From positions 1-47,943 of the forward strand of contig JAEEIA010000080.1 in assembly GCA_016281125.1 (NCBI GenBank): DNA of 47,943 nt, given 5' to 3'. Each line of letters opens with the position of its first letter. Position 1 is the first letter of the stretch. The notes under the pieces are model-generated. The model did not search any database, was not told where the DNA came from, and saw nothing but the letters and a program-made list of their open reading frames with translations. Source of the DNA: Oscillospiraceae bacterium. GTDB lineage: Bacteria > Bacillota > Clostridia > Oscillospirales > Ruminococcaceae. Below, piece by piece: positions 1 through 47,943 of the stretch. The position numbers were made by a program, and so were the translations under genes.

Positions 1-74
1 CTACCTTTTCCATCTTGATACTCCTGAACTGCAGCTATGCGTTCTTCATTTGTTAGCTTACTTCCTCTTGTCAC
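1..74 (-). CDS. IS3-family transposase OrfA-like protein, N-terminal fragment
   Basis: A GTG start at 74 (minus) opens a frame reading VTRGSKLTNEERIAAVQEYQ and running off the window edge. The pattern of a basic N-terminus followed by 'LTNEERIAAVQEYQDGKG' matches the start of the helix-turn-helix domain of IS3-family OrfA proteins, which bind the element ends. An AAGGGGG ribosome-binding site lies about 8 bases upstream. Only about 24 codons are visible, so the family call rests on the motif and on the IS-like end next to it. Confidence 0.6.
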   Translation of the reverse strand, partial: MTRGSKLTNEERIAAVQEYQDGKG

Positions 75-82
75 AAAATAAC

Positions 83-131
83 CCCCTTAGAGTTTTCACA
101 CTTTTGTTTTTTGTGTGTCTACTCTAAGGGG
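83..131 (-). repeat. 11-bp inverted repeat covering the transposase ribosome-binding site
   Basis: Positions 83-93 and 121-131 are perfect inverted copies (CCCCTTAGAGT / ACTCTAAGGGG). On the minus-strand transcript the inner arm contains the AAGGGGG ribosome-binding site of the transposase. A transcript entering from outside the element would contain both arms and could hide this site. A transcript starting inside would lack the outer arm. This is a known way IS elements avoid activation by read-through; its use here is inference. Confidence 0.55.
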
Positions 132-241
132 ATTATATCAAACTGCATGAGGGGTATTATCTGAAATATACTCAATGGGCCGGGGAATTTTACATGATCG
201 GTGTGTCCGCACATCCGGAGAACAGCAATGCTGCGGGCTGA
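131..241 (+). pseudogene. 3' remnant of a gene truncated by the IS element
   Basis: From the IS edge an open frame reads GDYIKLHEGYYLKYTQWAGE and continues to a TGA at 239-241, 36 codons in all, ending '...SAHPENSNAAG'. The residue composition looks like real protein (aromatic-rich, balanced). It has no start codon or ribosome-binding site of its own. The simplest reading is the C-terminal tail of a gene whose front part was separated by the insertion. I do not recognise the family. Chance coding appearance is possible in so short a stretch. Confidence 0.4.
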
Positions 242-278
242 TTCGATGCTTTGGGGGCAGGAGAACCGCATTCCGCAC

Positions 279-307
279 TTGCATTCCGGAACCGGCTGTG
301 CTATAAT
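279..307 (+). promoter_or_regulatory. Sigma-A promoter of the TetR-family gene
   Basis: TTGCAT (279-284), 17-base spacer, TATAAT (302-307). The TetR-family start codon lies 33 bases downstream of the -10 box. Confidence 0.7.
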
Positions 308-340
308 TATATTAAACAACAGCTTTTCGGGGTGATCGCA

Positions 341-892
341 ATGAAACGAAAAACAACGGAGGAACTGCTTGCCGAATCCTTTCTGGAGCTTGCTCAGAAA
401 AAGCGTATCGACAAGATTACAATCACCGAGATAACAAATAACTGCGGGATGTCGCAGCCGACTTTCTATAATCACTTCAAGGATAAATATGATATGATCG
501 TATGGATCTATACAAACCATGTGCGTGAGATTATGTGCAGGATTGACAACAAGACCTTTCTGTGGAAGGACTGTCTGCTCGGTGCTGCTTTGTACTATTC
601 CGAAAACGCTGAGTTTATCAAAAATGCCTTGAAGCATACAAGCGGTCAGGATTCTTTTCTGGAGAACGTCCAGCGGATCAATGCTTCATTTCTGAAAGCG
701 GAAGTTCAGAAGCACCTGATGACCGAGCATATCCCGGATGAGATTATGGGTATGATCAAATTCTATGCTTATGGCCTCGTGCAGTTTATGCTTGAATGGC
801 TGCGCGGAGAGATGCTCCTTTCTCCGGAACAGGTCGCTGAAATATGGGATAAGAGCCTTCCCGAAACGCTCAGGCGGTATCTCTACCCGTGA
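341..892 (+). CDS. TetR/AcrR family transcriptional regulator
   Basis: A 183-residue DNA-binding regulator. The N-terminal third carries a TetR-type helix-turn-helix: 'TEELLAESFLELAQKKRIDKI' helix 1 region, then 'ITEITNNCGMSQPTFYNHFK' as the recognition helices, followed by 'DKYDMIVWIY'. The C-terminal helical part is the ligand and dimer domain and resembles the DhaS/C-terminal TetR type. Start chosen at ATG 341 because GGGGTGA lies about 7 bases upstream and the homology begins at MKRKTTEELL; an in-frame ATG-like start at 251 lies upstream of the promoter. The gene precedes the ferritin/rubredoxin operon with a strong palindrome in between, so it may regulate that operon. Its ligand is unknown. 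Confidence 0.9.
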   Translation: MKRKTTEELLAESFLELAQKKRIDKITITEITNNCGMSQPTFYNHFKDKYDMIVWIYTNHVREIMCRIDNKTFLWKDCLLGAALYYSENAEFIKNALKHTSGQDSFLENVQRINASFLKAEVQKHLMTEHIPDEIMGMIKFYAYGLVQFMLEWLRGEMLLSPEQVAEIWDKSLPETLRRYLYP

Positions 893-899
893 ATTTTGT

Positions 900-943
900 A
901 ATTCCCCCCATTTTACAAAATGATTTTGTAAAATGGGGGAATT
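900..943 (+). other. Long near-perfect palindrome between tetR gene and ferritin promoter
   Basis: A 20-bp stem with one bulged C and a TGA loop: arm AATTCCCCC(C)ATTTTACAAAA at 900-920 and its complement at 924-943. It starts 8 bases after the TetR stop codon and ends 6 bases before the -35 box of the next gene. It could act as the terminator of the regulator gene, although a clean U-run after the stem is missing. It could also be a regulator operator, or both. Confidence 0.6.
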
Positions 944-949
944 TCTAAA

Positions 950-978
950 TTGACTTATCCTGCCTTGTTTGTTAAAAT
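950..978 (+). promoter_or_regulatory. Sigma-A promoter of the ferritin-like operon
   Basis: TTGACT (950-955), 17-base spacer, TAAAAT (973-978). It sits directly after the 900-943 palindrome and 54 bases before the ferritin-like start codon. Confidence 0.75.
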
Positions 979-1032
979 TATATTGTGGCAGCCAGCCTGC
1001 CGAAAATCATCAATAAACGGAGGGATATCATC

Positions 1033-1491
1033 ATGGCAGATACCAAAAAGATTCTGGAAGGGTTACAGATCCTTGTGACCGACCTTGCACAGCAGGCGGA
1101 CGGTCATGCGATCCAGTCGAAGATTTTCGCAGCACAGGGCTTTTCCAAGCTCGGCGCAAAGTACGCAGAACACGCAGCAGAAGAAAGAGGCTATGTTGAC
1201 AAGTGCATCGACCGTATCCTCGATCTCGGCGGCGAGGTAAAGAACGGTGCGAAAAAGGAAACACCCGTTTATACGGATGTGGTCGAGTGGATCAAATATG
1301 ATTTACAGGTCAGCAAGGACGGTCTTGCGTGGCTGAAAACGCTGGTTGAGGAAGCAAGGGACGATTACTCCACCTTTGATATTCTGAAAGTGTATTATCA
1401 GGACGAGGAAGAAGATATGTACTGGGCTGAACAGCAGCTTGAACTGATCGAAAAGATCGGTCTCCAGAACTGGCTGAATATGCAGGTGTGA
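1033..1491 (+). CDS. Ferritin-like (bacterioferritin-type) four-helix protein
   Basis: A 152-residue cytoplasmic protein of the ferritin-like diiron superfamily. Likely ligands are the Glu/His cluster 'YAEHAAEERGYVDKCIDR' (residues 44-61) and the C-terminal 'YYQDEEEDMYWAEQQLELIE' (121-140). These occupy the expected helices for a dinuclear iron site. Length and helix spacing fit bacterioferritin-like proteins that store iron or remove peroxide. ATG 1033 is chosen because CGGAGGG lies 11-16 bases upstream; an upstream in-frame GTG has no such site. It heads a run of redox genes (FMN split-barrel protein, winged helix, metallo-beta-lactamase/rubredoxin), which supports a role in oxidative or iron stress. 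Whether it binds haem cannot be told. Confidence 0.82.
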   Translation: MADTKKILEGLQILVTDLAQQADGHAIQSKIFAAQGFSKLGAKYAEHAAEERGYVDKCIDRILDLGGEVKNGAKKETPVYTDVVEWIKYDLQVSKDGLAWLKTLVEEARDDYSTFDILKVYYQDEEEDMYWAEQQLELIEKIGLQNWLNMQV

Positions 1492-1501
1492 TGTAACAGC
1501 T

Positions 1502-1897
1502 ATGATACCCGACAATGTAAAAAAGGTTTTCAATGAAAATCTTTGGTATCTGGCGACCTGCGGGGATGCGCTGAATGTTGTTCCCGTCGGCTTCAAGCGT
1601 GTATGTGATGACGGAAAGCTGGCGATCGGCGCAGTTCTCCTTGATACCACGCTTGAAAATATCAGGGCGAACGGCAAAGTCGCTGTTGCCTGTGCCAATC
1701 CGGTGACCGGAGAAGCCTACCAGATCAAGGGAACCGCGGAGCTTGTCTGCGAGGGCGAAGCCTATGCGCATTACAGTCAGCTCACAAAGAACACGTTCAA
1801 GGGCGCTATGCAGTTAAAGTGTGCGGTTATCATCACGCCCGAAAGGCTGATAAACGCTTCACCGAATGAGCATAACAAGGAAGAAATCGCAATTTGA
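1502..1897 (+). CDS. Pyridoxamine 5'-phosphate oxidase-like FMN-binding split-barrel protein
   Basis: A 131-residue protein of the PNPOx-like split-barrel superfamily. The opening 'NENLWYLATCGDALNVVPVG' is the first strand pair that packs against flavin. 'LDTTLENIRANGKVAVAC' and 'YQIKGTAELV' are the usual following strand-helix-strand segments. Members bind FMN, F420 or haem and reduce small substrates; the substrate here cannot be assigned. It begins 10 bases after the ferritin-like gene and ends 14 bases before the winged-helix gene, so it is almost certainly co-transcribed. Its place in a ferritin/rubredoxin operon suggests electron transfer in redox stress. Confidence 0.85.
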   Translation: MIPDNVKKVFNENLWYLATCGDALNVVPVGFKRVCDDGKLAIGAVLLDTTLENIRANGKVAVACANPVTGEAYQIKGTAELVCEGEAYAHYSQLTKNTFKGAMQLKCAVIITPERLINASPNEHNKEEIAI

Positions 1898-1911
1898 TGG
1901 AGGTGCTTACA

Positions 1912-2094
1912 ATGGCAGAAAAAGAACAGATTCTTGAGGCAATGAAAAAGGCTGGCGAACCGCTGAATGCAGGCAAAATCGCCGAGCTGACCGGTCTTGA
2001 CCGCAAAGTGGTTGACAAGGCCATGACAGCGATGAAGAAGGACGGTTCGATCGTTTCTCCCGTAAGATGCAAGTGGGAGCCTGCTGAAAAGTAA
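1912..2094 (+). CDS. Small winged-helix DNA-binding protein
   Basis: A 60-residue protein consisting of little more than one winged helix-turn-helix. 'KEQILEAMKKAGEPLNAGKI' is the first helix pair, 'AELTGLDRKVVDKAMTAMKK' is the recognition helix, and 'DGSIVSPVRCKWEP' is the wing. ATG 1912 is preceded by GGAGGTG at 1899-1905. A single Cys (in 'VRCKW') could be a redox switch, but that is a guess. It may be an autoregulator of this redox operon. It resembles short stand-alone MarR/ArsR-like wings found beside rubredoxin-type genes. Confidence 0.7.
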   Translation: MAEKEQILEAMKKAGEPLNAGKIAELTGLDRKVVDKAMTAMKKDGSIVSPVRCKWEPAEK

Positions 2095-2099
2095 CAGAA

Positions 2100-2130
2100 A
2101 AAGGCTGTCGGTTTGACATCGGCAGCCTTT
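2100..2130 (+). terminator. Intra-operon stem-loop, partial terminator
   Basis: AAAGGCTGTCG / CGGCAGCCTTT pair over 11 positions with one G-U, loop of 9. Only three U residues follow. It lies 21 bases before the next start codon, so it probably lowers rather than stops transcription into the rubredoxin-fusion gene. Confidence 0.55.
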
Positions 2131-2151
2131 CCCGTAACAAGGAGGAAAACT

Positions 2152-3093
2152 ATGGAGATCAAAGCAGTAAAATTCAGAAAAGACGGATTTTATACACAGC
2201 CGTTCGTGATGGGCGGTGAGGACGGCGCGGAGAAATATGACAGGAATATCCGCTATCGCGGCAGCTTGCAGAATTATCTGATTGACACGGGCGATGAAGT
2301 CATTCTTGTCGATACCGGACTTCCCGCAGGAACGCCCGAAGAAGTGCCGGACGAGAACTCGCCGATCTTTACAGGCAAGGATATTTGCAGCTATATGGAC
2401 GCTTTTGCGGCGCTCGGCTACAAGCCTGAACAGGTCACGAAAATTCTGCTGACGCACAGGCACAACGACCATTCGGGCGAATTAAAGTCCTTCCCGAACG
2501 CGAAGATCTATGTGAACGAAGATGAAGTGTCCGCAGAGGAATTGCAGGGACTTGCAAACATCGTTCCCGTCAGGTTTACGGACGGCGCATATCACAGTTT
2601 TCCTGACAGTCAGAAGATTGCCGGGGGCGTTTATCTGATCAAGGCCAAGGGACATACCAACGGCAACAGCATTATCATTGCCGAGAACGACGGATTGTTC
2701 TATATGCTTCACGGCGATATTACCTATGTGGACGAAGCGCTCTATGAGAATAAGCTGTCGGTTGTATATGATGACTTGTCTGCGGCGCGTGAAACGCTTG
2801 ACCGTGTGCGCGAGTTCGTCAGGAACAACCCGACTGTTTACTGCGGCACACATACGCCGCAGGGCTATGAGAACCTTGAAGCAAAGCGGGTTATGGACCT
2901 GGACAATCCTGTGCCGACTGTTCTTGCAGAGGCGGATTTCTCGGAAAAGAAAGCAACCGGCAAATATGTCTGCTCGATCTGCGGATATGTGTACGATCCG
3001 GCCGAGCATGACGGCGTTGCGTTCGAGGACTTGCCCGATGACTGGAAATGTCCGAGATGTAAGCAGGGGAAGGAGAAATTCAATCCTGCATAA
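2152..3093 (+). CDS. Metallo-beta-lactamase-fold protein fused to a C-terminal rubredoxin
   Basis: A 313-residue two-domain protein. Residues 1-260 form a metallo-beta-lactamase fold with the metal motif H102-R-H104-N-D106-H107, H168 ('GHT'), D189 ('HGDI') and H234 ('THTP'). Residues 270-313 are a complete rubredoxin with Cys274/Cys277 ('[10 protein letters not shown]') and Cys300/Cys303 ('CPRCKQGK'), which would hold one iron. The fusion suggests electrons pass from rubredoxin to the metal site, as in O2- or NO-reducing enzymes. The flavodoxin domain of true flavo-diiron proteins is absent, and the HxHxDH motif also fits zinc hydrolases (lactonase-like). ATG 2152 follows AAGGAGG. It is the last gene of the ferritin operon. 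Confidence 0.88.
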
Positions 3094-3146
3094 AGGAGAT
3101 GCTGACAGAAAAAGATTTGCTGTCATGCTGATTATGCATTGAGGCC

Positions 3147-3262
3147 ATGCGCATCAATATCAAAGACGGCGGCATCCTCGTTGAAACGGCGGCAGTTCAA
3201 CACAGACTGTGAACGGAAATACGGCAGCAGAATTCAGCGTCAGCTCCTTCGGATTCGGCTGA
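3147..3262 (+). pseudogene. Decayed small gene with a frameshift
   Basis: ATG 3147 opens 'MRINIKDGGILVETAA', which soon stops. From about 3194 another frame continues sensibly as 'TQTVNGNTAAEFSVSSFGFG' to a TGA at 3260-3262. One frameshift around 3190-3200 would join the halves into a protein of about 40 residues. A stem-loop with a short U-run follows at 3292-3345, as if a transcript once ended there. The family is not recognised, and this may be chance. Confidence 0.25.
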
Positions 3263-3291
3263 TAAGCATTTTTTATATTGCAGAAAAGCAT

Positions 3292-3345
3292 GCACCGCCA
3301 TTGTTCAGAACGGCAGACACCGGTTTGAATGATGGCGGCGCTTTT
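3292..3345 (+). terminator. Imperfect stem-loop with short U-run
   Basis: Arms GCACCGCCATTGTTCA (3292-3307) and TGAATGATGGCGGCGC (3326-3341) pair with two G-U and one mismatch, followed by TTTT. It closes the 387-base gap after the rubredoxin-fusion gene; the rest of that gap holds only the decayed fragment. Confidence 0.45.
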
Positions 3346-3395
3346 GCATCCTTGCGGAAATAACCTGCCGGACGTGCGGCTTCCCAGCGCTCCGA

Positions 3396-3424
3396 TTGAC
3401 TTTTTCTCCCGTCTGTGCTATACT
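3396..3424 (+). promoter_or_regulatory. Sigma-A promoter of the phosphopantetheinyl transferase gene
   Basis: TTGACT (3396-3401), 17-base spacer, TATACT (3419-3424). No GTTAGC palindrome is present here, unlike the next promoter. Confidence 0.75.
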
Positions 3425-3480
3425 TCACGCAGGTACTGTTGGGTTCGGTATTGCTGTTTGATACAAAAAAGGAGAGCCGT

Positions 3481-4179
3481 ATGAATGAACAACCGAAAGG
3501 AACGCTGTTTGTATTATATCTGCCGGAATGCAGGGAAAATCGGCTTCTTGCGCAGCAAGCAGCTGCATGGGCGTCGCCGGAGAAACAAGCGAAACGCAGT
3601 TCCTATACCTGTCAGGCGGAGTATGAGCGCTCCCTGTTCGGCGAAATGCTTGTCCGGATCGCTTTGTCCCGCATGACCGGCATTGCGCCGGAAAAGCTGC
3701 AAATCACCGCAGATGCTTTCGGAAAGCCGCAGCTCCGGTCAGATGCACGGCTTTGCTTTAATCTTTCGCATTCCGGCGATTATGCAGTCTGCGCAGTTTC
3801 GCATGCGGAATGCGGTGTCGATGCAGAAATGATCCGTACAGTCCGGCGCGGGTTTGCAACGCATTATTTTCACCCGTTTGAAGCGGCTTTTCTGGATGCA
3901 CTCCCGCCGGAACAATACGATGCGTATCTTTGCCGGATATGGACATTGAAGGAAGCATACGTCAAATATCTGGGGTGCGGGCTGCGGCGGGATATTTCCG
4001 CATTTTCATTCGTTGACGAGCATCAGCGGTTTCTCACACATTCGTTTGCACCGGCGCTGATTTTTCAGCAGTTCACACTCCCGCACGGATATATCCTCTC
4101 CGTTTGCGGGGAAGCATCATTTCAGCAACCGGTTTTCATCAAACCGGGGTTTCAGCCGGAAACTCAGCATTCTATATAG
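3481..4179 (+). CDS. Sfp-type 4'-phosphopantetheinyl transferase
   Basis: A 232-residue enzyme that moves the 4'-phosphopantetheine arm from CoA to a conserved Ser of carrier proteins. Family landmarks are in order: 'FGKPQL' (80-85), 'FNLSHSGDYAVCAVS' (93-107), the Mg2+ motif 'CGVDAE' (111-116; D114, E116) and 'IWTLKEAYVKYLG' (153-165). The length suits the Sfp class for secondary metabolism rather than the short AcpS of fatty-acid synthesis. Its partners are most likely the two carrier proteins at 8236 and 10058. ATG 3481 follows AAAGGAG. It has its own promoter and is separated from the biosynthetic operon by about 245 bases. Confidence 0.92.
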   Translation: MNEQPKGTLFVLYLPECRENRLLAQQAAAWASPEKQAKRSSYTCQAEYERSLFGEMLVRIALSRMTGIAPEKLQITADAFGKPQLRSDARLCFNLSHSGDYAVCAVSHAECGVDAEMIRTVRRGFATHYFHPFEAAFLDALPPEQYDAYLCRIWTLKEAYVKYLGCGLRRDISAFSFVDEHQRFLTHSFAPALIFQQFTLPHGYILSVCGEASFQQPVFIKPGFQPETQHSI

Positions 4180-4236
4180 ACATCCGGCAGCATTTTTCTG
4201 CATAGTTGTGTATAACGTCAAATATGAGCAAAGTGC

Positions 4237-4265
4237 TTGACAAGAAACCGCAATCATGCTATACT
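4237..4265 (+). promoter_or_regulatory. Sigma-A promoter of the biosynthetic operon
   Basis: TTGACA (4237-4242), 17-base spacer, TATACT (4260-4265). It leaves a leader of about 150 bases before the GNAT gene. The leader has a GTTAGC-type site at its start (4277-4292), a stem (AGCACAG 4332-4338 / CTGTGCT 4352-4358, then TTCTTT) and a second GTTAGC-type site (4375-4390). It may drive the whole series to 16719. Confidence 0.75.
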
Positions 4266-4276
4266 GTTTTACGGCA

Positions 4277-4292
4277 GTTAGCGATAGACAAC
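4277..4292 (+). promoter_or_regulatory. Partial GTTAGC-N4 palindrome at the operon start
   Basis: GTTAGC-GATA-GACAAC, the weakest copy of the shared motif: the left arm is perfect and the right arm matches 4 of 6. It lies about 5 bases past the expected transcription start, where a bound repressor would block initiation. Confidence 0.35.
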
Positions 4293-4374
4293 TGCTGAAA
4301 CCGGTTTTTGTAGAATTGTCAGATTCAGCACAGCACAGCATGGCCTATTGTCTGTGCTTTCTTTCATGCCACAA

Positions 4375-4390
4375 GTTAGCATATGCTTAC
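4375..4390 (+). promoter_or_regulatory. GTTAGC-ATAT-GCTTAC palindrome upstream of the GNAT gene
   Basis: Matches the perfect palindrome GTTAGC-N4-GCTAAC found before enolase with one mismatch. Its GTTAGCATATGCT core is identical to the site before the methyltransferase at 18478. It lies 35 bases before the GNAT start. Candidate operator; the regulator is unknown. Confidence 0.5.
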
Positions 4391-4424
4391 TTGATGGGCT
4401 GCCTGATTGATGGGAGTGGTCGTT

Positions 4425-4916
4425 ATGATGAATATTTCCAAAGCGTCGTCTGCTGATCTGGATGCATGCGTTGCCTTGATTCTGACAACGGAAATGGGGA
4501 AAAAATACTATCCGGCCGCGCAGATGCTACGCACTGAAATGGAACGCGGGCTCGAAGAGGATGAACTGTTTGTCCTGAAGGACGGCGACAGCGTTGCAGG
4601 CGTTTTGTGGTATCAGCTTCACGGCATCTTCCATTCCTATCCGTATCTGCATATCATTGCGGTCAGCGCGGAGCATCAGGGGCAGGGGCTCGGCAGAAAA
4701 ATGCTTGCGTTTTTTGAAAAGGATGCGCTGGAACACAGCAGGAATCATCTGCGCACCAAGGCGTTTCTGACCGTCGGCGACTTCAACCGTCATGCTGAGG
4801 ATGTATACATCCGGAAAGGCTATGTAAAGGTCGGGGAGCTGGAGGGGCTGTTTCGCCGGAACATCACGGAGAAGCTGTACATGAAGGTCGTAACTGCTGC
4901 CGAAACAGGCCGGTAA
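4425..4916 (+). CDS. GNAT-family N-acetyltransferase
   Basis: A 163-residue acyl-CoA-dependent acyltransferase. The acetyl-CoA-binding motif A is clear: 'IIAVSAEHQGQGLGRKMLAF' (Q-x-x-G-x-G, about residues 79-98). It is followed by 'FLTVGDFNRHAEDVYIRKGY', the motif B helix and strand. The acceptor is unknown. As first gene of the biosynthetic series it may acylate an amine of the product or give self-protection. Start: TTG 4407, ATG 4410, ATG 4425 and ATG 4428 are in frame; 4425 is chosen because GGGAG lies 8 bases upstream. The next gene follows after 47 bases. Confidence 0.85.
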   Translation: MMNISKASSADLDACVALILTTEMGKKYYPAAQMLRTEMERGLEEDELFVLKDGDSVAGVLWYQLHGIFHSYPYLHIIAVSAEHQGQGLGRKMLAFFEKDALEHSRNHLRTKAFLTVGDFNRHAEDVYIRKGYVKVGELEGLFRRNITEKLYMKVVTAAETGR

Positions 4917-4963
4917 ATATGCAGAAACCGACAGTGATACGAAAAAAGGAGTTTTGAAACGAT

Positions 4964-6154
4964 ATGATCTCATATGATTTGCAGGAAATACAGGAGCGTG
5001 CTTTTTTCTGCGAAATGATTACCTATATTTCGGAATACATCGAAGGGCTGCGAACCGAAAGTGACATGCGCTGCGTGTATATTGAATGCGCGCCGCAGCA
5101 TGAACAGGAGGTGCTGGAAAAGCTGGGTCAGCTCAAGGAGATGGTCACGAAGCAGATGACCGGCAAGGAAACACAGCTTGCAGTCAAAACGCTGGAGGAC
5201 TATACCGACCGCGAACCGATCTGCCGCGATGATGTCTTTCAGCAGCTTCTGGATATGGGCGCGATCTACACGCTTTCGGACGCTTCCTATGCTTACAGCG
5301 ATATTTTTCTCAGGGTTTATCACTATTTTGACCGCAAAATCGAAGCGTTCGGCTATGAAACATTCGGTGCGCTCGGCATTGAGGAGCATACTGTTCCGGT
5401 GCTTTATTCGGTTGCGGGATATGATGCAGGCGGCTATTTTGAAACATTCCCGCACCATATTATGTTTGAAAGCGTGCTGAAAAATGACATTTCCGTGTTG
5501 AATTCATTTTCGGAAAAGGGGACGGAGGACGGTGAAATCTTCCGCGAGATGAAGCTCCCGGATAATGTGCTCCGGACTGCTGCCTGCGCCCCGCTGTATC
5601 CTTATATGCAGGATAAGACTGTGGAAAGCGGCACGACGAAGGTGTTTCTGGTTTCCGGCAGATGCTTCCGCAATGAGGGGAACAACGTCAGAAAGCTCGC
5701 ACGCCTCAAAGAGTTTTACATGAAGGAATATGTCTTTATCGGCGCGGCTGAAAAAATGACAGAGCATATTCAGACGGCACATGCCCTCTGGAACGAATGG
5801 ATCAGCGTGTTCGGTCTGAATGCGAAAATCGAAACGGCAAATGATTCGTTCTTTGCGAATAACTACAAAAAGCTCAAGCTGTTCCAGCTGCTTGGTCAGT
5901 CCAAGCAGGAATTCAAGCTGCTGATTCCGAGCGATGATGATTATATATCGTGCAGCTCCGCGAATTTCCACCGAACCCATTTCACCAAGCGCTACCGCAT
6001 CTATGACGGCAGCAAGGAGAAGCTCGCAAACAGCGCTTGCTTTGCGTTCGGCGTCGATCGCCTGACCTATGCGTTACTGTCGCAGAAGGGCCTTGACCCG
6101 GCAAAATGGGATGCGCAGACACGCGAAGAAATCGAAAAGTATGTGAAGCTATAA
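4964..6154 (+). CDS. Class II aminoacyl-tRNA-synthetase-like amino acid:[carrier protein] ligase
   Basis: A 396-residue homologue of the catalytic core of atypical seryl-tRNA synthetases. Such proteins activate a small amino acid with ATP and load it on the phosphopantetheine of a carrier protein, not on tRNA. Class II motif 2 is 'RCFRNEGNNVRKLARLKEFY' (233-252) and motif 3 is 'AFGVDRLTYALL' (361-372). Cys208 ('AACAP'), Glu255 and Cys330 ('ISCSSANF') fit the Cys/Glu/Cys zinc site of the family. No anticodon-binding domain is present. With two carrier proteins and a phosphopantetheinyl transferase nearby, the carrier-protein ligase role is strongly favoured. Known members load Gly or Ala; the substrate here is open. 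ATG 4964 follows AAAAGGAG. Confidence 0.88.
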   Translation: MISYDLQEIQERAFFCEMITYISEYIEGLRTESDMRCVYIECAPQHEQEVLEKLGQLKEMVTKQMTGKETQLAVKTLEDYTDREPICRDDVFQQLLDMGAIYTLSDASYAYSDIFLRVYHYFDRKIEAFGYETFGALGIEEHTVPVLYSVAGYDAGGYFETFPHHIMFESVLKNDISVLNSFSEKGTEDGEIFREMKLPDNVLRTAACAPLYPYMQDKTVESGTTKVFLVSGRCFRNEGNNVRKLARLKEFYMKEYVFIGAAEKMTEHIQTAHALWNEWISVFGLNAKIETANDSFFANNYKKLKLFQLLGQSKQEFKLLIPSDDDYISCSSANFHRTHFTKRYRIYDGSKEKLANSACFAFGVDRLTYALLSQKGLDPAKWDAQTREEIEKYVKL

Positions 6155-6188
6155 CGAAAACAGCAAACAAACGGACAAGGAGAGTTTC

Positions 6189-7193
6189 ATGAGAACAGGT
6201 ATCAAGGGCATGGGCATTTATCTGCCTGAAAAGGTCATGACCAGTGAAGAAGTGGAGATCAAGGCCGGCTACGAGCGCCTCGGTGCGCGCAAGGGGCTTG
6301 TCAGGATGATCACCGGCGTGGAGGAGCGGCATTATGCTGCGGAGGATGAGTATTCCTCCGATCTTGCCTATCAGGCAGCGAAAAATGCAATGGAGGATGC
6401 AGGCATCACGGCGGATGAGGTCGATACGCTGATTTTCTGCTCCGTCACGCAGGATTTCGCGGAACCGGCAACGGCAAATGTCATCGCGGAAAAGCTCGGT
6501 CTGCACAATGCGTACTGCTTTGATGTCAAGAACGGCTGCAATGCGTTTTTGCAGGGTATGGATATCGCGGACAGTCTGATCAAGACCGGAAAGGCGAAAA
6601 ATGTGGTCATTACATCCGGCGAGGCACTGTCCAAGTGGGTTCGTTTTGATTACGACAACAAAGATGACCTGATGGTCGGCAGCCCGGTCACGCTTTCGCT
6701 CGGCGACGGCGGCGGCGCATTTGTCATCGGTCAGGTCGCGGATGATAAGGGGATTATCACGAGCTTCTTCCGCACATTCCCGGAGCTCTGGAATAACAAT
6801 GTGATGTGGGGCGGTGGTGTGCGCTATCCGCGCGAGCCTGAGAAGATGTATATTCCCGGCACGACCAAGCCGCTGATTGACAAGCATTTGCAGATCGGCA
6901 CGGAATTCATGGCGCAGGCCCTTGAAAAAACCGGCTGGACAATGGACGACGTTGATTTCTTTGCAAGCAGCCAGGCGGCAAAATGGATCGTAAAGAAGGT
7001 TTCCGAGGAAACCGGCGTATCGCCGGAAAAGCGAAGCTCCGTGATCACCAAATGGGGCAATGCCGCCTGCGCAAATCTGCCGCTGGTCGTGTATGAAGCA
7101 CGCAGAGAAGGCAGGATCAAAGAGGGCAGCAAGGTCGTATTCATCGGTGCTGCGGTCGGCTTCAATTCCTGCGTGTTCACAATCCAGTTCTGA
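6189..7193 (+). CDS. KAS III (FabH)-like condensing enzyme with altered catalytic triad
   Basis: A 334-residue thiolase-fold protein of the 3-oxoacyl-ACP synthase III family. The nucleophile is Cys117 in 'DVKNGCNAFLQGMDIA', and the Asn of the usual triad is kept (N291 in 'WGNAACANLP'). The segment that should read P-H-Q-A-N is 'SSQAA' (260-264), so the catalytic His is replaced by Ser261 and the following Asn by Ala264. Loss of His argues against ordinary decarboxylative condensation. KAS III relatives are known to make C-O, C-N or C-S bonds instead. Neighbours imply an aminoacyl or acyl chain on a carrier protein as substrate. It starts 34 bases after the ligase gene behind AAGGAGAG. Confidence 0.88.
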   Translation: MRTGIKGMGIYLPEKVMTSEEVEIKAGYERLGARKGLVRMITGVEERHYAAEDEYSSDLAYQAAKNAMEDAGITADEVDTLIFCSVTQDFAEPATANVIAEKLGLHNAYCFDVKNGCNAFLQGMDIADSLIKTGKAKNVVITSGEALSKWVRFDYDNKDDLMVGSPVTLSLGDGGGAFVIGQVADDKGIITSFFRTFPELWNNNVMWGGGVRYPREPEKMYIPGTTKPLIDKHLQIGTEFMAQALEKTGWTMDDVDFFASSQAAKWIVKKVSEETGVSPEKRSSVITKWGNAACANLPLVVYEARREGRIKEGSKVVFIGAAVGFNSCVFTIQF

Positions 7194-7207
7194 ACGGAGG
7201 CGGATGC

Positions 7208-8218
7208 ATGGAGCAGCGAAGAATTTGCAGCCGGTGCGCGATGCCCGAAACGCCGGGACACATCACGCTGGATGCGGAAGGCGTCTGCAATCTTTGCAGA
7301 CGGGACGAAAATGTTGTGAAGGGAAAGTCCGCCAGCTTTTTCGGCATGGACAGCGAACGGAAGATTCAGGCGCTGAAAAATAAGCTGGCAAAACGGCGCG
7401 GCGGCGGAAAATATGACTGCGCGGTTGCGGTTTCCGGCGGAAAAGACAGCCTGATGGCGCTGTATATCGCCAAAAAAGAGCTCGGGCTCAATCCGCTGGG
7501 CATTTTTCTCGATAACGGCTTTTCGATTCCGGAAATGTACGAAAACATTCAGAACGCCTCCGACATCCTGAATGTGGATCTCATCATGTTCCGGACGAAT
7601 ACCATGAAGAATCTGTTCAGGGTTATGCTGGAATCGCGCATGGAGCTCTATTACTGCCGCGTCTGCCACCTGCTGCTGGACAAATTCATCAAGGACATCT
7701 GCCTGCAGCACGACATTCATCTGATTCTCGGCGGATATACGAAAGGGCAGTCCTATATCGCGCAGGATGAGCTGTTCTGGATCTATGACCTTTCCGACCG
7801 GAATATGCTGACGCTGCTGGAGTCGCATCCGGAATTTGCAGATCTGGCGGAAATGTTCCGGAATCCGGTCGGCTATTTCGCCAAGCATTACAAAAGCATT
7901 GAACAAATCTCCCCGTTCAAGTATTTTGATTACGATGAGGATGACATCATTCAGCTTTTGAAAAACGAATTGAAATTCAAGGTGCCGGCATACAGCTGGC
8001 CGAAAAATTCCACGAACTGTATGTTCAATTTCCTCGCGCAGTATCTTGCGAGAAAGCAGTTCGGATATTCGCAGCATGAAACAGAAATGAGCGGGATCGT
8101 CCGCAGCGGTGAAATGACACGTGAGTGCGCGCTGGAAACGCTCAATTCGCCCATTACCCGCGCCGATTTGCAGAACGTCCTGAATATTGTCGGCGTATCG
8201 GAAGAAATACTGGACTGA
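7208..8218 (+). CDS. PP-loop ATP pyrophosphatase (adenine nucleotide alpha hydrolase), WbpG/TtuA-like
   Basis: A 336-residue adenylating enzyme. N-terminal zinc ribbon: C7-S-R-C10 and C27-N-L-C30 in the pattern 'CSRCAMPETPG...GVCNLC', like WbpG-type sugar amidotransferases. The PP-loop 'VSGGKDS' (75-81) binds ATP. A central C150-R-V-C153 and a later C271 ('STNC') match the three-cysteine layout that holds a 4Fe-4S cluster in tRNA thiolases TtcA and TtuA. The family activates a carbonyl by adenylation and then attacks it with sulfide or ammonia. AANH-type enzymes are known in 6-thioguanine and closthioamide pathways. Here it may turn a carrier-bound amide into a thioamide or amidine. It starts 14 bases after the KAS III stop, behind GGAGG. 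Confidence 0.87.
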   Translation: MEQRRICSRCAMPETPGHITLDAEGVCNLCRRDENVVKGKSASFFGMDSERKIQALKNKLAKRRGGGKYDCAVAVSGGKDSLMALYIAKKELGLNPLGIFLDNGFSIPEMYENIQNASDILNVDLIMFRTNTMKNLFRVMLESRMELYYCRVCHLLLDKFIKDICLQHDIHLILGGYTKGQSYIAQDELFWIYDLSDRNMLTLLESHPEFADLAEMFRNPVGYFAKHYKSIEQISPFKYFDYDEDDIIQLLKNELKFKVPAYSWPKNSTNCMFNFLAQYLARKQFGYSQHETEMSGIVRSGEMTRECALETLNSPITRADLQNVLNIVGVSEEILD

Positions 8219-8235
8219 AGAAAGACGGTGGTAAA

Positions 8236-8481
8236 ATGAAAGAAAAGATCAAGGCGATCATTCTCGAAAACACAGAAATGCTGACCGCTGAGGAGCTGAC
8301 GGACGACTTGCAGCTGATTACATCCGGCTTTATTGATTCGTTTGAGATTATTCAGATGATCGACCGGTTTGAGCAGGAATTCCATGTTGCCCTGCCGCTG
8401 GAGGATATTGAACTCAGCGATTTTGAATCCGTGAACGACATTGAGCGGATGCTGCTTGCGAAAGGAGAAAAGTCGGCATGA
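8236..8481 (+). CDS. Acyl/peptidyl carrier protein 1
   Basis: An 81-residue stand-alone carrier protein. The phosphopantetheine site is Ser35 in 'ITSGFIDSFEIIQM', a variant of the usual G-x-D-S-L (I-D-S-F). Acidic helix III region 'PLEDIELSDFESVNDIERML' is typical. The stop codon overlaps the start of the acyl ligase gene (ATGA), so translation is coupled and this protein is a likely partner of that ligase. It could equally receive the amino acid from the aaRS-like enzyme. Confidence 0.9.
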   Translation: MKEKIKAIILENTEMLTAEELTDDLQLITSGFIDSFEIIQMIDRFEQEFHVALPLEDIELSDFESVNDIERMLLAKGEKSA

Positions 8482-10055
8482 TCATGCAGGGCATTGATAC
8501 CTTTGAAAGCATTTTTCAGAAGGTTTTTTCCGGCGAACACAAGTACAATCTCTGTGAATGCTATACGGATCACGGCTGGATCAAGGAAAGCTATGAAAGC
8601 TATCTGCACCGCATTTACGGCATTGCCGTGAAACTGGAAACGGCTCTGGCAGACCTGCCCGCGGGAAGCTGGATCGGAATCAAAGCCGCAAACAGCCCGT
8701 ACTGGGCGGCACTGTTCTGGGCGCTGATGATGCGGGGCTATCGTCTTGTCATCATCGACAACAACGGAAATGAAGCATTCCTGAACAATGTGGCGGAGAA
8801 TGCGGTCATTTCGGTCATGATTTGCAGTGACATGAACACGCCGACGAATGTGAAAAAGCTCCCGTTTGCAGAACTGATTGCGTCCGAACCCGCAGACAGC
8901 TATCAGTCTGACCGGGCGTTTGCCGACAAAATTGCACTCTGCACCTCCGGTACGACCGGCACCCCGAAGATCTTCATTCATACCGGAAAGCAGTTCGGCG
9001 CACAGATCAATAATGTTCTGGCTCGCTATCAGGAATCGGATTCGCTGCGCTTTCTGCTGGAGGACACGAAAAAAAACATGTTTTCCATGTTCCCGTTCCA
9101 TCATATTTCCGCGCTGATGTCCATTTTTATCTATGAATTGCTGCACGGCACGATGGTCACAACGGAAACAGTCAACATCTCCAATGTCATCACTGCAATC
9201 CGGGAAGCAGGCGTGCAGATTGCATACTCTGTGCCGATGATCTGGGAGTCTGTGGTCAGAAACATCATCGGAAAATACCAGAAAGCGGATGCAGAAACAT
9301 TCCGGGCGGTTCTGGGCGATCAGCTCGGCTTCGTGATTATGGGTGCAGCGAAGGCGAATCCGGAAACGCTTGCCCTGTTCGACAGCGTCGGAATCTTCTC
9401 TTCTCAGGCTTACGGCATGACGGAGATCGGCTCGCTGACATCCAATACCAACCGGTTCATTGATATGCGGACAAACGGCTCGGTCGGCACGGTGGATTCG
9501 GACGTTTACGAAGCGCGGATTTACCATGATGACGGGACAATCACGGAAGAGGGCGAAGGCGAACTGATTGTCGCAGGCGATATTGTGTTTGCAGGACGGC
9601 TCATCGGCGGAAAGGAAGTTCCCGCAGAACTGTTCATGGGCAAATATTTCTTCACCGGCGATCATGTCCGCATTGAAAACAAATCCCTCTTTGTGCTCGG
9701 CCGAAACAAGGATGTGATCCTGAATTCGTCCGGTGAAAACATTTATCCGGATGAGCTGGAAGCATTTTTCAGCGAGATCAAAGCGTATTCGGATTCTTAT
9801 GTCGTGGTCGGCGTTTCGGAGCATCCGGTTCTGGCTGCTTTTGTACCGGATCAGGAAAAGGCGGATGCGGTCATGCGTGTTCTGAACAGAAAGAACCATG
9901 ATCTGCCTGTATTCAAGCGCCTGCGCGCAGCTTATTTCACCGATCAGCCGCTGCCTGCAACATCCAGCGGCAAGATCAAGAAAAATGCGATCCGTGAGTA
10001 TATCATCACCGGAAACGAACTGTTCCGGAAAGCGGAGATCAAAGGAGAAAGCTAA
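8478..10055 (+). CDS. AMP-dependent acyl/aryl-ACP ligase (ANL superfamily)
   Basis: A 525-residue stand-alone adenylation enzyme that activates a carboxylic acid with ATP and loads it on a carrier protein or CoA. Core motifs: A3 'TSGTTGTPK' (156-164), A5 'YGMTEIG' (312-318), A7 'TGDHVRI' (393-399), A8 'GRNKDVILNSSGENIYPDE' (408-426) and A10 'PATSSGKIKK' (493-502) with catalytic Lys499. The Asp235-type residue that marks alpha-amino-acid-specific NRPS domains is not evident, so a fatty, aryl or other acid is more likely; I cannot name it. It overlaps carrier protein 1 by 4 bases and is followed after 2 bases by carrier protein 2. Confidence 0.9.
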   Translation: MIMQGIDTFESIFQKVFSGEHKYNLCECYTDHGWIKESYESYLHRIYGIAVKLETALADLPAGSWIGIKAANSPYWAALFWALMMRGYRLVIIDNNGNEAFLNNVAENAVISVMICSDMNTPTNVKKLPFAELIASEPADSYQSDRAFADKIALCTSGTTGTPKIFIHTGKQFGAQINNVLARYQESDSLRFLLEDTKKNMFSMFPFHHISALMSIFIYELLHGTMVTTETVNISNVITAIREAGVQIAYSVPMIWESVVRNIIGKYQKADAETFRAVLGDQLGFVIMGAAKANPETLALFDSVGIFSSQAYGMTEIGSLTSNTNRFIDMRTNGSVGTVDSDVYEARIYHDDGTITEEGEGELIVAGDIVFAGRLIGGKEVPAELFMGKYFFTGDHVRIENKSLFVLGRNKDVILNSSGENIYPDELEAFFSEIKAYSDSYVVVGVSEHPVLAAFVPDQEKADAVMRVLNRKNHDLPVFKRLRAAYFTDQPLPATSSGKIKKNAIREYIITGNELFRKAEIKGES

Positions 10056-10057
10056 CA

Positions 10058-10306
10058 ATGGAACTGCAAACAATTCAGGAAAAAGTCAAGCGCTGCGTCA
10101 GTGAGGTGCTGAATGTGCCCGCTTCGGAAATGCAGGCAGAAACGCGCCTGATCGAAGACCTCGGCGCAAACAGCTTTGCGATTGCGGAAATCTTTCTTGC
10201 GCTGCAAACGGAATTCGGCATTACACTCGAGGAAAACTTCATGCTCGGACATTCTGTTTCCGTTCAGGATATGACGGCGCTGATGCAGCAGAAGGTCAAC
10301 GGATAA
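10058..10306 (+). CDS. Acyl/peptidyl carrier protein 2
   Basis: An 82-residue carrier protein with phosphopantetheine Ser39 in 'LIEDLGANSFAIAEIFLALQ' (GANSF in place of GxDSL). It is clearly different from carrier protein 1, so each probably holds a different building block. It begins 2 bases after the ligase stop with AAAGGAG upstream. It is the last biosynthetic enzyme-type gene before the transporters. Confidence 0.9.
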   Translation: MELQTIQEKVKRCVSEVLNVPASEMQAETRLIEDLGANSFAIAEIFLALQTEFGITLEENFMLGHSVSVQDMTALMQQKVNG

Positions 10307-10323
10307 ACAGGATAACCAACGAT

Positions 10324-10351
10324 GCCGGAATCTCGCCGCAGAGATTCCGGC
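10324..10351 (+). other. Perfect stem-loop between biosynthesis and transport genes
   Basis: GCCGGAATCTC / GAGATTCCGGC, an 11-bp perfect stem with a 6-base loop and no U-run. It could protect the upstream mRNA 3' end or partly separate expression of biosynthesis and transport. Confidence 0.6.
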
Positions 10352-10382
10352 AATCCTGATGAAAAGAGGAATATGGGGTCAT

Positions 10383-12173
10383 ATGAGGAAACAAACATCC
10401 AAAAAGAAGCAGGGAATCCCGCGGCTGCTGGAAATATCCGGTAAGCAGCCGAAGCTGCTGCTCGGCAGTATCCTGCTTTCCGTTCTGGGAACATTATGCC
10501 AGCTCGTCCCATACATTTCGGTCTATCAGATTATGTCCGAACTGCTGCACTGCGCTGCGGACGGCGGTGTACCGAATGAAGCGCTGCTGCTCCGGCAGGC
10601 GGCGGCCGGGCTTGCCGGCATGATCGGCGGATACCTGCTGAGCTACGCCGGAGGCATGCTGACGCATACCTTTGCGTACCGCGTGGTCTGCGGCGTCCGC
10701 CTGAAGACGGCTGAGCATATCGGCAGGCTGCCGCTCGGTTATCTGAACGGCAGTTCCATCGGCAGAATCAAGCAGATTCTGGAAGGCGATGCCGAACAGA
10801 TCGAGGCGTTTCTGGCGCATCAGCTTCCGGATTTTGTCAGCACAGCAGTCATGCTGGTCACCATGTTCATCATCATGTTCCGGTATCATGCGCTGCTGGC
10901 AGCCGTATGTCTGTTTCCGATCATTGCGGGATTTGTCTGTCAGTTTGCCGTGCTTATCAAGGTCATGAAAAGCGGCGGAGTGCAGAAAAACTTTGACGCG
11001 CTGGAACGCATCAGCGCATCCTCGCTGCAATATGTCAATGGAATGCCCTCCATCAAGATTTTCGGGCAGACGGTTCGTTCCTTCCGCAGCTTTTATGATG
11101 ACATCATCCGATACCGTGATTTCACCGGCGGCATGACAGAGATGATCCGTCCGGGCTTTGTCGGCTTCCGGATGTTCGTGCTTTCGGTTGCGGCATTCCT
11201 TGTCTCGGCCGGTCTGCTGCTGTATCTGAAAGACCCGGGCAGCATTTCCTTTGTCATTACATTCATTTTCTTCCTGATTCTCGGCCCGGCCGTTACAGCT
11301 CCGACGCTGAAGCTGCGCAATTTCTCGGAAAACATGAATGTCATTACAGAGGGCGTGAACCGGCTGGATGCAGTGCTGAACGAAGAAGCAATCCCTGAAC
11401 CGCTCCGGCGTGCTGCGGTCTGCAATCATGACATTACATTTGAACATGTCGCATTTTCGTATGACGGAAAGCAGGAAACGCTTCACGATGTTTCGTTTAC
11501 GGCAGAGCAGGGCAGAGTCACGGCGCTGGTCGGCCCCTCCGGCGCGGGAAAGAGCACGATTGCAGAGCTGATTCCGCGCTTTTATGATGTCACAGGCGGC
11601 GCAATCAGAATCGGCGGAACGGATATCCGCGATTTTTCTGTGGATGACCTCATGGAGCAGCTTGCATTCGTATTCCAGGAGAGCTTTTTGTTTGCGGATA
11701 CGGTGTATCAGAATATCGCCCCCGGCAAATCCGACGTTGCAAGAGAGGACGTGATCGCGGCTGCAAAGGCGGCGCAGTGCCACGACTTTATCATGCAGCT
11801 TCCGCAGGGGTATGATACGAAGCTCGGCGAGGGCGGTGTGTATCTGTCCGGCGGAGAAAAGCAGCGCATTTCGATTGCGCGCGCCATTCTGAAAAACGCT
11901 CCGATTCTGATTCTGGACGAAGCAAGTGCTTATGCCGATGCGGAAAATGAGTACGCATTGCAGCAGGCGCTTGCGGCACTTGCAAAAGACAAAACCGTCA
12001 TCATGATCGCGCACAGACTGACGACGATTCAAAATGCGGATCAGATTCTGGTGATTGAAAACGGTACGGTTTCTGAATGCGGCACACATGAACAGCTGCT
12101 CGGCATGAACGGAAAATATGCAGAGATGTGGCAGGCGATGTCAGCCTCATCCGACTGGCGGCTTGCGAAATAA
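10383..12173 (+). CDS. ABC half-transporter (permease + ATPase), siderophore-importer type
   Basis: A 596-residue fusion of a six-helix exporter-fold membrane domain (about 1-320) and an ATPase. Walker A 'GPSGAGKST', Q-loop 'FVFQESF', signature 'LSGGEKQR', Walker B 'ILILDEAS' and the H-loop 'IAHRL' are all present. Paired with the next gene it looks like the IrtA/IrtB and YbtP/YbtQ group: exporter fold, but importing metal-siderophore complexes. Export of the product is the alternative. Start: ATG 10383 is chosen over ATG 10359 because GAGGA and GGGG precede it, while 10359 has no such site. It lies 77 bases after carrier protein 2 in the same direction. Confidence 0.88.
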   Translation: MRKQTSKKKQGIPRLLEISGKQPKLLLGSILLSVLGTLCQLVPYISVYQIMSELLHCAADGGVPNEALLLRQAAAGLAGMIGGYLLSYAGGMLTHTFAYRVVCGVRLKTAEHIGRLPLGYLNGSSIGRIKQILEGDAEQIEAFLAHQLPDFVSTAVMLVTMFIIMFRYHALLAAVCLFPIIAGFVCQFAVLIKVMKSGGVQKNFDALERISASSLQYVNGMPSIKIFGQTVRSFRSFYDDIIRYRDFTGGMTEMIRPGFVGFRMFVLSVAAFLVSAGLLLYLKDPGSISFVITFIFFLILGPAVTAPTLKLRNFSENMNVITEGVNRLDAVLNEEAIPEPLRRAAVCNHDITFEHVAFSYDGKQETLHDVSFTAEQGRVTALVGPSGAGKSTIAELIPRFYDVTGGAIRIGGTDIRDFSVDDLMEQLAFVFQESFLFADTVYQNIAPGKSDVAREDVIAAAKAAQCHDFIMQLPQGYDTKLGEGGVYLSGGEKQRISIARAILKNAPILILDEASAYADAENEYALQQALAALAKDKTVIMIAHRLTTIQNADQILVIENGTVSECGTHEQLLGMNGKYAEMWQAMSASSDWRLAK

Positions 12174-12187
12174 GGGGGGGATCGGCA

Positions 12188-13924
12188 ATGTTCAGAGCAC
12201 TTTTTCACGATATTACCTGCAATGAGCCGAAAAAGCTGATCCGTCCTGCGGTCTGGAATACGCTTGCAAGCATTGCGAATCTGATGCCGTTCGGCTGCCT
12301 TGCGTATATTGTCAAACAGATCTACACGCATATTCAGGACGGAACGCCCGACCGCGGCGGCCTCTGGCTGGCATTCGGTCTGATGGTGCTGTTTACGGCT
12401 GCAACGTATTTTCTGGAAAACATCGCATGTAAAGTCACATATCATGACGGATTTTTTGCATCCGCAGAGGGAAGAATCCGTCTTGCGGAGCACATCCGCA
12501 AGCTGCCGCTCGGCATTCTGACCGGCAAATCATCCGGTGAGATCGGAAACACCATGATGAATGATTTTTCCAGAACGGAAACGGCAATGACGCACATTCT
12601 GCCGCAGATCATCAGCGGCTTTCTGGTCGCCGTCATCGCATCGGCTGTGATGCTGATCGCAGACTGGCGCATGGGGCTCGCCTGCTTTGCGGGATTCCCG
12701 CTGTCTGTCATCATCATGCTCGGTATGAAGCGCATGGAAACCCGCATGGCGCAAAGGCTGAACGCTTCCGCGACCGCACAGTCTGCCGGTCTGATTGAAT
12801 ATCTGACAGGCATGAAAACAATCAAGGCGTACCATATGCAGGGAGAGAATTTCGGAAAGCTGCGTCAGGTCTGCACCGCGCACCGCGACAACTGCATCCG
12901 GTCGGAGGGCTGCATCGGCTCTATGAATCTGCTTGCGGCGATGCTGCTGCGGTGCGGGCTCCCGCTGATGATGGCCGTCGGTGTGCATCTGCTGACAGGC
13001 GGCAGCTTGCAGATCACTACATTTGCGATGTTTCTGCTGCTCGGCACACGCATTTTCGACCCGCTTGCTGTGGCGATCATGAACTGGTCTGAGCTGAATA
13101 TGTGTGCAGCAGCCGGACAGCGCATCACAAAGCTGCTGGATGCGCCCGTCATGGAGGGCGGGGAGGATGCGCCCGAACAGCATGATTTCACTGTGGAAAA
13201 CGTGCATTTCGGCTACGGTGACACCGAGGTTCTGAAGGGCGTATCCGCTGCATTTCCGTCCGGCACGATGACCGCACTGGTCGGCCCGTCCGGTTCGGGC
13301 AAAAGCACCATGCTGAAGCTGCTTGCCCGCTTTTATGATCCGGCATCCGGCACTGTGCGCATGGGCGGCAGGAATGTCAGGGACATCGAGCCGGAAAAGC
13401 TGATGCAGAATATTTCCTTTGTGTTTCAGGATGTCTATTTATTTCAGGATACGGTCGCGGGCAATATCGGATACGGTAAAGAAAATGCAACGCGCGCGGA
13501 AATTGAACAGGCAGCAAAGGCTGCGAACTGCTATGATTTCATCATGGAAATGCCGGACGGCTTTGATTCGATGATCGGGGAGGGCGGCTGTACATTGTCC
13601 GGCGGAGAAAAGCAGCGCATCTCCATTGCGCGGGCGATGCTGAAAAATGCACCGGTTTTGCTTCTGGACGAAGCAACGGCATCCCTTGACCCTGAAAACG
13701 AAGCACAGATTCAGCAGGCAATCAACAGGCTTGCCGAAGGAAAAACAGTCATTGTCATTGCGCATAAGCTGAAAACAGTTGCCGAGGCCGATCAGATTCT
13801 GGTGTTTGATCACGGCCGGATCACGGAATCCGGAAAGCATGACGGGCTACTTGCACAGAACGGACTGTATGCACGGCTCTGGAACATCCAGAATCAGTCC
13901 GGTACATGGAAAATTCATTCGTAA
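12188..13924 (+). CDS. ABC half-transporter, partner of the preceding gene
   Basis: A 578-residue permease-ATPase fusion with 'GPSGSGKST', 'LSGGEKQRISIARAML', 'VLLLDEATASLD' and 'IAHKL'. It should form a heterodimer with the product of the preceding gene, 14 bases upstream. ATG 12188 follows an AAGGGGGG site; an in-frame upstream GTG lies inside the previous gene. The exporter-fold pair followed by an MptD-type ECF S component recurs at putative metallophore or porphyrin uptake loci of Firmicutes (my recollection of such loci). It is equally compatible with secretion. Confidence 0.88.
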   Translation: MFRALFHDITCNEPKKLIRPAVWNTLASIANLMPFGCLAYIVKQIYTHIQDGTPDRGGLWLAFGLMVLFTAATYFLENIACKVTYHDGFFASAEGRIRLAEHIRKLPLGILTGKSSGEIGNTMMNDFSRTETAMTHILPQIISGFLVAVIASAVMLIADWRMGLACFAGFPLSVIIMLGMKRMETRMAQRLNASATAQSAGLIEYLTGMKTIKAYHMQGENFGKLRQVCTAHRDNCIRSEGCIGSMNLLAAMLLRCGLPLMMAVGVHLLTGGSLQITTFAMFLLLGTRIFDPLAVAIMNWSELNMCAAAGQRITKLLDAPVMEGGEDAPEQHDFTVENVHFGYGDTEVLKGVSAAFPSGTMTALVGPSGSGKSTMLKLLARFYDPASGTVRMGGRNVRDIEPEKLMQNISFVFQDVYLFQDTVAGNIGYGKENATRAEIEQAAKAANCYDFIMEMPDGFDSMIGEGGCTLSGGEKQRISIARAMLKNAPVLLLDEATASLDPENEAQIQQAINRLAEGKTVIVIAHKLKTVAEADQILVFDHGRITESGKHDGLLAQNGLYARLWNIQNQSGTWKIHS

Positions 13925-13937
13925 AGGAGAAATCATC

Positions 13938-14531
13938 ATGAAAAACAGTTCATCCCGTTCATCCAGAGGTGCCGTTGCGGCAGGCGTATTCATCGCGCTG
14001 TATCTGGTAACCTACATCATTGTCGGCGCAATCTGCATGCCGGTCGCCGTTTTGTTCCTGCTGATGCCGATGGCAGTTGCGCTGCTTGCTGCACCGACCT
14101 ATCATATGATGATCGCCAAATCGCATTCCGGCGTTCCGATCTTCATTGCAGCGGTTCTGCCGAGTATCATTCTGATTGCAACCGGTCACATCCCGATTGC
14201 GCCGCTGATCAGTGTCCCGGCCGGCATCATTGCGCTGCTGATTGCAAAGCAGGGGCAGTATCGGAGCTTCCGCAGGAACGCGGTCAGCCATATGTTTTTC
14301 TCATGGAATCTGTTCGGCGGTTTTGTTCCGATCTGGTTTATGCGTGATTATTTCTTCCGTGTGACGGAAGAAGAGGGAATGAGCCGTGAGTTCTGCGATA
14401 CCGTGCGCAGTATGACGCCGTGGTGGGTGCTGCCTGCCATGCTCCTTGCAACGATGGCTTTTTCATTGCTCGGCTCTCTGTTTACGGGCAAGGTTCTGAA
14501 TAAACATCTCAAAAAAGCCGGCGTATTATGA
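13938..14531 (+). CDS. MptD-family ECF transporter substrate-binding (S) component
   Basis: A 197-residue, very hydrophobic protein with about six membrane helices, e.g. 'GAVAAGVFIALYLVTYIIVG', 'LFLLMPMAVALLAA' and 'IFIAAVLPSIILIATGHI'. Composition, length and position before a CbiQ-like T component and a double ATPase fit the MptD/Trep_Strep S-component family. S components give ECF importers their substrate specificity; the ligand is unknown. ATG 13938 follows AAAGGAG. The stop overlaps the next start by 4 bases (ATGA). Confidence 0.82.
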   Translation: MKNSSSRSSRGAVAAGVFIALYLVTYIIVGAICMPVAVLFLLMPMAVALLAAPTYHMMIAKSHSGVPIFIAAVLPSIILIATGHIPIAPLISVPAGIIALLIAKQGQYRSFRRNAVSHMFFSWNLFGGFVPIWFMRDYFFRVTEEEGMSREFCDTVRSMTPWWVLPAMLLATMAFSLLGSLFTGKVLNKHLKKAGVL

Positions 14532-15253
14532 AACAGAGCGAACGATTTCTGAAATTTGACCCGAGAACCAAACTGCTCCTGCTGTTAGAGCTGGACGTCC
14601 TTTTGTTTCTCGGGCGTTCGCTGTTTTATGAAACAGCGGTTCTGCTGTTTTGCGGCATCGTGGTCACAATCGGCGGAAAGCCGGAAACAGCACTGAAATA
14701 TCTGGCCGTTTTCGGGATCATGGCAGCTGTGCAGCAGATCGCGGACAAGAGAACAGAGCAGTTTTTCTTTTTTCTGCTGTACTTTCTGTGCGTCTGTGTC
14801 CGCAAGCTCCTCCCTTGCCTGATGCTCGGCAAATGGCTGATTGACACGACACCGGTCAGTGCCTATACTGCTGCAATGTGGAAAATGAAGCTGCCGCGCA
14901 GTGTGATCGTGACTTCGTCCGTGATTTTCCGCTGCTTTCCGACCATCCGCGAGGAATGGAATGCGATCCGGAATGCAATGAAGCTGCGCGGCATCGGCAT
15001 CAGCCTCAGAGCAGTGCTGTGTTCGCCGCTGAAAACCATGGAATATGTGTTTGTGCCGATGTTTATCTCCGTGCTGAATATCAGCGATGAGCTGGCTGCG
15101 GCTGCGTGCTGCCGCGGGCTGGATGATCCGTGTCAGCATACCTGCATGGAGCCGGTTCAGTTCCGGATCTGTGATTATCTTGTCACAGCAGCTGCGACGG
15201 GCTGGCTGGCCGTCATGTGCATGCTGCATCTGAAAGGAGGCGTTTCGCCGTGA
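14528..15253 (+). CDS. CbiQ/EcfT-like transmembrane component of an ECF transporter
   Basis: A 241-residue membrane protein beginning 'FDPRTKLLLLLE', the usual N-terminus of EcfT proteins. Its C-terminal cytoplasmic helices carry the Arg-Gly motifs that couple to the ATPases ('MKLRGIG' and 'CCRGLDDP'). It works with the S component before it and the ATPase after it. Both neighbouring genes overlap it by a few bases, so the three subunits are translationally coupled. Confidence 0.88.
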   Translation: MKQSERFLKFDPRTKLLLLLELDVLLFLGRSLFYETAVLLFCGIVVTIGGKPETALKYLAVFGIMAAVQQIADKRTEQFFFFLLYFLCVCVRKLLPCLMLGKWLIDTTPVSAYTAAMWKMKLPRSVIVTSSVIFRCFPTIREEWNAIRNAMKLRGIGISLRAVLCSPLKTMEYVFVPMFISVLNISDELAAAACCRGLDDPCQHTCMEPVQFRICDYLVTAAATGWLAVMCMLHLKGGVSP

Positions 15254-16719
15254 TTGAGCTGAAAAACGTCACATTCCGATACAGCGGTCAGAAGACAGAC
15301 ACCCTTTCCGATTGCAGTCTGACCGTGCAGGACGGAGAATGTGTATTGCTCTGCGGCAAGAGCGGCTGCGGCAAAACGACGGTCACGCGGCTGCTGAACG
15401 GCATGATACCGGAATTCTATGACGGGGACGTCAAAGGAACGGTCACTGTCGGCGATATTGATCCGACAGACGTCCCGATGTATGAAATCTCCAAGCGCGT
15501 CGGCACCGTGTTCCAGAATCCGCGGACACAGTTTTATACGGTCAATACCACCAGTGAGATTGCATTCGGATGTGAGAATCATGGGTTCCCACCGGAAATC
15601 ATCAGAAAACGGGTTGACGATGCCGCTGAAAAATTGAACCTTTCTCCGCTGCTTGACCGGAATATTTTCAATCTGTCCGGCGGAGAGAAACAGAAAATTG
15701 CTTTTGCGGGCATTTATGTAGTTGATCCGGATATCTATATTCTGGATGAACCGTCCTCAAATTTGGATTATTTTGCAATCCGGGAGCTGCGCGGCGTGCT
15801 GCTGTTCCTGAAATCAATCGGGAAAACGATTGTGATTGCCGAGCACCGGGTCTGGTATCTGGAAGGCATTGCAGACCGTGCCGTTTACATGGAGAACGGC
15901 AGAATCATGCAGGATTACACATTGCAGGAGCTGCATAAAATGACATTGAACTGGCATATGCTTACCGGCATTCGGCCGGTCGAGCCCGCATTGCTGCCCC
16001 TGCAATGTCATCCCCCGGCGGCATCTGACGAACAAATGGAGCTTTCTCATTTTTCTCTGTCATACGGAAAACATAATGTATTGAATATCCCGCAGGCGGT
16101 CTTTCCGGCGGGGCAGATTTTTGCGGTCATCGGAAAAAACGGTGCAGGAAAATCCACGTTTGTATCTGCGCTCTGCGGCCTGCTGAAGCATCAGCGCGGA
16201 AAACTGATGCTCGGCGGAAAAGCATACGGCAGGAGCGCCCGTATTGCAATGAGCTATATCGTCATGCAGGAAGTGAATCACCAGCTGTTTACGGACAGTG
16301 TCGCAGAAGAAGTGCTGCTCGGGGCACAGGATGAATGCGGCGGCAAGGAATTGGCGGGCATTCTGGAGCAGCTTGATATTTCCGCCCTGCGCGACCGGCA
16401 TCCCATGACGCTTTCAGGCGGACAAAAGCAGCGGGTCGCCATCGCATCTGCGTTATTTTGTAAGAAGAAAATCCTGATTTTTGATGAACCGACAAGCGGA
16501 ATGGATTTTACGCATATGATGCAAACGGCAGAGCTGCTGCGTTCTCTGCGTTCCAAAGACCGTTATATTTTTGTGATCACGCATGATTATGAACTGATTC
16601 TTTCCGCATGTGATGCAGTTGTGCGAATCGGGGACGGACAGATTGCGGAGCAATATCCGCTGAATGAAAACAATTTGCAGCGGCTGCGGGATTTCTATGC
16701 CGGCCGCGGTACTGATTGA
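15250..16719 (+). CDS. ECF transporter double ATPase (two fused ABC domains)
   Basis: A 489-residue protein with two complete nucleotide-binding domains. The first has 'GKSGCGKTT', 'LSGGEKQKIAFA' and 'IYILDEPSSNLD'. The second, from about residue 265, has 'GKNGAGKST', 'LSGGQKQRVAIASA' and 'ILIFDEPTSGMD'. It takes the place of the separate EcfA and EcfA' subunits. The start is GTG 15250, with AAAGGAGG about 10 bases upstream and overlap with the EcfT stop; a longer upstream frame begins inside the previous gene. It is the last gene of the same-strand series starting at 4425. Confidence 0.9.
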   Translation: MIELKNVTFRYSGQKTDTLSDCSLTVQDGECVLLCGKSGCGKTTVTRLLNGMIPEFYDGDVKGTVTVGDIDPTDVPMYEISKRVGTVFQNPRTQFYTVNTTSEIAFGCENHGFPPEIIRKRVDDAAEKLNLSPLLDRNIFNLSGGEKQKIAFAGIYVVDPDIYILDEPSSNLDYFAIRELRGVLLFLKSIGKTIVIAEHRVWYLEGIADRAVYMENGRIMQDYTLQELHKMTLNWHMLTGIRPVEPALLPLQCHPPAASDEQMELSHFSLSYGKHNVLNIPQAVFPAGQIFAVIGKNGAGKSTFVSALCGLLKHQRGKLMLGGKAYGRSARIAMSYIVMQEVNHQLFTDSVAEEVLLGAQDECGGKELAGILEQLDISALRDRHPMTLSGGQKQRVAIASALFCKKKILIFDEPTSGMDFTHMMQTAELLRSLRSKDRYIFVITHDYELILSACDAVVRIGDGQIAEQYPLNENNLQRLRDFYAGRGTD

Positions 16720-16735
16720 GCACAGGGCAGCCGCT

Positions 16736-16784
16736 GTTATCGTATCGAAAAGAGGACCGGTGTTCAGAGCGGTTCTTTGATAAC
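16736..16784 (+). terminator. Bulged stem-loop after the transporter operon
   Basis: GTTATC (16736-16741) pairs with GATAAC (16779-16784), and AAAGA and ACCG pair with TCTTT and CGGT inside it. No clean U-run follows, so it is only a possible weak terminator or mRNA end. The rest of 16785-16874 shows nothing I can name. Confidence 0.3.
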
Positions 16785-16874
16785 CGTTGCTTCATCCACA
16801 TTTCAACGCGTTATGTTCAATACATTCTATGCACGATGCCTGCGGAAAACGGCGGTTAGTCAAACCTTATCATA

Positions 16875-16903
16875 TTGACAAACGAATCTGTCTGTGCTAT
16901 AAT
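16875..16903 (+). promoter_or_regulatory. Consensus sigma-A promoter of enolase
   Basis: TTGACA (16875-16880), 17-base spacer, TATAAT (16898-16903): a perfect consensus, as expected for a highly expressed glycolytic gene. Confidence 0.88.
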
Positions 16904-16909
16904 ATTGTA

Positions 16910-16925
16910 GTTAGCAATCGCTAAC
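16910..16925 (+). promoter_or_regulatory. Perfect palindrome GTTAGC-AATC-GCTAAC at the enolase transcription start
   Basis: Both 6-base arms are perfect. The site begins 7 bases after the -10 box, so it covers the expected +1. Related sites lie at 4277, 4375 and 18478. This position suits a repressor. The protein that binds is unknown; a metal-responsive regulator is a guess from the context. Confidence 0.6.
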
Positions 16926-16952
16926 GCGAATAGATCGGCAGATTTCTTTCTG

Positions 16953-18370
<1,418 letters not shown>

Positions 18371-18424
18371 GCGTTTGCATCCGTTCTAAACAATTCACCG
18401 GAATTCAGCATATCAATCACAGCG

Positions 18425-18455
18425 AAAAAGTCGTTCAGGATCGGACGGCTTTTTT
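18425..18455 (+). terminator. Intrinsic terminator of enolase
   Basis: AAAAAGTCGTTC (18425-18436), loop AGGATC, GGACGGCTTTTTT (18443-18455): a 9-bp stem with two G-U followed by six T. Confidence 0.85.
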
Positions 18456-18466
18456 GCATAGATGGC

Positions 18467-18495
18467 TTGCAATTTGCGTTAGCATATGCTGTAAT
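18467..18495 (+). promoter_or_regulatory. Methyltransferase promoter with a GTTAGC-type site in the spacer
   Basis: TTGCAA (18467-18472), 17-base spacer, TGTAAT (18490-18495). The site GTTAGC-ATAT-GCTGTA (18478-18493) fills the spacer and shares its 13-base core with the site at 4375. A further half-site GCTAAC lies at 18509-18514. A protein bound here would exclude RNA polymerase. Confidence 0.5.
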
Positions 18496-18542
18496 GTGGT
18501 TATAGCGTGCTAACCGGACTTGAAATAGGAGGACGTTCTGTC

Positions 18543-19340
18543 ATGAAACTGAAATTAGGCGATGTCCAGACGACCGCGCTGATTCCGCTTGCGGTCAAGG
18601 CAAATGAAACACAGCGGAAAAATGCCCGCATCAAAGACCCGATGGCTGTTGAAATCATCAGAGCACTGAACATTGATACAGCACAGTATGATAAATTTAT
18701 GTCCCATGAGGGCGTTGTCGCACGCACCATCATGCTTGACCGGCAGCTGAAAGGCATCATTCAGAAGCATCCGGATACAGTCGTTGTGAATGTGGGCGCA
18801 GGATTTGACAACCGCTTTTCCAGAATGGATAACGGCAAAATCCTGTGGTTCGATCTTGATCTGCCCGATGCGATTGCCGCAAGAAAAAAGGCATTCCCGG
18901 AGCGTGACCGCGTGACGATGATCGCAGGAAACGCTTTGGAGGATGACTGGTGTGAACCGGTGCAGCAATCCCTCAAGAGCAGAAAAGCAAAGCCCGTTTT
19001 TATCGCGGAGGGACTGTTCATGTATCTGACGCTTGAACAGATCCGCACATTCCTGTACGTGCTGAAAAACAATTTCCCGGATGGCGGCATCTTAATCGCA
19101 GAGCAGAACAGCAAGATGATGCAGAAAAACGAAAAGCACCACGATACTGTGAAAAACACAAACGCGCATTTCATGTCCGGCACAGATTCGGGACAGGAAA
19201 TCGCTGATCTCGCGGACGGCTTTCAGCTTGTGGAAGAACACAGCTTCAATGAGGAAATGAAAAAATACAGTATCCGTGCAAAGCTCTTTGCGCTGCTGCT
19301 GCCGAACATGAATGACCGATGGGCGACTTTCAGGTGGTAA
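18543..19340 (+). CDS. PPM/LCMT-family class I SAM-dependent O-methyltransferase
   Basis: A 265-residue methyltransferase related to leucine carboxyl methyltransferases and to bacterial O-methyltransferases of polyketide-type pathways. 'VVVNVGAGFDNRFSRMDNG' (about 79-97) is the SAM-binding motif I. 'ILWFDLDLPDAIAARKKAF' is the acidic loop, 'MIAGNALEDDW' is motif II, and 'VFIAEGLFMYLTLEQIR' is the conserved core of the family. The substrate, often a carboxylate or hydroxyl, is unknown. Its promoter shares the GTTAGC-type site with the metabolite operon, so it may be a tailoring enzyme of that pathway. ATG 18543 follows AGGAGG. Confidence 0.88.
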   Translation: MKLKLGDVQTTALIPLAVKANETQRKNARIKDPMAVEIIRALNIDTAQYDKFMSHEGVVARTIMLDRQLKGIIQKHPDTVVVNVGAGFDNRFSRMDNGKILWFDLDLPDAIAARKKAFPERDRVTMIAGNALEDDWCEPVQQSLKSRKAKPVFIAEGLFMYLTLEQIRTFLYVLKNNFPDGGILIAEQNSKMMQKNEKHHDTVKNTNAHFMSGTDSGQEIADLADGFQLVEEHSFNEEMKKYSIRAKLFALLLPNMNDRWATFRW

Positions 19341-19430
19341 CATATTTCAGGAATACTCTCTGTCTTTTTCATTTTTTTCGTGTGAATTCGTTCACATGCA
19401 TTGCCGCACCCCTCTTTTATATGAAGATGC

Positions 19431-19462
19431 AGCCGCCCGGAGTTGTGATCCGGGCGGCTTTG
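19431..19462 (+). terminator. Intrinsic terminator of the methyltransferase gene
   Basis: AGCCGCCCGGA (19431-19441), 7-base loop, TCCGGGCGGCT (19449-19459), then TTTGTT. Eleven perfect GC-rich pairs. Confidence 0.8.
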
Positions 19463-19509
19463 TTCCTGGTACCTGGGATGCATCATTTGAAGCTGAATTT
19501 CTCGCGGAT

Positions 19510-20817
19510 TCACGGTTCATCCGCGGACAGGAGCTCTGCCGCCGGGATTTTCCTGAAATCGTGCTGTGCTCCAACAATATAGCAGTCACCGTATTTTGCG
19601 ATAATGACATCATCTTCTTCATTGAGCAGGCTGAGTCGGCGCACTTCCGTTGTATTCAAATCGAATGCTTTTCCACATACGAATAATGTGTCATCAAAAA
19701 CAGACAAAGAAGCATCCTGAAAGAAAGCGATGTCATGGAGGATGACCGGCTCCTCCTGCCCTGCTCTGTAAACCTCTGCCTGTCCTTCGCGGGTGATGAC
19801 CAGATAATCCTTTGAAGCAAATGATACCGCACCGAAATCAATGTTCTCATAATCCTCCGGCTCGCCGTGATAGGTTTTCGTTTCCAAATCAAAATAAGTG
19901 ACATAGAAAGTATATTGTCCGTTTTCGGCGACAAATGCGACATTGAACCAAAGCTTGCCGTCAAATTCGCCCTGCATATAGACTTCGCCGGATTGCCGCG
20001 TGATCGGATAGAAGCCCGACAGTGTTTCATAATCATACAGCGCGGTGATATCATTCACTTCCAATGTGGTGAGATCCACGGAATACAAAGCCATCTGATG
20101 ACCGACATATCCAATAAAGTAAATGACGCTGTCATGGAGATACATTCCGTAGTTGTTGAAATCATACGCCGCAGCGGAGATGCCGTCAACCGTTGTCAGC
20201 TTTTCCGGTTGATTCTGCTCAAAGTCATACCGCATCAGATTGGTTCCGGCACCCGCATCCTTGAAATAATATGCATAGTGTCCGTCATAAAGCGGAATGA
20301 GTCCGCCGAAAAAGCTGCGCGTGCGGTCTGATGCAGGATGCTGACTGCCAGGCTTACTGCAAAAGCGGCTTGTTTCCATCGTTTCATAATCCAGAATATT
20401 CGTTTGTCCGTCGAGCGATTTATAAATATGATAGGTGTCGGTGGTGTTGAAATACGTACTCGCAAAGGAGTCGGTACTTTTTACATACGTTGCAGTCACA
20501 GATTCCGTGCTGTTTTGAGCCCGCAGATCATTCGCGGTATTGATGAACCAAAAACCGAATCCAACCGCAAATAGCAGACAGGCTGCAACCGCGATGCCGG
20601 ATGCAAAAGAAGAAATCCGGATCGGTGTTTTTTCAGGCTTGTGCGCTGCATGTCTGATTGCCGGCTGTGAAAAACGCATACTGTTCTTTTTCGGCACAGC
20701 GCTTGCCTGGCTGCTGGCTGACGGTGCTGTTTTTTGCGGCCTTGTGTAACCGAAGCAGCTCCCGATGAGTTCCTCGGGAACATTGCCGAGTGCGTCTGAA
20801 ATATCGGATGGCTTCAT
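19510..20817 (-). CDS. Membrane-anchored anti-sigma-like protein with extracellular propeller-like domain
   Basis: A 435-residue protein. The N-terminus 'MKPSDISDALGNVPEELIGS' is a short cytoplasmic helical motif typical of anti-sigma-like proteins of this group. One membrane helix follows at about 90-112 ('GIAVAACLLFAVGFGFWFIN'). The rest is a strand-rich outer domain with repeated 'Y...DL.T' blades ('LYSVDLTTLEVNDITALYDY', 'VTYFDLETKTYHGEPEDYEN'), like a beta-propeller. There is no zinc HxxxCxxC motif. Its start overlaps the stop of the sigma factor gene by 4 bases, which strongly links the two. The outer domain may sense a cell-surface signal, perhaps a polysaccharide, but this is inference. 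Confidence 0.72.
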   Translation of the reverse strand: MKPSDISDALGNVPEELIGSCFGYTRPQKTAPSASSQASAVPKKNSMRFSQPAIRHAAHKPEKTPIRISSFASGIAVAACLLFAVGFGFWFINTANDLRAQNSTESVTATYVKSTDSFASTYFNTTDTYHIYKSLDGQTNILDYETMETSRFCSKPGSQHPASDRTRSFFGGLIPLYDGHYAYYFKDAGAGTNLMRYDFEQNQPEKLTTVDGISAAAYDFNNYGMYLHDSVIYFIGYVGHQMALYSVDLTTLEVNDITALYDYETLSGFYPITRQSGEVYMQGEFDGKLWFNVAFVAENGQYTFYVTYFDLETKTYHGEPEDYENIDFGAVSFASKDYLVITREGQAEVYRAGQEEPVILHDIAFFQDASLSVFDDTLFVCGKAFDLNTTEVRRLSLLNEEDDVIIAKYGDCYIVGAQHDFRKIPAAELLSADEP

Positions 20818-21374
20818 AGCAATCCTTCCTTTCTCAGGTAGTCCTTGAGCTTGTTTCTTGTGCGCAGCAGTGACATTTTAACTGCGCCAATACCCATATT
20901 GTTTTGTGCTGCAATTGCCTGAAGGGTTTCCGAAAGAAAATATCGCTGCATGAAGATACGGCAGGTTTTGGGAGGGAGTGTCCGAAGCCATGCCGTGAGT
21001 GCTTCCGTCAGCTCATGCTGCTCAATTTGCTGCTCGACCCGATCAGGCGAATGGATAATCTCTGCAAGCTCGTCGAGTGTCGCGGTATAGACCGTGCTGC
21101 CGCGTTTCCGGCGGTGCGCCTGCTTATAGCGGTTTACAGCGATCCGGCGTACAATCGCGGCGAGATAAGCGCGCAGGTTTTCCGGATAATCCGGCGGAAT
21201 CGCATTCCAGACCGCGGCCAGCATATCGCTGACGCATTCTTCCGCATCCTCACGGTTTCCGACGATGCGGAATGCGATCTGATAACAGAGCTTTCCGTAT
21301 TGTTCACTGATCACACGCAGTGCGCTTTCATCCCGTGCTTGCAGCATCGAAATGATCCGGCTTTCGCTGATCAT
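20814..21374 (-). CDS. ECF-type RNA polymerase sigma factor
   Basis: A 186-residue sigma-70-family factor with region 2 ('LCYQIAFRIVGNREDAEECV' and 'RAYLAAIVRRIAVNRYKQAH') and region 4 ('TLQAIAAQNNMGIGAVKMSL'), and no region 3, as in ECF factors. ATG 21374 is chosen because GGGAGGTG precedes it; the longer frame to 21497 runs through the promoter area. A TATAAT-like -10 box lies on the minus strand at 21465-21470, without a good -35, so the gene may be autoregulated. Its likely partner is the membrane protein encoded directly downstream. Confidence 0.9.
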   Translation of the reverse strand: MISESRIISMLQARDESALRVISEQYGKLCYQIAFRIVGNREDAEECVSDMLAAVWNAIPPDYPENLRAYLAAIVRRIAVNRYKQAHRRKRGSTVYTATLDELAEIIHSPDRVEQQIEQHELTEALTAWLRTLPPKTCRIFMQRYFLSETLQAIAAQNNMGIGAVKMSLLRTRNKLKDYLRKEGLL

Positions 21375-21568
21375 CGTTTCACCTCCCTCTGATCTATTAG
21401 ACAACAAAAAACAGTTTTGGTCACGCTTTTTTTGAAATGCTGTCTGAGTCAGCACGCTGCACCTATTATACCATATTATCTTCCAGTTGCGGAACACCCG
21501 TCTGTCAAGTCATGAAACAGCGTATTCCCTGAATGCGCAGCTTCTCTTTTTATATGAACATTCTCCTC

Positions 21569-21597
21569 TTGTAAAACCGCAGCATTTGTGGTATAAT
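21569..21597 (+). promoter_or_regulatory. Sigma-A promoter for the small membrane-protein genes
   Basis: TTGTAA (21569-21574), 17-base spacer, TATAAT (21592-21597). The 275-base gap to the sigma gene holds this and the divergent -10 box. Confidence 0.7.
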
Positions 21598-21649
21598 ATA
21601 TGAAACCTGATATGAGGCGCTTTGATTCGGTGATACAAAGGAGTACAGA

Positions 21650-21976
21650 ATGAGCAGACGAGGAAGACCGGTATCTCCGTTTTACTTATTCGCTTTTATT
21701 TTGTGGAACGCCCTGTATTGCGGCGTGATTTATCTGCTGGAACAGCGGTTCCCGAATGCTGCTTTTTTCTCAAACGACAATGATGCAGCCATGTGGGTCT
21801 GGCTTGGCGGCAGTGCGGTCAGTATGTTTTTGGGATGGCTTGTGAAGGATAGGCTGAAAAGCAGGCTCTCCAAACAGACATTTGACCTTCTGGAACTCGG
21901 AATGGCGATCGTGTTTCTGATCGCGGTTCTTATTCTATGGCATTATTATGCGCCGGAATTTCTGCGCATTTTTTGA
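21650..21976 (+). CDS. Small integral membrane protein, unknown function
   Basis: A 108-residue protein with three predicted membrane helices: 'FYLFAFILWNALYCGVIYLL', 'MWVWLGGSAVSMFLGWLV' and 'LGMAIVFLIAVLILW'. The short N-terminus is basic (MSRRGRP). No catalytic motif is seen. It is followed after 11 bases by another small membrane protein and then by the DUF3592-like gene, probably one operon. Function not recognised. Confidence 0.75.
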   Translation: MSRRGRPVSPFYLFAFILWNALYCGVIYLLEQRFPNAAFFSNDNDAAMWVWLGGSAVSMFLGWLVKDRLKSRLSKQTFDLLELGMAIVFLIAVLILWHYYAPEFLRIF

Positions 21977-21987
21977 GAGGAACAGCT

Positions 21988-22305
21988 ATGAAATACCGCG
22001 GCACGCGAAGCTGCGTTCCGATTGCGGTCGGGATGCTCTGCTTTTTGATCTATACGGTTCCGGTGCTGATCTGGGCAAAGAATACATCCCCCGCACTGCA
22101 TGACGCAAAGCTGAAATGGTTCGGCATCGGTGCGATTGTCATTTTTACAGCCGGCACACTCGGCGGCGCGGTGTTTGATATTGCGTATCTGCAAAAAAAG
22201 CTGACCGCAGAGCAGCATTTGCGGCTGGATGCGCTCATTACGGCGGTCGGGGTACTGCTGATGGTGATCTGCGGCATCGCCGGGCTGATGAGACTTGCTG
22301 CGTGA
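21988..22305 (+). CDS. Small integral membrane protein, unknown function
   Basis: A 105-residue protein with three hydrophobic segments ('SCVPIAVGMLCFLIYTVPVL', 'WFGIGAIVIFTAGTLGGAVF', 'LDALITAVGVLLMVICGIAG'). ATG 21988 follows GAGAGGAACAGCT. The longer frame from 21937 lies inside the previous gene. No motif or family recognised. It is co-directional and close to its neighbours. Confidence 0.72.
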   Translation: MKYRGTRSCVPIAVGMLCFLIYTVPVLIWAKNTSPALHDAKLKWFGIGAIVIFTAGTLGGAVFDIAYLQKKLTAEQHLRLDALITAVGVLLMVICGIAGLMRLAA

Positions 22306-22395
22306 TGGATCTGATGCCGGACAATACCGCATTCAGCCATCCGGACGGCGCCGTCATATATTTCTTCATATCATCTGAAAAAAGGAGTGAGCATC

Positions 22396-23550
22396 ATGCG
22401 ATATGATCCTGATGACAGGCAATTCATTTTTAACACTGAAAAGCACATGGACATGTCCGGCGTCAGTACGCTGCTCTCAGAAAAAAAGCAGCGCCTGAGA
22501 GAAGAACAGCGCAATCATCCGGAGAAAAAAGGAACGCCGATATGGGCTTCTGTTCTGGTCGTGATCGGCTTTATCGTCGGGGTAGCTGTTGCGGCGCAGT
22601 CCGGTCATCCTTCTGCTGCGATCTGCATGTTCGGCGGGATGTTTGTCTTTATGGGCTTCGTGATGATACCGAAGACACGTGCCAGCCGTGAACGCAGCTT
22701 CGCAGCACACATTGTCATCGGCGTGATGGCCATTCTGCTTGGGCTGTCCGTTTCTGTTCCGATTTTACTGACAGATAAACTCGGGAGCGACCGTGCATTT
22801 GCGATGCTCGGTGCCGGTATGTTTGCAAGCGGCGGTTTGTTATTTCTCGTGTATTCTCTGTTTCGTATATACAGCACCAGCAACCGTAACGGGATACCCG
22901 TTGAGGGCAGATGCATCGGCTATGCGCACATGATTGTGAACCAGAGGAACGGGCCGCACGTTGAATCATCCGAAGTATTTGAATACGACTATGCAGGCGA
23001 ACATTATGAATCTGTCAATGAGGCGTTCCGCAGTGAACCGGATGCAGAAATCGGTGAAACCGTCACGATGCGCCTGAATCCGCGCATTCCCTCGGAAGTA
23101 TTTTATTCTGCGCCGCGCAAAGGCAGAAACACCGGCAATTTCGTTATGGCAGCCTTTTTTGCATTGTTTGTTGTTTTCGGGACTGTTCTAGGGGTGTTGG
23201 CACTGAACGGCAGGATCGGAACCGGCGTGCCCGGTCAGAATACAAATGCAGACGGAAAATATGTGTTCACGGATGAAGCGATTGAAGAGAAAATCGGGGA
23301 CCACGAAACGCCGTGGGAGATTTCACTGATCAATGTTGCGGAGAAATACGAGGAGGACGGCGTGTATTACCTGCGCTTTTCAAGCGATATTCCGCAAAGC
23401 ACCGACAAAGACAAATGGGATCAGTTTGAAGTGAATGATGCGTACTATATTGTGCGAAACACAGCCACCGGTAAGCTGATTGCTGTGTTGAATGAAAAGG
23501 AGTGGGATTATCAGGGCTCGCATCCGCTTTCGGATCTGCGGGAGCCATGA
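22396..23550 (+). CDS. DUF3592-like membrane protein
   Basis: A 384-residue protein. A charged N-terminus of about 55 residues precedes four membrane helices between about 50 and 165. An outer or cytosolic strand-rich domain follows ('VEGRCIGYAHMIVNQRNGPH ... EYDYAGEHYESVNE ... GETVTMRLNPRIPSEVFYSA'), which matches the DUF3592 pattern. Another helix ('FVMAAFFALFVVFGTVLGVL') and a C-terminal soluble tail of about 110 residues come last. Function unknown. ATG 22396 is chosen with AAAGGAG 8 bases upstream rather than GTG 22387, which overlaps the ribosome-binding site. A terminator follows the gene. Confidence 0.75.
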   Translation: MRYDPDDRQFIFNTEKHMDMSGVSTLLSEKKQRLREEQRNHPEKKGTPIWASVLVVIGFIVGVAVAAQSGHPSAAICMFGGMFVFMGFVMIPKTRASRERSFAAHIVIGVMAILLGLSVSVPILLTDKLGSDRAFAMLGAGMFASGGLLFLVYSLFRIYSTSNRNGIPVEGRCIGYAHMIVNQRNGPHVESSEVFEYDYAGEHYESVNEAFRSEPDAEIGETVTMRLNPRIPSEVFYSAPRKGRNTGNFVMAAFFALFVVFGTVLGVLALNGRIGTGVPGQNTNADGKYVFTDEAIEEKIGDHETPWEISLINVAEKYEEDGVYYLRFSSDIPQSTDKDKWDQFEVNDAYYIVRNTATGKLIAVLNEKEWDYQGSHPLSDLREP

Positions 23551-23581
23551 CACAAACCGCCGAATCGTAATATTTGAAAAG

Positions 23582-23615
23582 AACAGCCCTTCCGGAGAAC
23601 GGAGGGGCTGTTTGG
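23582..23615. terminator. Bidirectional terminator
   Basis: AACAGCCCTTCCG (23582-23594), loop GAGAA, CGGAGGGGCTGTT (23600-23612) with one G-U pair. TTT follows on the plus side and TTCTTTTC on the minus side, so it can serve both converging genes. Confidence 0.85.
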
Positions 23616-23637
23616 CATCTGAGCGAACATTCAGAAT

Positions 23638-24879
23638 TTAACTGTTCTTCTGCTTTTCTGCGATCTCATGTATGAACTCTGCCAGTTCTTCAGAGTGTGC
23701 CAGTGTCGAAGTATGATCGCCCTTGATCGTGCGAAACTCCTTATCAGGTGCGTTCAGCTGTTCGAGATATTTCTGCTCCGCTCCGCAGTGACAGTCCCGA
23801 TCCCCTTGCAAGATATAAACAGGTATTTCAAAACCGGTGATCTCACTGAGATGCGGGAAATTCGCAGAAAGCCGATCTGTTGTTTCATCGTCATAGTCAT
23901 CGGGCCTGTACCGCGCCCAATCGCTGAGTGTATAGTAAGGATTGAAGAACACTGCCGCGGCAAGGCTGTAATCTGTATCTTTCAGAATATCAGGCAATCC
24001 TACGATACGATCATAGCCATACCGCTTTTGCAGCTTCCTTTCAATTTTCTCCATTTCGACTGCTTTCTTTTCAAGCGCCTGATTGCTCTGGTCGTGATAC
24101 CAATCAACATAGGCGGCGGGTTCATAATCATTCAGAAGCGCTCGGTATTTCTCGTCATGCGCTGTCAATTCCGCCAAAGCCAGCTTTGTGCCTTCATAGT
24201 ATTTCTTTTGCAGCGCAATCTCCTGCGTCGCGTCATAAGGTGCAAAATGAAAGAACATTTCGTAACCGTACGTATCAACTGCCGTGTGGAAGTCAATTCT
24301 TCCCTCTGCATAATCAAGAATTGCCTGATTGACATAAGCATCGGAAAATTCATCCAGTGCAATCGAAAGGCAGATCAGACAATCGACTTTTTCGGGATGC
24401 CTTGCAGCATAGTCCCCACCGTACTTCGAGCCCCACGACATTCCCATAACTGTTAATTTATCCTTGTTCATATAGTCAAGGACAAAATCAGTCACGCGGT
24501 CAATATCCAGCTGCATCATTTCAGACGTGATTGCTGTATTCTGCGAATCATGGATTCCGGTTAATCCGCAATCACGCTGATCCCAGTTGACAACGGTATA
24601 ATCCTTTGCGAGTCTGCGAAGCGCAGGCCAGTCAATAGAACTGGTTGGATTGCCGGGACCGCCGTGCACATACAGCAGGACGGGATTATTCCGGTCTTCA
24701 CCGTAAATGTTGATCCATTGCTTCTGCCCGTTGACATCTATATCCATGACTTCATTGATGCCGCCGTCAGGTGTCCGGCTGTAATGCTGCTTACCGATGA
24801 AACGGACGATCAAAAGAATGATGATAAGTCCAAGCAGAACGATCCCTGTCCATTTGAGGACCTTCAAACACTTTTTCAT
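23638..24879 (-). CDS. Alpha/beta hydrolase, proline-iminopeptidase-like, membrane-anchored
   Basis: A 413-residue serine hydrolase. An N-terminal membrane helix (about 10-28, 'WTGIVLLGLIIILLIVRF') anchors it, with the catalytic part outside. Oxyanion motif 'HGGPG' (72-76) and nucleophile elbow 'GMSWG' with Ser148 match the prolyl aminopeptidase-like branch. Candidate acid and base are in 'QGDRDCH' and 'KGDHTS' near the C-terminus. An inserted helical lid of about 150 residues lies between them. The substrate is unknown, probably small peptides or esters. ATG 24879 follows AGAGGGGA. Single gene with its own promoter. Confidence 0.85.
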   Translation of the reverse strand: MKKCLKVLKWTGIVLLGLIIILLIVRFIGKQHYSRTPDGGINEVMDIDVNGQKQWINIYGEDRNNPVLLYVHGGPGNPTSSIDWPALRRLAKDYTVVNWDQRDCGLTGIHDSQNTAITSEMMQLDIDRVTDFVLDYMNKDKLTVMGMSWGSKYGGDYAARHPEKVDCLICLSIALDEFSDAYVNQAILDYAEGRIDFHTAVDTYGYEMFFHFAPYDATQEIALQKKYYEGTKLALAELTAHDEKYRALLNDYEPAAYVDWYHDQSNQALEKKAVEMEKIERKLQKRYGYDRIVGLPDILKDTDYSLAAAVFFNPYYTLSDWARYRPDDYDDETTDRLSANFPHLSEITGFEIPVYILQGDRDCHCGAEQKYLEQLNAPDKEFRTIKGDHTSTLAHSEELAEFIHEIAEKQKNS

Positions 24880-24930
24880 TGGTGTCCCCTCTAAAATCCG
24901 ATTTGAAGCGGACATTCTCCGCTTTCCCTA

Positions 24931-24960
24931 ATTATATCATAAGCCAATACAAAAAGTCAA
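24931..24960 (-). promoter_or_regulatory. Sigma-A promoter of the alpha/beta hydrolase gene
   Basis: On the minus strand: TTGACT (24960-24955), 18-base spacer, TATAAT (24936-24931), with an extended TGA before the -10 box. Confidence 0.75.
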
Positions 24961-25150
24961 CGAGAGGAGTGCTGCGCAGAGGCAGTTTCAGCGGACTGCT
25001 CCGGCCGAGCGAAACGTCGGCGTGCAGCTATGCGATCTGCTCAGCAGCAATTTTATGATCCTTTGGCGGGTTTGCGGTGCAAACGCATAGCGAAGCGTGC
25101 GGGAGCCCCATTATCAATCCCGCTCTGCCGCACCCACGGCGGTATTCTCT
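24961..25150. other. GC-rich intergenic stretch with small hairpins
   Basis: No gene is supported here. Local stems include GTTTGC-GGT-GCAAAC near 25070 and GTGCGG-GAGC paired with GCTC-TG-CCGCAC over about 25097-25134. No U-run follows. It may be a decayed element or a leader-like RNA, but nothing is recognised. Confidence 0.3.
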
Positions 25151-25151
25151 C

Positions 25152-25180
25152 TTGAATTATCCAGTATCATGTGGTATAAT
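25152..25180 (+). promoter_or_regulatory. Sigma-A promoter of the LysR-type regulator gene
   Basis: TTGAAT (25152-25157), 17-base spacer, TATAAT (25175-25180), 23 bases before the start codon. Confidence 0.72.
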
Positions 25181-25203
25181 ATTACATTGGAGGAGGGGAG
25201 TAT

Positions 25204-26115
25204 ATGACCTTACAGCAGCTGAAATACATCATCATGATTGCGGAAACAGGCTCGATCACAATGGCCGCGGAGCGCCTGTTTATTGCGCAGCCGAGTCTGT
25301 CAAAATCTGTTGCAGAGCTGGAAAAGGAAATGGGCATCACGATTTTCAACCGCAGCAACCGGGGTGTCTATCTTTCGGAAGAAGGGACAAAATTCCTGTC
25401 TTATGCGCGGCAGATTGTCGAGCAGACAGAGCTCCTTGAGCGCGAATACAAGTCCGCACCGCCGCCGAACCGGGCGTTTGCGGTGTCCTCCCAGCACTAT
25501 GCGTTTGTAGTCAATGCGTTTGTGGAGCTGGTGCGGGAATACGGTAGGGATAAGTATGAATTCACGCTCCGTGAGCTGAAAACTGCTGAGATTATCGAGG
25601 ATGTCCGGACGCACAGAAGCGATATCGGCGTCCTGTATCTCAGTCGTTTTAACCGTGAAGTCATCCGGCATATTCTGCAAAATGAAGAGCTGAAATTTGA
25701 ACCGCTGTTTACGGCCAGGCCCCATGTCTTTGTCAGCCGGAGCAATCCGCTTGTCGGCAGAAACAAGGTTACGCTGGATGATCTGAAAGCCTTTCCGCGT
25801 CTGACTTACGATCAGGGCGTGAAGAATTCGTTTTATTATGCGGAGGAGCTCCATATCACTGCCGACAGTCCGAAAAACATCGTTGTTTCCGACAGAGCGA
25901 CACTCTTCAATCTGCTGATCGGACTGAACGGCTATACGATTTCATCGGGGATTCTGAGCACGGATCTCAACGGCAGCAATATCGTGTCGATTCCGCTGGA
26001 AAGTGATGAAATCATGGAGATTGGCTATATTATCACGACCGACAGACCGATGAATACGCTGACAAAGCGTTATCTGGAGCATCTTGACCGGTATATTGCG
26101 AACTGTACGCTCTGA
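25204..26115 (+). CDS. LysR-family transcriptional regulator, likely of methionine genes
   Basis: A 303-residue LysR protein. The N-terminal winged helix-turn-helix is 'LQQLKYIIMIAETGSITMAA' followed by 'RLFIAQPSLSKSVAELEKEM' and 'FNRSNRGVYLSEEGTKFLSY'. The C-terminal two-lobed effector domain runs from about 90 to 300. ATG 25204 follows GGAGGAGGGGAG. It stops directly before a TATAG-N7-CTATG site that precedes metE, so it most likely activates metE-metF, like the MtaR/MetR regulators of streptococci, whose co-inducer is usually homocysteine. The effector here is inferred. Confidence 0.9.
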   Translation: MTLQQLKYIIMIAETGSITMAAERLFIAQPSLSKSVAELEKEMGITIFNRSNRGVYLSEEGTKFLSYARQIVEQTELLEREYKSAPPPNRAFAVSSQHYAFVVNAFVELVREYGRDKYEFTLRELKTAEIIEDVRTHRSDIGVLYLSRFNREVIRHILQNEELKFEPLFTARPHVFVSRSNPLVGRNKVTLDDLKAFPRLTYDQGVKNSFYYAEELHITADSPKNIVVSDRATLFNLLIGLNGYTISSGILSTDLNGSNIVSIPLESDEIMEIGYIITTDRPMNTLTKRYLEHLDRYIANCTL

Positions 26116-26132
26116 TATAGCTTTTAGCTATG
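26116..26132 (+). promoter_or_regulatory. MtaR/MetR-like LysR binding site before metE
   Basis: TATAG-CTTTTAG-CTATG, an inverted repeat matching the published-style MtaR box TATAG-N7-CTATA at 9 of 10 arm positions. It is centred about 65 bases before the expected metE transcription start, the usual place for a LysR activator. Confidence 0.65.
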
Positions 26133-26153
26133 GAATGGCATCTCTTTTTGGTA

Positions 26154-26183
26154 TTAACACATTTCCGGAAGCTGTGGTATAAT
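26154..26183 (+). promoter_or_regulatory. metE promoter
   Basis: TTAACA (26154-26159), 18-base spacer, TATAAT (26178-26183) with an upstream TGG extension. The leader is only about 30 bases, leaving no space for a SAM riboswitch. Confidence 0.7.
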
Positions 26184-26218
26184 GATGTCATATCAAAAAC
26201 ATACCGGAGGCGTAGGAA

Positions 26219-28492
26219 ATGAATACAACAATCATTGGATACCCCAGAATCGGAAATCTGCGTGAACTGAAATTCGCAAGTGAGAAGTATTTCCGCGGCG
26301 AGATCTCCGCAGCAGAACTGGAACAGGCAGCAAAAGAGATCCGTCTGTTCAATCTGAATCTCCAGAAAAACAGCGGACTTGATATGATACCGTCCAACGA
26401 TTTTTCGTTTTATGACGGCGTACTGGATACCGCATTTCTGCTGAATGCCGTGCCTGCCAGATATTCTGCGCTCGGCCTTTCCGGGCTGGATACCTATTTT
26501 GCGGCAGCACGCGGCTATCAGGGTGAAAAGGGCGACGTCAAGGCGCTTGCCATGAAAAAATGGTTCAATACCAACTATCACTATATGGTTCCGGAGATTG
26601 ACGATGACACGGAAATCCGTCTGACCGGCACAAAACCGTTCGGCCTTTTCCGTGAGGCGCTGGATCACGGCGTGAAAACAAAACCGGTTCTCATCGGCGC
26701 GTACACATTCCTCAAGCTCGCAAGATTCAGGGGGCAAAAAAAAGCCGCTGATTTTATTCAGCAGGCTGCCGGTGCGTATTCTGAACTGCTGGAGAAATTC
26801 AGTGCACTCGGCGCAGAATGGGTGCAGTTCGATGAACCCTCGCTCGTCATGGATATGACTGCGGAGGATATTCAGCTGTTCAAAGCGCTGTATGAACAGA
26901 TTCTGCCGCACAAGGGCAGTGTCAAAGTGCTGGCGCAGACCTATTTCGGCGATGTACGTGATTGCTACCAGGCGCTTTGCAGCCTCGGCTTTGACGGCAT
27001 CGGTCTGGATTTTGTCGAAGGCAAACATTCCCTTGCACTTGTCAGGGAGAACGGCTTTCCGAAGGACAAGGTTCTGTTCGCGGGTGTTGTGAACGGCAAG
27101 AATATCTGGCGCAACAGCTATGCCGCGACGATCCTGACACTCAATCAGTTAAAGGAGCATGCTTCCGCAATCGTACTGAATACATCCTGCTCCCTGCTCC
27201 ATGTTCCCTGTACGCTCGCAAACGAAACAAAGCTCGCGGAAGGCTATAAGAAGCACTTTGCCTATGCAGAGGAAAAGCTCACAGAGCTTGCGGAACTAAA
27301 ACAGATCGCGGATTCCGACGCACCGTTTGAAACAGAGGAATATCGCCGGAATGCCGCGCTGCACAATGAGAAACGCTCCGGCACAAACGATGCCGTCAAA
27401 GCAAAGGTCGCCGCGCTGACCGCGCAGGACTTCGTCAGACAGCCGGAATTTGCAGAACGTGAAAAGATCCAGAAGGCACGTTTTCAGCTGCCGCTGTTTC
27501 CGACAACAACCATCGGATCGTTCCCGCAGACGGCGGATGTCAAATCTGCCCGCACTGCACTGCGCAGGGGAGAACTGTCAGCCACGGATTACGAAAAGCT
27601 GATTGAGCGCAAGATTGCGGAATGTGTCGCGTTACAGGAGAAAATCGGTCTGGACGTGCTCGTTCACGGCGAATTTGAGCGCAACGACATGGTGGAATAC
27701 TTCGGAGAATGCCTTGACGGATATCTCTTTACGGAAAAAGCGTGGGTGCAGTCCTACGGTACGCGCTGCGTCAAGCCGCCGGTTATCTGGGGCGATATTT
27801 CCAGAGCCAAGCCGATGACTGTGCGCTGGTCTGTCTATGCACAAAGCCTGACGGAGAAACCGATGAAGGGAATGCTGACCGGCCCTGTGACGATTCTCAA
27901 CTGGTCGTTCCCGCGCGAGGATATTTCTCTGAAAGAGAGCGCGCTGCAAATCGCACTGGCCATCCGCGAGGAGGTGCTGGATCTCGAAGCGAACGGCATC
28001 CGCATCATTCAGGTGGATGAAGCTGCGCTGCGTGAAAAGCTGCCGCTTCGCAAAGCCGACTGGCACGAGGATTATCTTGACTGGGCAATTCCTGCGTTCC
28101 GGTATGTACACAGCGGCGTGAAACCGGAAACACAGATTCACACGCATATGTGTTACAGCGAATTTGCGGATATTATTCGGGATATTGACGATATGGATGC
28201 GGATGTGATCACATTTGAGGCGTCACGTTCCGATCTGACGATTCTGGATGTGCTGAAAGAAAACAATTTCCGTACAGAGGTCGGACCGGGCGTATATGAT
28301 ATCCATTCTCCGCGTATTCCGTCGAAAGAGGAGATCAAAGACGCAATCAGCAAAATGCGTGCGCGGATCCCTGCGGAAAAGCTCTGGGTCAACCCGGACT
28401 GCGGCCTGAAAACCAGAGGAAATGCGGAAACCGTTCCGAGCCTTGAAAACCTTGTGAATGCGGCAAAAGAGGCAAGAAATGAAAACTGCTGA
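26219..28492 (+). CDS. metE: Cobalamin-independent methionine synthase
   Basis: A 757-residue enzyme that transfers the methyl group of 5-methyltetrahydropteroyl-glutamate to homocysteine. Both halves of the duplicated barrel are present: N-terminal '[20 protein letters not shown]' and C-terminal '[20 protein letters not shown]'. The zinc and homocysteine site is in the C-terminal half: H643 and C645 ('THMCYSEF') and C728 ('NPDCGLKTR'). Substrate-binding '[16 protein letters not shown]' is intact. ATG 26219 follows CGGAGGCG. It is probably activated by the LysR protein just upstream. It overlaps metF by 14 bases, so the methyl donor and its user are made together. Confidence 0.97.
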
Positions 28493-29357
28493 TTTATTCA
28501 AACAGAAAACTGTTTTTTCGCTGGAGGTGTTTCCGCCGAAGCCGGATGCGGACGAGCGCGTGATTTATCAGACGCTGGAGCAGCTTTCCGATATCAAGCC
28601 GGATTTTATCAGCGTGACATACGGCGCGGGCGGCGGTAAAAACGGCAGCAAAACCATACAGATCGCATCGGATATTCAGCGCAGATACGGTGTGGAAAGC
28701 GTTGCGCATCTGCCCTGCATCAACCTGACGAAGCCGCAGGCGAAAGAGATCCTTGACCGGATGCAGGAAGCCGGCATCGAAAACATTCTTGCGCTGCGCG
28801 GCGACCGCACGGATGATGCCGCGCCTGCCGGAGATTTCCGCAATGCCAGCGACCTCATTTCATTCATCCGGGCGCATTATGATTTCAACATCCTTGCCGC
28901 ATGCTATCCGGAGATTCACTCGGAAAGCAGCAGTGCGGTCGATGACCTGAAATGGCTGAAATACAAAACGGACTGCGGCGCCGATCATCTGATCACACAG
29001 CTGTTCCTTGACAATGCATACTTCTATGATTTTCAGGAGAAAGCGCGCATTGCCGGGATTTCTGCACCGATCGAAGCGGGCATCATGCCTGTCACCAATA
29101 AGCGGCAGATCGAGCGCATGGTAAAGCTGTGCGGGGTCGCGCTGCCGAAGAAATTCGTGCGCATGCTGGAAAAATATGAGTATCATGAAACGGCTCTGCG
29201 GGATGCAGGCATTGCCTATGCGATAGATCAGATCACCGACCTGATTGCAGAGGGCGTGGACGGCATTCATCTTTATACGATGAACAATGCCTATATTGCG
29301 CACAGAATCTTTGACGCAGTGCAGAGCCTGATTTCTGCGAATGTTCGCAGCGCGTGA
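28479..29357 (+). CDS. metF: 5,10-methylenetetrahydrofolate reductase
   Basis: A 292-residue FAD enzyme of folate metabolism that makes 5-methyl-THF, the methyl donor used by MetE. TIM-barrel landmarks: '[20 protein letters not shown]', with the catalytic Glu in 'EVFPPK', '[12 protein letters not shown]', '[11 protein letters not shown]', '[10 protein letters not shown]' and '[11 protein letters not shown]' for flavin and folate contacts, and '[14 protein letters not shown]'. Length is normal. ATG 28479 lies inside the end of metE with GAGGCAAG upstream; an in-frame GTG-like start further up is less likely. Translationally coupled to metE. Confidence 0.95.
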
Positions 29358-29434
29358 CCGTACATGCCGGTGACCGGCATAAGATGATAAACATGGAATC
29401 AGCTTCAGAGCTGCACAGCAAAAACGGAAAAATA

Positions 29435-29473
29435 CGAACCGCCGGCCGCAATCATCATGCAGCCGGCGGTTCG
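29435..29473. terminator. Perfect 12-bp terminator between metF and the export operon
   Basis: CGAACCGCCGGC (29435-29446) and GCCGGCGGTTCG (29462-29473). On the minus strand it is followed by TATTTTT, so it chiefly ends the export operon; it may also end metF transcripts. Confidence 0.85.
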
Positions 29474-29480
29474 CATCTAT

Positions 29481-30164
29481 TCAGTTCCCCTCGAACATTT
29501 CCCCGTCAACGATACGCACGGTTCTCTGTGCCCATTTTGCCACATTCATATCATGGGTGATCATGACGATTGTGTTGCCCATTTCATGCAGCTTCGTAAA
29601 CAGCTTCAATACCTCTGTGCCGCTGTTCTGGTCAAGCGCACCGGTCGGCTCATCTGCAAGCAGCAGCGAGGGCTTGCTGCACAGTGCCCGTGCAATCGCA
29701 ACTCTCTGCCGCTGACCGCCTGACAGCTCCGAAGGCTTATGCCGCAGACGCTCCGACAGGCCAAGCATCGAAATGACTTCCCCGCATTCCTTTTCCGCAG
29801 TTTTCCGGTCTTCGCCGCGCATCAGCAGCGGCATGATGATATTCTGCATCACCGTATAGGTCGGAATCAGATGATAATTCTGAAAGATGAATCCGATTTC
29901 CTGATTGCGGATCTTGGTCAGCTCCTTTTCCTTTGCTTCATGGATCGGGATGCTGTTCAGCTGATAAGAGCCGCTGTCCATGGTGTCCATGCAGCCGATA
30001 ATATTCATCAGCGTCGATTTGCCGGAGCCGGACGGCCCCAGGATTGCAGTGAATTCCCCCTTATTGACCGTAAAATCAATGCTTTTGAGGACATTCAGCT
30101 TTTCCGCGCCCATCTGATAGCTCTTGCAGACCTGCTTCATGGAAATGACCTGTTCTGTTCCCAT
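29481..30164 (-). CDS. MacB/LolD-type ABC transporter ATPase
   Basis: A 227-residue ATPase with 'GPSGSGKST' (Walker A), 'GFIFQNYHLIPTYTVMQNI' (Q-loop), 'LSGGQRQRVAIARAL' (signature), 'LLLADEPTGALD' (Walker B) and 'MITHDMN' (switch His). This set is typical of ATPases that work with FtsX-like permeases in MacAB-like systems. Its partner is the permease at 31044-32477. It is the last gene of a five-gene minus-strand operon and starts 9 bases after the lipoprotein gene. Confidence 0.95.
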   Translation of the reverse strand: MGTEQVISMKQVCKSYQMGAEKLNVLKSIDFTVNKGEFTAILGPSGSGKSTLMNIIGCMDTMDSGSYQLNSIPIHEAKEKELTKIRNQEIGFIFQNYHLIPTYTVMQNIIMPLLMRGEDRKTAEKECGEVISMLGLSERLRHKPSELSGGQRQRVAIARALCSKPSLLLADEPTGALDQNSGTEVLKLFTKLHEMGNTIVMITHDMNVAKWAQRTVRIVDGEMFEGN

Positions 30165-30173
30165 ACATATCCC

Positions 30174-31031
30174 TCACTCTTCCATGATCCAAATTGCTGT
30201 GATGACGTCATTGCCATCACTGTCTTTTTCGACAGTACACTTGATCAGATTGCCGGATTTCAGCACTTCAAAATCCGTTTCGACACCCAGCGCAGTCGTG
30301 ACAGTCGTTCCGACTGCGATGCGCAGCTCTTCCTGTTCGCCGGTCAGCGTATAGCTGCTGCTCCCGCTGCGGTTTGATTTGCTGCCGCCGAATTTCGATT
30401 TGTCAAAGCCTTCCGGCATCTCACCGTCAGCCGGTTTCTCAAATCCCTCCGGCAGATTGGACGGATCAAATCCCTCCGGCATCTCGCCGCTGAATTTGGA
30501 TTTGTCAAAGCCCTCCGGCTTTTCGCGCTTGGATTCGCCCGATTCGTTATCTGAATCGCCGTCTTTTTTGGATCGGCTGAATCCCTCCGGCATATTCGAG
30601 GGATCAAAGCCCTCCGGCATCTCGCCGCTGAATTTCGATTTGTCGAAGCCCTCCGGTCTTTCACGCTTGGTATCGCCGGATTCATTATCGGAATCGCTGT
30701 TCTTTTTCGATCTGCTGAATCCCTCCGGCATATTCGAGGGATCAAAGCCCTCCGGCATTTCCCCGCTGAATTTTGACTTGTCAAAGCCTTCCGGCTTTTC
30801 GCGTTTGGAGTCGCCGGAGCGTTTTCCGGAATCCGATTCCTCCGCGGCATCTGCATTGCCGCTGTCCGCGTTTTCGTTGTAATCCGCCAGCAGAAGCACG
30901 ATATCATTGCCCGATACAGAATCAATCTGCCCGTAAATATAGTCTGCATTCGCTGCGCTGGCATTGCTGCCGCACGCTGTCAGGGATGCAAGCAATGCTG
31001 CTGCCATGGCAGCTGTCAATAATCTTTTCAT
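30174..31031 (-). CDS. Lipoprotein with internal PEGF repeats
   Basis: A 285-residue secreted lipoprotein. The signal peptide ends in a lipobox 'LTAC' with Cys20. Residues 76-216 contain three copies of a 46-residue unit built on 'KREKPEGFDKSKFSGEMPEG' and 'FDPSNMPEGFSRSKK', divided by acidic Ser/Asp linkers, plus a short fourth piece. Residues 225-285 form a compact strand-rich C-terminal domain ('YTLTGEQEELRIAVGTTVTT'). The repeats are low-complexity and charged. No catalytic motif is seen. It sits between permease and ATPase genes of the export operon, so it is probably a surface partner of the transporter. The same PEGFDPSN motif ends the first adaptor protein of the operon. Confidence 0.82.
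   Translation of the reverse strand: MKRLLTAAMAAALLASLTACGSNASAANADYIYGQIDSVSGNDIVLLLADYNENADSGNADAAEESDSGKRSGDSKREKPEGFDKSKFSGEMPEGFDPSNMPEGFSRSKKNSDSDNESGDTKRERPEGFDKSKFSGEMPEGFDPSNMPEGFSRSKKDGDSDNESGESKREKPEGFDKSKFSGEMPEGFDPSNLPEGFEKPADGEMPEGFDKSKFGGSKSNRSGSSSYTLTGEQEELRIAVGTTVTTALGVETDFEVLKSGNLIKCTVEKDSDGNDVITAIWIMEE
30384..30806 (-). repeat. Three 138-bp coding tandem repeats
   Basis: The in-frame units start at about 30806, 30668 and 30530 (minus strand), each 46 codons long; the last is partial. They are very similar at DNA level, which favours copy-number change by recombination or slippage. Confidence 0.75.
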
Positions 31032-31043
31032 ATCTGATCTCCT

Positions 31044-32477
31044 TTATTCGCTGGAAAGTGCCTCGACCGGAACGAGCTTGGACGCCTTCCAGGCCGGATA
31101 GAATCCGAATACCGTGCCGGTCACAATCGAAAACGCAAGTGCAAGCACTGCGCCGCTAACGGACATTTCCGTGCGGATGCTGAAACCGGACAGCACCGGA
31201 TTGATAACAAAGCTCAGCATAACGCCGATGATGCCGCCGATCAGACTGATGAAGCAGGCTTCCATGATGAACTCCAGCAGGATATCCCTGCGGGAGCCGC
31301 CGATTGCTTTCAGAATGCCGATTTCCTCAGTGCGTTCCTTGACGGATACGAACAGCACGTTCATGATGCTGATGCCGCCGATGATGAACACGATTGACGC
31401 CATAGCAATCAGCATGAGCGTCAGCGTTTCGTTGGATTTGTTCGCAGCTTCCATTTTGCTGCCTGCATCGGAGATTGTAAATTCCGCATTCGGATAGCTT
31501 GCGGCAAGCACCGTTTTCACATTTTCGCGTACTGCTTCGATGTTGTCAACATCTGCTGCAATCACGGTGATCGTCGGGCTGATTTCGCTGCCGGTCAGAT
31601 ACTTGATGCCGGTCGCATACGGGATGAAGATTGCTTCATCCGCGCTGATGCCTGCCTCGACAGAGCCCTGTTCCGCCAGAACGCCGCCGACCGTATACGG
31701 GCGGTCGTCGATATAAACAAGGCTGTCATAGGCATCCTCTGCGCTGCCGAAGATCTGTTTGGCTGTACTGTATCCGAGGACACAGACCTTTGTTTTGTTC
31801 TCGTTGTCGGCATCGGTCAGATAATCGCCGAACAGCATCGTGAGATTGCTCAGCTCTGCGTAATTGGAGAGCGTGCCGGCAACGGTATAGGATTCTGTTT
31901 CCTCAATGTTGCCGCCGTAGATATTCTGCTTGACCGTATAGGAAATGGTCGCGTCGCTCAGTCCCGGGACATAGGAGGTGATGTCCTCCATGTCATCGGC
32001 GGAAAGCGTGATGCGCTCCGTGTTTTTGGTATCGCTGCCGCCGCCGAAGATGCCGCCGAACATACTGCCGAATCCCGAGAAGAATCCGCTGCCGCGGCTG
32101 CTTTTTTCGCCGGAGCCGCCGGAGCTGCTTCCGCCTGAACGGCTGCCGGAGAAGGACGGCATCTCGCCGCCGCCCGGCATGGAAAAGCTGCCGGAGAAAT
32201 CCGGCCGGCTGCCGCTGCTACTGCCGACGGAGGAAGGTCTGCTGCCGCCGAATGAGAATCCGCCGCTGCCCTGTGCCTGTTCATAGCTGATATCCAGCGC
32301 ACCGGCGTTGAGATTCCGGAACTGCTCTGCCACATCCGCCTTGCCGCCGCGTCCGACCGCAATCACGATCACGATGGTTGTCGCGCCGACGATAATGCCG
32401 ATTGAGGTCAGCAGAACCTTGAATTTGTTTTGGATGAGATTCAGCTTCACAAGATTGAGTATTTCTGAAAACCGCAT
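31044..32477 (-). CDS. MacB/FtsX-type ABC transporter permease
   Basis: A 477-residue permease: first membrane helix about 18-42 ('KVLLTSIGIIVGATTIVIVI'), a large outer MacB periplasmic-core-like domain, then three C-terminal helices ('LTLMLIAMASIVFIIGGISI', 'FISLIGGIIGVMLSFVI', 'GAVLALAFSIVTGTVFGFYP'). 'KERTEEIGILKAIGGSRRDI' is the FtsX coupling motif. An unusual feature is a Gly/Ser-rich insert at about 70-150, next to the first outer strands, of very low complexity. It starts 1 base after the adaptor stop codon and is followed after 12 bases by the lipoprotein gene. Confidence 0.92.
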   Translation of the reverse strand: MRFSEILNLVKLNLIQNKFKVLLTSIGIIVGATTIVIVIAVGRGGKADVAEQFRNLNAGALDISYEQAQGSGGFSFGGSRPSSVGSSSGSRPDFSGSFSMPGGGEMPSFSGSRSGGSSSGGSGEKSSRGSGFFSGFGSMFGGIFGGGSDTKNTERITLSADDMEDITSYVPGLSDATISYTVKQNIYGGNIEETESYTVAGTLSNYAELSNLTMLFGDYLTDADNENKTKVCVLGYSTAKQIFGSAEDAYDSLVYIDDRPYTVGGVLAEQGSVEAGISADEAIFIPYATGIKYLTGSEISPTITVIAADVDNIEAVRENVKTVLAASYPNAEFTISDAGSKMEAANKSNETLTLMLIAMASIVFIIGGISIMNVLFVSVKERTEEIGILKAIGGSRRDILLEFIMEACFISLIGGIIGVMLSFVINPVLSGFSIRTEMSVSGAVLALAFSIVTGTVFGFYPAWKASKLVPVEALSSE

Positions 32478-32478
32478 A

Positions 32479-33946
32479 TCAGCTCACCTTTCCTTTGATA
32501 AGCAAAGTGTCGCCCTCCGATACGCCTTCGATTTCGGCAATGCTGCCGTTCGAGAAACCGATTCCGACGCGGATCCGCTCCTCGCTGCCGTCCTTCTTTT
32601 TCCGGATCACATAGCTGTCAGCGCCCTCGGTCGTGATTGCCTTATTCGATACATACAGGACATCCCTGACCTGCTTGGTGATAAAGGTGACATTTGCGGT
32701 CATGCCGGAGAGCAGCATGTCCGGAACGCTCGTCACAACGACAGTGACCGGATAGCTGACCGTTGCGGAATTGCCGCTTGTTGAGGATGAACCGATTCCC
32801 GAAACATAGCCGGAGAACACTTCATCCGGGTAGGAAAGGAAGCTGACTTCGACGGTATCGTCAAGATGCACCGCAGCAATGTCGTCCTCTGTGACACTGA
32901 CCGTGACCGTGATGCTTTCTGCATCTGCAAATTCGGCAATCGCGGTATCGGCTGTCAGGGTATCGCCGGATGCATAGCCGACGCCGGTGACGGTACCGCT
33001 GTATTCGGCACGGATGCTGCCGTCGTTGATGTAATCCTCAAACGCTGCAAGGTCTGCCTGCGCCGCATCAACGGCTTCCTGTGCTTCTTCTGACGATGCG
33101 CCGACATCATTCACGGAAACATCGTAGAGATCCTGTGCGTTTTCGTAGTACATCAGAGCTTCTTCATAGGTCTGCTTTGCGGCCAGCTCATCTGCGGTGC
33201 GGGAGCTTTTCGCGGAGGAGAGCTGCGACCGCAGGGAAGCCAGCTGCTTCTCATCCGTACATTCCGCGATCTGCGTTTCCAGATCACTGATGTTCTGCGC
33301 AATCTCGTTCATCGCGGCATTGTAGACTGCCAGCGCATTTTGGCCCTCAGTCATGCGCGTATCGTAGTCATACTGCGCGGAAAGCCGTGTTTCGTTTTCC
33401 TCGATCTGCGCCTGCTTGAGCGCCAGCTCCGCATCTTCGACCGCTTCGGTCAGCGCTGCGCGCGCTTCGTCGATGCTCTCCTGCGTGATTGTCATGAGCA
33501 CATCGCCCTTTTTGACCGTCTGACCTTCGGTGATGCAGACCTGATCGACAACAAGTGCGACTGCTGACGATTCAGACTGTGTGGATACACTGGTTGAACC
33601 CATGCTGCCCATGCCGCCGCCCGGCATACTGCCCATGCCGCCCATGCCGCTCATACCGCCGCCCATTCCGCTCATGCCGCCGCCGCGGGAAGAACCGCCG
33701 CTGCTTTCTACGGAAGCGGAAACGCTGGTCGAGGTCAGCGTCAGGTCATAGGTCTGCGCCAGGGATTCCACACTGACCGCTGCACTTTCGGTCACACCCG
33801 CGGTCACATTGCCGCGCTGTACCGTGACCTCTTTGGCAATCTCCGCAGCGCTGCTCTGCGTGGACTTCTGAAATGTATTATATCCGAAAACGGCACTGCC
33901 GGTGAGTACCAGCGCGGCAACACCTGCAAGGACTTTTTTTCTTCAT
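32479..33946 (-). CDS. HlyD/MacA-type membrane-fusion adaptor, frameshifted at a seven-A run
   Basis: The long open part (from 33807) is a MacA/HlyD-like adaptor: lipoyl-like halves around a coiled coil ('AALTEAVEDAELALKQAQIE'), then a beta-barrel ('GTVTGVGYASGDTLTADTAI') and a C-terminal domain. It lacks an N-terminal anchor. ATG 33946, 1 base after the previous stop, begins MKKK but then runs into a stop. If one A of the seven-A run just after the start is skipped, the frame becomes MKKKVLAGVAALVLTGSAVF and continues into the adaptor, giving about 488 residues with a proper signal anchor. So the gene is either frameshifted, rescued by slippage, or carries a sequencing error. A Met/Gly-rich segment lies at about 33583-33714. 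Confidence 0.85.
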
Positions 33947-33947
33947 C

Positions 33948-35894
33948 TTAATCATCCTTTCTTCTGCCGAAATCCGGCATGTTTGAGGGATCAAAGCCCT
34001 CCGGCATTCCGCCGCCGAAGCCCGGACGTTCACCGTCCGATGCCGTCTTTTGACGTTCACTGTTCCCGCCGCCGTCAAAATCCCTGAAATCGCTCTGTTT
34101 CAGATTCCCGGCATTGAAATACACATTGACCGATTCCCCGCTGTAAAGATCTGCGCTTTCGTCCGCGGTGACCGTCACATTGAACCGGACATCGGCAAGG
34201 CTTGTGGATTCTCCCGCAGCTATCGCTGTGACCTTGCCGTTGGCCGTGCCTGTTTCCGAGGAGTAGATCAGTACGGAATCGCCGATGCTGACCTGCGTCA
34301 CATCGTTCTGGTCCAGCTCCACGGTCGTATAGAAGCTGCTCTCATCCACATACGATACATATGCTGTATTCAGATTCACCGATCTGCCCTCCTGGCAGTT
34401 CAGCGAATAGATGATGCCGTCCTGTTTTGCGCACACATAGCCGTCCGCGAGGTCTTCATCGAAGATGCGGAGGTTTTCTTCTGCTGTGTCATACGCTGAC
34501 TGTGCCTTTTCAAGTTCATCCTCAATCGTTGCGCAGGTGATTTCGTAATGGTATTCCGCGTTTTCACCGGCTGCGGTGTCCGTATCAAGCGTGTGCTTCA
34601 GTTCCAGCTGATCGGTTTCATAGGATGCTTTGCGGGAATTGTATTCCGAACGCAGCTTGCTCAGATTGTTCCGGGCTTTGGAAAGCGTGCTGTTCAGCGA
34701 GCTGATTTCCTTTTCCAGAGATGATACGCTGCTTTGTGCGTCTTTCAGTGCTGACTCCTGTTCTTTCAGCACTTCCGTGTATTCCCGATAGTCGCTTTCG
34801 GCATTCCGGAATGCGTTTTCCGCGTTCGCAAGATGTGCCTTCTGTGCTTCGTATTCAGCGAAAGCATCGTGATAAAGCTGCGTCAGGCTGTCCGCTGCAC
34901 TGTTTTCGGCAGACAGTGTGTCCGCTGCGGTAACCGCTGCGCTGTGGAAAGAGGATTGGCTGGAAAAGTTGAAATCCTGCATCTCCGGACGGTCAGCAGT
35001 TCCCGCTGCATCCGGTGCGCCTCTGCCGGAATCCTCTGCCGGTTCCGTGCTGCTGCTTTGTGCAGCCTGTATCTCGGCGCTGACGTTTTCTGCAAGGGAA
35101 ATGCCGGAAATATCTTTGCCAAGCGCCTTTCCGAGATAACGGACTGTTCCGGCAGCGGCATTGTATTCGGCTGCGATGCTGTTATACTGATCTGCTGCGG
35201 AGCGATATTCAGATTCTGCCTGCCTGACATCTGACTGCGTCGCTTTCTGTTTTTCCTGTATCAGCGCTGCATCCGCCTGCTTTGCATCCAGTTCAGACTG
35301 TTTTGCGGAAATCTCCGACGGCGTATTGCCGATTGTATCGAGCGCATCCATATAGTCGCTGTATGCCTGTTGCAGACTGCTGTCCAGCTCGGCGAGCGCG
35401 CTGCTGTATGTTTGCTGTGCGGAACCGCCGAGCAGCTGCTCGGATTTGTAAAGAACGGAGGCTTTGCCCTGTTCCTCCTGATAGGATACCTTCTGCTTGA
35501 TCAGCGCGTTTTCCGCGGACTGCAATTCTGAGCGAAGTGTCTTTTCTGCTTTGGCAAGACTGTCCTCGGTGATCTGATACAGCGGAGTGCCCGCAGTAAC
35601 CGTATCGCCCGCTTCTGCAAGCACGGCTTCGACGGTCAGCCGGACATTGGTATTCACCAGACCGAGATCGTCACCGAACTGTTCGGATGCAACCGTTCCG
35701 CCTGCGCTGATCGTTCCGCTGTCTGCGGCTGACGCGCTGAGCGTTCTTGTATTCCGCTGAGAAGTTTCCGGCTTCTCACCGGAGTGGGAGCGAAGCGCCA
35801 GTGCGCCGGCAGTGCCTCCGCCGACGGTCACGACAGCACAGATTGCTGCGATGATACGTGCTTTCCGGCCGGAGCCTGTATTCTCCTTTTTCAT
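33948..35894 (-). CDS. HlyD-family adaptor with long coiled coil and PEGF tail
   Basis: A 648-residue membrane-fusion protein. N-terminal anchor at about 12-34 ('ARIIAAICAVVTVGGGTAGA'). Then comes the first lipoyl half ('VNTNVRLTVEAVLAEAGDTV') and a very long coiled coil over about 115-490, rich in Gln/Glu/Ala/Ser. The second lipoyl half and barrel follow ('DGYVCAKQDGIIYSLNCQEG', 'VELDQNDVTQVSIGDSVLIY'). The last 25 residues are 'GFGGGMPEGFDPSNMPDFGR'-like, sharing the motif of the lipoprotein repeats. It is the first gene of the operon. Having two adaptors in one MacB-type operon is unusual and suggests a mixed adaptor assembly. Confidence 0.9.
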   Translation of the reverse strand: MKKENTGSGRKARIIAAICAVVTVGGGTAGALALRSHSGEKPETSQRNTRTLSASAADSGTISAGGTVASEQFGDDLGLVNTNVRLTVEAVLAEAGDTVTAGTPLYQITEDSLAKAEKTLRSELQSAENALIKQKVSYQEEQGKASVLYKSEQLLGGSAQQTYSSALAELDSSLQQAYSDYMDALDTIGNTPSEISAKQSELDAKQADAALIQEKQKATQSDVRQAESEYRSAADQYNSIAAEYNAAAGTVRYLGKALGKDISGISLAENVSAEIQAAQSSSTEPAEDSGRGAPDAAGTADRPEMQDFNFSSQSSFHSAAVTAADTLSAENSAADSLTQLYHDAFAEYEAQKAHLANAENAFRNAESDYREYTEVLKEQESALKDAQSSVSSLEKEISSLNSTLSKARNNLSKLRSEYNSRKASYETDQLELKHTLDTDTAAGENAEYHYEITCATIEDELEKAQSAYDTAEENLRIFDEDLADGYVCAKQDGIIYSLNCQEGRSVNLNTAYVSYVDESSFYTTVELDQNDVTQVSIGDSVLIYSSETGTANGKVTAIAAGESTSLADVRFNVTVTADESADLYSGESVNVYFNAGNLKQSDFRDFDGGGNSERQKTASDGERPGFGGGMPEGFDPSNMPDFGRRKDD

Positions 35895-35932
35895 GATGTG
35901 CCACTTCCTTTTCCGGAGATCGTTTTCTGCTT

Positions 35933-35960
35933 ATTATGCTATCATGCGGCACTGAATCAA
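35933..35960 (-). promoter_or_regulatory. Promoter of the export operon
   Basis: On the minus strand: TTGATT (35960-35955), 16-base spacer, CATAAT (35938-35933). Boxes and spacer are weaker than consensus, which suits a promoter needing an activator. Confidence 0.55.
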
Positions 35961-35992
35961 CGCTGAAAACACCCTGAATGAATGTGATATGC

Positions 35993-36010
35993 GCATGAAA
36001 GCTGCATGAA
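35993..36010 (-). promoter_or_regulatory. Direct repeats with 11-bp period, candidate response-regulator box
   Basis: TTCATGC occurs twice on the minus strand, at 36010-36004 and 35999-35993, exactly 11 bases apart, 33 bases upstream of the -35 box. OmpR/PhoB-type regulators bind such repeats. The adjacent OmpR-type regulator (37368-38051) is the natural candidate. Confidence 0.4.
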
Positions 36011-36031
36011 TGTTATGTGCCTGCAAAAAAG

Positions 36032-36061
36032 AAAAGCGGCTGCGTGTGCTCAGCCGCTTTT
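36032..36061 (-). terminator. Terminator of the histidine-kinase operon
   Basis: AAAAGCGGCTG / CAGCCGCTTTT, an 11-bp stem with an 8-base loop. On the minus strand it is followed by CTTTTTT. Confidence 0.85.
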
Positions 36062-36075
36062 GGTATTTCATTGAT

Positions 36076-37371
36076 TCAGGACGGCAGCGTGACCGTAAAG
36101 CTGACACGCTGTTCCTTCTGCTGTGCCGTGATTTTTCCCTTGTGCAGGCGGACAATCGTTTCTGCCATCGAAAGCCCGATGCCGTAGCCGGATTTTTCCG
36201 AATTGTGCGAGGTGTCGGCGCGGTAGAACCGGTCAAAGAAGTGCGTGCAGTCGGTCTGCTCGGAATAGGTATTGGAAACCGTCTGACTGACATGATGCTT
36301 CTGCGGATGCAGCTCTGCGCGGATGCTGCCGCCTTCGTCGCAGTATTTCACGGCATTGTCCAGCAGAATCGAGATCAGTTCTTTCAGCGTTTTTTCATTG
36401 CCGCTGACCGAAACCTCCGGCGCAATGTCCGTTTCCAGTGTTTTGCCCTGCTGCTCCGCGACTGTACGGAAATCGGCGGCCAGATTCTGCATGACAGCCG
36501 AAAGATCAAATGTCTGCATAACAGTATCATGCCGTTCGGCGGATTCGTCCAGCCTTGCGATCGTGATCAGATCATTGACAAGCCCTGTCAGCCGTTCCAC
36601 CTGATGCCGGATGCTCTGCGTCCATTCGCTGTTCTCGTGCAGCGTTTCAATGACCTCGGTATTCGCGGAGATGATTGCCAGCGGCGTTTTCAGCTCATGA
36701 CCGGCATTCGTGATAAACTGCTTCTGCTTTTCGTAGTTCTCCGCAACGGGCTTGACTGCAAATTTCGAAAACACGGATACCAGGATCACAAAAGCAATCA
36801 GACAGACAGCCCCGATCAGCAGAGAGCGTGTCTGCATCGACCGGATCCGGTGGAACCGGTTTGTGCAGTCCATGAACATGATCAGGCTGTAATCCTTGGC
36901 GTCGTCCAGAAAAGCAGGCATATCCGGTCTGGAAAACAGTGTATTGTTCAATTCCTCGCCGCTTGCTTTTTTGACCCGATACAGAAAAACGCTGTCCGCG
37001 CATCGCATTCGCCCCTGCGCTTTTTGTGCAGCAAGCACCTGCGTATACATCGTTTCCGCGTCTTCATCCGAAACGGCGGAGATATAATCATTGTTGCTGC
37101 CGACATAATTGCCGTCCGCATCGACGATCACGCTGAAATACCGCGTTTCAAAACGAAATTCACGGGACACAAAGAAATTCACGTCGCCGTTCTGCGGATT
37201 TTCCTCCGGCATCTGTCCGTTGTTGTCTGCGATAAAGCCCAGAATCGCCATGGATTCCCGATATGCGGAATAATAGCTGATGGCGTTGAAGCAGATCAGT
37301 ACAACGGTCAGGATCAGCAGGATACAGGCAGATGCGATCAGGATGAATTTCTTTCGCAGTGAGCGTATCAT
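36076..37371 (-). CDS. Sensor histidine kinase
   Basis: A 431-residue membrane kinase. It has helices at about 9-33 and 183-203, an outer sensor domain of about 150 residues between them, then HisKA with His225 in 'NAGHELKTPL'. HATPase follows with N box 'ISILLDNAVKYCDEGG', a 'FFDRFYRADTSHNSEKSG' F-box and 'YGIGLSMAETIVRLHKG' G2 box. The expected 'D-x-G-x-G' G1 segment looks shortened ('SQTVSNTYSEQTDCTHFF'), which may weaken ATP binding or reflect a variant. It overlaps the regulator gene by 4 bases. It probably senses an envelope signal and controls the MacB-like operon transcribed next to it. Confidence 0.93.
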   Translation of the reverse strand: MIRSLRKKFILIASACILLILTVVLICFNAISYYSAYRESMAILGFIADNNGQMPEENPQNGDVNFFVSREFRFETRYFSVIVDADGNYVGSNNDYISAVSDEDAETMYTQVLAAQKAQGRMRCADSVFLYRVKKASGEELNNTLFSRPDMPAFLDDAKDYSLIMFMDCTNRFHRIRSMQTRSLLIGAVCLIAFVILVSVFSKFAVKPVAENYEKQKQFITNAGHELKTPLAIISANTEVIETLHENSEWTQSIRHQVERLTGLVNDLITIARLDESAERHDTVMQTFDLSAVMQNLAADFRTVAEQQGKTLETDIAPEVSVSGNEKTLKELISILLDNAVKYCDEGGSIRAELHPQKHHVSQTVSNTYSEQTDCTHFFDRFYRADTSHNSEKSGYGIGLSMAETIVRLHKGKITAQQKEQRVSFTVTLPS

Positions 37372-38051
37372 ACTGCTTCACCTGCCGTCTGATGCAGCGC
37401 AAAGCTGCCGTTCTGTTCGCCCTCAATTACAAGATCCGCATTGATTGCACGGAGCTTGCTGCGCAGAAACGAAATATACATCCAGACGATTTTCGGTTCT
37501 GCATTTTCATCCTTGCCCCAGATATGCCGGAACAGCTCCTCTGTGGAAAGCGCTTTGCCTGCATTCTGCATCAGATACTCCATAAGCCGTGCTTCCTTGC
37601 CTGCAAGCCGGATGCTGTTTTCGCTGCGCATCTCCTGTTCTTCGGTATCCAGCGTGACGGAGCCAACCTGCAATTTTGTCGGCGTATAGCTTGTACTGCG
37701 CCGCGTCAGAGAGCGCAGACGCGCCAGAAGCTCGCCCATTGCAAAGGGCTTTGTCAGATAGTCGTCCGCACCGGCATCCAGTCCGGTGATGCGGTCGTCA
37801 ACCTCGGATTTGGCGGTCAGCATGATGACAGGGGTATAATTGCCGGTCTGCCGAATCCGTTTCAGCAGTTCGATGCCGTCCATTTTCGGCATCATGATGT
37901 CAAATACCATGACGTCGTAGGCATTGTTTTCGGCAAGCGCCAGCGCCTCCGCGCCGTCATAAGCTGCATCGACCGCATATTTTGCGCGTTCCAGAATGGC
38001 CGTCACTGCACGCGACAGTTCTTTTTCATCTTCCGCCAGCAGAATTTTCAT
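37368..38051 (-). CDS. OmpR-family response regulator
   Basis: A 227-residue regulator. The receiver domain has acidic pocket 'AEDEKE', phosphoacceptor Asp51 in 'VMVFDIMMPKMDG' and Lys in 'MLTAKSEVDD'. A C-terminal winged helix follows ('LQVGSVTLDTEEQEM', 'EARLMEYLMQNAGKALSTEE', 'VWMYISFLRSKL'). It overlaps the kinase start and begins 12 bases after the alarmone-synthetase stop, so all three are probably one transcript. The 11-bp direct repeats at 35993-36010 may be its binding site. Confidence 0.95.
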   Translation of the reverse strand: MKILLAEDEKELSRAVTAILERAKYAVDAAYDGAEALALAENNAYDVMVFDIMMPKMDGIELLKRIRQTGNYTPVIMLTAKSEVDDRITGLDAGADDYLTKPFAMGELLARLRSLTRRSTSYTPTKLQVGSVTLDTEEQEMRSENSIRLAGKEARLMEYLMQNAGKALSTEELFRHIWGKDENAEPKIVWMYISFLRSKLRAINADLVIEGEQNGSFALHQTAGEAV

Positions 38052-38063
38052 GATGCCCTCCGT

Positions 38064-38684
38064 TCATTCAGCGTGTTCGATCAGATCACGGATCGTTGTC
38101 ATAGAGAGGTCGCAGGACGCAAGCTCATCCGCACAGCGTTTCAGCTCTGCGACGATCAGCTCCTGATTTGCGATGTTTTTCTTGTATTTGAGCTTGTGTT
38201 CAAGCGACGCCCAGGAATCCATTTCAATCGTGCGCAGCTGAATCTCAATATAGAAAGTACCGGGATCATTCCCGTCTTCATCGGCAAAGGGCGCGGTATA
38301 TTCCAGAATCATATGATAGCTTCGGTACCCGTTCGGCTTTGCGTGCAGGATATAGTCTTTTTCCTCGATAATACGGCAATCGGGAAATGCGCGGATCTTC
38401 TCAATATTCGCATAGATATCATCAATGAACGAGCAGACAATGCGGATGCCGATGCTGTCCGTCAGCACCTTCAGGGCAGAGTGCGGCGTCTGCGGAAGTC
38501 CTTTGCGGATACATTTTTCCGCTGCGCTTTCTTCGGATTTCACACGCGCAATCAGGTGCTCATATATTTTGATGCCGGTTTTTTCATATTCTTCGGCAGT
38601 ATAATCCGAAATGCGCTGTTCAAAGGTTTCTTTGATCTGTTCCAGCACCGGACGGAATCCGCCGTAAATATCTGATTGTTCCAT
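38064..38684 (-). CDS. Small alarmone synthetase (RelQ-like GTP pyrophosphokinase)
   Basis: A 206-residue synthetase-only member of the RelA/SpoT superfamily. It transfers pyrophosphate from ATP to GDP or GTP to make (p)ppGpp. Conserved parts: 'DSIGIRIVCSFIDDIYANIE' (fold core), 'KPNGYRSYHMILEY' (GDP/GTP-binding G-loop area), 'FYIEIQLRTIEMDSWASLEH' (Gln and Glu of the active site) and 'KLKYKK'. No hydrolase, TGS or ACT domain. ATG 38684 follows AAAGGAG; an upstream frame to 38777 has no such site. Placed first in an operon with a response regulator and histidine kinase, which ties alarmone output to an envelope signal. Confidence 0.92.
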   Translation of the reverse strand: MEQSDIYGGFRPVLEQIKETFEQRISDYTAEEYEKTGIKIYEHLIARVKSEESAAEKCIRKGLPQTPHSALKVLTDSIGIRIVCSFIDDIYANIEKIRAFPDCRIIEEKDYILHAKPNGYRSYHMILEYTAPFADEDGNDPGTFYIEIQLRTIEMDSWASLEHKLKYKKNIANQELIVAELKRCADELASCDLSMTTIRDLIEHAE

Positions 38685-38819
38685 GAAAGCTGCTCCTTTC
38701 TGCTGGTGTACATTCAGCATATCATAAAAGCATGGACAAAACGGAAAAAGCATATGCTGTTCAGGCTTTTTCTGCATATCCGCAGACAGATCGTGCTCCG
38801 CATCCGGTCATTCTTTTTC

Positions 38820-38848
38820 TTGCATTCATCGGATGCATATGCTATAAT
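38820..38848 (+). promoter_or_regulatory. Sigma-A promoter of the second two-component system
   Basis: TTGCAT (38820-38825), 17-base spacer, TATAAT (38843-38848), 34 bases before the regulator start. Confidence 0.75.
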
Positions 38849-38882
38849 ATATAAGGAAAAAACAGACAGGAGTGATCATACA

Positions 38883-39569
38883 ATGGAGAAACAGCGCATT
38901 CTGATTGTGGATGATGAAACAGAGCTTGCCGGAATCATGGCAGAAATGCTCTGCGGCTGCGGATACTGTGCGGATACGGCCGAAAGCGCTGCAGCAGCCT
39001 ATGACATGCTTGCACAGAAAAGCTATCAGCTTGTGATACTGGACATCAATCTGCCGGACAGCACCGGATTTGAGATCTGCCGGGAGCTGCGGCAGGTATC
39101 CGGCGTGCCCGTCATTTTTGCCAGCGCCTGCAAAACCGAGGACGACCGCATCAGCAGCTTTGACATCGGCGGAGACGATTATCTGCAAAAGCCATACTCC
39201 ATGAAGGAACTGCTTTCCCGTGTCAATGCGCTGATGCGCCGCGCATACGGCGGCACGGATGAACCGTGCTTCACGTTCGGCGACGTGACTGTCAATACCG
39301 CAAGCCGCACGGTCACCAAAAGCGGCAGACCTGTCGCGCTGGCGCAGCGGGAGTACGATCTGCTGGTCTGCCTTTGCCGCAACAAGAATACCGCCGTGCC
39401 GAAGGATAAGCTGCTGACCGAGGTCTGGGGCGCTTTTTCAGAGGTAGAGCCGTCTACGCTGACAGTACACATCCGCTGGCTGCGTGAAAAGCTGGAGGAC
39501 GATCCCGCCGCTCCCAGATACATCAGAACAGTCTGGAAGCTCGGTTATATGCTGGGAGATGAAACATGA
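38883..39569 (+). CDS. OmpR-family response regulator
   Basis: A 228-residue regulator: acidic pocket 'VDDETE', phosphoacceptor Asp54 in 'LVILDINLPDSTG', Lys in 'YLQKPYSMKEL', then a winged helix ('GRPVALAQREYDLLVCLCRN' and 'TLTVHIRWLREKLEDDPAAP'). ATG 38883 follows AGGAG. It overlaps its kinase by 4 bases. With the kinase and the ABC transporter downstream it resembles a BceRS/VanRS-like envelope-stress module. The CTTAA direct repeats at 40681-40696 are a likely target. Confidence 0.94.
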   Translation: MEKQRILIVDDETELAGIMAEMLCGCGYCADTAESAAAAYDMLAQKSYQLVILDINLPDSTGFEICRELRQVSGVPVIFASACKTEDDRISSFDIGGDDYLQKPYSMKELLSRVNALMRRAYGGTDEPCFTFGDVTVNTASRTVTKSGRPVALAQREYDLLVCLCRNKNTAVPKDKLLTEVWGAFSEVEPSTLTVHIRWLREKLEDDPAAPRYIRTVWKLGYMLGDET

Positions 39570-40696
39570 AAAAGCTGATTTCAGCAGTATTGCTCTTTGC
39601 CCTGCTGCTGCTCGTGATCACCGGTTCCGCAGTCCTGCGGGAACACCGTGCTGCTGACAGAACCGGAGAATATGCTGTCCGGCTCAATGAGATCGAGCAG
39701 CTTGCGGCACAGGGAAACACGGAAAAAGCCGCGGACTGCGCGGCAGAACTGCGCAGGGATTTACAGGCCGCGGAAACGGAAAGCAATGACCGTACCGTCC
39801 GGATGATGTGCGGCGTCTGCCTGCTCTTTCTGGGAGGTTCCGCCTTGTATTTCGGCTGCACGGTCTTTGTGCCGTTCCGTAAGCTGACCGGTTTTGCGGA
39901 GCGCGTCGCATGCGGTGATCTCGATACGCCGCTGGAATACGGACGCAGCGATCTGTTCGGCAAATTCACATGGGCGTTTGACAGCATGCGGCAGGAGATC
40001 CGCCGGGCGCGTGCCTGCGAACAGGAAGCCGTTGAAAACAACAAAACCGTCATCGCTTCGCTGTCCCATGACATCAAAACGCCGGTTGCATCCGTCCGCG
40101 CCTATGCGGAGGCGCTGGAGCTCGGCATGGACGGCGATCCTGAAAAGCGCGCACAGTATGTCAGTACGATTCTGCGGAAATGCGACGAGATTTCGCAGCT
40201 GACCGACGATATGCTGACACATGCGCTCACCGAGCTGAACCGGCTGCGCATGGAGCCGGAGCGATTCGATCTCGGCGAAACGCTGGAAAAGACATTGGCG
40301 GATATTTCAGCGGGCGCAGATGATCTGCACTGCGAAAAACCGTCTGAACCGGTCTTTGTTGTTGCGGACAGAAGCCGCATGGAGCAGCTGATCGGCAATC
40401 TTGTGAACAATGCCCGCAAATATGCAAAAACGGAAATCCGCGTCACGCTGACGCAGGACGCGGACACGGTATCGCTGCGCGTCCGCGATTACGGCGCGGG
40501 CATTCCGGACAGTGAGCTGCCGTTTGTATCCGGCAGGTTCTACCGCGGCAGCAATGCGAAGCAGGAAAAAGGCGCCGGTTTTGGACTGTATATCGTCCGG
40601 TATATTGCAGAACAGTCCGGCGGCAGTGTCAGCCTGAAAAACTGCACGCCCGGGCTGGAGGTAACAGTCACACTGCCGGCCTTAAGGATTTCTTAA
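39566..40696 (+). CDS. Sensor histidine kinase with short outer loop
   Basis: A 376-residue kinase. Helices lie at about 4-24 and 80-102 with an outer loop of only about 55 residues, then HAMP ('FVPFRKLTGFAERVACGDLD'). HisKA follows with His168 in 'SLSHDIKTPV', then HATPase with 'LIGNLVNNARKYAKTE', 'VRDYGAGIPDSELPFVSGRF' and 'KGAGFGLYIVRYIAEQSGG'. All ATP-binding boxes are intact. The short outer loop suggests it senses through the membrane or the neighbouring FtsX-type permease. Confidence 0.94.
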   Translation: MKKLISAVLLFALLLLVITGSAVLREHRAADRTGEYAVRLNEIEQLAAQGNTEKAADCAAELRRDLQAAETESNDRTVRMMCGVCLLFLGGSALYFGCTVFVPFRKLTGFAERVACGDLDTPLEYGRSDLFGKFTWAFDSMRQEIRRARACEQEAVENNKTVIASLSHDIKTPVASVRAYAEALELGMDGDPEKRAQYVSTILRKCDEISQLTDDMLTHALTELNRLRMEPERFDLGETLEKTLADISAGADDLHCEKPSEPVFVVADRSRMEQLIGNLVNNARKYAKTEIRVTLTQDADTVSLRVRDYGAGIPDSELPFVSGRFYRGSNAKQEKGAGFGLYIVRYIAEQSGGSVSLKNCTPGLEVTVTLPALRIS

Positions 40697-40714
40697 TTCC
40701 TTCTGTGGTATCAT
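40681..40714 (+). promoter_or_regulatory. Promoter with 11-bp direct repeats for the ABC transporter genes
   Basis: CTTAA occurs at 40681-40685 and again at 40692-40696, exactly 11 bases apart, followed after 12 bases by TATCAT (40709-40714). No normal -35 box is present, as in promoters activated by OmpR/PhoB-type regulators. The repeats overlap the end of the kinase gene. Confidence 0.5.
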
Positions 40715-40746
40715 GTGTACAGAACGCGGACGAAAGGAGTATCCAC

Positions 40747-41508
40747 ATGAAAAACGCGATCATATCCGCCAGAGGCGTCTGCAAGAGCTTTGCGCACAAC
40801 GGCGGGCAGGTACACATTCTGACGGGACTTGACCTCGACATTTACGAGGGGGATTTCACGGTCATTATGGGCGCATCCGGCTCCGGCAAATCGACCATGC
40901 TTTACGCACTCTCCGGCATGGACAGGGCAACCGGCGGACAGGTGCTCTTTCAGGGCGAGGACATTGTCAAAATGCGTGAAAAGAAGCTCGCGGCACTGCG
41001 GCGGAGCAAATTCGGCTTCATTTTTCAGCAGATGCATCTTGTCAGCAACCTCTCGCTGTTTGAAAACATCACCGTGCCCGGATATCTGAATCAGACACGT
41101 TCCGCTGCTGATACCGATCAGCGTGCAGAACAGCTGATGGCGCAGATGGGCATCGCAAAGATCAAAACACATCTGCCTGCACAGTGCTCCGGCGGTGAGC
41201 AGCAGCGCTGTGCGATTGCCCGTGCGGTCATCAATTCGCCGGATATGCTCTTTGCGGACGAGCCGACCGGCGCGCTGAACCGGAAAAACACCACGGAGGT
41301 GCTCGATCTGCTGACAGAGCTTAACCGCGCCGGGCAGAGCATTCTGATGGTCACGCACGATGCGCGGGCAGCCTGCCGTGCATCCAGACTGATTTATATT
41401 GAGGACGGCAAGGTTGTCGGGGAACTGGAGCTGCCGTCATATACGGAAGCAGAAGAAAAAAGCCGGGAAACACAGATCAGTGCGTGGCTCGCCGCGATGG
41501 AATGGTGA
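40747..41508 (+). CDS. ABC transporter ATPase of an FtsX-type system
   Basis: A 253-residue ATPase with 'GASGSGKSTMLYALSGMDRA' (Walker A), 'FGFIFQQMHLVSNLSLFENI' (Q-loop), 'CSGGEQQRCAIARAV' (signature with C in place of L), 'MLFADEPTGALN' (Walker B; N where D is usual) and 'MVTHDARAA'. It is close to LolD/MacB/BceA ATPases. ATG 40747 follows AAAGGAG. The permease gene starts 8 bases after its stop. The likely role is drug or lipid detoxification under the control of the two-component system upstream. Confidence 0.93.
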   Translation: MKNAIISARGVCKSFAHNGGQVHILTGLDLDIYEGDFTVIMGASGSGKSTMLYALSGMDRATGGQVLFQGEDIVKMREKKLAALRRSKFGFIFQQMHLVSNLSLFENITVPGYLNQTRSAADTDQRAEQLMAQMGIAKIKTHLPAQCSGGEQQRCAIARAVINSPDMLFADEPTGALNRKNTTEVLDLLTELNRAGQSILMVTHDARAACRASRLIYIEDGKVVGELELPSYTEAEEKSRETQISAWLAAMEW

Positions 41509-41516
41509 GGTGCGCC

Positions 41517-43868
41517 GTGAGAAGTATTCTGAAGCTGATGCGCGCCAATATCCGGAGCGGCAGGGGCGCGTTCAAAAGCATGATTCTGCTGATGCTGCTG
41601 CTGACGTTTTCCTTTTCCGGCACGGTCAGCAACGATGACCGTCTGCATGAGGCACGGACGGAACGGTTTACGGAAGCCGGGGTTCCCGATCTGCTGGTCT
41701 GGATCTACGATGATCTGCTGACAGAAGATATGCTGCATGATGTTCGTGAGAACCCGCATGTCCGGTCTGTTGATACAAAGCAAAGTCTTCTGTTTGTGCA
41801 TGCGCCGCTGGTCGGTGAAAAGGAGGCGGATGTCCGCCTGACACTTCATGCCTGTGAAAGCGGCATCCGCGTGTTCGACGACGATTTCCGCGATTATGCC
41901 GCGGACAGTACCCTCTCGGACGGCGAAATCTGGCTGCCCTCCAAGATGCGGCTGAATGACGGTTTTGAGAAGGGCACAGAGATCACCCTGCAAACAAACG
42001 GAGGCTATGACGAAACCTTTACGGTCAAGGGCTTTTATGAGGATGTCATAAGCGGATCCATTACATTTTCAGGCTATAACTGTATTGTCACACAGCACGA
42101 TTTTGAACGGATTGCTGCGGAAAAGACCGATTCGTTCTTCGGAAACGAGCGGAATGTCCTCTCAGTCAGACAGCTGTTCATTGACGGCACGGGCGCGCTC
42201 AGTCAGGCGGAGCTGCGGCGGGAGCTCAGTCAGAACACCGCGCTCATCAGCACGGCAAACAGTGCCTTCACACGCGAAATGCTTTCGGACAGCGTGGAGG
42301 TGTTCTCAAAGATCGGCACGCGCATTGTTGCTGTTTTTTCCGCACTGCTGCTGACGGTCGTACTGATTATGATGTTCAGCAGCATCCGTTCCTCGATTGA
42401 GATGGATCAGGCGGAGCTCGGCATTCTGAAATCGCAGGGCTTTACCGCCGGACAGATCAGTCTGGCCTATATCCTGCAATATACGCTTGCGTTATGTATC
42501 GGCGCAGTGCTGGGCATCGCGGCATCTGTGCCCGCCTGCCGCTATCTGATTTCCATGTGGAAGATCCTGACCGGCATCCGCTCGGGAACCGGCGTTTCGG
42601 TTCTCAAATGTGCCGTATTGAGCATCTGTATCATTCTGATCTGCGCTGTATTCATTTTTGCGGCAACGGCAAAGATCAGGCGGATTTCTCCGGTCTGTGC
42701 GATTTCCGGCGCAAAGAGCGAGGTGTATTTTGACAGCCGTCTGAATGTCCGCATCCGGAAAAAGCCGCTGGCATTTTTCCTTGCGCTGCGCCAGCTCAAT
42801 TCCCGCAGGAAGAGCTATCTCGGCACGGCATTCATCGTGATTCTGCTGACGTTTTTTATCATCAGCATTATGATACTCACAAAGGGACTCGACGGCGATC
42901 AGCTCTTTACGGATATCACCGGAGAAATCAGTATGAGCGATACAAGCGGATTCCGTCTGCCCGATGCCGATGAAGCGGAAGCTGCAATCCGGCAGATCGA
43001 CAGCAATGCGCATTTGCTGACGGAGAGCTATCACCGGATGCTCGTGGACGGAGAGCTGTTCGCCGTTCACGCTTACCGTTCGCCGGAGGATGTGTTCAAA
43101 GCGCTGAAAGGACGTGTGCCGCAGTATGACAATGAGATCATGCTGACCGAAGCCGTTTCCGAAGAGATCGGCAAGCAGATCGGCGACAGCGTGACAGTGA
43201 CCTATCAGGGGCAGGAACAGGAATTCATCGTGACCGGCAATTTCCAGAGCACCTGGGAATACGGACTGGTGACCGTTGTAACACCGGGCGGCATGCAGCG
43301 GCTCGGGAACAATGAAATTGAGGGTGCGTTTGTCAGGGTATCCGATCCGGCCGGACAGCAGCAGATCATTGATATGCTGAATGAGAAATATGCCGGCAGA
43401 CTGAAAGCAGAAGCCTTCAAGGAAAGCGGCTATATCACAAACATCAAAGCAATCACGAATATTCTGCTGAATTCCATCTCCTATGCAATCTATGCAGTGC
43501 TCCTGACCTTTGCAGCCGTGATTGTTGCAGCGGTCTGCAAGCGGACGTTTATCCGCGAGCGGACAGACTTCGGCATTTTCAAGGCAACCGGATTCACGGT
43601 CGGCGGGCTGCGGTTACAGTTTGCCCTGCGCTTTGCACTGATTGCGCTGATCGGCTCGGCGGCGGGCTGTGCAGCCGGAATGCTCTGGTCGCGCAGAATG
43701 CTCACCGGCATTTTACAGATTGTCGGGCTGACCGATTTCACCACGGATTATACCCCCGCGATGTTTACGGTTCCGTCCGCGATTGTCTGCCTTTGCTTCT
43801 TCCTGACCGCATGGTTCGCTTCACGCCGGATTGCGCATGTCCATGTGCGGGAGCTTGTGACGGAGTAA
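41517..43868 (+). CDS. FtsX-family ABC transporter permease (two FtsX units)
   Basis: A 783-residue permease. A short N-terminal membrane helix ('SMILLMLLLTFSFSG') precedes an outer domain of about 230 residues. A first FtsX unit follows ('IVAVFSALLLTVVLIMMFSS', 'QAELGILKSQGFTAGQISLA'), then a second helix and outer domain, and a second FtsX unit ('AIYAVLLTFAAVIVAAVCKR', 'TDFGIFKATGFTVGGLRLQF'). Start: GTG 41517 is chosen because TGAGG lies 6 bases upstream and the text begins with the normal 'RSILKLMRANIRSGRGAF'; other in-frame starts overlap the ATPase end. It works with that ATPase. Confidence 0.9.
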   Translation: MRSILKLMRANIRSGRGAFKSMILLMLLLTFSFSGTVSNDDRLHEARTERFTEAGVPDLLVWIYDDLLTEDMLHDVRENPHVRSVDTKQSLLFVHAPLVGEKEADVRLTLHACESGIRVFDDDFRDYAADSTLSDGEIWLPSKMRLNDGFEKGTEITLQTNGGYDETFTVKGFYEDVISGSITFSGYNCIVTQHDFERIAAEKTDSFFGNERNVLSVRQLFIDGTGALSQAELRRELSQNTALISTANSAFTREMLSDSVEVFSKIGTRIVAVFSALLLTVVLIMMFSSIRSSIEMDQAELGILKSQGFTAGQISLAYILQYTLALCIGAVLGIAASVPACRYLISMWKILTGIRSGTGVSVLKCAVLSICIILICAVFIFAATAKIRRISPVCAISGAKSEVYFDSRLNVRIRKKPLAFFLALRQLNSRRKSYLGTAFIVILLTFFIISIMILTKGLDGDQLFTDITGEISMSDTSGFRLPDADEAEAAIRQIDSNAHLLTESYHRMLVDGELFAVHAYRSPEDVFKALKGRVPQYDNEIMLTEAVSEEIGKQIGDSVTVTYQGQEQEFIVTGNFQSTWEYGLVTVVTPGGMQRLGNNEIEGAFVRVSDPAGQQQIIDMLNEKYAGRLKAEAFKESGYITNIKAITNILLNSISYAIYAVLLTFAAVIVAAVCKRTFIRERTDFGIFKATGFTVGGLRLQFALRFALIALIGSAAGCAAGMLWSRRMLTGILQIVGLTDFTTDYTPAMFTVPSAIVCLCFFLTAWFASRRIAHVHVRELVTE

Positions 43869-43972
43869 GCCGGTTGCAGCGTTTCAGCCGCACATGCAGA
43901 TAAAGCGCTTTTCCGCGCAATGACTGCTCATGGGAGCATCGCCCCAATATCATTTCATCGGTAATGCCGAAC

Positions 43973-44010
43973 AAAGAGCAGCAGCCGCCCGCGGGCGGCT
44001 GCTGCTCTTT
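43973..44010. terminator. Very strong bidirectional terminator
   Basis: AAAGAGCAGCAGCCGCCC (43973-43990) and its exact complement (43993-44010) separated by GC. Runs of A and T at both ends let it serve the converging permease and dockerin genes. Confidence 0.88.
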
Positions 44011-44042
44011 CTGTATTTATCATTTGCTGCTGCGCTGCCGGA

Positions 44043-46940
44043 TTATTCCTCAACCGGAAAACGTTCGATCTTTCCGGTCAGATAATCAATGTGCAGCCGG
44101 ACGTCCACTGCGTCAATATCCAGATCACCGTTGAGGTCACCGGCGTTCAGACCGGCAACCGTTCCGCTCAGTACGGCGCGTTTCAGCATCGTCAGATCAC
44201 GTGCATCAATGAGCTCATCCCCGTTGATGTCACCGTAAATCCAGTCATCTGTCTGTGCCGGTTCATTCGGAAATTTCAGCTTCCACGACATCAGATTGAA
44301 CAGATATCCCTCGCCGCCCTTGAATACGAAGTACAGATCATGGTTTTTGGTGGCCTTCTCCAGTGCGGCGGTATTGGTCGCAAAATCGTGCCAGCCGCCG
44401 GTGTTTTTGACTTCGCCTGTGCCAATCAGTTTGCCGTCCGGCGCATCCAGCCGGACTTCAATCGAAGAACCGCCCGACGGGGACGCATAGCAGAATTCAA
44501 CCGCATCTGCGCCGTCCCTGAAATCAACATTTTTGAAGCCGATCCAGTCGCCGTTTTCGATATAGCCGACATCTCTGCCGCCCTCCTGCAAATTTTCAAT
44601 ATCGACGCCGCGCTGCATATCATAGGCTGCCGCCTCAACCGCATCGCCGCTCATTGCCGCGCTGCCGCTGCCGACACGCAGCAGATGCTTCGATCTGCTC
44701 AGCACCCTGCCGGAGGCGTCGGTCACATAAATGTAGTATTCGCCGGATTCCGCCGGTGTTTTGATCTTTGCGGCTGTGCCGGTCACTTTTGTCATATTGC
44801 CGCCCGCCTTGAATGCGGTTGTGCCGGCCGGTGCAAACCAGACCGTTTTGCCGCTGCCTGCGCTGCGAATCGGGATAATCGTATCGCCGGTTGTCGCACA
44901 GCTTGCCGGGAACACATAATCCGCATCCGTCATCATATTCTCCGGCATGATGTTCTTGAATGTATCCTGCAAGCCGGAATTGACGCAGATCTCATACTGC
45001 TTCTGCGGCCAGACTGCATCTGCCACGACAATGGGCGGATCAATGTCGCAGTCAGGCGGATTCTTGCCCATTTTATTGACGGTCGCATAGGTGCGCTTGA
45101 TGTTCAGATGATGCTTGATGCCGAAATCCTCGCAGTTGATCGTGTAGGTGACGTCCTTGCTGATATCCAGCACATTGTCAAATTCCTCGATCCATGCTGT
45201 GCCGTCGTCATTGTGCAGACCGTAGGTCGGCGCGCCGAAGCCGCCTGCGGGGATGCCGTCCACATAATTCTCGTTGATGACCGTGCCCGGCATCTGTCCG
45301 ATGGTATAGATTGCGCCGCTGTCATGCAGACGGTTCACCGCGTCGATCACGCGGTTGTAACAGATCTGATTGTTGCGGCAGGTTTCTGAGTCAAGGAACA
45401 TATTCCAGCCCCAGCCGAGATGAATGCCGTTGTATGCGGTTTTCTGCACCTGATTGCGCAGAATCTTCACGGAATCCACGAAATATGCGGTCACCGCCGC
45501 ACAGCCGCCGAAGCCGTGTACAACGCTGATGTCATAGAGCAGATTGTCGCTGACCGTATCATTCTTGCAGATGCCCTCCACGCCGCGGGGATATTTCTCT
45601 TTGTTTGAGCCGTCGCCGTCCCCGATGTAAACATGCTGCGGATGCCCGATGGTGATGCCCGACGAGGTGATATCCGTGATGTAGTTTCCGGAAACCGTGC
45701 AGTTGACGACGTCATTCGGCATGGACAGTCCGTCCGCGCCGGTGTGCTTGATGACATTGCCCGTGAAATGGACGGAATCCGCGTTCGTCACATTGATGAC
45801 GCCCGGCAGCGTATCGACCATTTCATATTTATACTGGTGCCAGTTGGAATCGGCAAATGCGGTATAGGTCTGCGCGGCCTGACAGGTTGTTTTGCCGTGG
45901 GAACCGTCCACTTTCGTCAGCTGATAATCGGTATGCGCAAAGGTGATGCCGCTGAATGTAATGTTCTGTACGCGGTCGCTCGTTGATTTTCCGGAAATCG
46001 TAATGAGCTGATCGGCAAACGGCACTTCCACGTCCGCAGCCGCCATATCCTCCCAGTCATACGGATAATAATAGAGCATCTTCGCGGTTTTGTCAAAGTA
46101 GAATTCGCCCGGTTCATCCACAAACGAAAATGCATTGTAGATCGTATGCTGACCGCCGCAGTTGAAGGCGCAGTTCCAGCCCGGTGTCTGCGCGATCGCG
46201 CCGTATGGCTGCTGCAAAAGCAGAATCAGCGTGCCGCCGTCATATTTCACATCGCGGGTGCAGACGATGTTTTCGTTCCATGTCGTGCCGTTGACGATTT
46301 CCAGATCATCAAAATTGGATTCGATCTTCGGCACATCGCCTGCGCGGTATTTCACGCCGTCGGATTTCAAGCCGGAAACCCATGCCCAGTCTGCCTGACC
46401 GGCGGTGATGCCGTATTCGCCCCAGCCGCCCTGCGCCTCAACGCGGACACTGCCCATATTGGCGCGGTGATCGTTGACATAGAGATTGCGCAGCTTGGTA
46501 TCGCGGTTCAGCGGCGCTGCATAGAGATGTTCGTTGTACTTTTCCCAGCCGGTGACCTGCTTTGCGCCGGAAAAGACCGGCGTTTCGCCCTCGTATGCCT
46601 GATAGATGATGCGGCAGCCCTCCGGCGCAGAATCCTGTGTATCAAATGCAACGGCCTCCGTCATGCGGTAAACGCCTTCCCGGAAATAGACGACGATGTC
46701 GCCGGTCATGCCGTCCTTGATTTTCCGGACTGCATTCCTTGCACCGGCCAGCGTTTGCAGCGGTGCGGCTTTCGTACCGGCATTGCTGTCATCGCCGTCC
46801 GGCGAAACATACAGCTCCGCATAGACAGATGCCGCATGCACCGGTACGGACAGTGTCGCCGGAGTATTTGCGAATCCGGCTGTCATCACCGCACTGCAGA
46901 GCATGAGCGCAGTTATCCTGTGCTTTTTTCTGTTTTTCAT
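44043..46940 (-). CDS. Secreted beta-helix carbohydrate-active enzyme with CBM6-like domain and dockerin
   Basis: A 965-residue extracellular protein. Signal peptide 1-37 ends near 'VHAAS'. Residues 40-650 form a right-handed parallel beta-helix whose opening 'YVSPDGDDSNAGTKAAPLQT', 'VVYFREGVYRMTEAVAFDTQ', 'PVFSGAKQVTGW' and 'LYVNDHRANMGSV' resemble GH141-type enzymes (fucosidase/xylanase activities known). Residues 745-885 look like a CBM6 ('VGYIENGDWIGFKNVDF', 'TGGWHDF'). Residues 892-955 are a type I dockerin with two Ca2+ loops ('GDINGDELIDARDLTML' and 'GDLNGDLDIDAVDVRLH'). It should be part of a cellulosome-like complex acting on plant cell wall. The family assignment is from pattern only. 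ATG 46940 follows AGGGGG. Confidence 0.85.
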   Translation of the reverse strand: MKNRKKHRITALMLCSAVMTAGFANTPATLSVPVHAASVYAELYVSPDGDDSNAGTKAAPLQTLAGARNAVRKIKDGMTGDIVVYFREGVYRMTEAVAFDTQDSAPEGCRIIYQAYEGETPVFSGAKQVTGWEKYNEHLYAAPLNRDTKLRNLYVNDHRANMGSVRVEAQGGWGEYGITAGQADWAWVSGLKSDGVKYRAGDVPKIESNFDDLEIVNGTTWNENIVCTRDVKYDGGTLILLLQQPYGAIAQTPGWNCAFNCGGQHTIYNAFSFVDEPGEFYFDKTAKMLYYYPYDWEDMAAADVEVPFADQLITISGKSTSDRVQNITFSGITFAHTDYQLTKVDGSHGKTTCQAAQTYTAFADSNWHQYKYEMVDTLPGVINVTNADSVHFTGNVIKHTGADGLSMPNDVVNCTVSGNYITDITSSGITIGHPQHVYIGDGDGSNKEKYPRGVEGICKNDTVSDNLLYDISVVHGFGGCAAVTAYFVDSVKILRNQVQKTAYNGIHLGWGWNMFLDSETCRNNQICYNRVIDAVNRLHDSGAIYTIGQMPGTVINENYVDGIPAGGFGAPTYGLHNDDGTAWIEEFDNVLDISKDVTYTINCEDFGIKHHLNIKRTYATVNKMGKNPPDCDIDPPIVVADAVWPQKQYEICVNSGLQDTFKNIMPENMMTDADYVFPASCATTGDTIIPIRSAGSGKTVWFAPAGTTAFKAGGNMTKVTGTAAKIKTPAESGEYYIYVTDASGRVLSRSKHLLRVGSGSAAMSGDAVEAAAYDMQRGVDIENLQEGGRDVGYIENGDWIGFKNVDFRDGADAVEFCYASPSGGSSIEVRLDAPDGKLIGTGEVKNTGGWHDFATNTAALEKATKNHDLYFVFKGGEGYLFNLMSWKLKFPNEPAQTDDWIYGDINGDELIDARDLTMLKRAVLSGTVAGLNAGDLNGDLDIDAVDVRLHIDYLTGKIERFPVEE

Positions 46941-47025
46941 ATGAGATACCCCCTAATTTTCCCAGATGCTGTTTTTCTATATTTCATGTAAAAAATGAGC
47001 GGAATGTTCAAATTCACAACTCTGA

Positions 47026-47036
47026 ATTATATTATA
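47026..47036 (-). promoter_or_regulatory. Probable -10 region of the beta-helix gene
   Basis: Two overlapping TATAAT boxes on the minus strand (47036-47031 and 47031-47026) in an AT-rich 256-base gap, with a TGA extension before the first. No good -35 is seen. The rest of the gap holds only the terminator at 47161. Confidence 0.45.
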
Positions 47037-47160
47037 TCATACAATCGTACAAAATTATGTTGATTTTTTTATCTTCCGTGTCAGTTTTTTATTAATTTTG
47101 CAAAAGCCATAGCTGCTCAAATCATGGATGTACGGCGAATCAGAATCACATGGAAAGCGA

Positions 47161-47184
47161 AATGCCCGGCGCTGACCGGGCATT
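47161..47184 (-). terminator. Stem-loop after the dockerin-linker gene
   Basis: AATGCCCGG / CCGGGCATT with a 6-base loop, 13 bases after the stop codon on the minus strand. The U-run is weak (TTTCGCTTT). Confidence 0.65.
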
Positions 47185-47196
47185 CAAAGTATCGCT

Positions 47197-47943
47197 TCAG
47201 TTTTTGCAGAAAGATGAGATTCGCTTCTTGATCAATCGCGGCAATGACTGTGCCTTTTTCCCGAGAATATCCTCCCAAGTGATATCCTTGCCCGCGACTG
47301 TTTTCTGCGTATAATATTTCAGAATATTCTGCGCGTCATCGACGGAAAGCTCACCATCGCCGTTGACATTGGCAGCTTGAATCTGCCGTTCGGTCAGTCC
47401 CATGTCATTTCCTGCGATGCGGTTTGTATACGCTTTCAGCGCAAGCTGTGCATCATCGACACTGACCTCGCCGTCATCGTTGATGTCACCGCGCAGCGGT
47501 GCAGGGGCGGCAGAGGTTGTAACAACCGGCGTTGTTTCTGTCGGAATCGTCGTGGTGACCGGCGCCGCTGTGGTCGTTGCCTTAGCCGTTGTGGTAGTCG
47601 CTTTCGCGGTAGTCGTAGTCGCTTTCGCGGTTGTGGTGGTCGCTTTCGCGGTAGTCGTGGTCGCTTTGGCCGTTGTGGTGGTCGCCTTCGCGGTTGTGGT
47701 TATCGCCTTTGTTGTTGTTGTGGTCGCTTTCGCGGTTGTGGTGGTCGCCTTTGCGGTTGTGGTAGTCGCTTTCGCGGTTGTGGTGGTCGTTTTCGCGGTA
47801 GTGGTAGTCGCTTTCACGGTAGTCGTGGTCGCTTTGGCGGTTGTGGTGGTTGCTTTCGCGGTAGTCGTGGTAGCGTTCGCGGTCGTGGTAGTCACTTTCG
47901 GGGTTGTAGTGGTTGCATTTGCGGTTGTAGTAGTAGCCTTTGC
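47197..47943 (-). CDS. Dockerin-containing secreted protein, C-terminal part (5' end outside window)
   Basis: The frame is open to the window edge, so at least 248 residues are present and the catalytic or N-terminal part is missing; any internal GTG is not the true start. The visible part has a Thr-rich linker of about 17 repeats of a seven-residue unit (ATTTTAK), then 'TTSAAPAPLRGDINDDGE' leading to a type I dockerin. Its two Ca2+ loops are 'DINDDGEVSVDDAQLALKAY' and 'NVNGDGELSVDDAQNILKYY'. A basic tail 'LPRLIKKRISSFCKN' ends the protein. Such linkers separate enzyme modules from dockerins in Ruminococcus cellulosomal proteins. The function of the missing part is unknown. Confidence 0.88.
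   Translation of the reverse strand, partial: AKATTTTANATTTTPKVTTTTANATTTTAKATTTTAKATTTTVKATTTTAKTTTTTAKATTTTAKATTTTAKATTTTTKAITTTAKATTTTAKATTTTAKATTTTAKATTTTAKATTTTAKATTTAAPVTTTIPTETTPVVTTSAAPAPLRGDINDDGEVSVDDAQLALKAYTNRIAGNDMGLTERQIQAANVNGDGELSVDDAQNILKYYTQKTVAGKDITWEDILGKKAQSLPRLIKKRISSFCKN
47574..47943 (-). repeat. Array of 21-bp coding tandem repeats (Thr-rich linker)
   Basis: About 17 in-frame units encoding KATTTTA with small variations (N, V, P, I replacements). Third positions vary freely (ACC/ACG/ACT), so the array is old and held by protein selection. It continues beyond the window edge. Confidence 0.85.

Follow-up and report, generated by a model that had tools for sequence, protein, structure and literature searches.

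Organisation and conservation of the operon

The window, i.e., the whole 47,943-nucleotide stretch of DNA that was analysed, carries an operon on the forward strand at positions 4425-16719. Its first half (4425-10306) consists of biosynthetic genes. A preliminary description had listed seven adjacent genes here, and all of them were confirmed to be present, intact and colinear, with no internal stops and with intergenic gaps of -4 to +47 bases. In order, they encode a GNAT N-acyltransferase (4425-4916; Pfam Acetyltransf_1, 1.5e-10), a SerRS-like amino acid:carrier-protein ligase (4964-6154; with 4h2w/3mey, amino acid--[ACP] ligase 1, as the best match in the PDB), a KAS III-like enzyme (6189-7193), a PP-loop (AANH) enzyme which is a putative CtaC-like sulfur transferase (7208-8218), the carrier protein CP1 (8236-8481; Pfam PP-binding, 9e-07), an AMP-forming acid:carrier ligase (8478-10055; Pfam AMP-binding, 4e-30) and the carrier protein CP2 (10058-10306; Pfam PP-binding, 4.5e-10). 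The Sfp-type 4'-phosphopantetheinyl transferase (PPTase) reported just upstream is found at 3481-4179 on the same strand (Pfam ACPS, 6e-17, and AASDHPPT_N). The extent originally given to the system holds for these seven genes and is too short for the operon, which continues with five transporter genes to position 16719.

The transporter genes (10359-16719, gaps of -4 to 52 bases) adjoin the seven-gene block on the same strand. They encode ABC half-transporter 1, which is YbtP/IrtA-like (10359-12173), the YbtQ-like half-transporter 2 (12188-13924, start codon presumed), and the S, T and A components of an ECF transporter. The S component (13938-14531) belongs to the Trep_Strep/MptD family (Pfam, 7.1e-48; NCBIfam TIGR02185, over the cut-off), the T component (14528-15253) to the CbiQ family (Pfam CbiQ, 2e-13), and the A component (15250-16719, start codon presumed) is a duplicated ATPase, matching Pfam ABC_tran in two stretches (1.2e-54). 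On the 5' side of the operon lies a forward-strand promoter-like element (4237-4265; TTGACA, 17, TATACT) with 11 of 12 consensus matches; 16 promoter-like sites were found in the region against 12.4 expected.

The core of the system was taken as the amino acid:carrier-protein ligase, the PP-loop enzyme, CP1, the GNAT, the KAS III, the AMP ligase and CP2. All seven genes occur together in each of the six genomes in which the PP-loop subfamily was found, that of the window included. The grouping is thus not a chance one, and the gene set is conserved in other genomes, a point on which the preliminary description had staked its reading. The ligases of the other five clusters are 46-52% identical to that of the window, and a Peptoniphilus operon is colinear with the window operon, PPTase and transporters included. 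The GNAT gene adjoins CP1 in four of these five clusters and the ligase in L004. The PPTase gene also adjoins the cluster in L004 and L011 and was not seen at the clusters of L010, L012 and L068. NRPS modules are present in three of the six clusters, the window's being counted among the six (by Pfam for two, and through a 75% identical frame for the third). Hence, the absence of NRPS characterises the window's variant rather than the family, and the earlier statement that the pathway has no NRPS or PKS modules is correct for the window operon but not for all of its relatives.

When the PP-loop gene was sought in broader samples, the window itself was the sole find in those of the class (1/391), phylum (1/398) and order (1/325, with alignment A1); the gene was found in 4 of 30 genomes of the genus sample, the window's included, and in 1 of 197 of another family (f27). 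The ligase was found in 4 of 150 relatives, again including the window's; these samples overlap. At E<=1e-25, the ECF S component was found in 3 of 245 genomes of the class, counting that of the window. A plasmid search with the PP-loop protein gave matches in 16 of 72,556 records, 13 of which covered 80% or more of the query, with identities of 23-27%, and three short ones showed 32-36%; two records were inspected and both matches lie inside NRPS-type genes. The ECF S component matched one plasmid record, at 29%. No paper on this gene set was found in a search of open-licence PMC papers, which is weak evidence of absence.

Transport genes and operator-like sites

Among the 60 matches listed for each, the best-scoring half-transporter was YbtP (6p6i_A, 315 bits) for half-transporter 1, with IrtA at 311, Sav1866 at 264 and MsbA at 254, and YbtQ (6p6i_B, 315 bits) for half-transporter 2, with Sav1866 at 266; the YbtP/YbtQ scores exceed those to Sav1866 by about 50 bits. 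YbtPQ-like folds are common to exporters too. The ECF set is also part of the Peptoniphilus operon. Judged by homology, the YbtP/YbtQ-like pair and the ECF set are importer genes of the siderophore type. In the excerpts of PMC3672683, the equibactin locus is described as having, besides a pair resembling YbtPQ, another ABC system that is required for the uptake of iron, and deletion of eqbKL as not relieving the iron-toxicity phenotype. ABC and Ecf transporter genes are likewise listed for the C. difficile 023_CTn1 cluster in an excerpt of PMC6814731.

Iron-box-like sites were sought with a matrix trained on nine sites of contig C84, which holds the genome's own feoAAB/DtxR region and is separate from the contig of the window. 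The three best sites in the window, which are also its only sites scoring at least 14, lie at the borders of the operon. The top-scoring one (4375-4390; score 20.3) has one mismatch to GTTAGCN4GCTAAC, and a weaker copy (4277-4292) lies 11 bases after the -10 element, its score of 14.5 being within the range of shuffled-window maxima. The third (16910-16925; unstranded, as are the other two) is a perfect GTTAGCN4GCTAAC site 5' of an enolase gene (17069), behind a promoter-like element (16875-16903) with 12 of 12 consensus matches. In 15 loci from other genomes (247,245 bases), one site scored at least 14. Sites above this threshold were seen near the cluster heads of G003, G007, G024 and G1058 and directly 5' of the ECF-ABC cassettes that stand alone in L066 and L067. 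The Peptoniphilus cluster has no site of at least 14, the sole Peptoniphilus site (16.8) lying within an unrelated gene; other off-cluster sites are in L012 (1431) and L018 (4183). With one mismatch allowed, GTTAGCN4GCTAAC was found 13 times across the genome, once inside an ABC gene, compared with 7 for the reversed control.

The feo-type sites at the operon promoter are operator-like by sequence. They differ in spacing from the canonical DtxR box, and the motif is therefore described as learned from the genome itself. TetR genes are present in or beside L004, L011, L066 and L067. The palindrome was also considered as a TetR operator; since the motif is found at feoAAB as well, a shared metal regulator appears to fit better. 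A DtxR-type protein is the candidate, assigned by nearness; proteins of this type can also sense manganese.

When ten Cta proteins (named by gene order; CtaA is outside the set) were compared with the window by tblastn, CtaC, CtaE and CtaI matched at E<=0.01, and CtaB, D, F, G, H, J and K gave no match in the window at that threshold. In L004 and L068, CtaC was the sole match among the ten. The CtaC, CtaE and CtaI homology in the window, together with the resemblance of such ABC half-transporters to exporters, could mean that the operon makes a closthioamide-like thioamide antibiotic which is exported against competitors, the ABC pair serving as a self-protecting exporter. We regard this as unlikely, as the ECF set, an importer type, is found in both the window and Peptoniphilus operons, feo-type sites lie at the promoter, and the half-transporters score closer to YbtP/YbtQ than to Sav1866 among the matches listed.

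Predicted functions of the biosynthetic enzymes

CtaC is the thioamide synthetase of closthioamide and has been called the first example of thioamide formation on a carrier protein; the importance of its residues D77, S78, C154, C157 and C284 was shown by mutation (PMC6772006, in part). The PP-loop enzyme of the window is a CtaC homologue of low identity (25% over 349 columns) and keeps all five of these residues, as D80, S81, C150, C153 and C271. Its cysteines had been called thiolase-like; instead, they form two N-terminal CxxC pairs and a CxxC...C set at the positions of the CtaC Fe-S cysteines. The CxxC...C set is found in CtaC, in all six cluster enzymes and in 5/5 further relatives that adjoin PKS, NRPS or AMP-ligase genes. 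Of the five relatives above the cut-off of the NCBIfam WbuX model, none has it. A structure prediction of the enzyme from two sequences had a mean pLDDT of 55.5 and was set aside.

The enzyme is also related to WbuX and LgnA, belonging to the same PP-loop family and having their N-terminal cysteine pairs, with a near full-length match to the WbuX model of 157 bits, below the cut-off of 203.2. WbuX N-acetyl sugar amidotransferases have HisH/HisF-like partners nearby; among the operon proteins scanned, no such ammonia-supplying partner was recognised, and the window enzyme is unlike them in its carrier-protein context and in the CxxC...C set, which is missing in the five relatives above the cut-off (LgnA aligned in part). 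Because these cysteines set the enzyme apart, a plain sugar amidotransferase was rejected as the main reading; it was retained as an alternative, since the cluster enzymes and CtaC are separated from the amidotransferases only weakly in the tree (75/85). In its carrier-bound form, a WbuX-like reaction would add nitrogen to an N-acyl group on CP1, giving an amidine or a derived ring and possibly still a metallophore, and an N-acetyl group of the type that WbuX enzymes modify in sugars could come from the GNAT. Given the sub-threshold score and the cysteine pattern, this is judged to be improbable, and the PP-loop enzyme is probably a sulfur-inserting, thioamide-forming enzyme.

The gene set bears out the earlier proposal that the two stand-alone carriers are served by separate loading enzymes. 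The SerRS-like ligase keeps Cys208, Glu255 and Cys359 in all nine sequences compared; presumably these are Zn ligands, as placed by alignment to the PDB match. Like Bll0957-type amino acid:[carrier protein] ligases, it has a SerRS-derived core, the three Zn-ligand residues and carrier genes in the same row; it differs in sitting in a biosynthetic operon and in its score to NCBIfam NF005479 (143 bits, below the cut-off of 357). It is predicted to load an amino acid on a carrier rather than on tRNA. CP1 is 34% identical to CtaE over 71 aa and the AMP ligase 24% identical to CtaI over 376 aa.

In the KAS III, Cys117 and Asn291 are kept and the triad His is replaced by Ser261, so that the Cys-His-Asn triad is incomplete. 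The His is lost in all six clusters (Ser or Thr) and kept in both relatives at loci showing no PP-loop gene. In FabH, this His serves decarboxylation, and its loss throughout the clusters makes acyl transfer likelier than decarboxylative condensation. That the KAS III, which does belong to the family and keeps Cys117 and Asn291, joins two carrier-bound acyl groups by a C-C bond to give a small ketone, tetramate or pyrrole-like ring for PP-loop tailoring is very improbable in view of the lost His and of the finding that no malonyl-loading or ketoreductase gene is present among the operon proteins scanned.

Proposed pathway and comparison with known systems

The operon is best read, with some confidence, as an iron-regulated, NRPS/PKS-free, closthioamide-like system that makes a small metallophore modified with sulfur, probably as a thioamide, and recovers it through an uptake system of its own. 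From the genes, we infer the following order of steps. The PPTase would arm both carriers, the SerRS-like ligase would adenylate an amino acid and transfer it to CP1, and the AMP ligase would charge CP2 with a carboxylic acid. Aminoacyl-CP1 may then be acylated at its amine, either from CP2, with the KAS III serving as an acyl transferase that does not decarboxylate, or from an acyl-CoA by the GNAT, and an amino acid would be joined with another acid. The CtaC-like PP-loop enzyme would adenylate the amide oxygen on CP1 and, with the aid of a [4Fe-4S] cluster, swap in sulfur; the result would be a thioamide or a ring that this sulfur closes. No release enzyme was recognised for the pathway. The metal complex could be imported through the YbtPQ-like pair, the ECF transporter or both, and at iron sufficiency a DtxR-type regulator would repress the operon via the GTTAGCN4GCTAAC sites shared with feoAAB.

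Closthioamide had been named as the nearest known idea, and this comparison has become firmer with the CtaC homologue and its five key residues and the CtaE and CtaI matches. The closthioamide (cta) pathway of Ruminiclostridium cellulolyticum is likewise NRPS-independent, with two stand-alone carriers, separate amino acid and acid loaders and a CtaC-type AANH enzyme. Unlike it, the window has a SerRS-like ligase in place of the ATP-grasp CtaD, as well as a KAS III, a GNAT, transporter genes and feo-type sites, and no match to CtaD, CtaG or CtaJ. Equibactin/yersiniabactin-type clusters resemble the operon, by their description in the excerpts of PMC3672683, in the YbtPQ-like pair, a further ABC system and a DtxR-like regulator, which in the window's case is a candidate; the window differs in lacking NRPS and PKS and in the proposed origin of the sulfur from a CtaC-like enzyme.

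More tentatively, the product may belong to a new metallophore class, that of thioamide chelators under iron control whose assembly needs neither NRPS nor PKS. The adenylation domain would here be replaced by a tRNA-synthetase-derived ligase and the condensation domain by a His-less KAS III, the sulfur ligand would come from a CtaC-type Fe-S enzyme, and the system would have ECF/YbtPQ-like uptake of its own; related species would add NRPS modules to this core. In the parts of the literature available, siderophore genes are described as rare in anaerobes (PMC6814731), and carrier-bound thioamide formation as reconstituted in one pathway, the product being an antibiotic (PMC6772006). If the metallophore reading is true, thiotemplated sulfur chemistry known from one antibiotic would be tied to iron supply in a gut-type anaerobe, and the operon makes the role of thiotemplated thioamides in anaerobes testable. 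Its assembly route is compact, both loaders being non-NRPS enzymes and the His-less KAS III a candidate amide synthase, and the operator motif can be used for finding more such operons.

Operon content and distribution

The most probable role of the operon is the synthesis and recovery, under iron control, of a sulfur-modified metallophore; the route would resemble that to closthioamide, with a putative thioamide and putative metal and substrates. All seven genes of the preliminary description (4425-10306) were found on the + strand, closely spaced and with whole reading frames: a GNAT, a SerRS-like amino acid:carrier-protein ligase, a KAS III, a PP-loop enzyme, the carrier protein CP1, an AMP ligase and the carrier protein CP2. 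The set is real, but its end at 10306 is not that of the operon: an ABC half-transporter gene (10359-12173) starts 52 bases further on, a second (12188-13924) and ECF S, T and A genes lie close behind, and these transporter genes continue the operon to 16719. Promoter-like elements were located at 4237-4265 (11/12 consensus matches) and, past the last transporter gene, at 16875-16903 (12/12); with 16 such elements observed against 12.4 expected, these matches are no proof taken alone. Upstream of the operon, positions 1033-3093 hold an oxygen or metal stress group of genes for a ferritin-like protein, a PNPOx-like flavoprotein and a metallo-beta-lactamase/rubredoxin fusion.

The core genes are conserved together, all seven being present in 6/6 genomes that carry this PP-loop subfamily. 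Short peptide patterns for the ligase, scanned over one genome per species in 84,980 species, gave 91 matching stretches, four of which encode a relative. Peptoniphilus lacydonensis (L004) has the entire operon in identical order, PPTase-GNAT-ligase-KAS III-PP-loop-CP1-AMP ligase-CP2-(TetR)-ABC-ABC-ECF S-T-A, where PPTase is the Sfp-type transferase; identity to the window is 69% for KAS III and 51% for the PP-loop enzyme. The PP-loop gene occurs in 4/30 genomes of the genus, the window's own counted, and in a different family one genome of 197 has the seven core genes (L068), on a 9.8-kb contig that bears no NRPS genes and terminates within a second KAS III frame. The gene set is rare, the window's genome being the sole one recovered in samples of 391 genomes from the class, 398 from the phylum and 325 from the order. 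The earlier view of a pathway free of NRPS modules holds for the window and for the L068 contig but not for the three genus mates (L010-L012 with L016-L019), in which the core and transporters are as in the window and NRPS modules were found, by Pfam in G003 and G024 and by a 75% identical frame in G007. In L011, CP2 is positioned between KAS III and the ligase.

Two ligase relatives, from Lachnobacterium bovis (L003, 2917-12025) and a Lachnospiraceae MAG (L005, 1265-12026), belong to a cluster of another kind, which combines KAS III with AMP ligase and carrier genes and in which no PP-loop match was found. Here the KAS III is His-bearing, the SerRS-like ligase is of the same type and FtsX-type ABC genes are also present. 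A formyltransferase-family gene comes after the ligase (by Pfam in L005, by a 46% identical frame in L003), which suggests N-acylation as the next step for the carrier-bound amino acid; by analogy, the GNAT of the window operon may N-acylate it. A fourth relative (L002) has a carrier-like frame upstream, the remaining core genes being absent from the 11.6 kb examined.

Core enzymes and the closthioamide comparison

In NCBIfam the PP-loop enzyme falls with the WbuX sugar amidotransferases, yet under their cut-off (157 vs 203 bits). A relative in G282 lies within a gene row fitting ctaB to ctaK, with gene names assigned by order, and is taken as the thioamide synthetase CtaC because its D77, S78, C154, C157 and C284 equal the residues mutated in CtaC according to PMC6772006. 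The window enzyme is 25% identical to it over 349 aligned columns, and its D80, S81, C150, C153 and C271 occupy these five places, C150 and C153 being placed from a MAFFT family alignment in a stretch that BLAST shifts. The CxxC and late Cys occur in 6/6 cluster enzymes, in CtaC and in 5/5 further relatives below the cut-off (L054-L058), which lie near NRPS or PKS genes in the case of L054, L057 and L058 and near AMP-binding genes in that of L055 and L056. They are missing in 5/5 relatives above the cut-off and also in L026, a below-cut-off relative fused to a longer protein. In the tree the cluster enzymes form one group (support 100/99), and the split of these plus CtaC from the amidotransferases is weak (75/85), with long branches. 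The same cysteines are found in two plasmid relatives located within NRPS-type genes: these CtaC-type stretches (L050, 9415-17463; L051, 7938-10118), on Roseovarius and Streptomyces plasmids, lie in genes whose annotation is NRPS or condensation-domain protein and are candidate in-line sulfur-inserting domains.

The structures nearest to the ligase are 4h2w and 3mey, amino acid--[acyl-carrier-protein] ligase 1, and three residues that we take to be its zinc ligands are kept in 9/9 sequences. The window KAS III retains Cys117 and Asn291 and has Ser261 where His is expected; this position is Ser or Thr in 6/6 clusters, L068 being represented by its core KAS III rather than by the truncated second frame, whereas L003 and L005 have His. 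As FabH requires this His for decarboxylation, acyl transfer is the likelier KAS III reaction. Among ten Cta proteins compared, the window matches CtaC, CtaE and CtaI only, and CtaC is the sole match in L004 and in L068. The proposed likeness to closthioamide survives as a pathway that would work similarly, but not as a copy. Closthioamide is the one known reconstituted case of such a pathway, and the window operon differs from it in loader, joining enzyme, transport and regulation.

Transport genes and iron-box-like sites

Among the best 60 matches listed, the closest half-transporters to the first ABC protein are YbtP (315 bits) and IrtA (311), with Sav1866 at 264, and those to the second are YbtQ (315) and YbtP (300), with Sav1866 at 266; two-half eukaryotic proteins score above YbtP/YbtQ because the bits of two matched stretches are added together. 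The ECF S component belongs to the Trep_Strep/MptD family. ECF plus ABC cassettes of the same type were found without core genes in stretches from G376 and G292. The equibactin locus, as described in PMC3672683, has a YbtPQ-like pair (EqbKL) plus a further ABC system (EqbHIJ), the latter required for siderophore iron uptake, and an iron-toxicity phenotype persisted on eqbKL deletion; the window's likeness to it is by description.

A near-palindrome at 4373-4392 was the starting point for the motif GTTAGCN4GCTAAC. Allowing at most one mismatch, the genome has 13 copies of it, compared with 7 of the reversed control; the 13 comprise nine within 23 kb of contig C84, two in the window, one inside an ABC gene of C59 and one on C80. 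By Pfam, the C84 region encodes FeoB and a DtxR-type repressor; it also has two frames, judged FeoA-like by eye, immediately 3' of motif sites, and a further ABC half-transporter pair. Sites are dense from about 11000 to 34200 (L082, L083), where ApbE, a P-type ATPase, an HMA protein, a flavodoxin and TetR are also encoded. A matrix trained solely on the nine C84 sites ranked 4375 (20.3), 16910 (18.7) and 4277 (14.5) highest in the 47,943-base window, the next best scoring 9.5. Scores in 30 block shuffles reached at most 16.7, the best of each shuffle averaging 12.1; site 4277 is therefore not significant alone. Sites at feoAAB, 4277, 16910 and L068 lie shortly past a -10-like element.

Across 247,245 bases from 15 loci of other genomes, one site scored at least 14. 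Sites of this strength also stand ahead of a permease gene preceding the cluster in G003 (20.3, 14.6) and G007 (14.7), between a permease gene and the TetR-ABC genes in G024 (24.0, 17.1, 22.0), and, in G1058, upstream of where the ligase probably starts (20.3); the permease genes would be heads of the same operons as the clusters. The stand-alone ECF-ABC cassettes L066 and L067 have a site ahead (16.0 and 18.5). Counting against iron control, the Peptoniphilus cluster has no site of at least 14 at it, and off-cluster sites occur in L004, L012 and L018. The operon's regulator is putatively of the DtxR type, as assigned from nearness alone.

Further features of the window

One of the genome's two enolase genes lies behind the operon (16875-18370), with the 12/12 element and a perfect iron-box-like site, and would be a putatively iron-controlled copy. 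The second copy (G000:C86:67302-68600) is 90% identical, and no site around it scores above 11.3; in G024 (L017) ECF S and T genes are preceded by an enolase with a site (21.9). The window enolase is followed by a leucine carboxyl methyltransferase-family gene (18546-19337). A protein encoded at 30174-31031 has repeats of the type GEMPEGFDPSNMPEGF and no Pfam match, and the frame 33948-35894, near ABC-transporter-like genes, ends in a similar repeat stretch. Dockerin-type matches were found at 44046-46940 and 47200-47895, the second slightly below the Pfam cut-off; CBM6 together with a GH141-like insertion domain occurs in one of these frames and a long Thr-rich stretch in the other.
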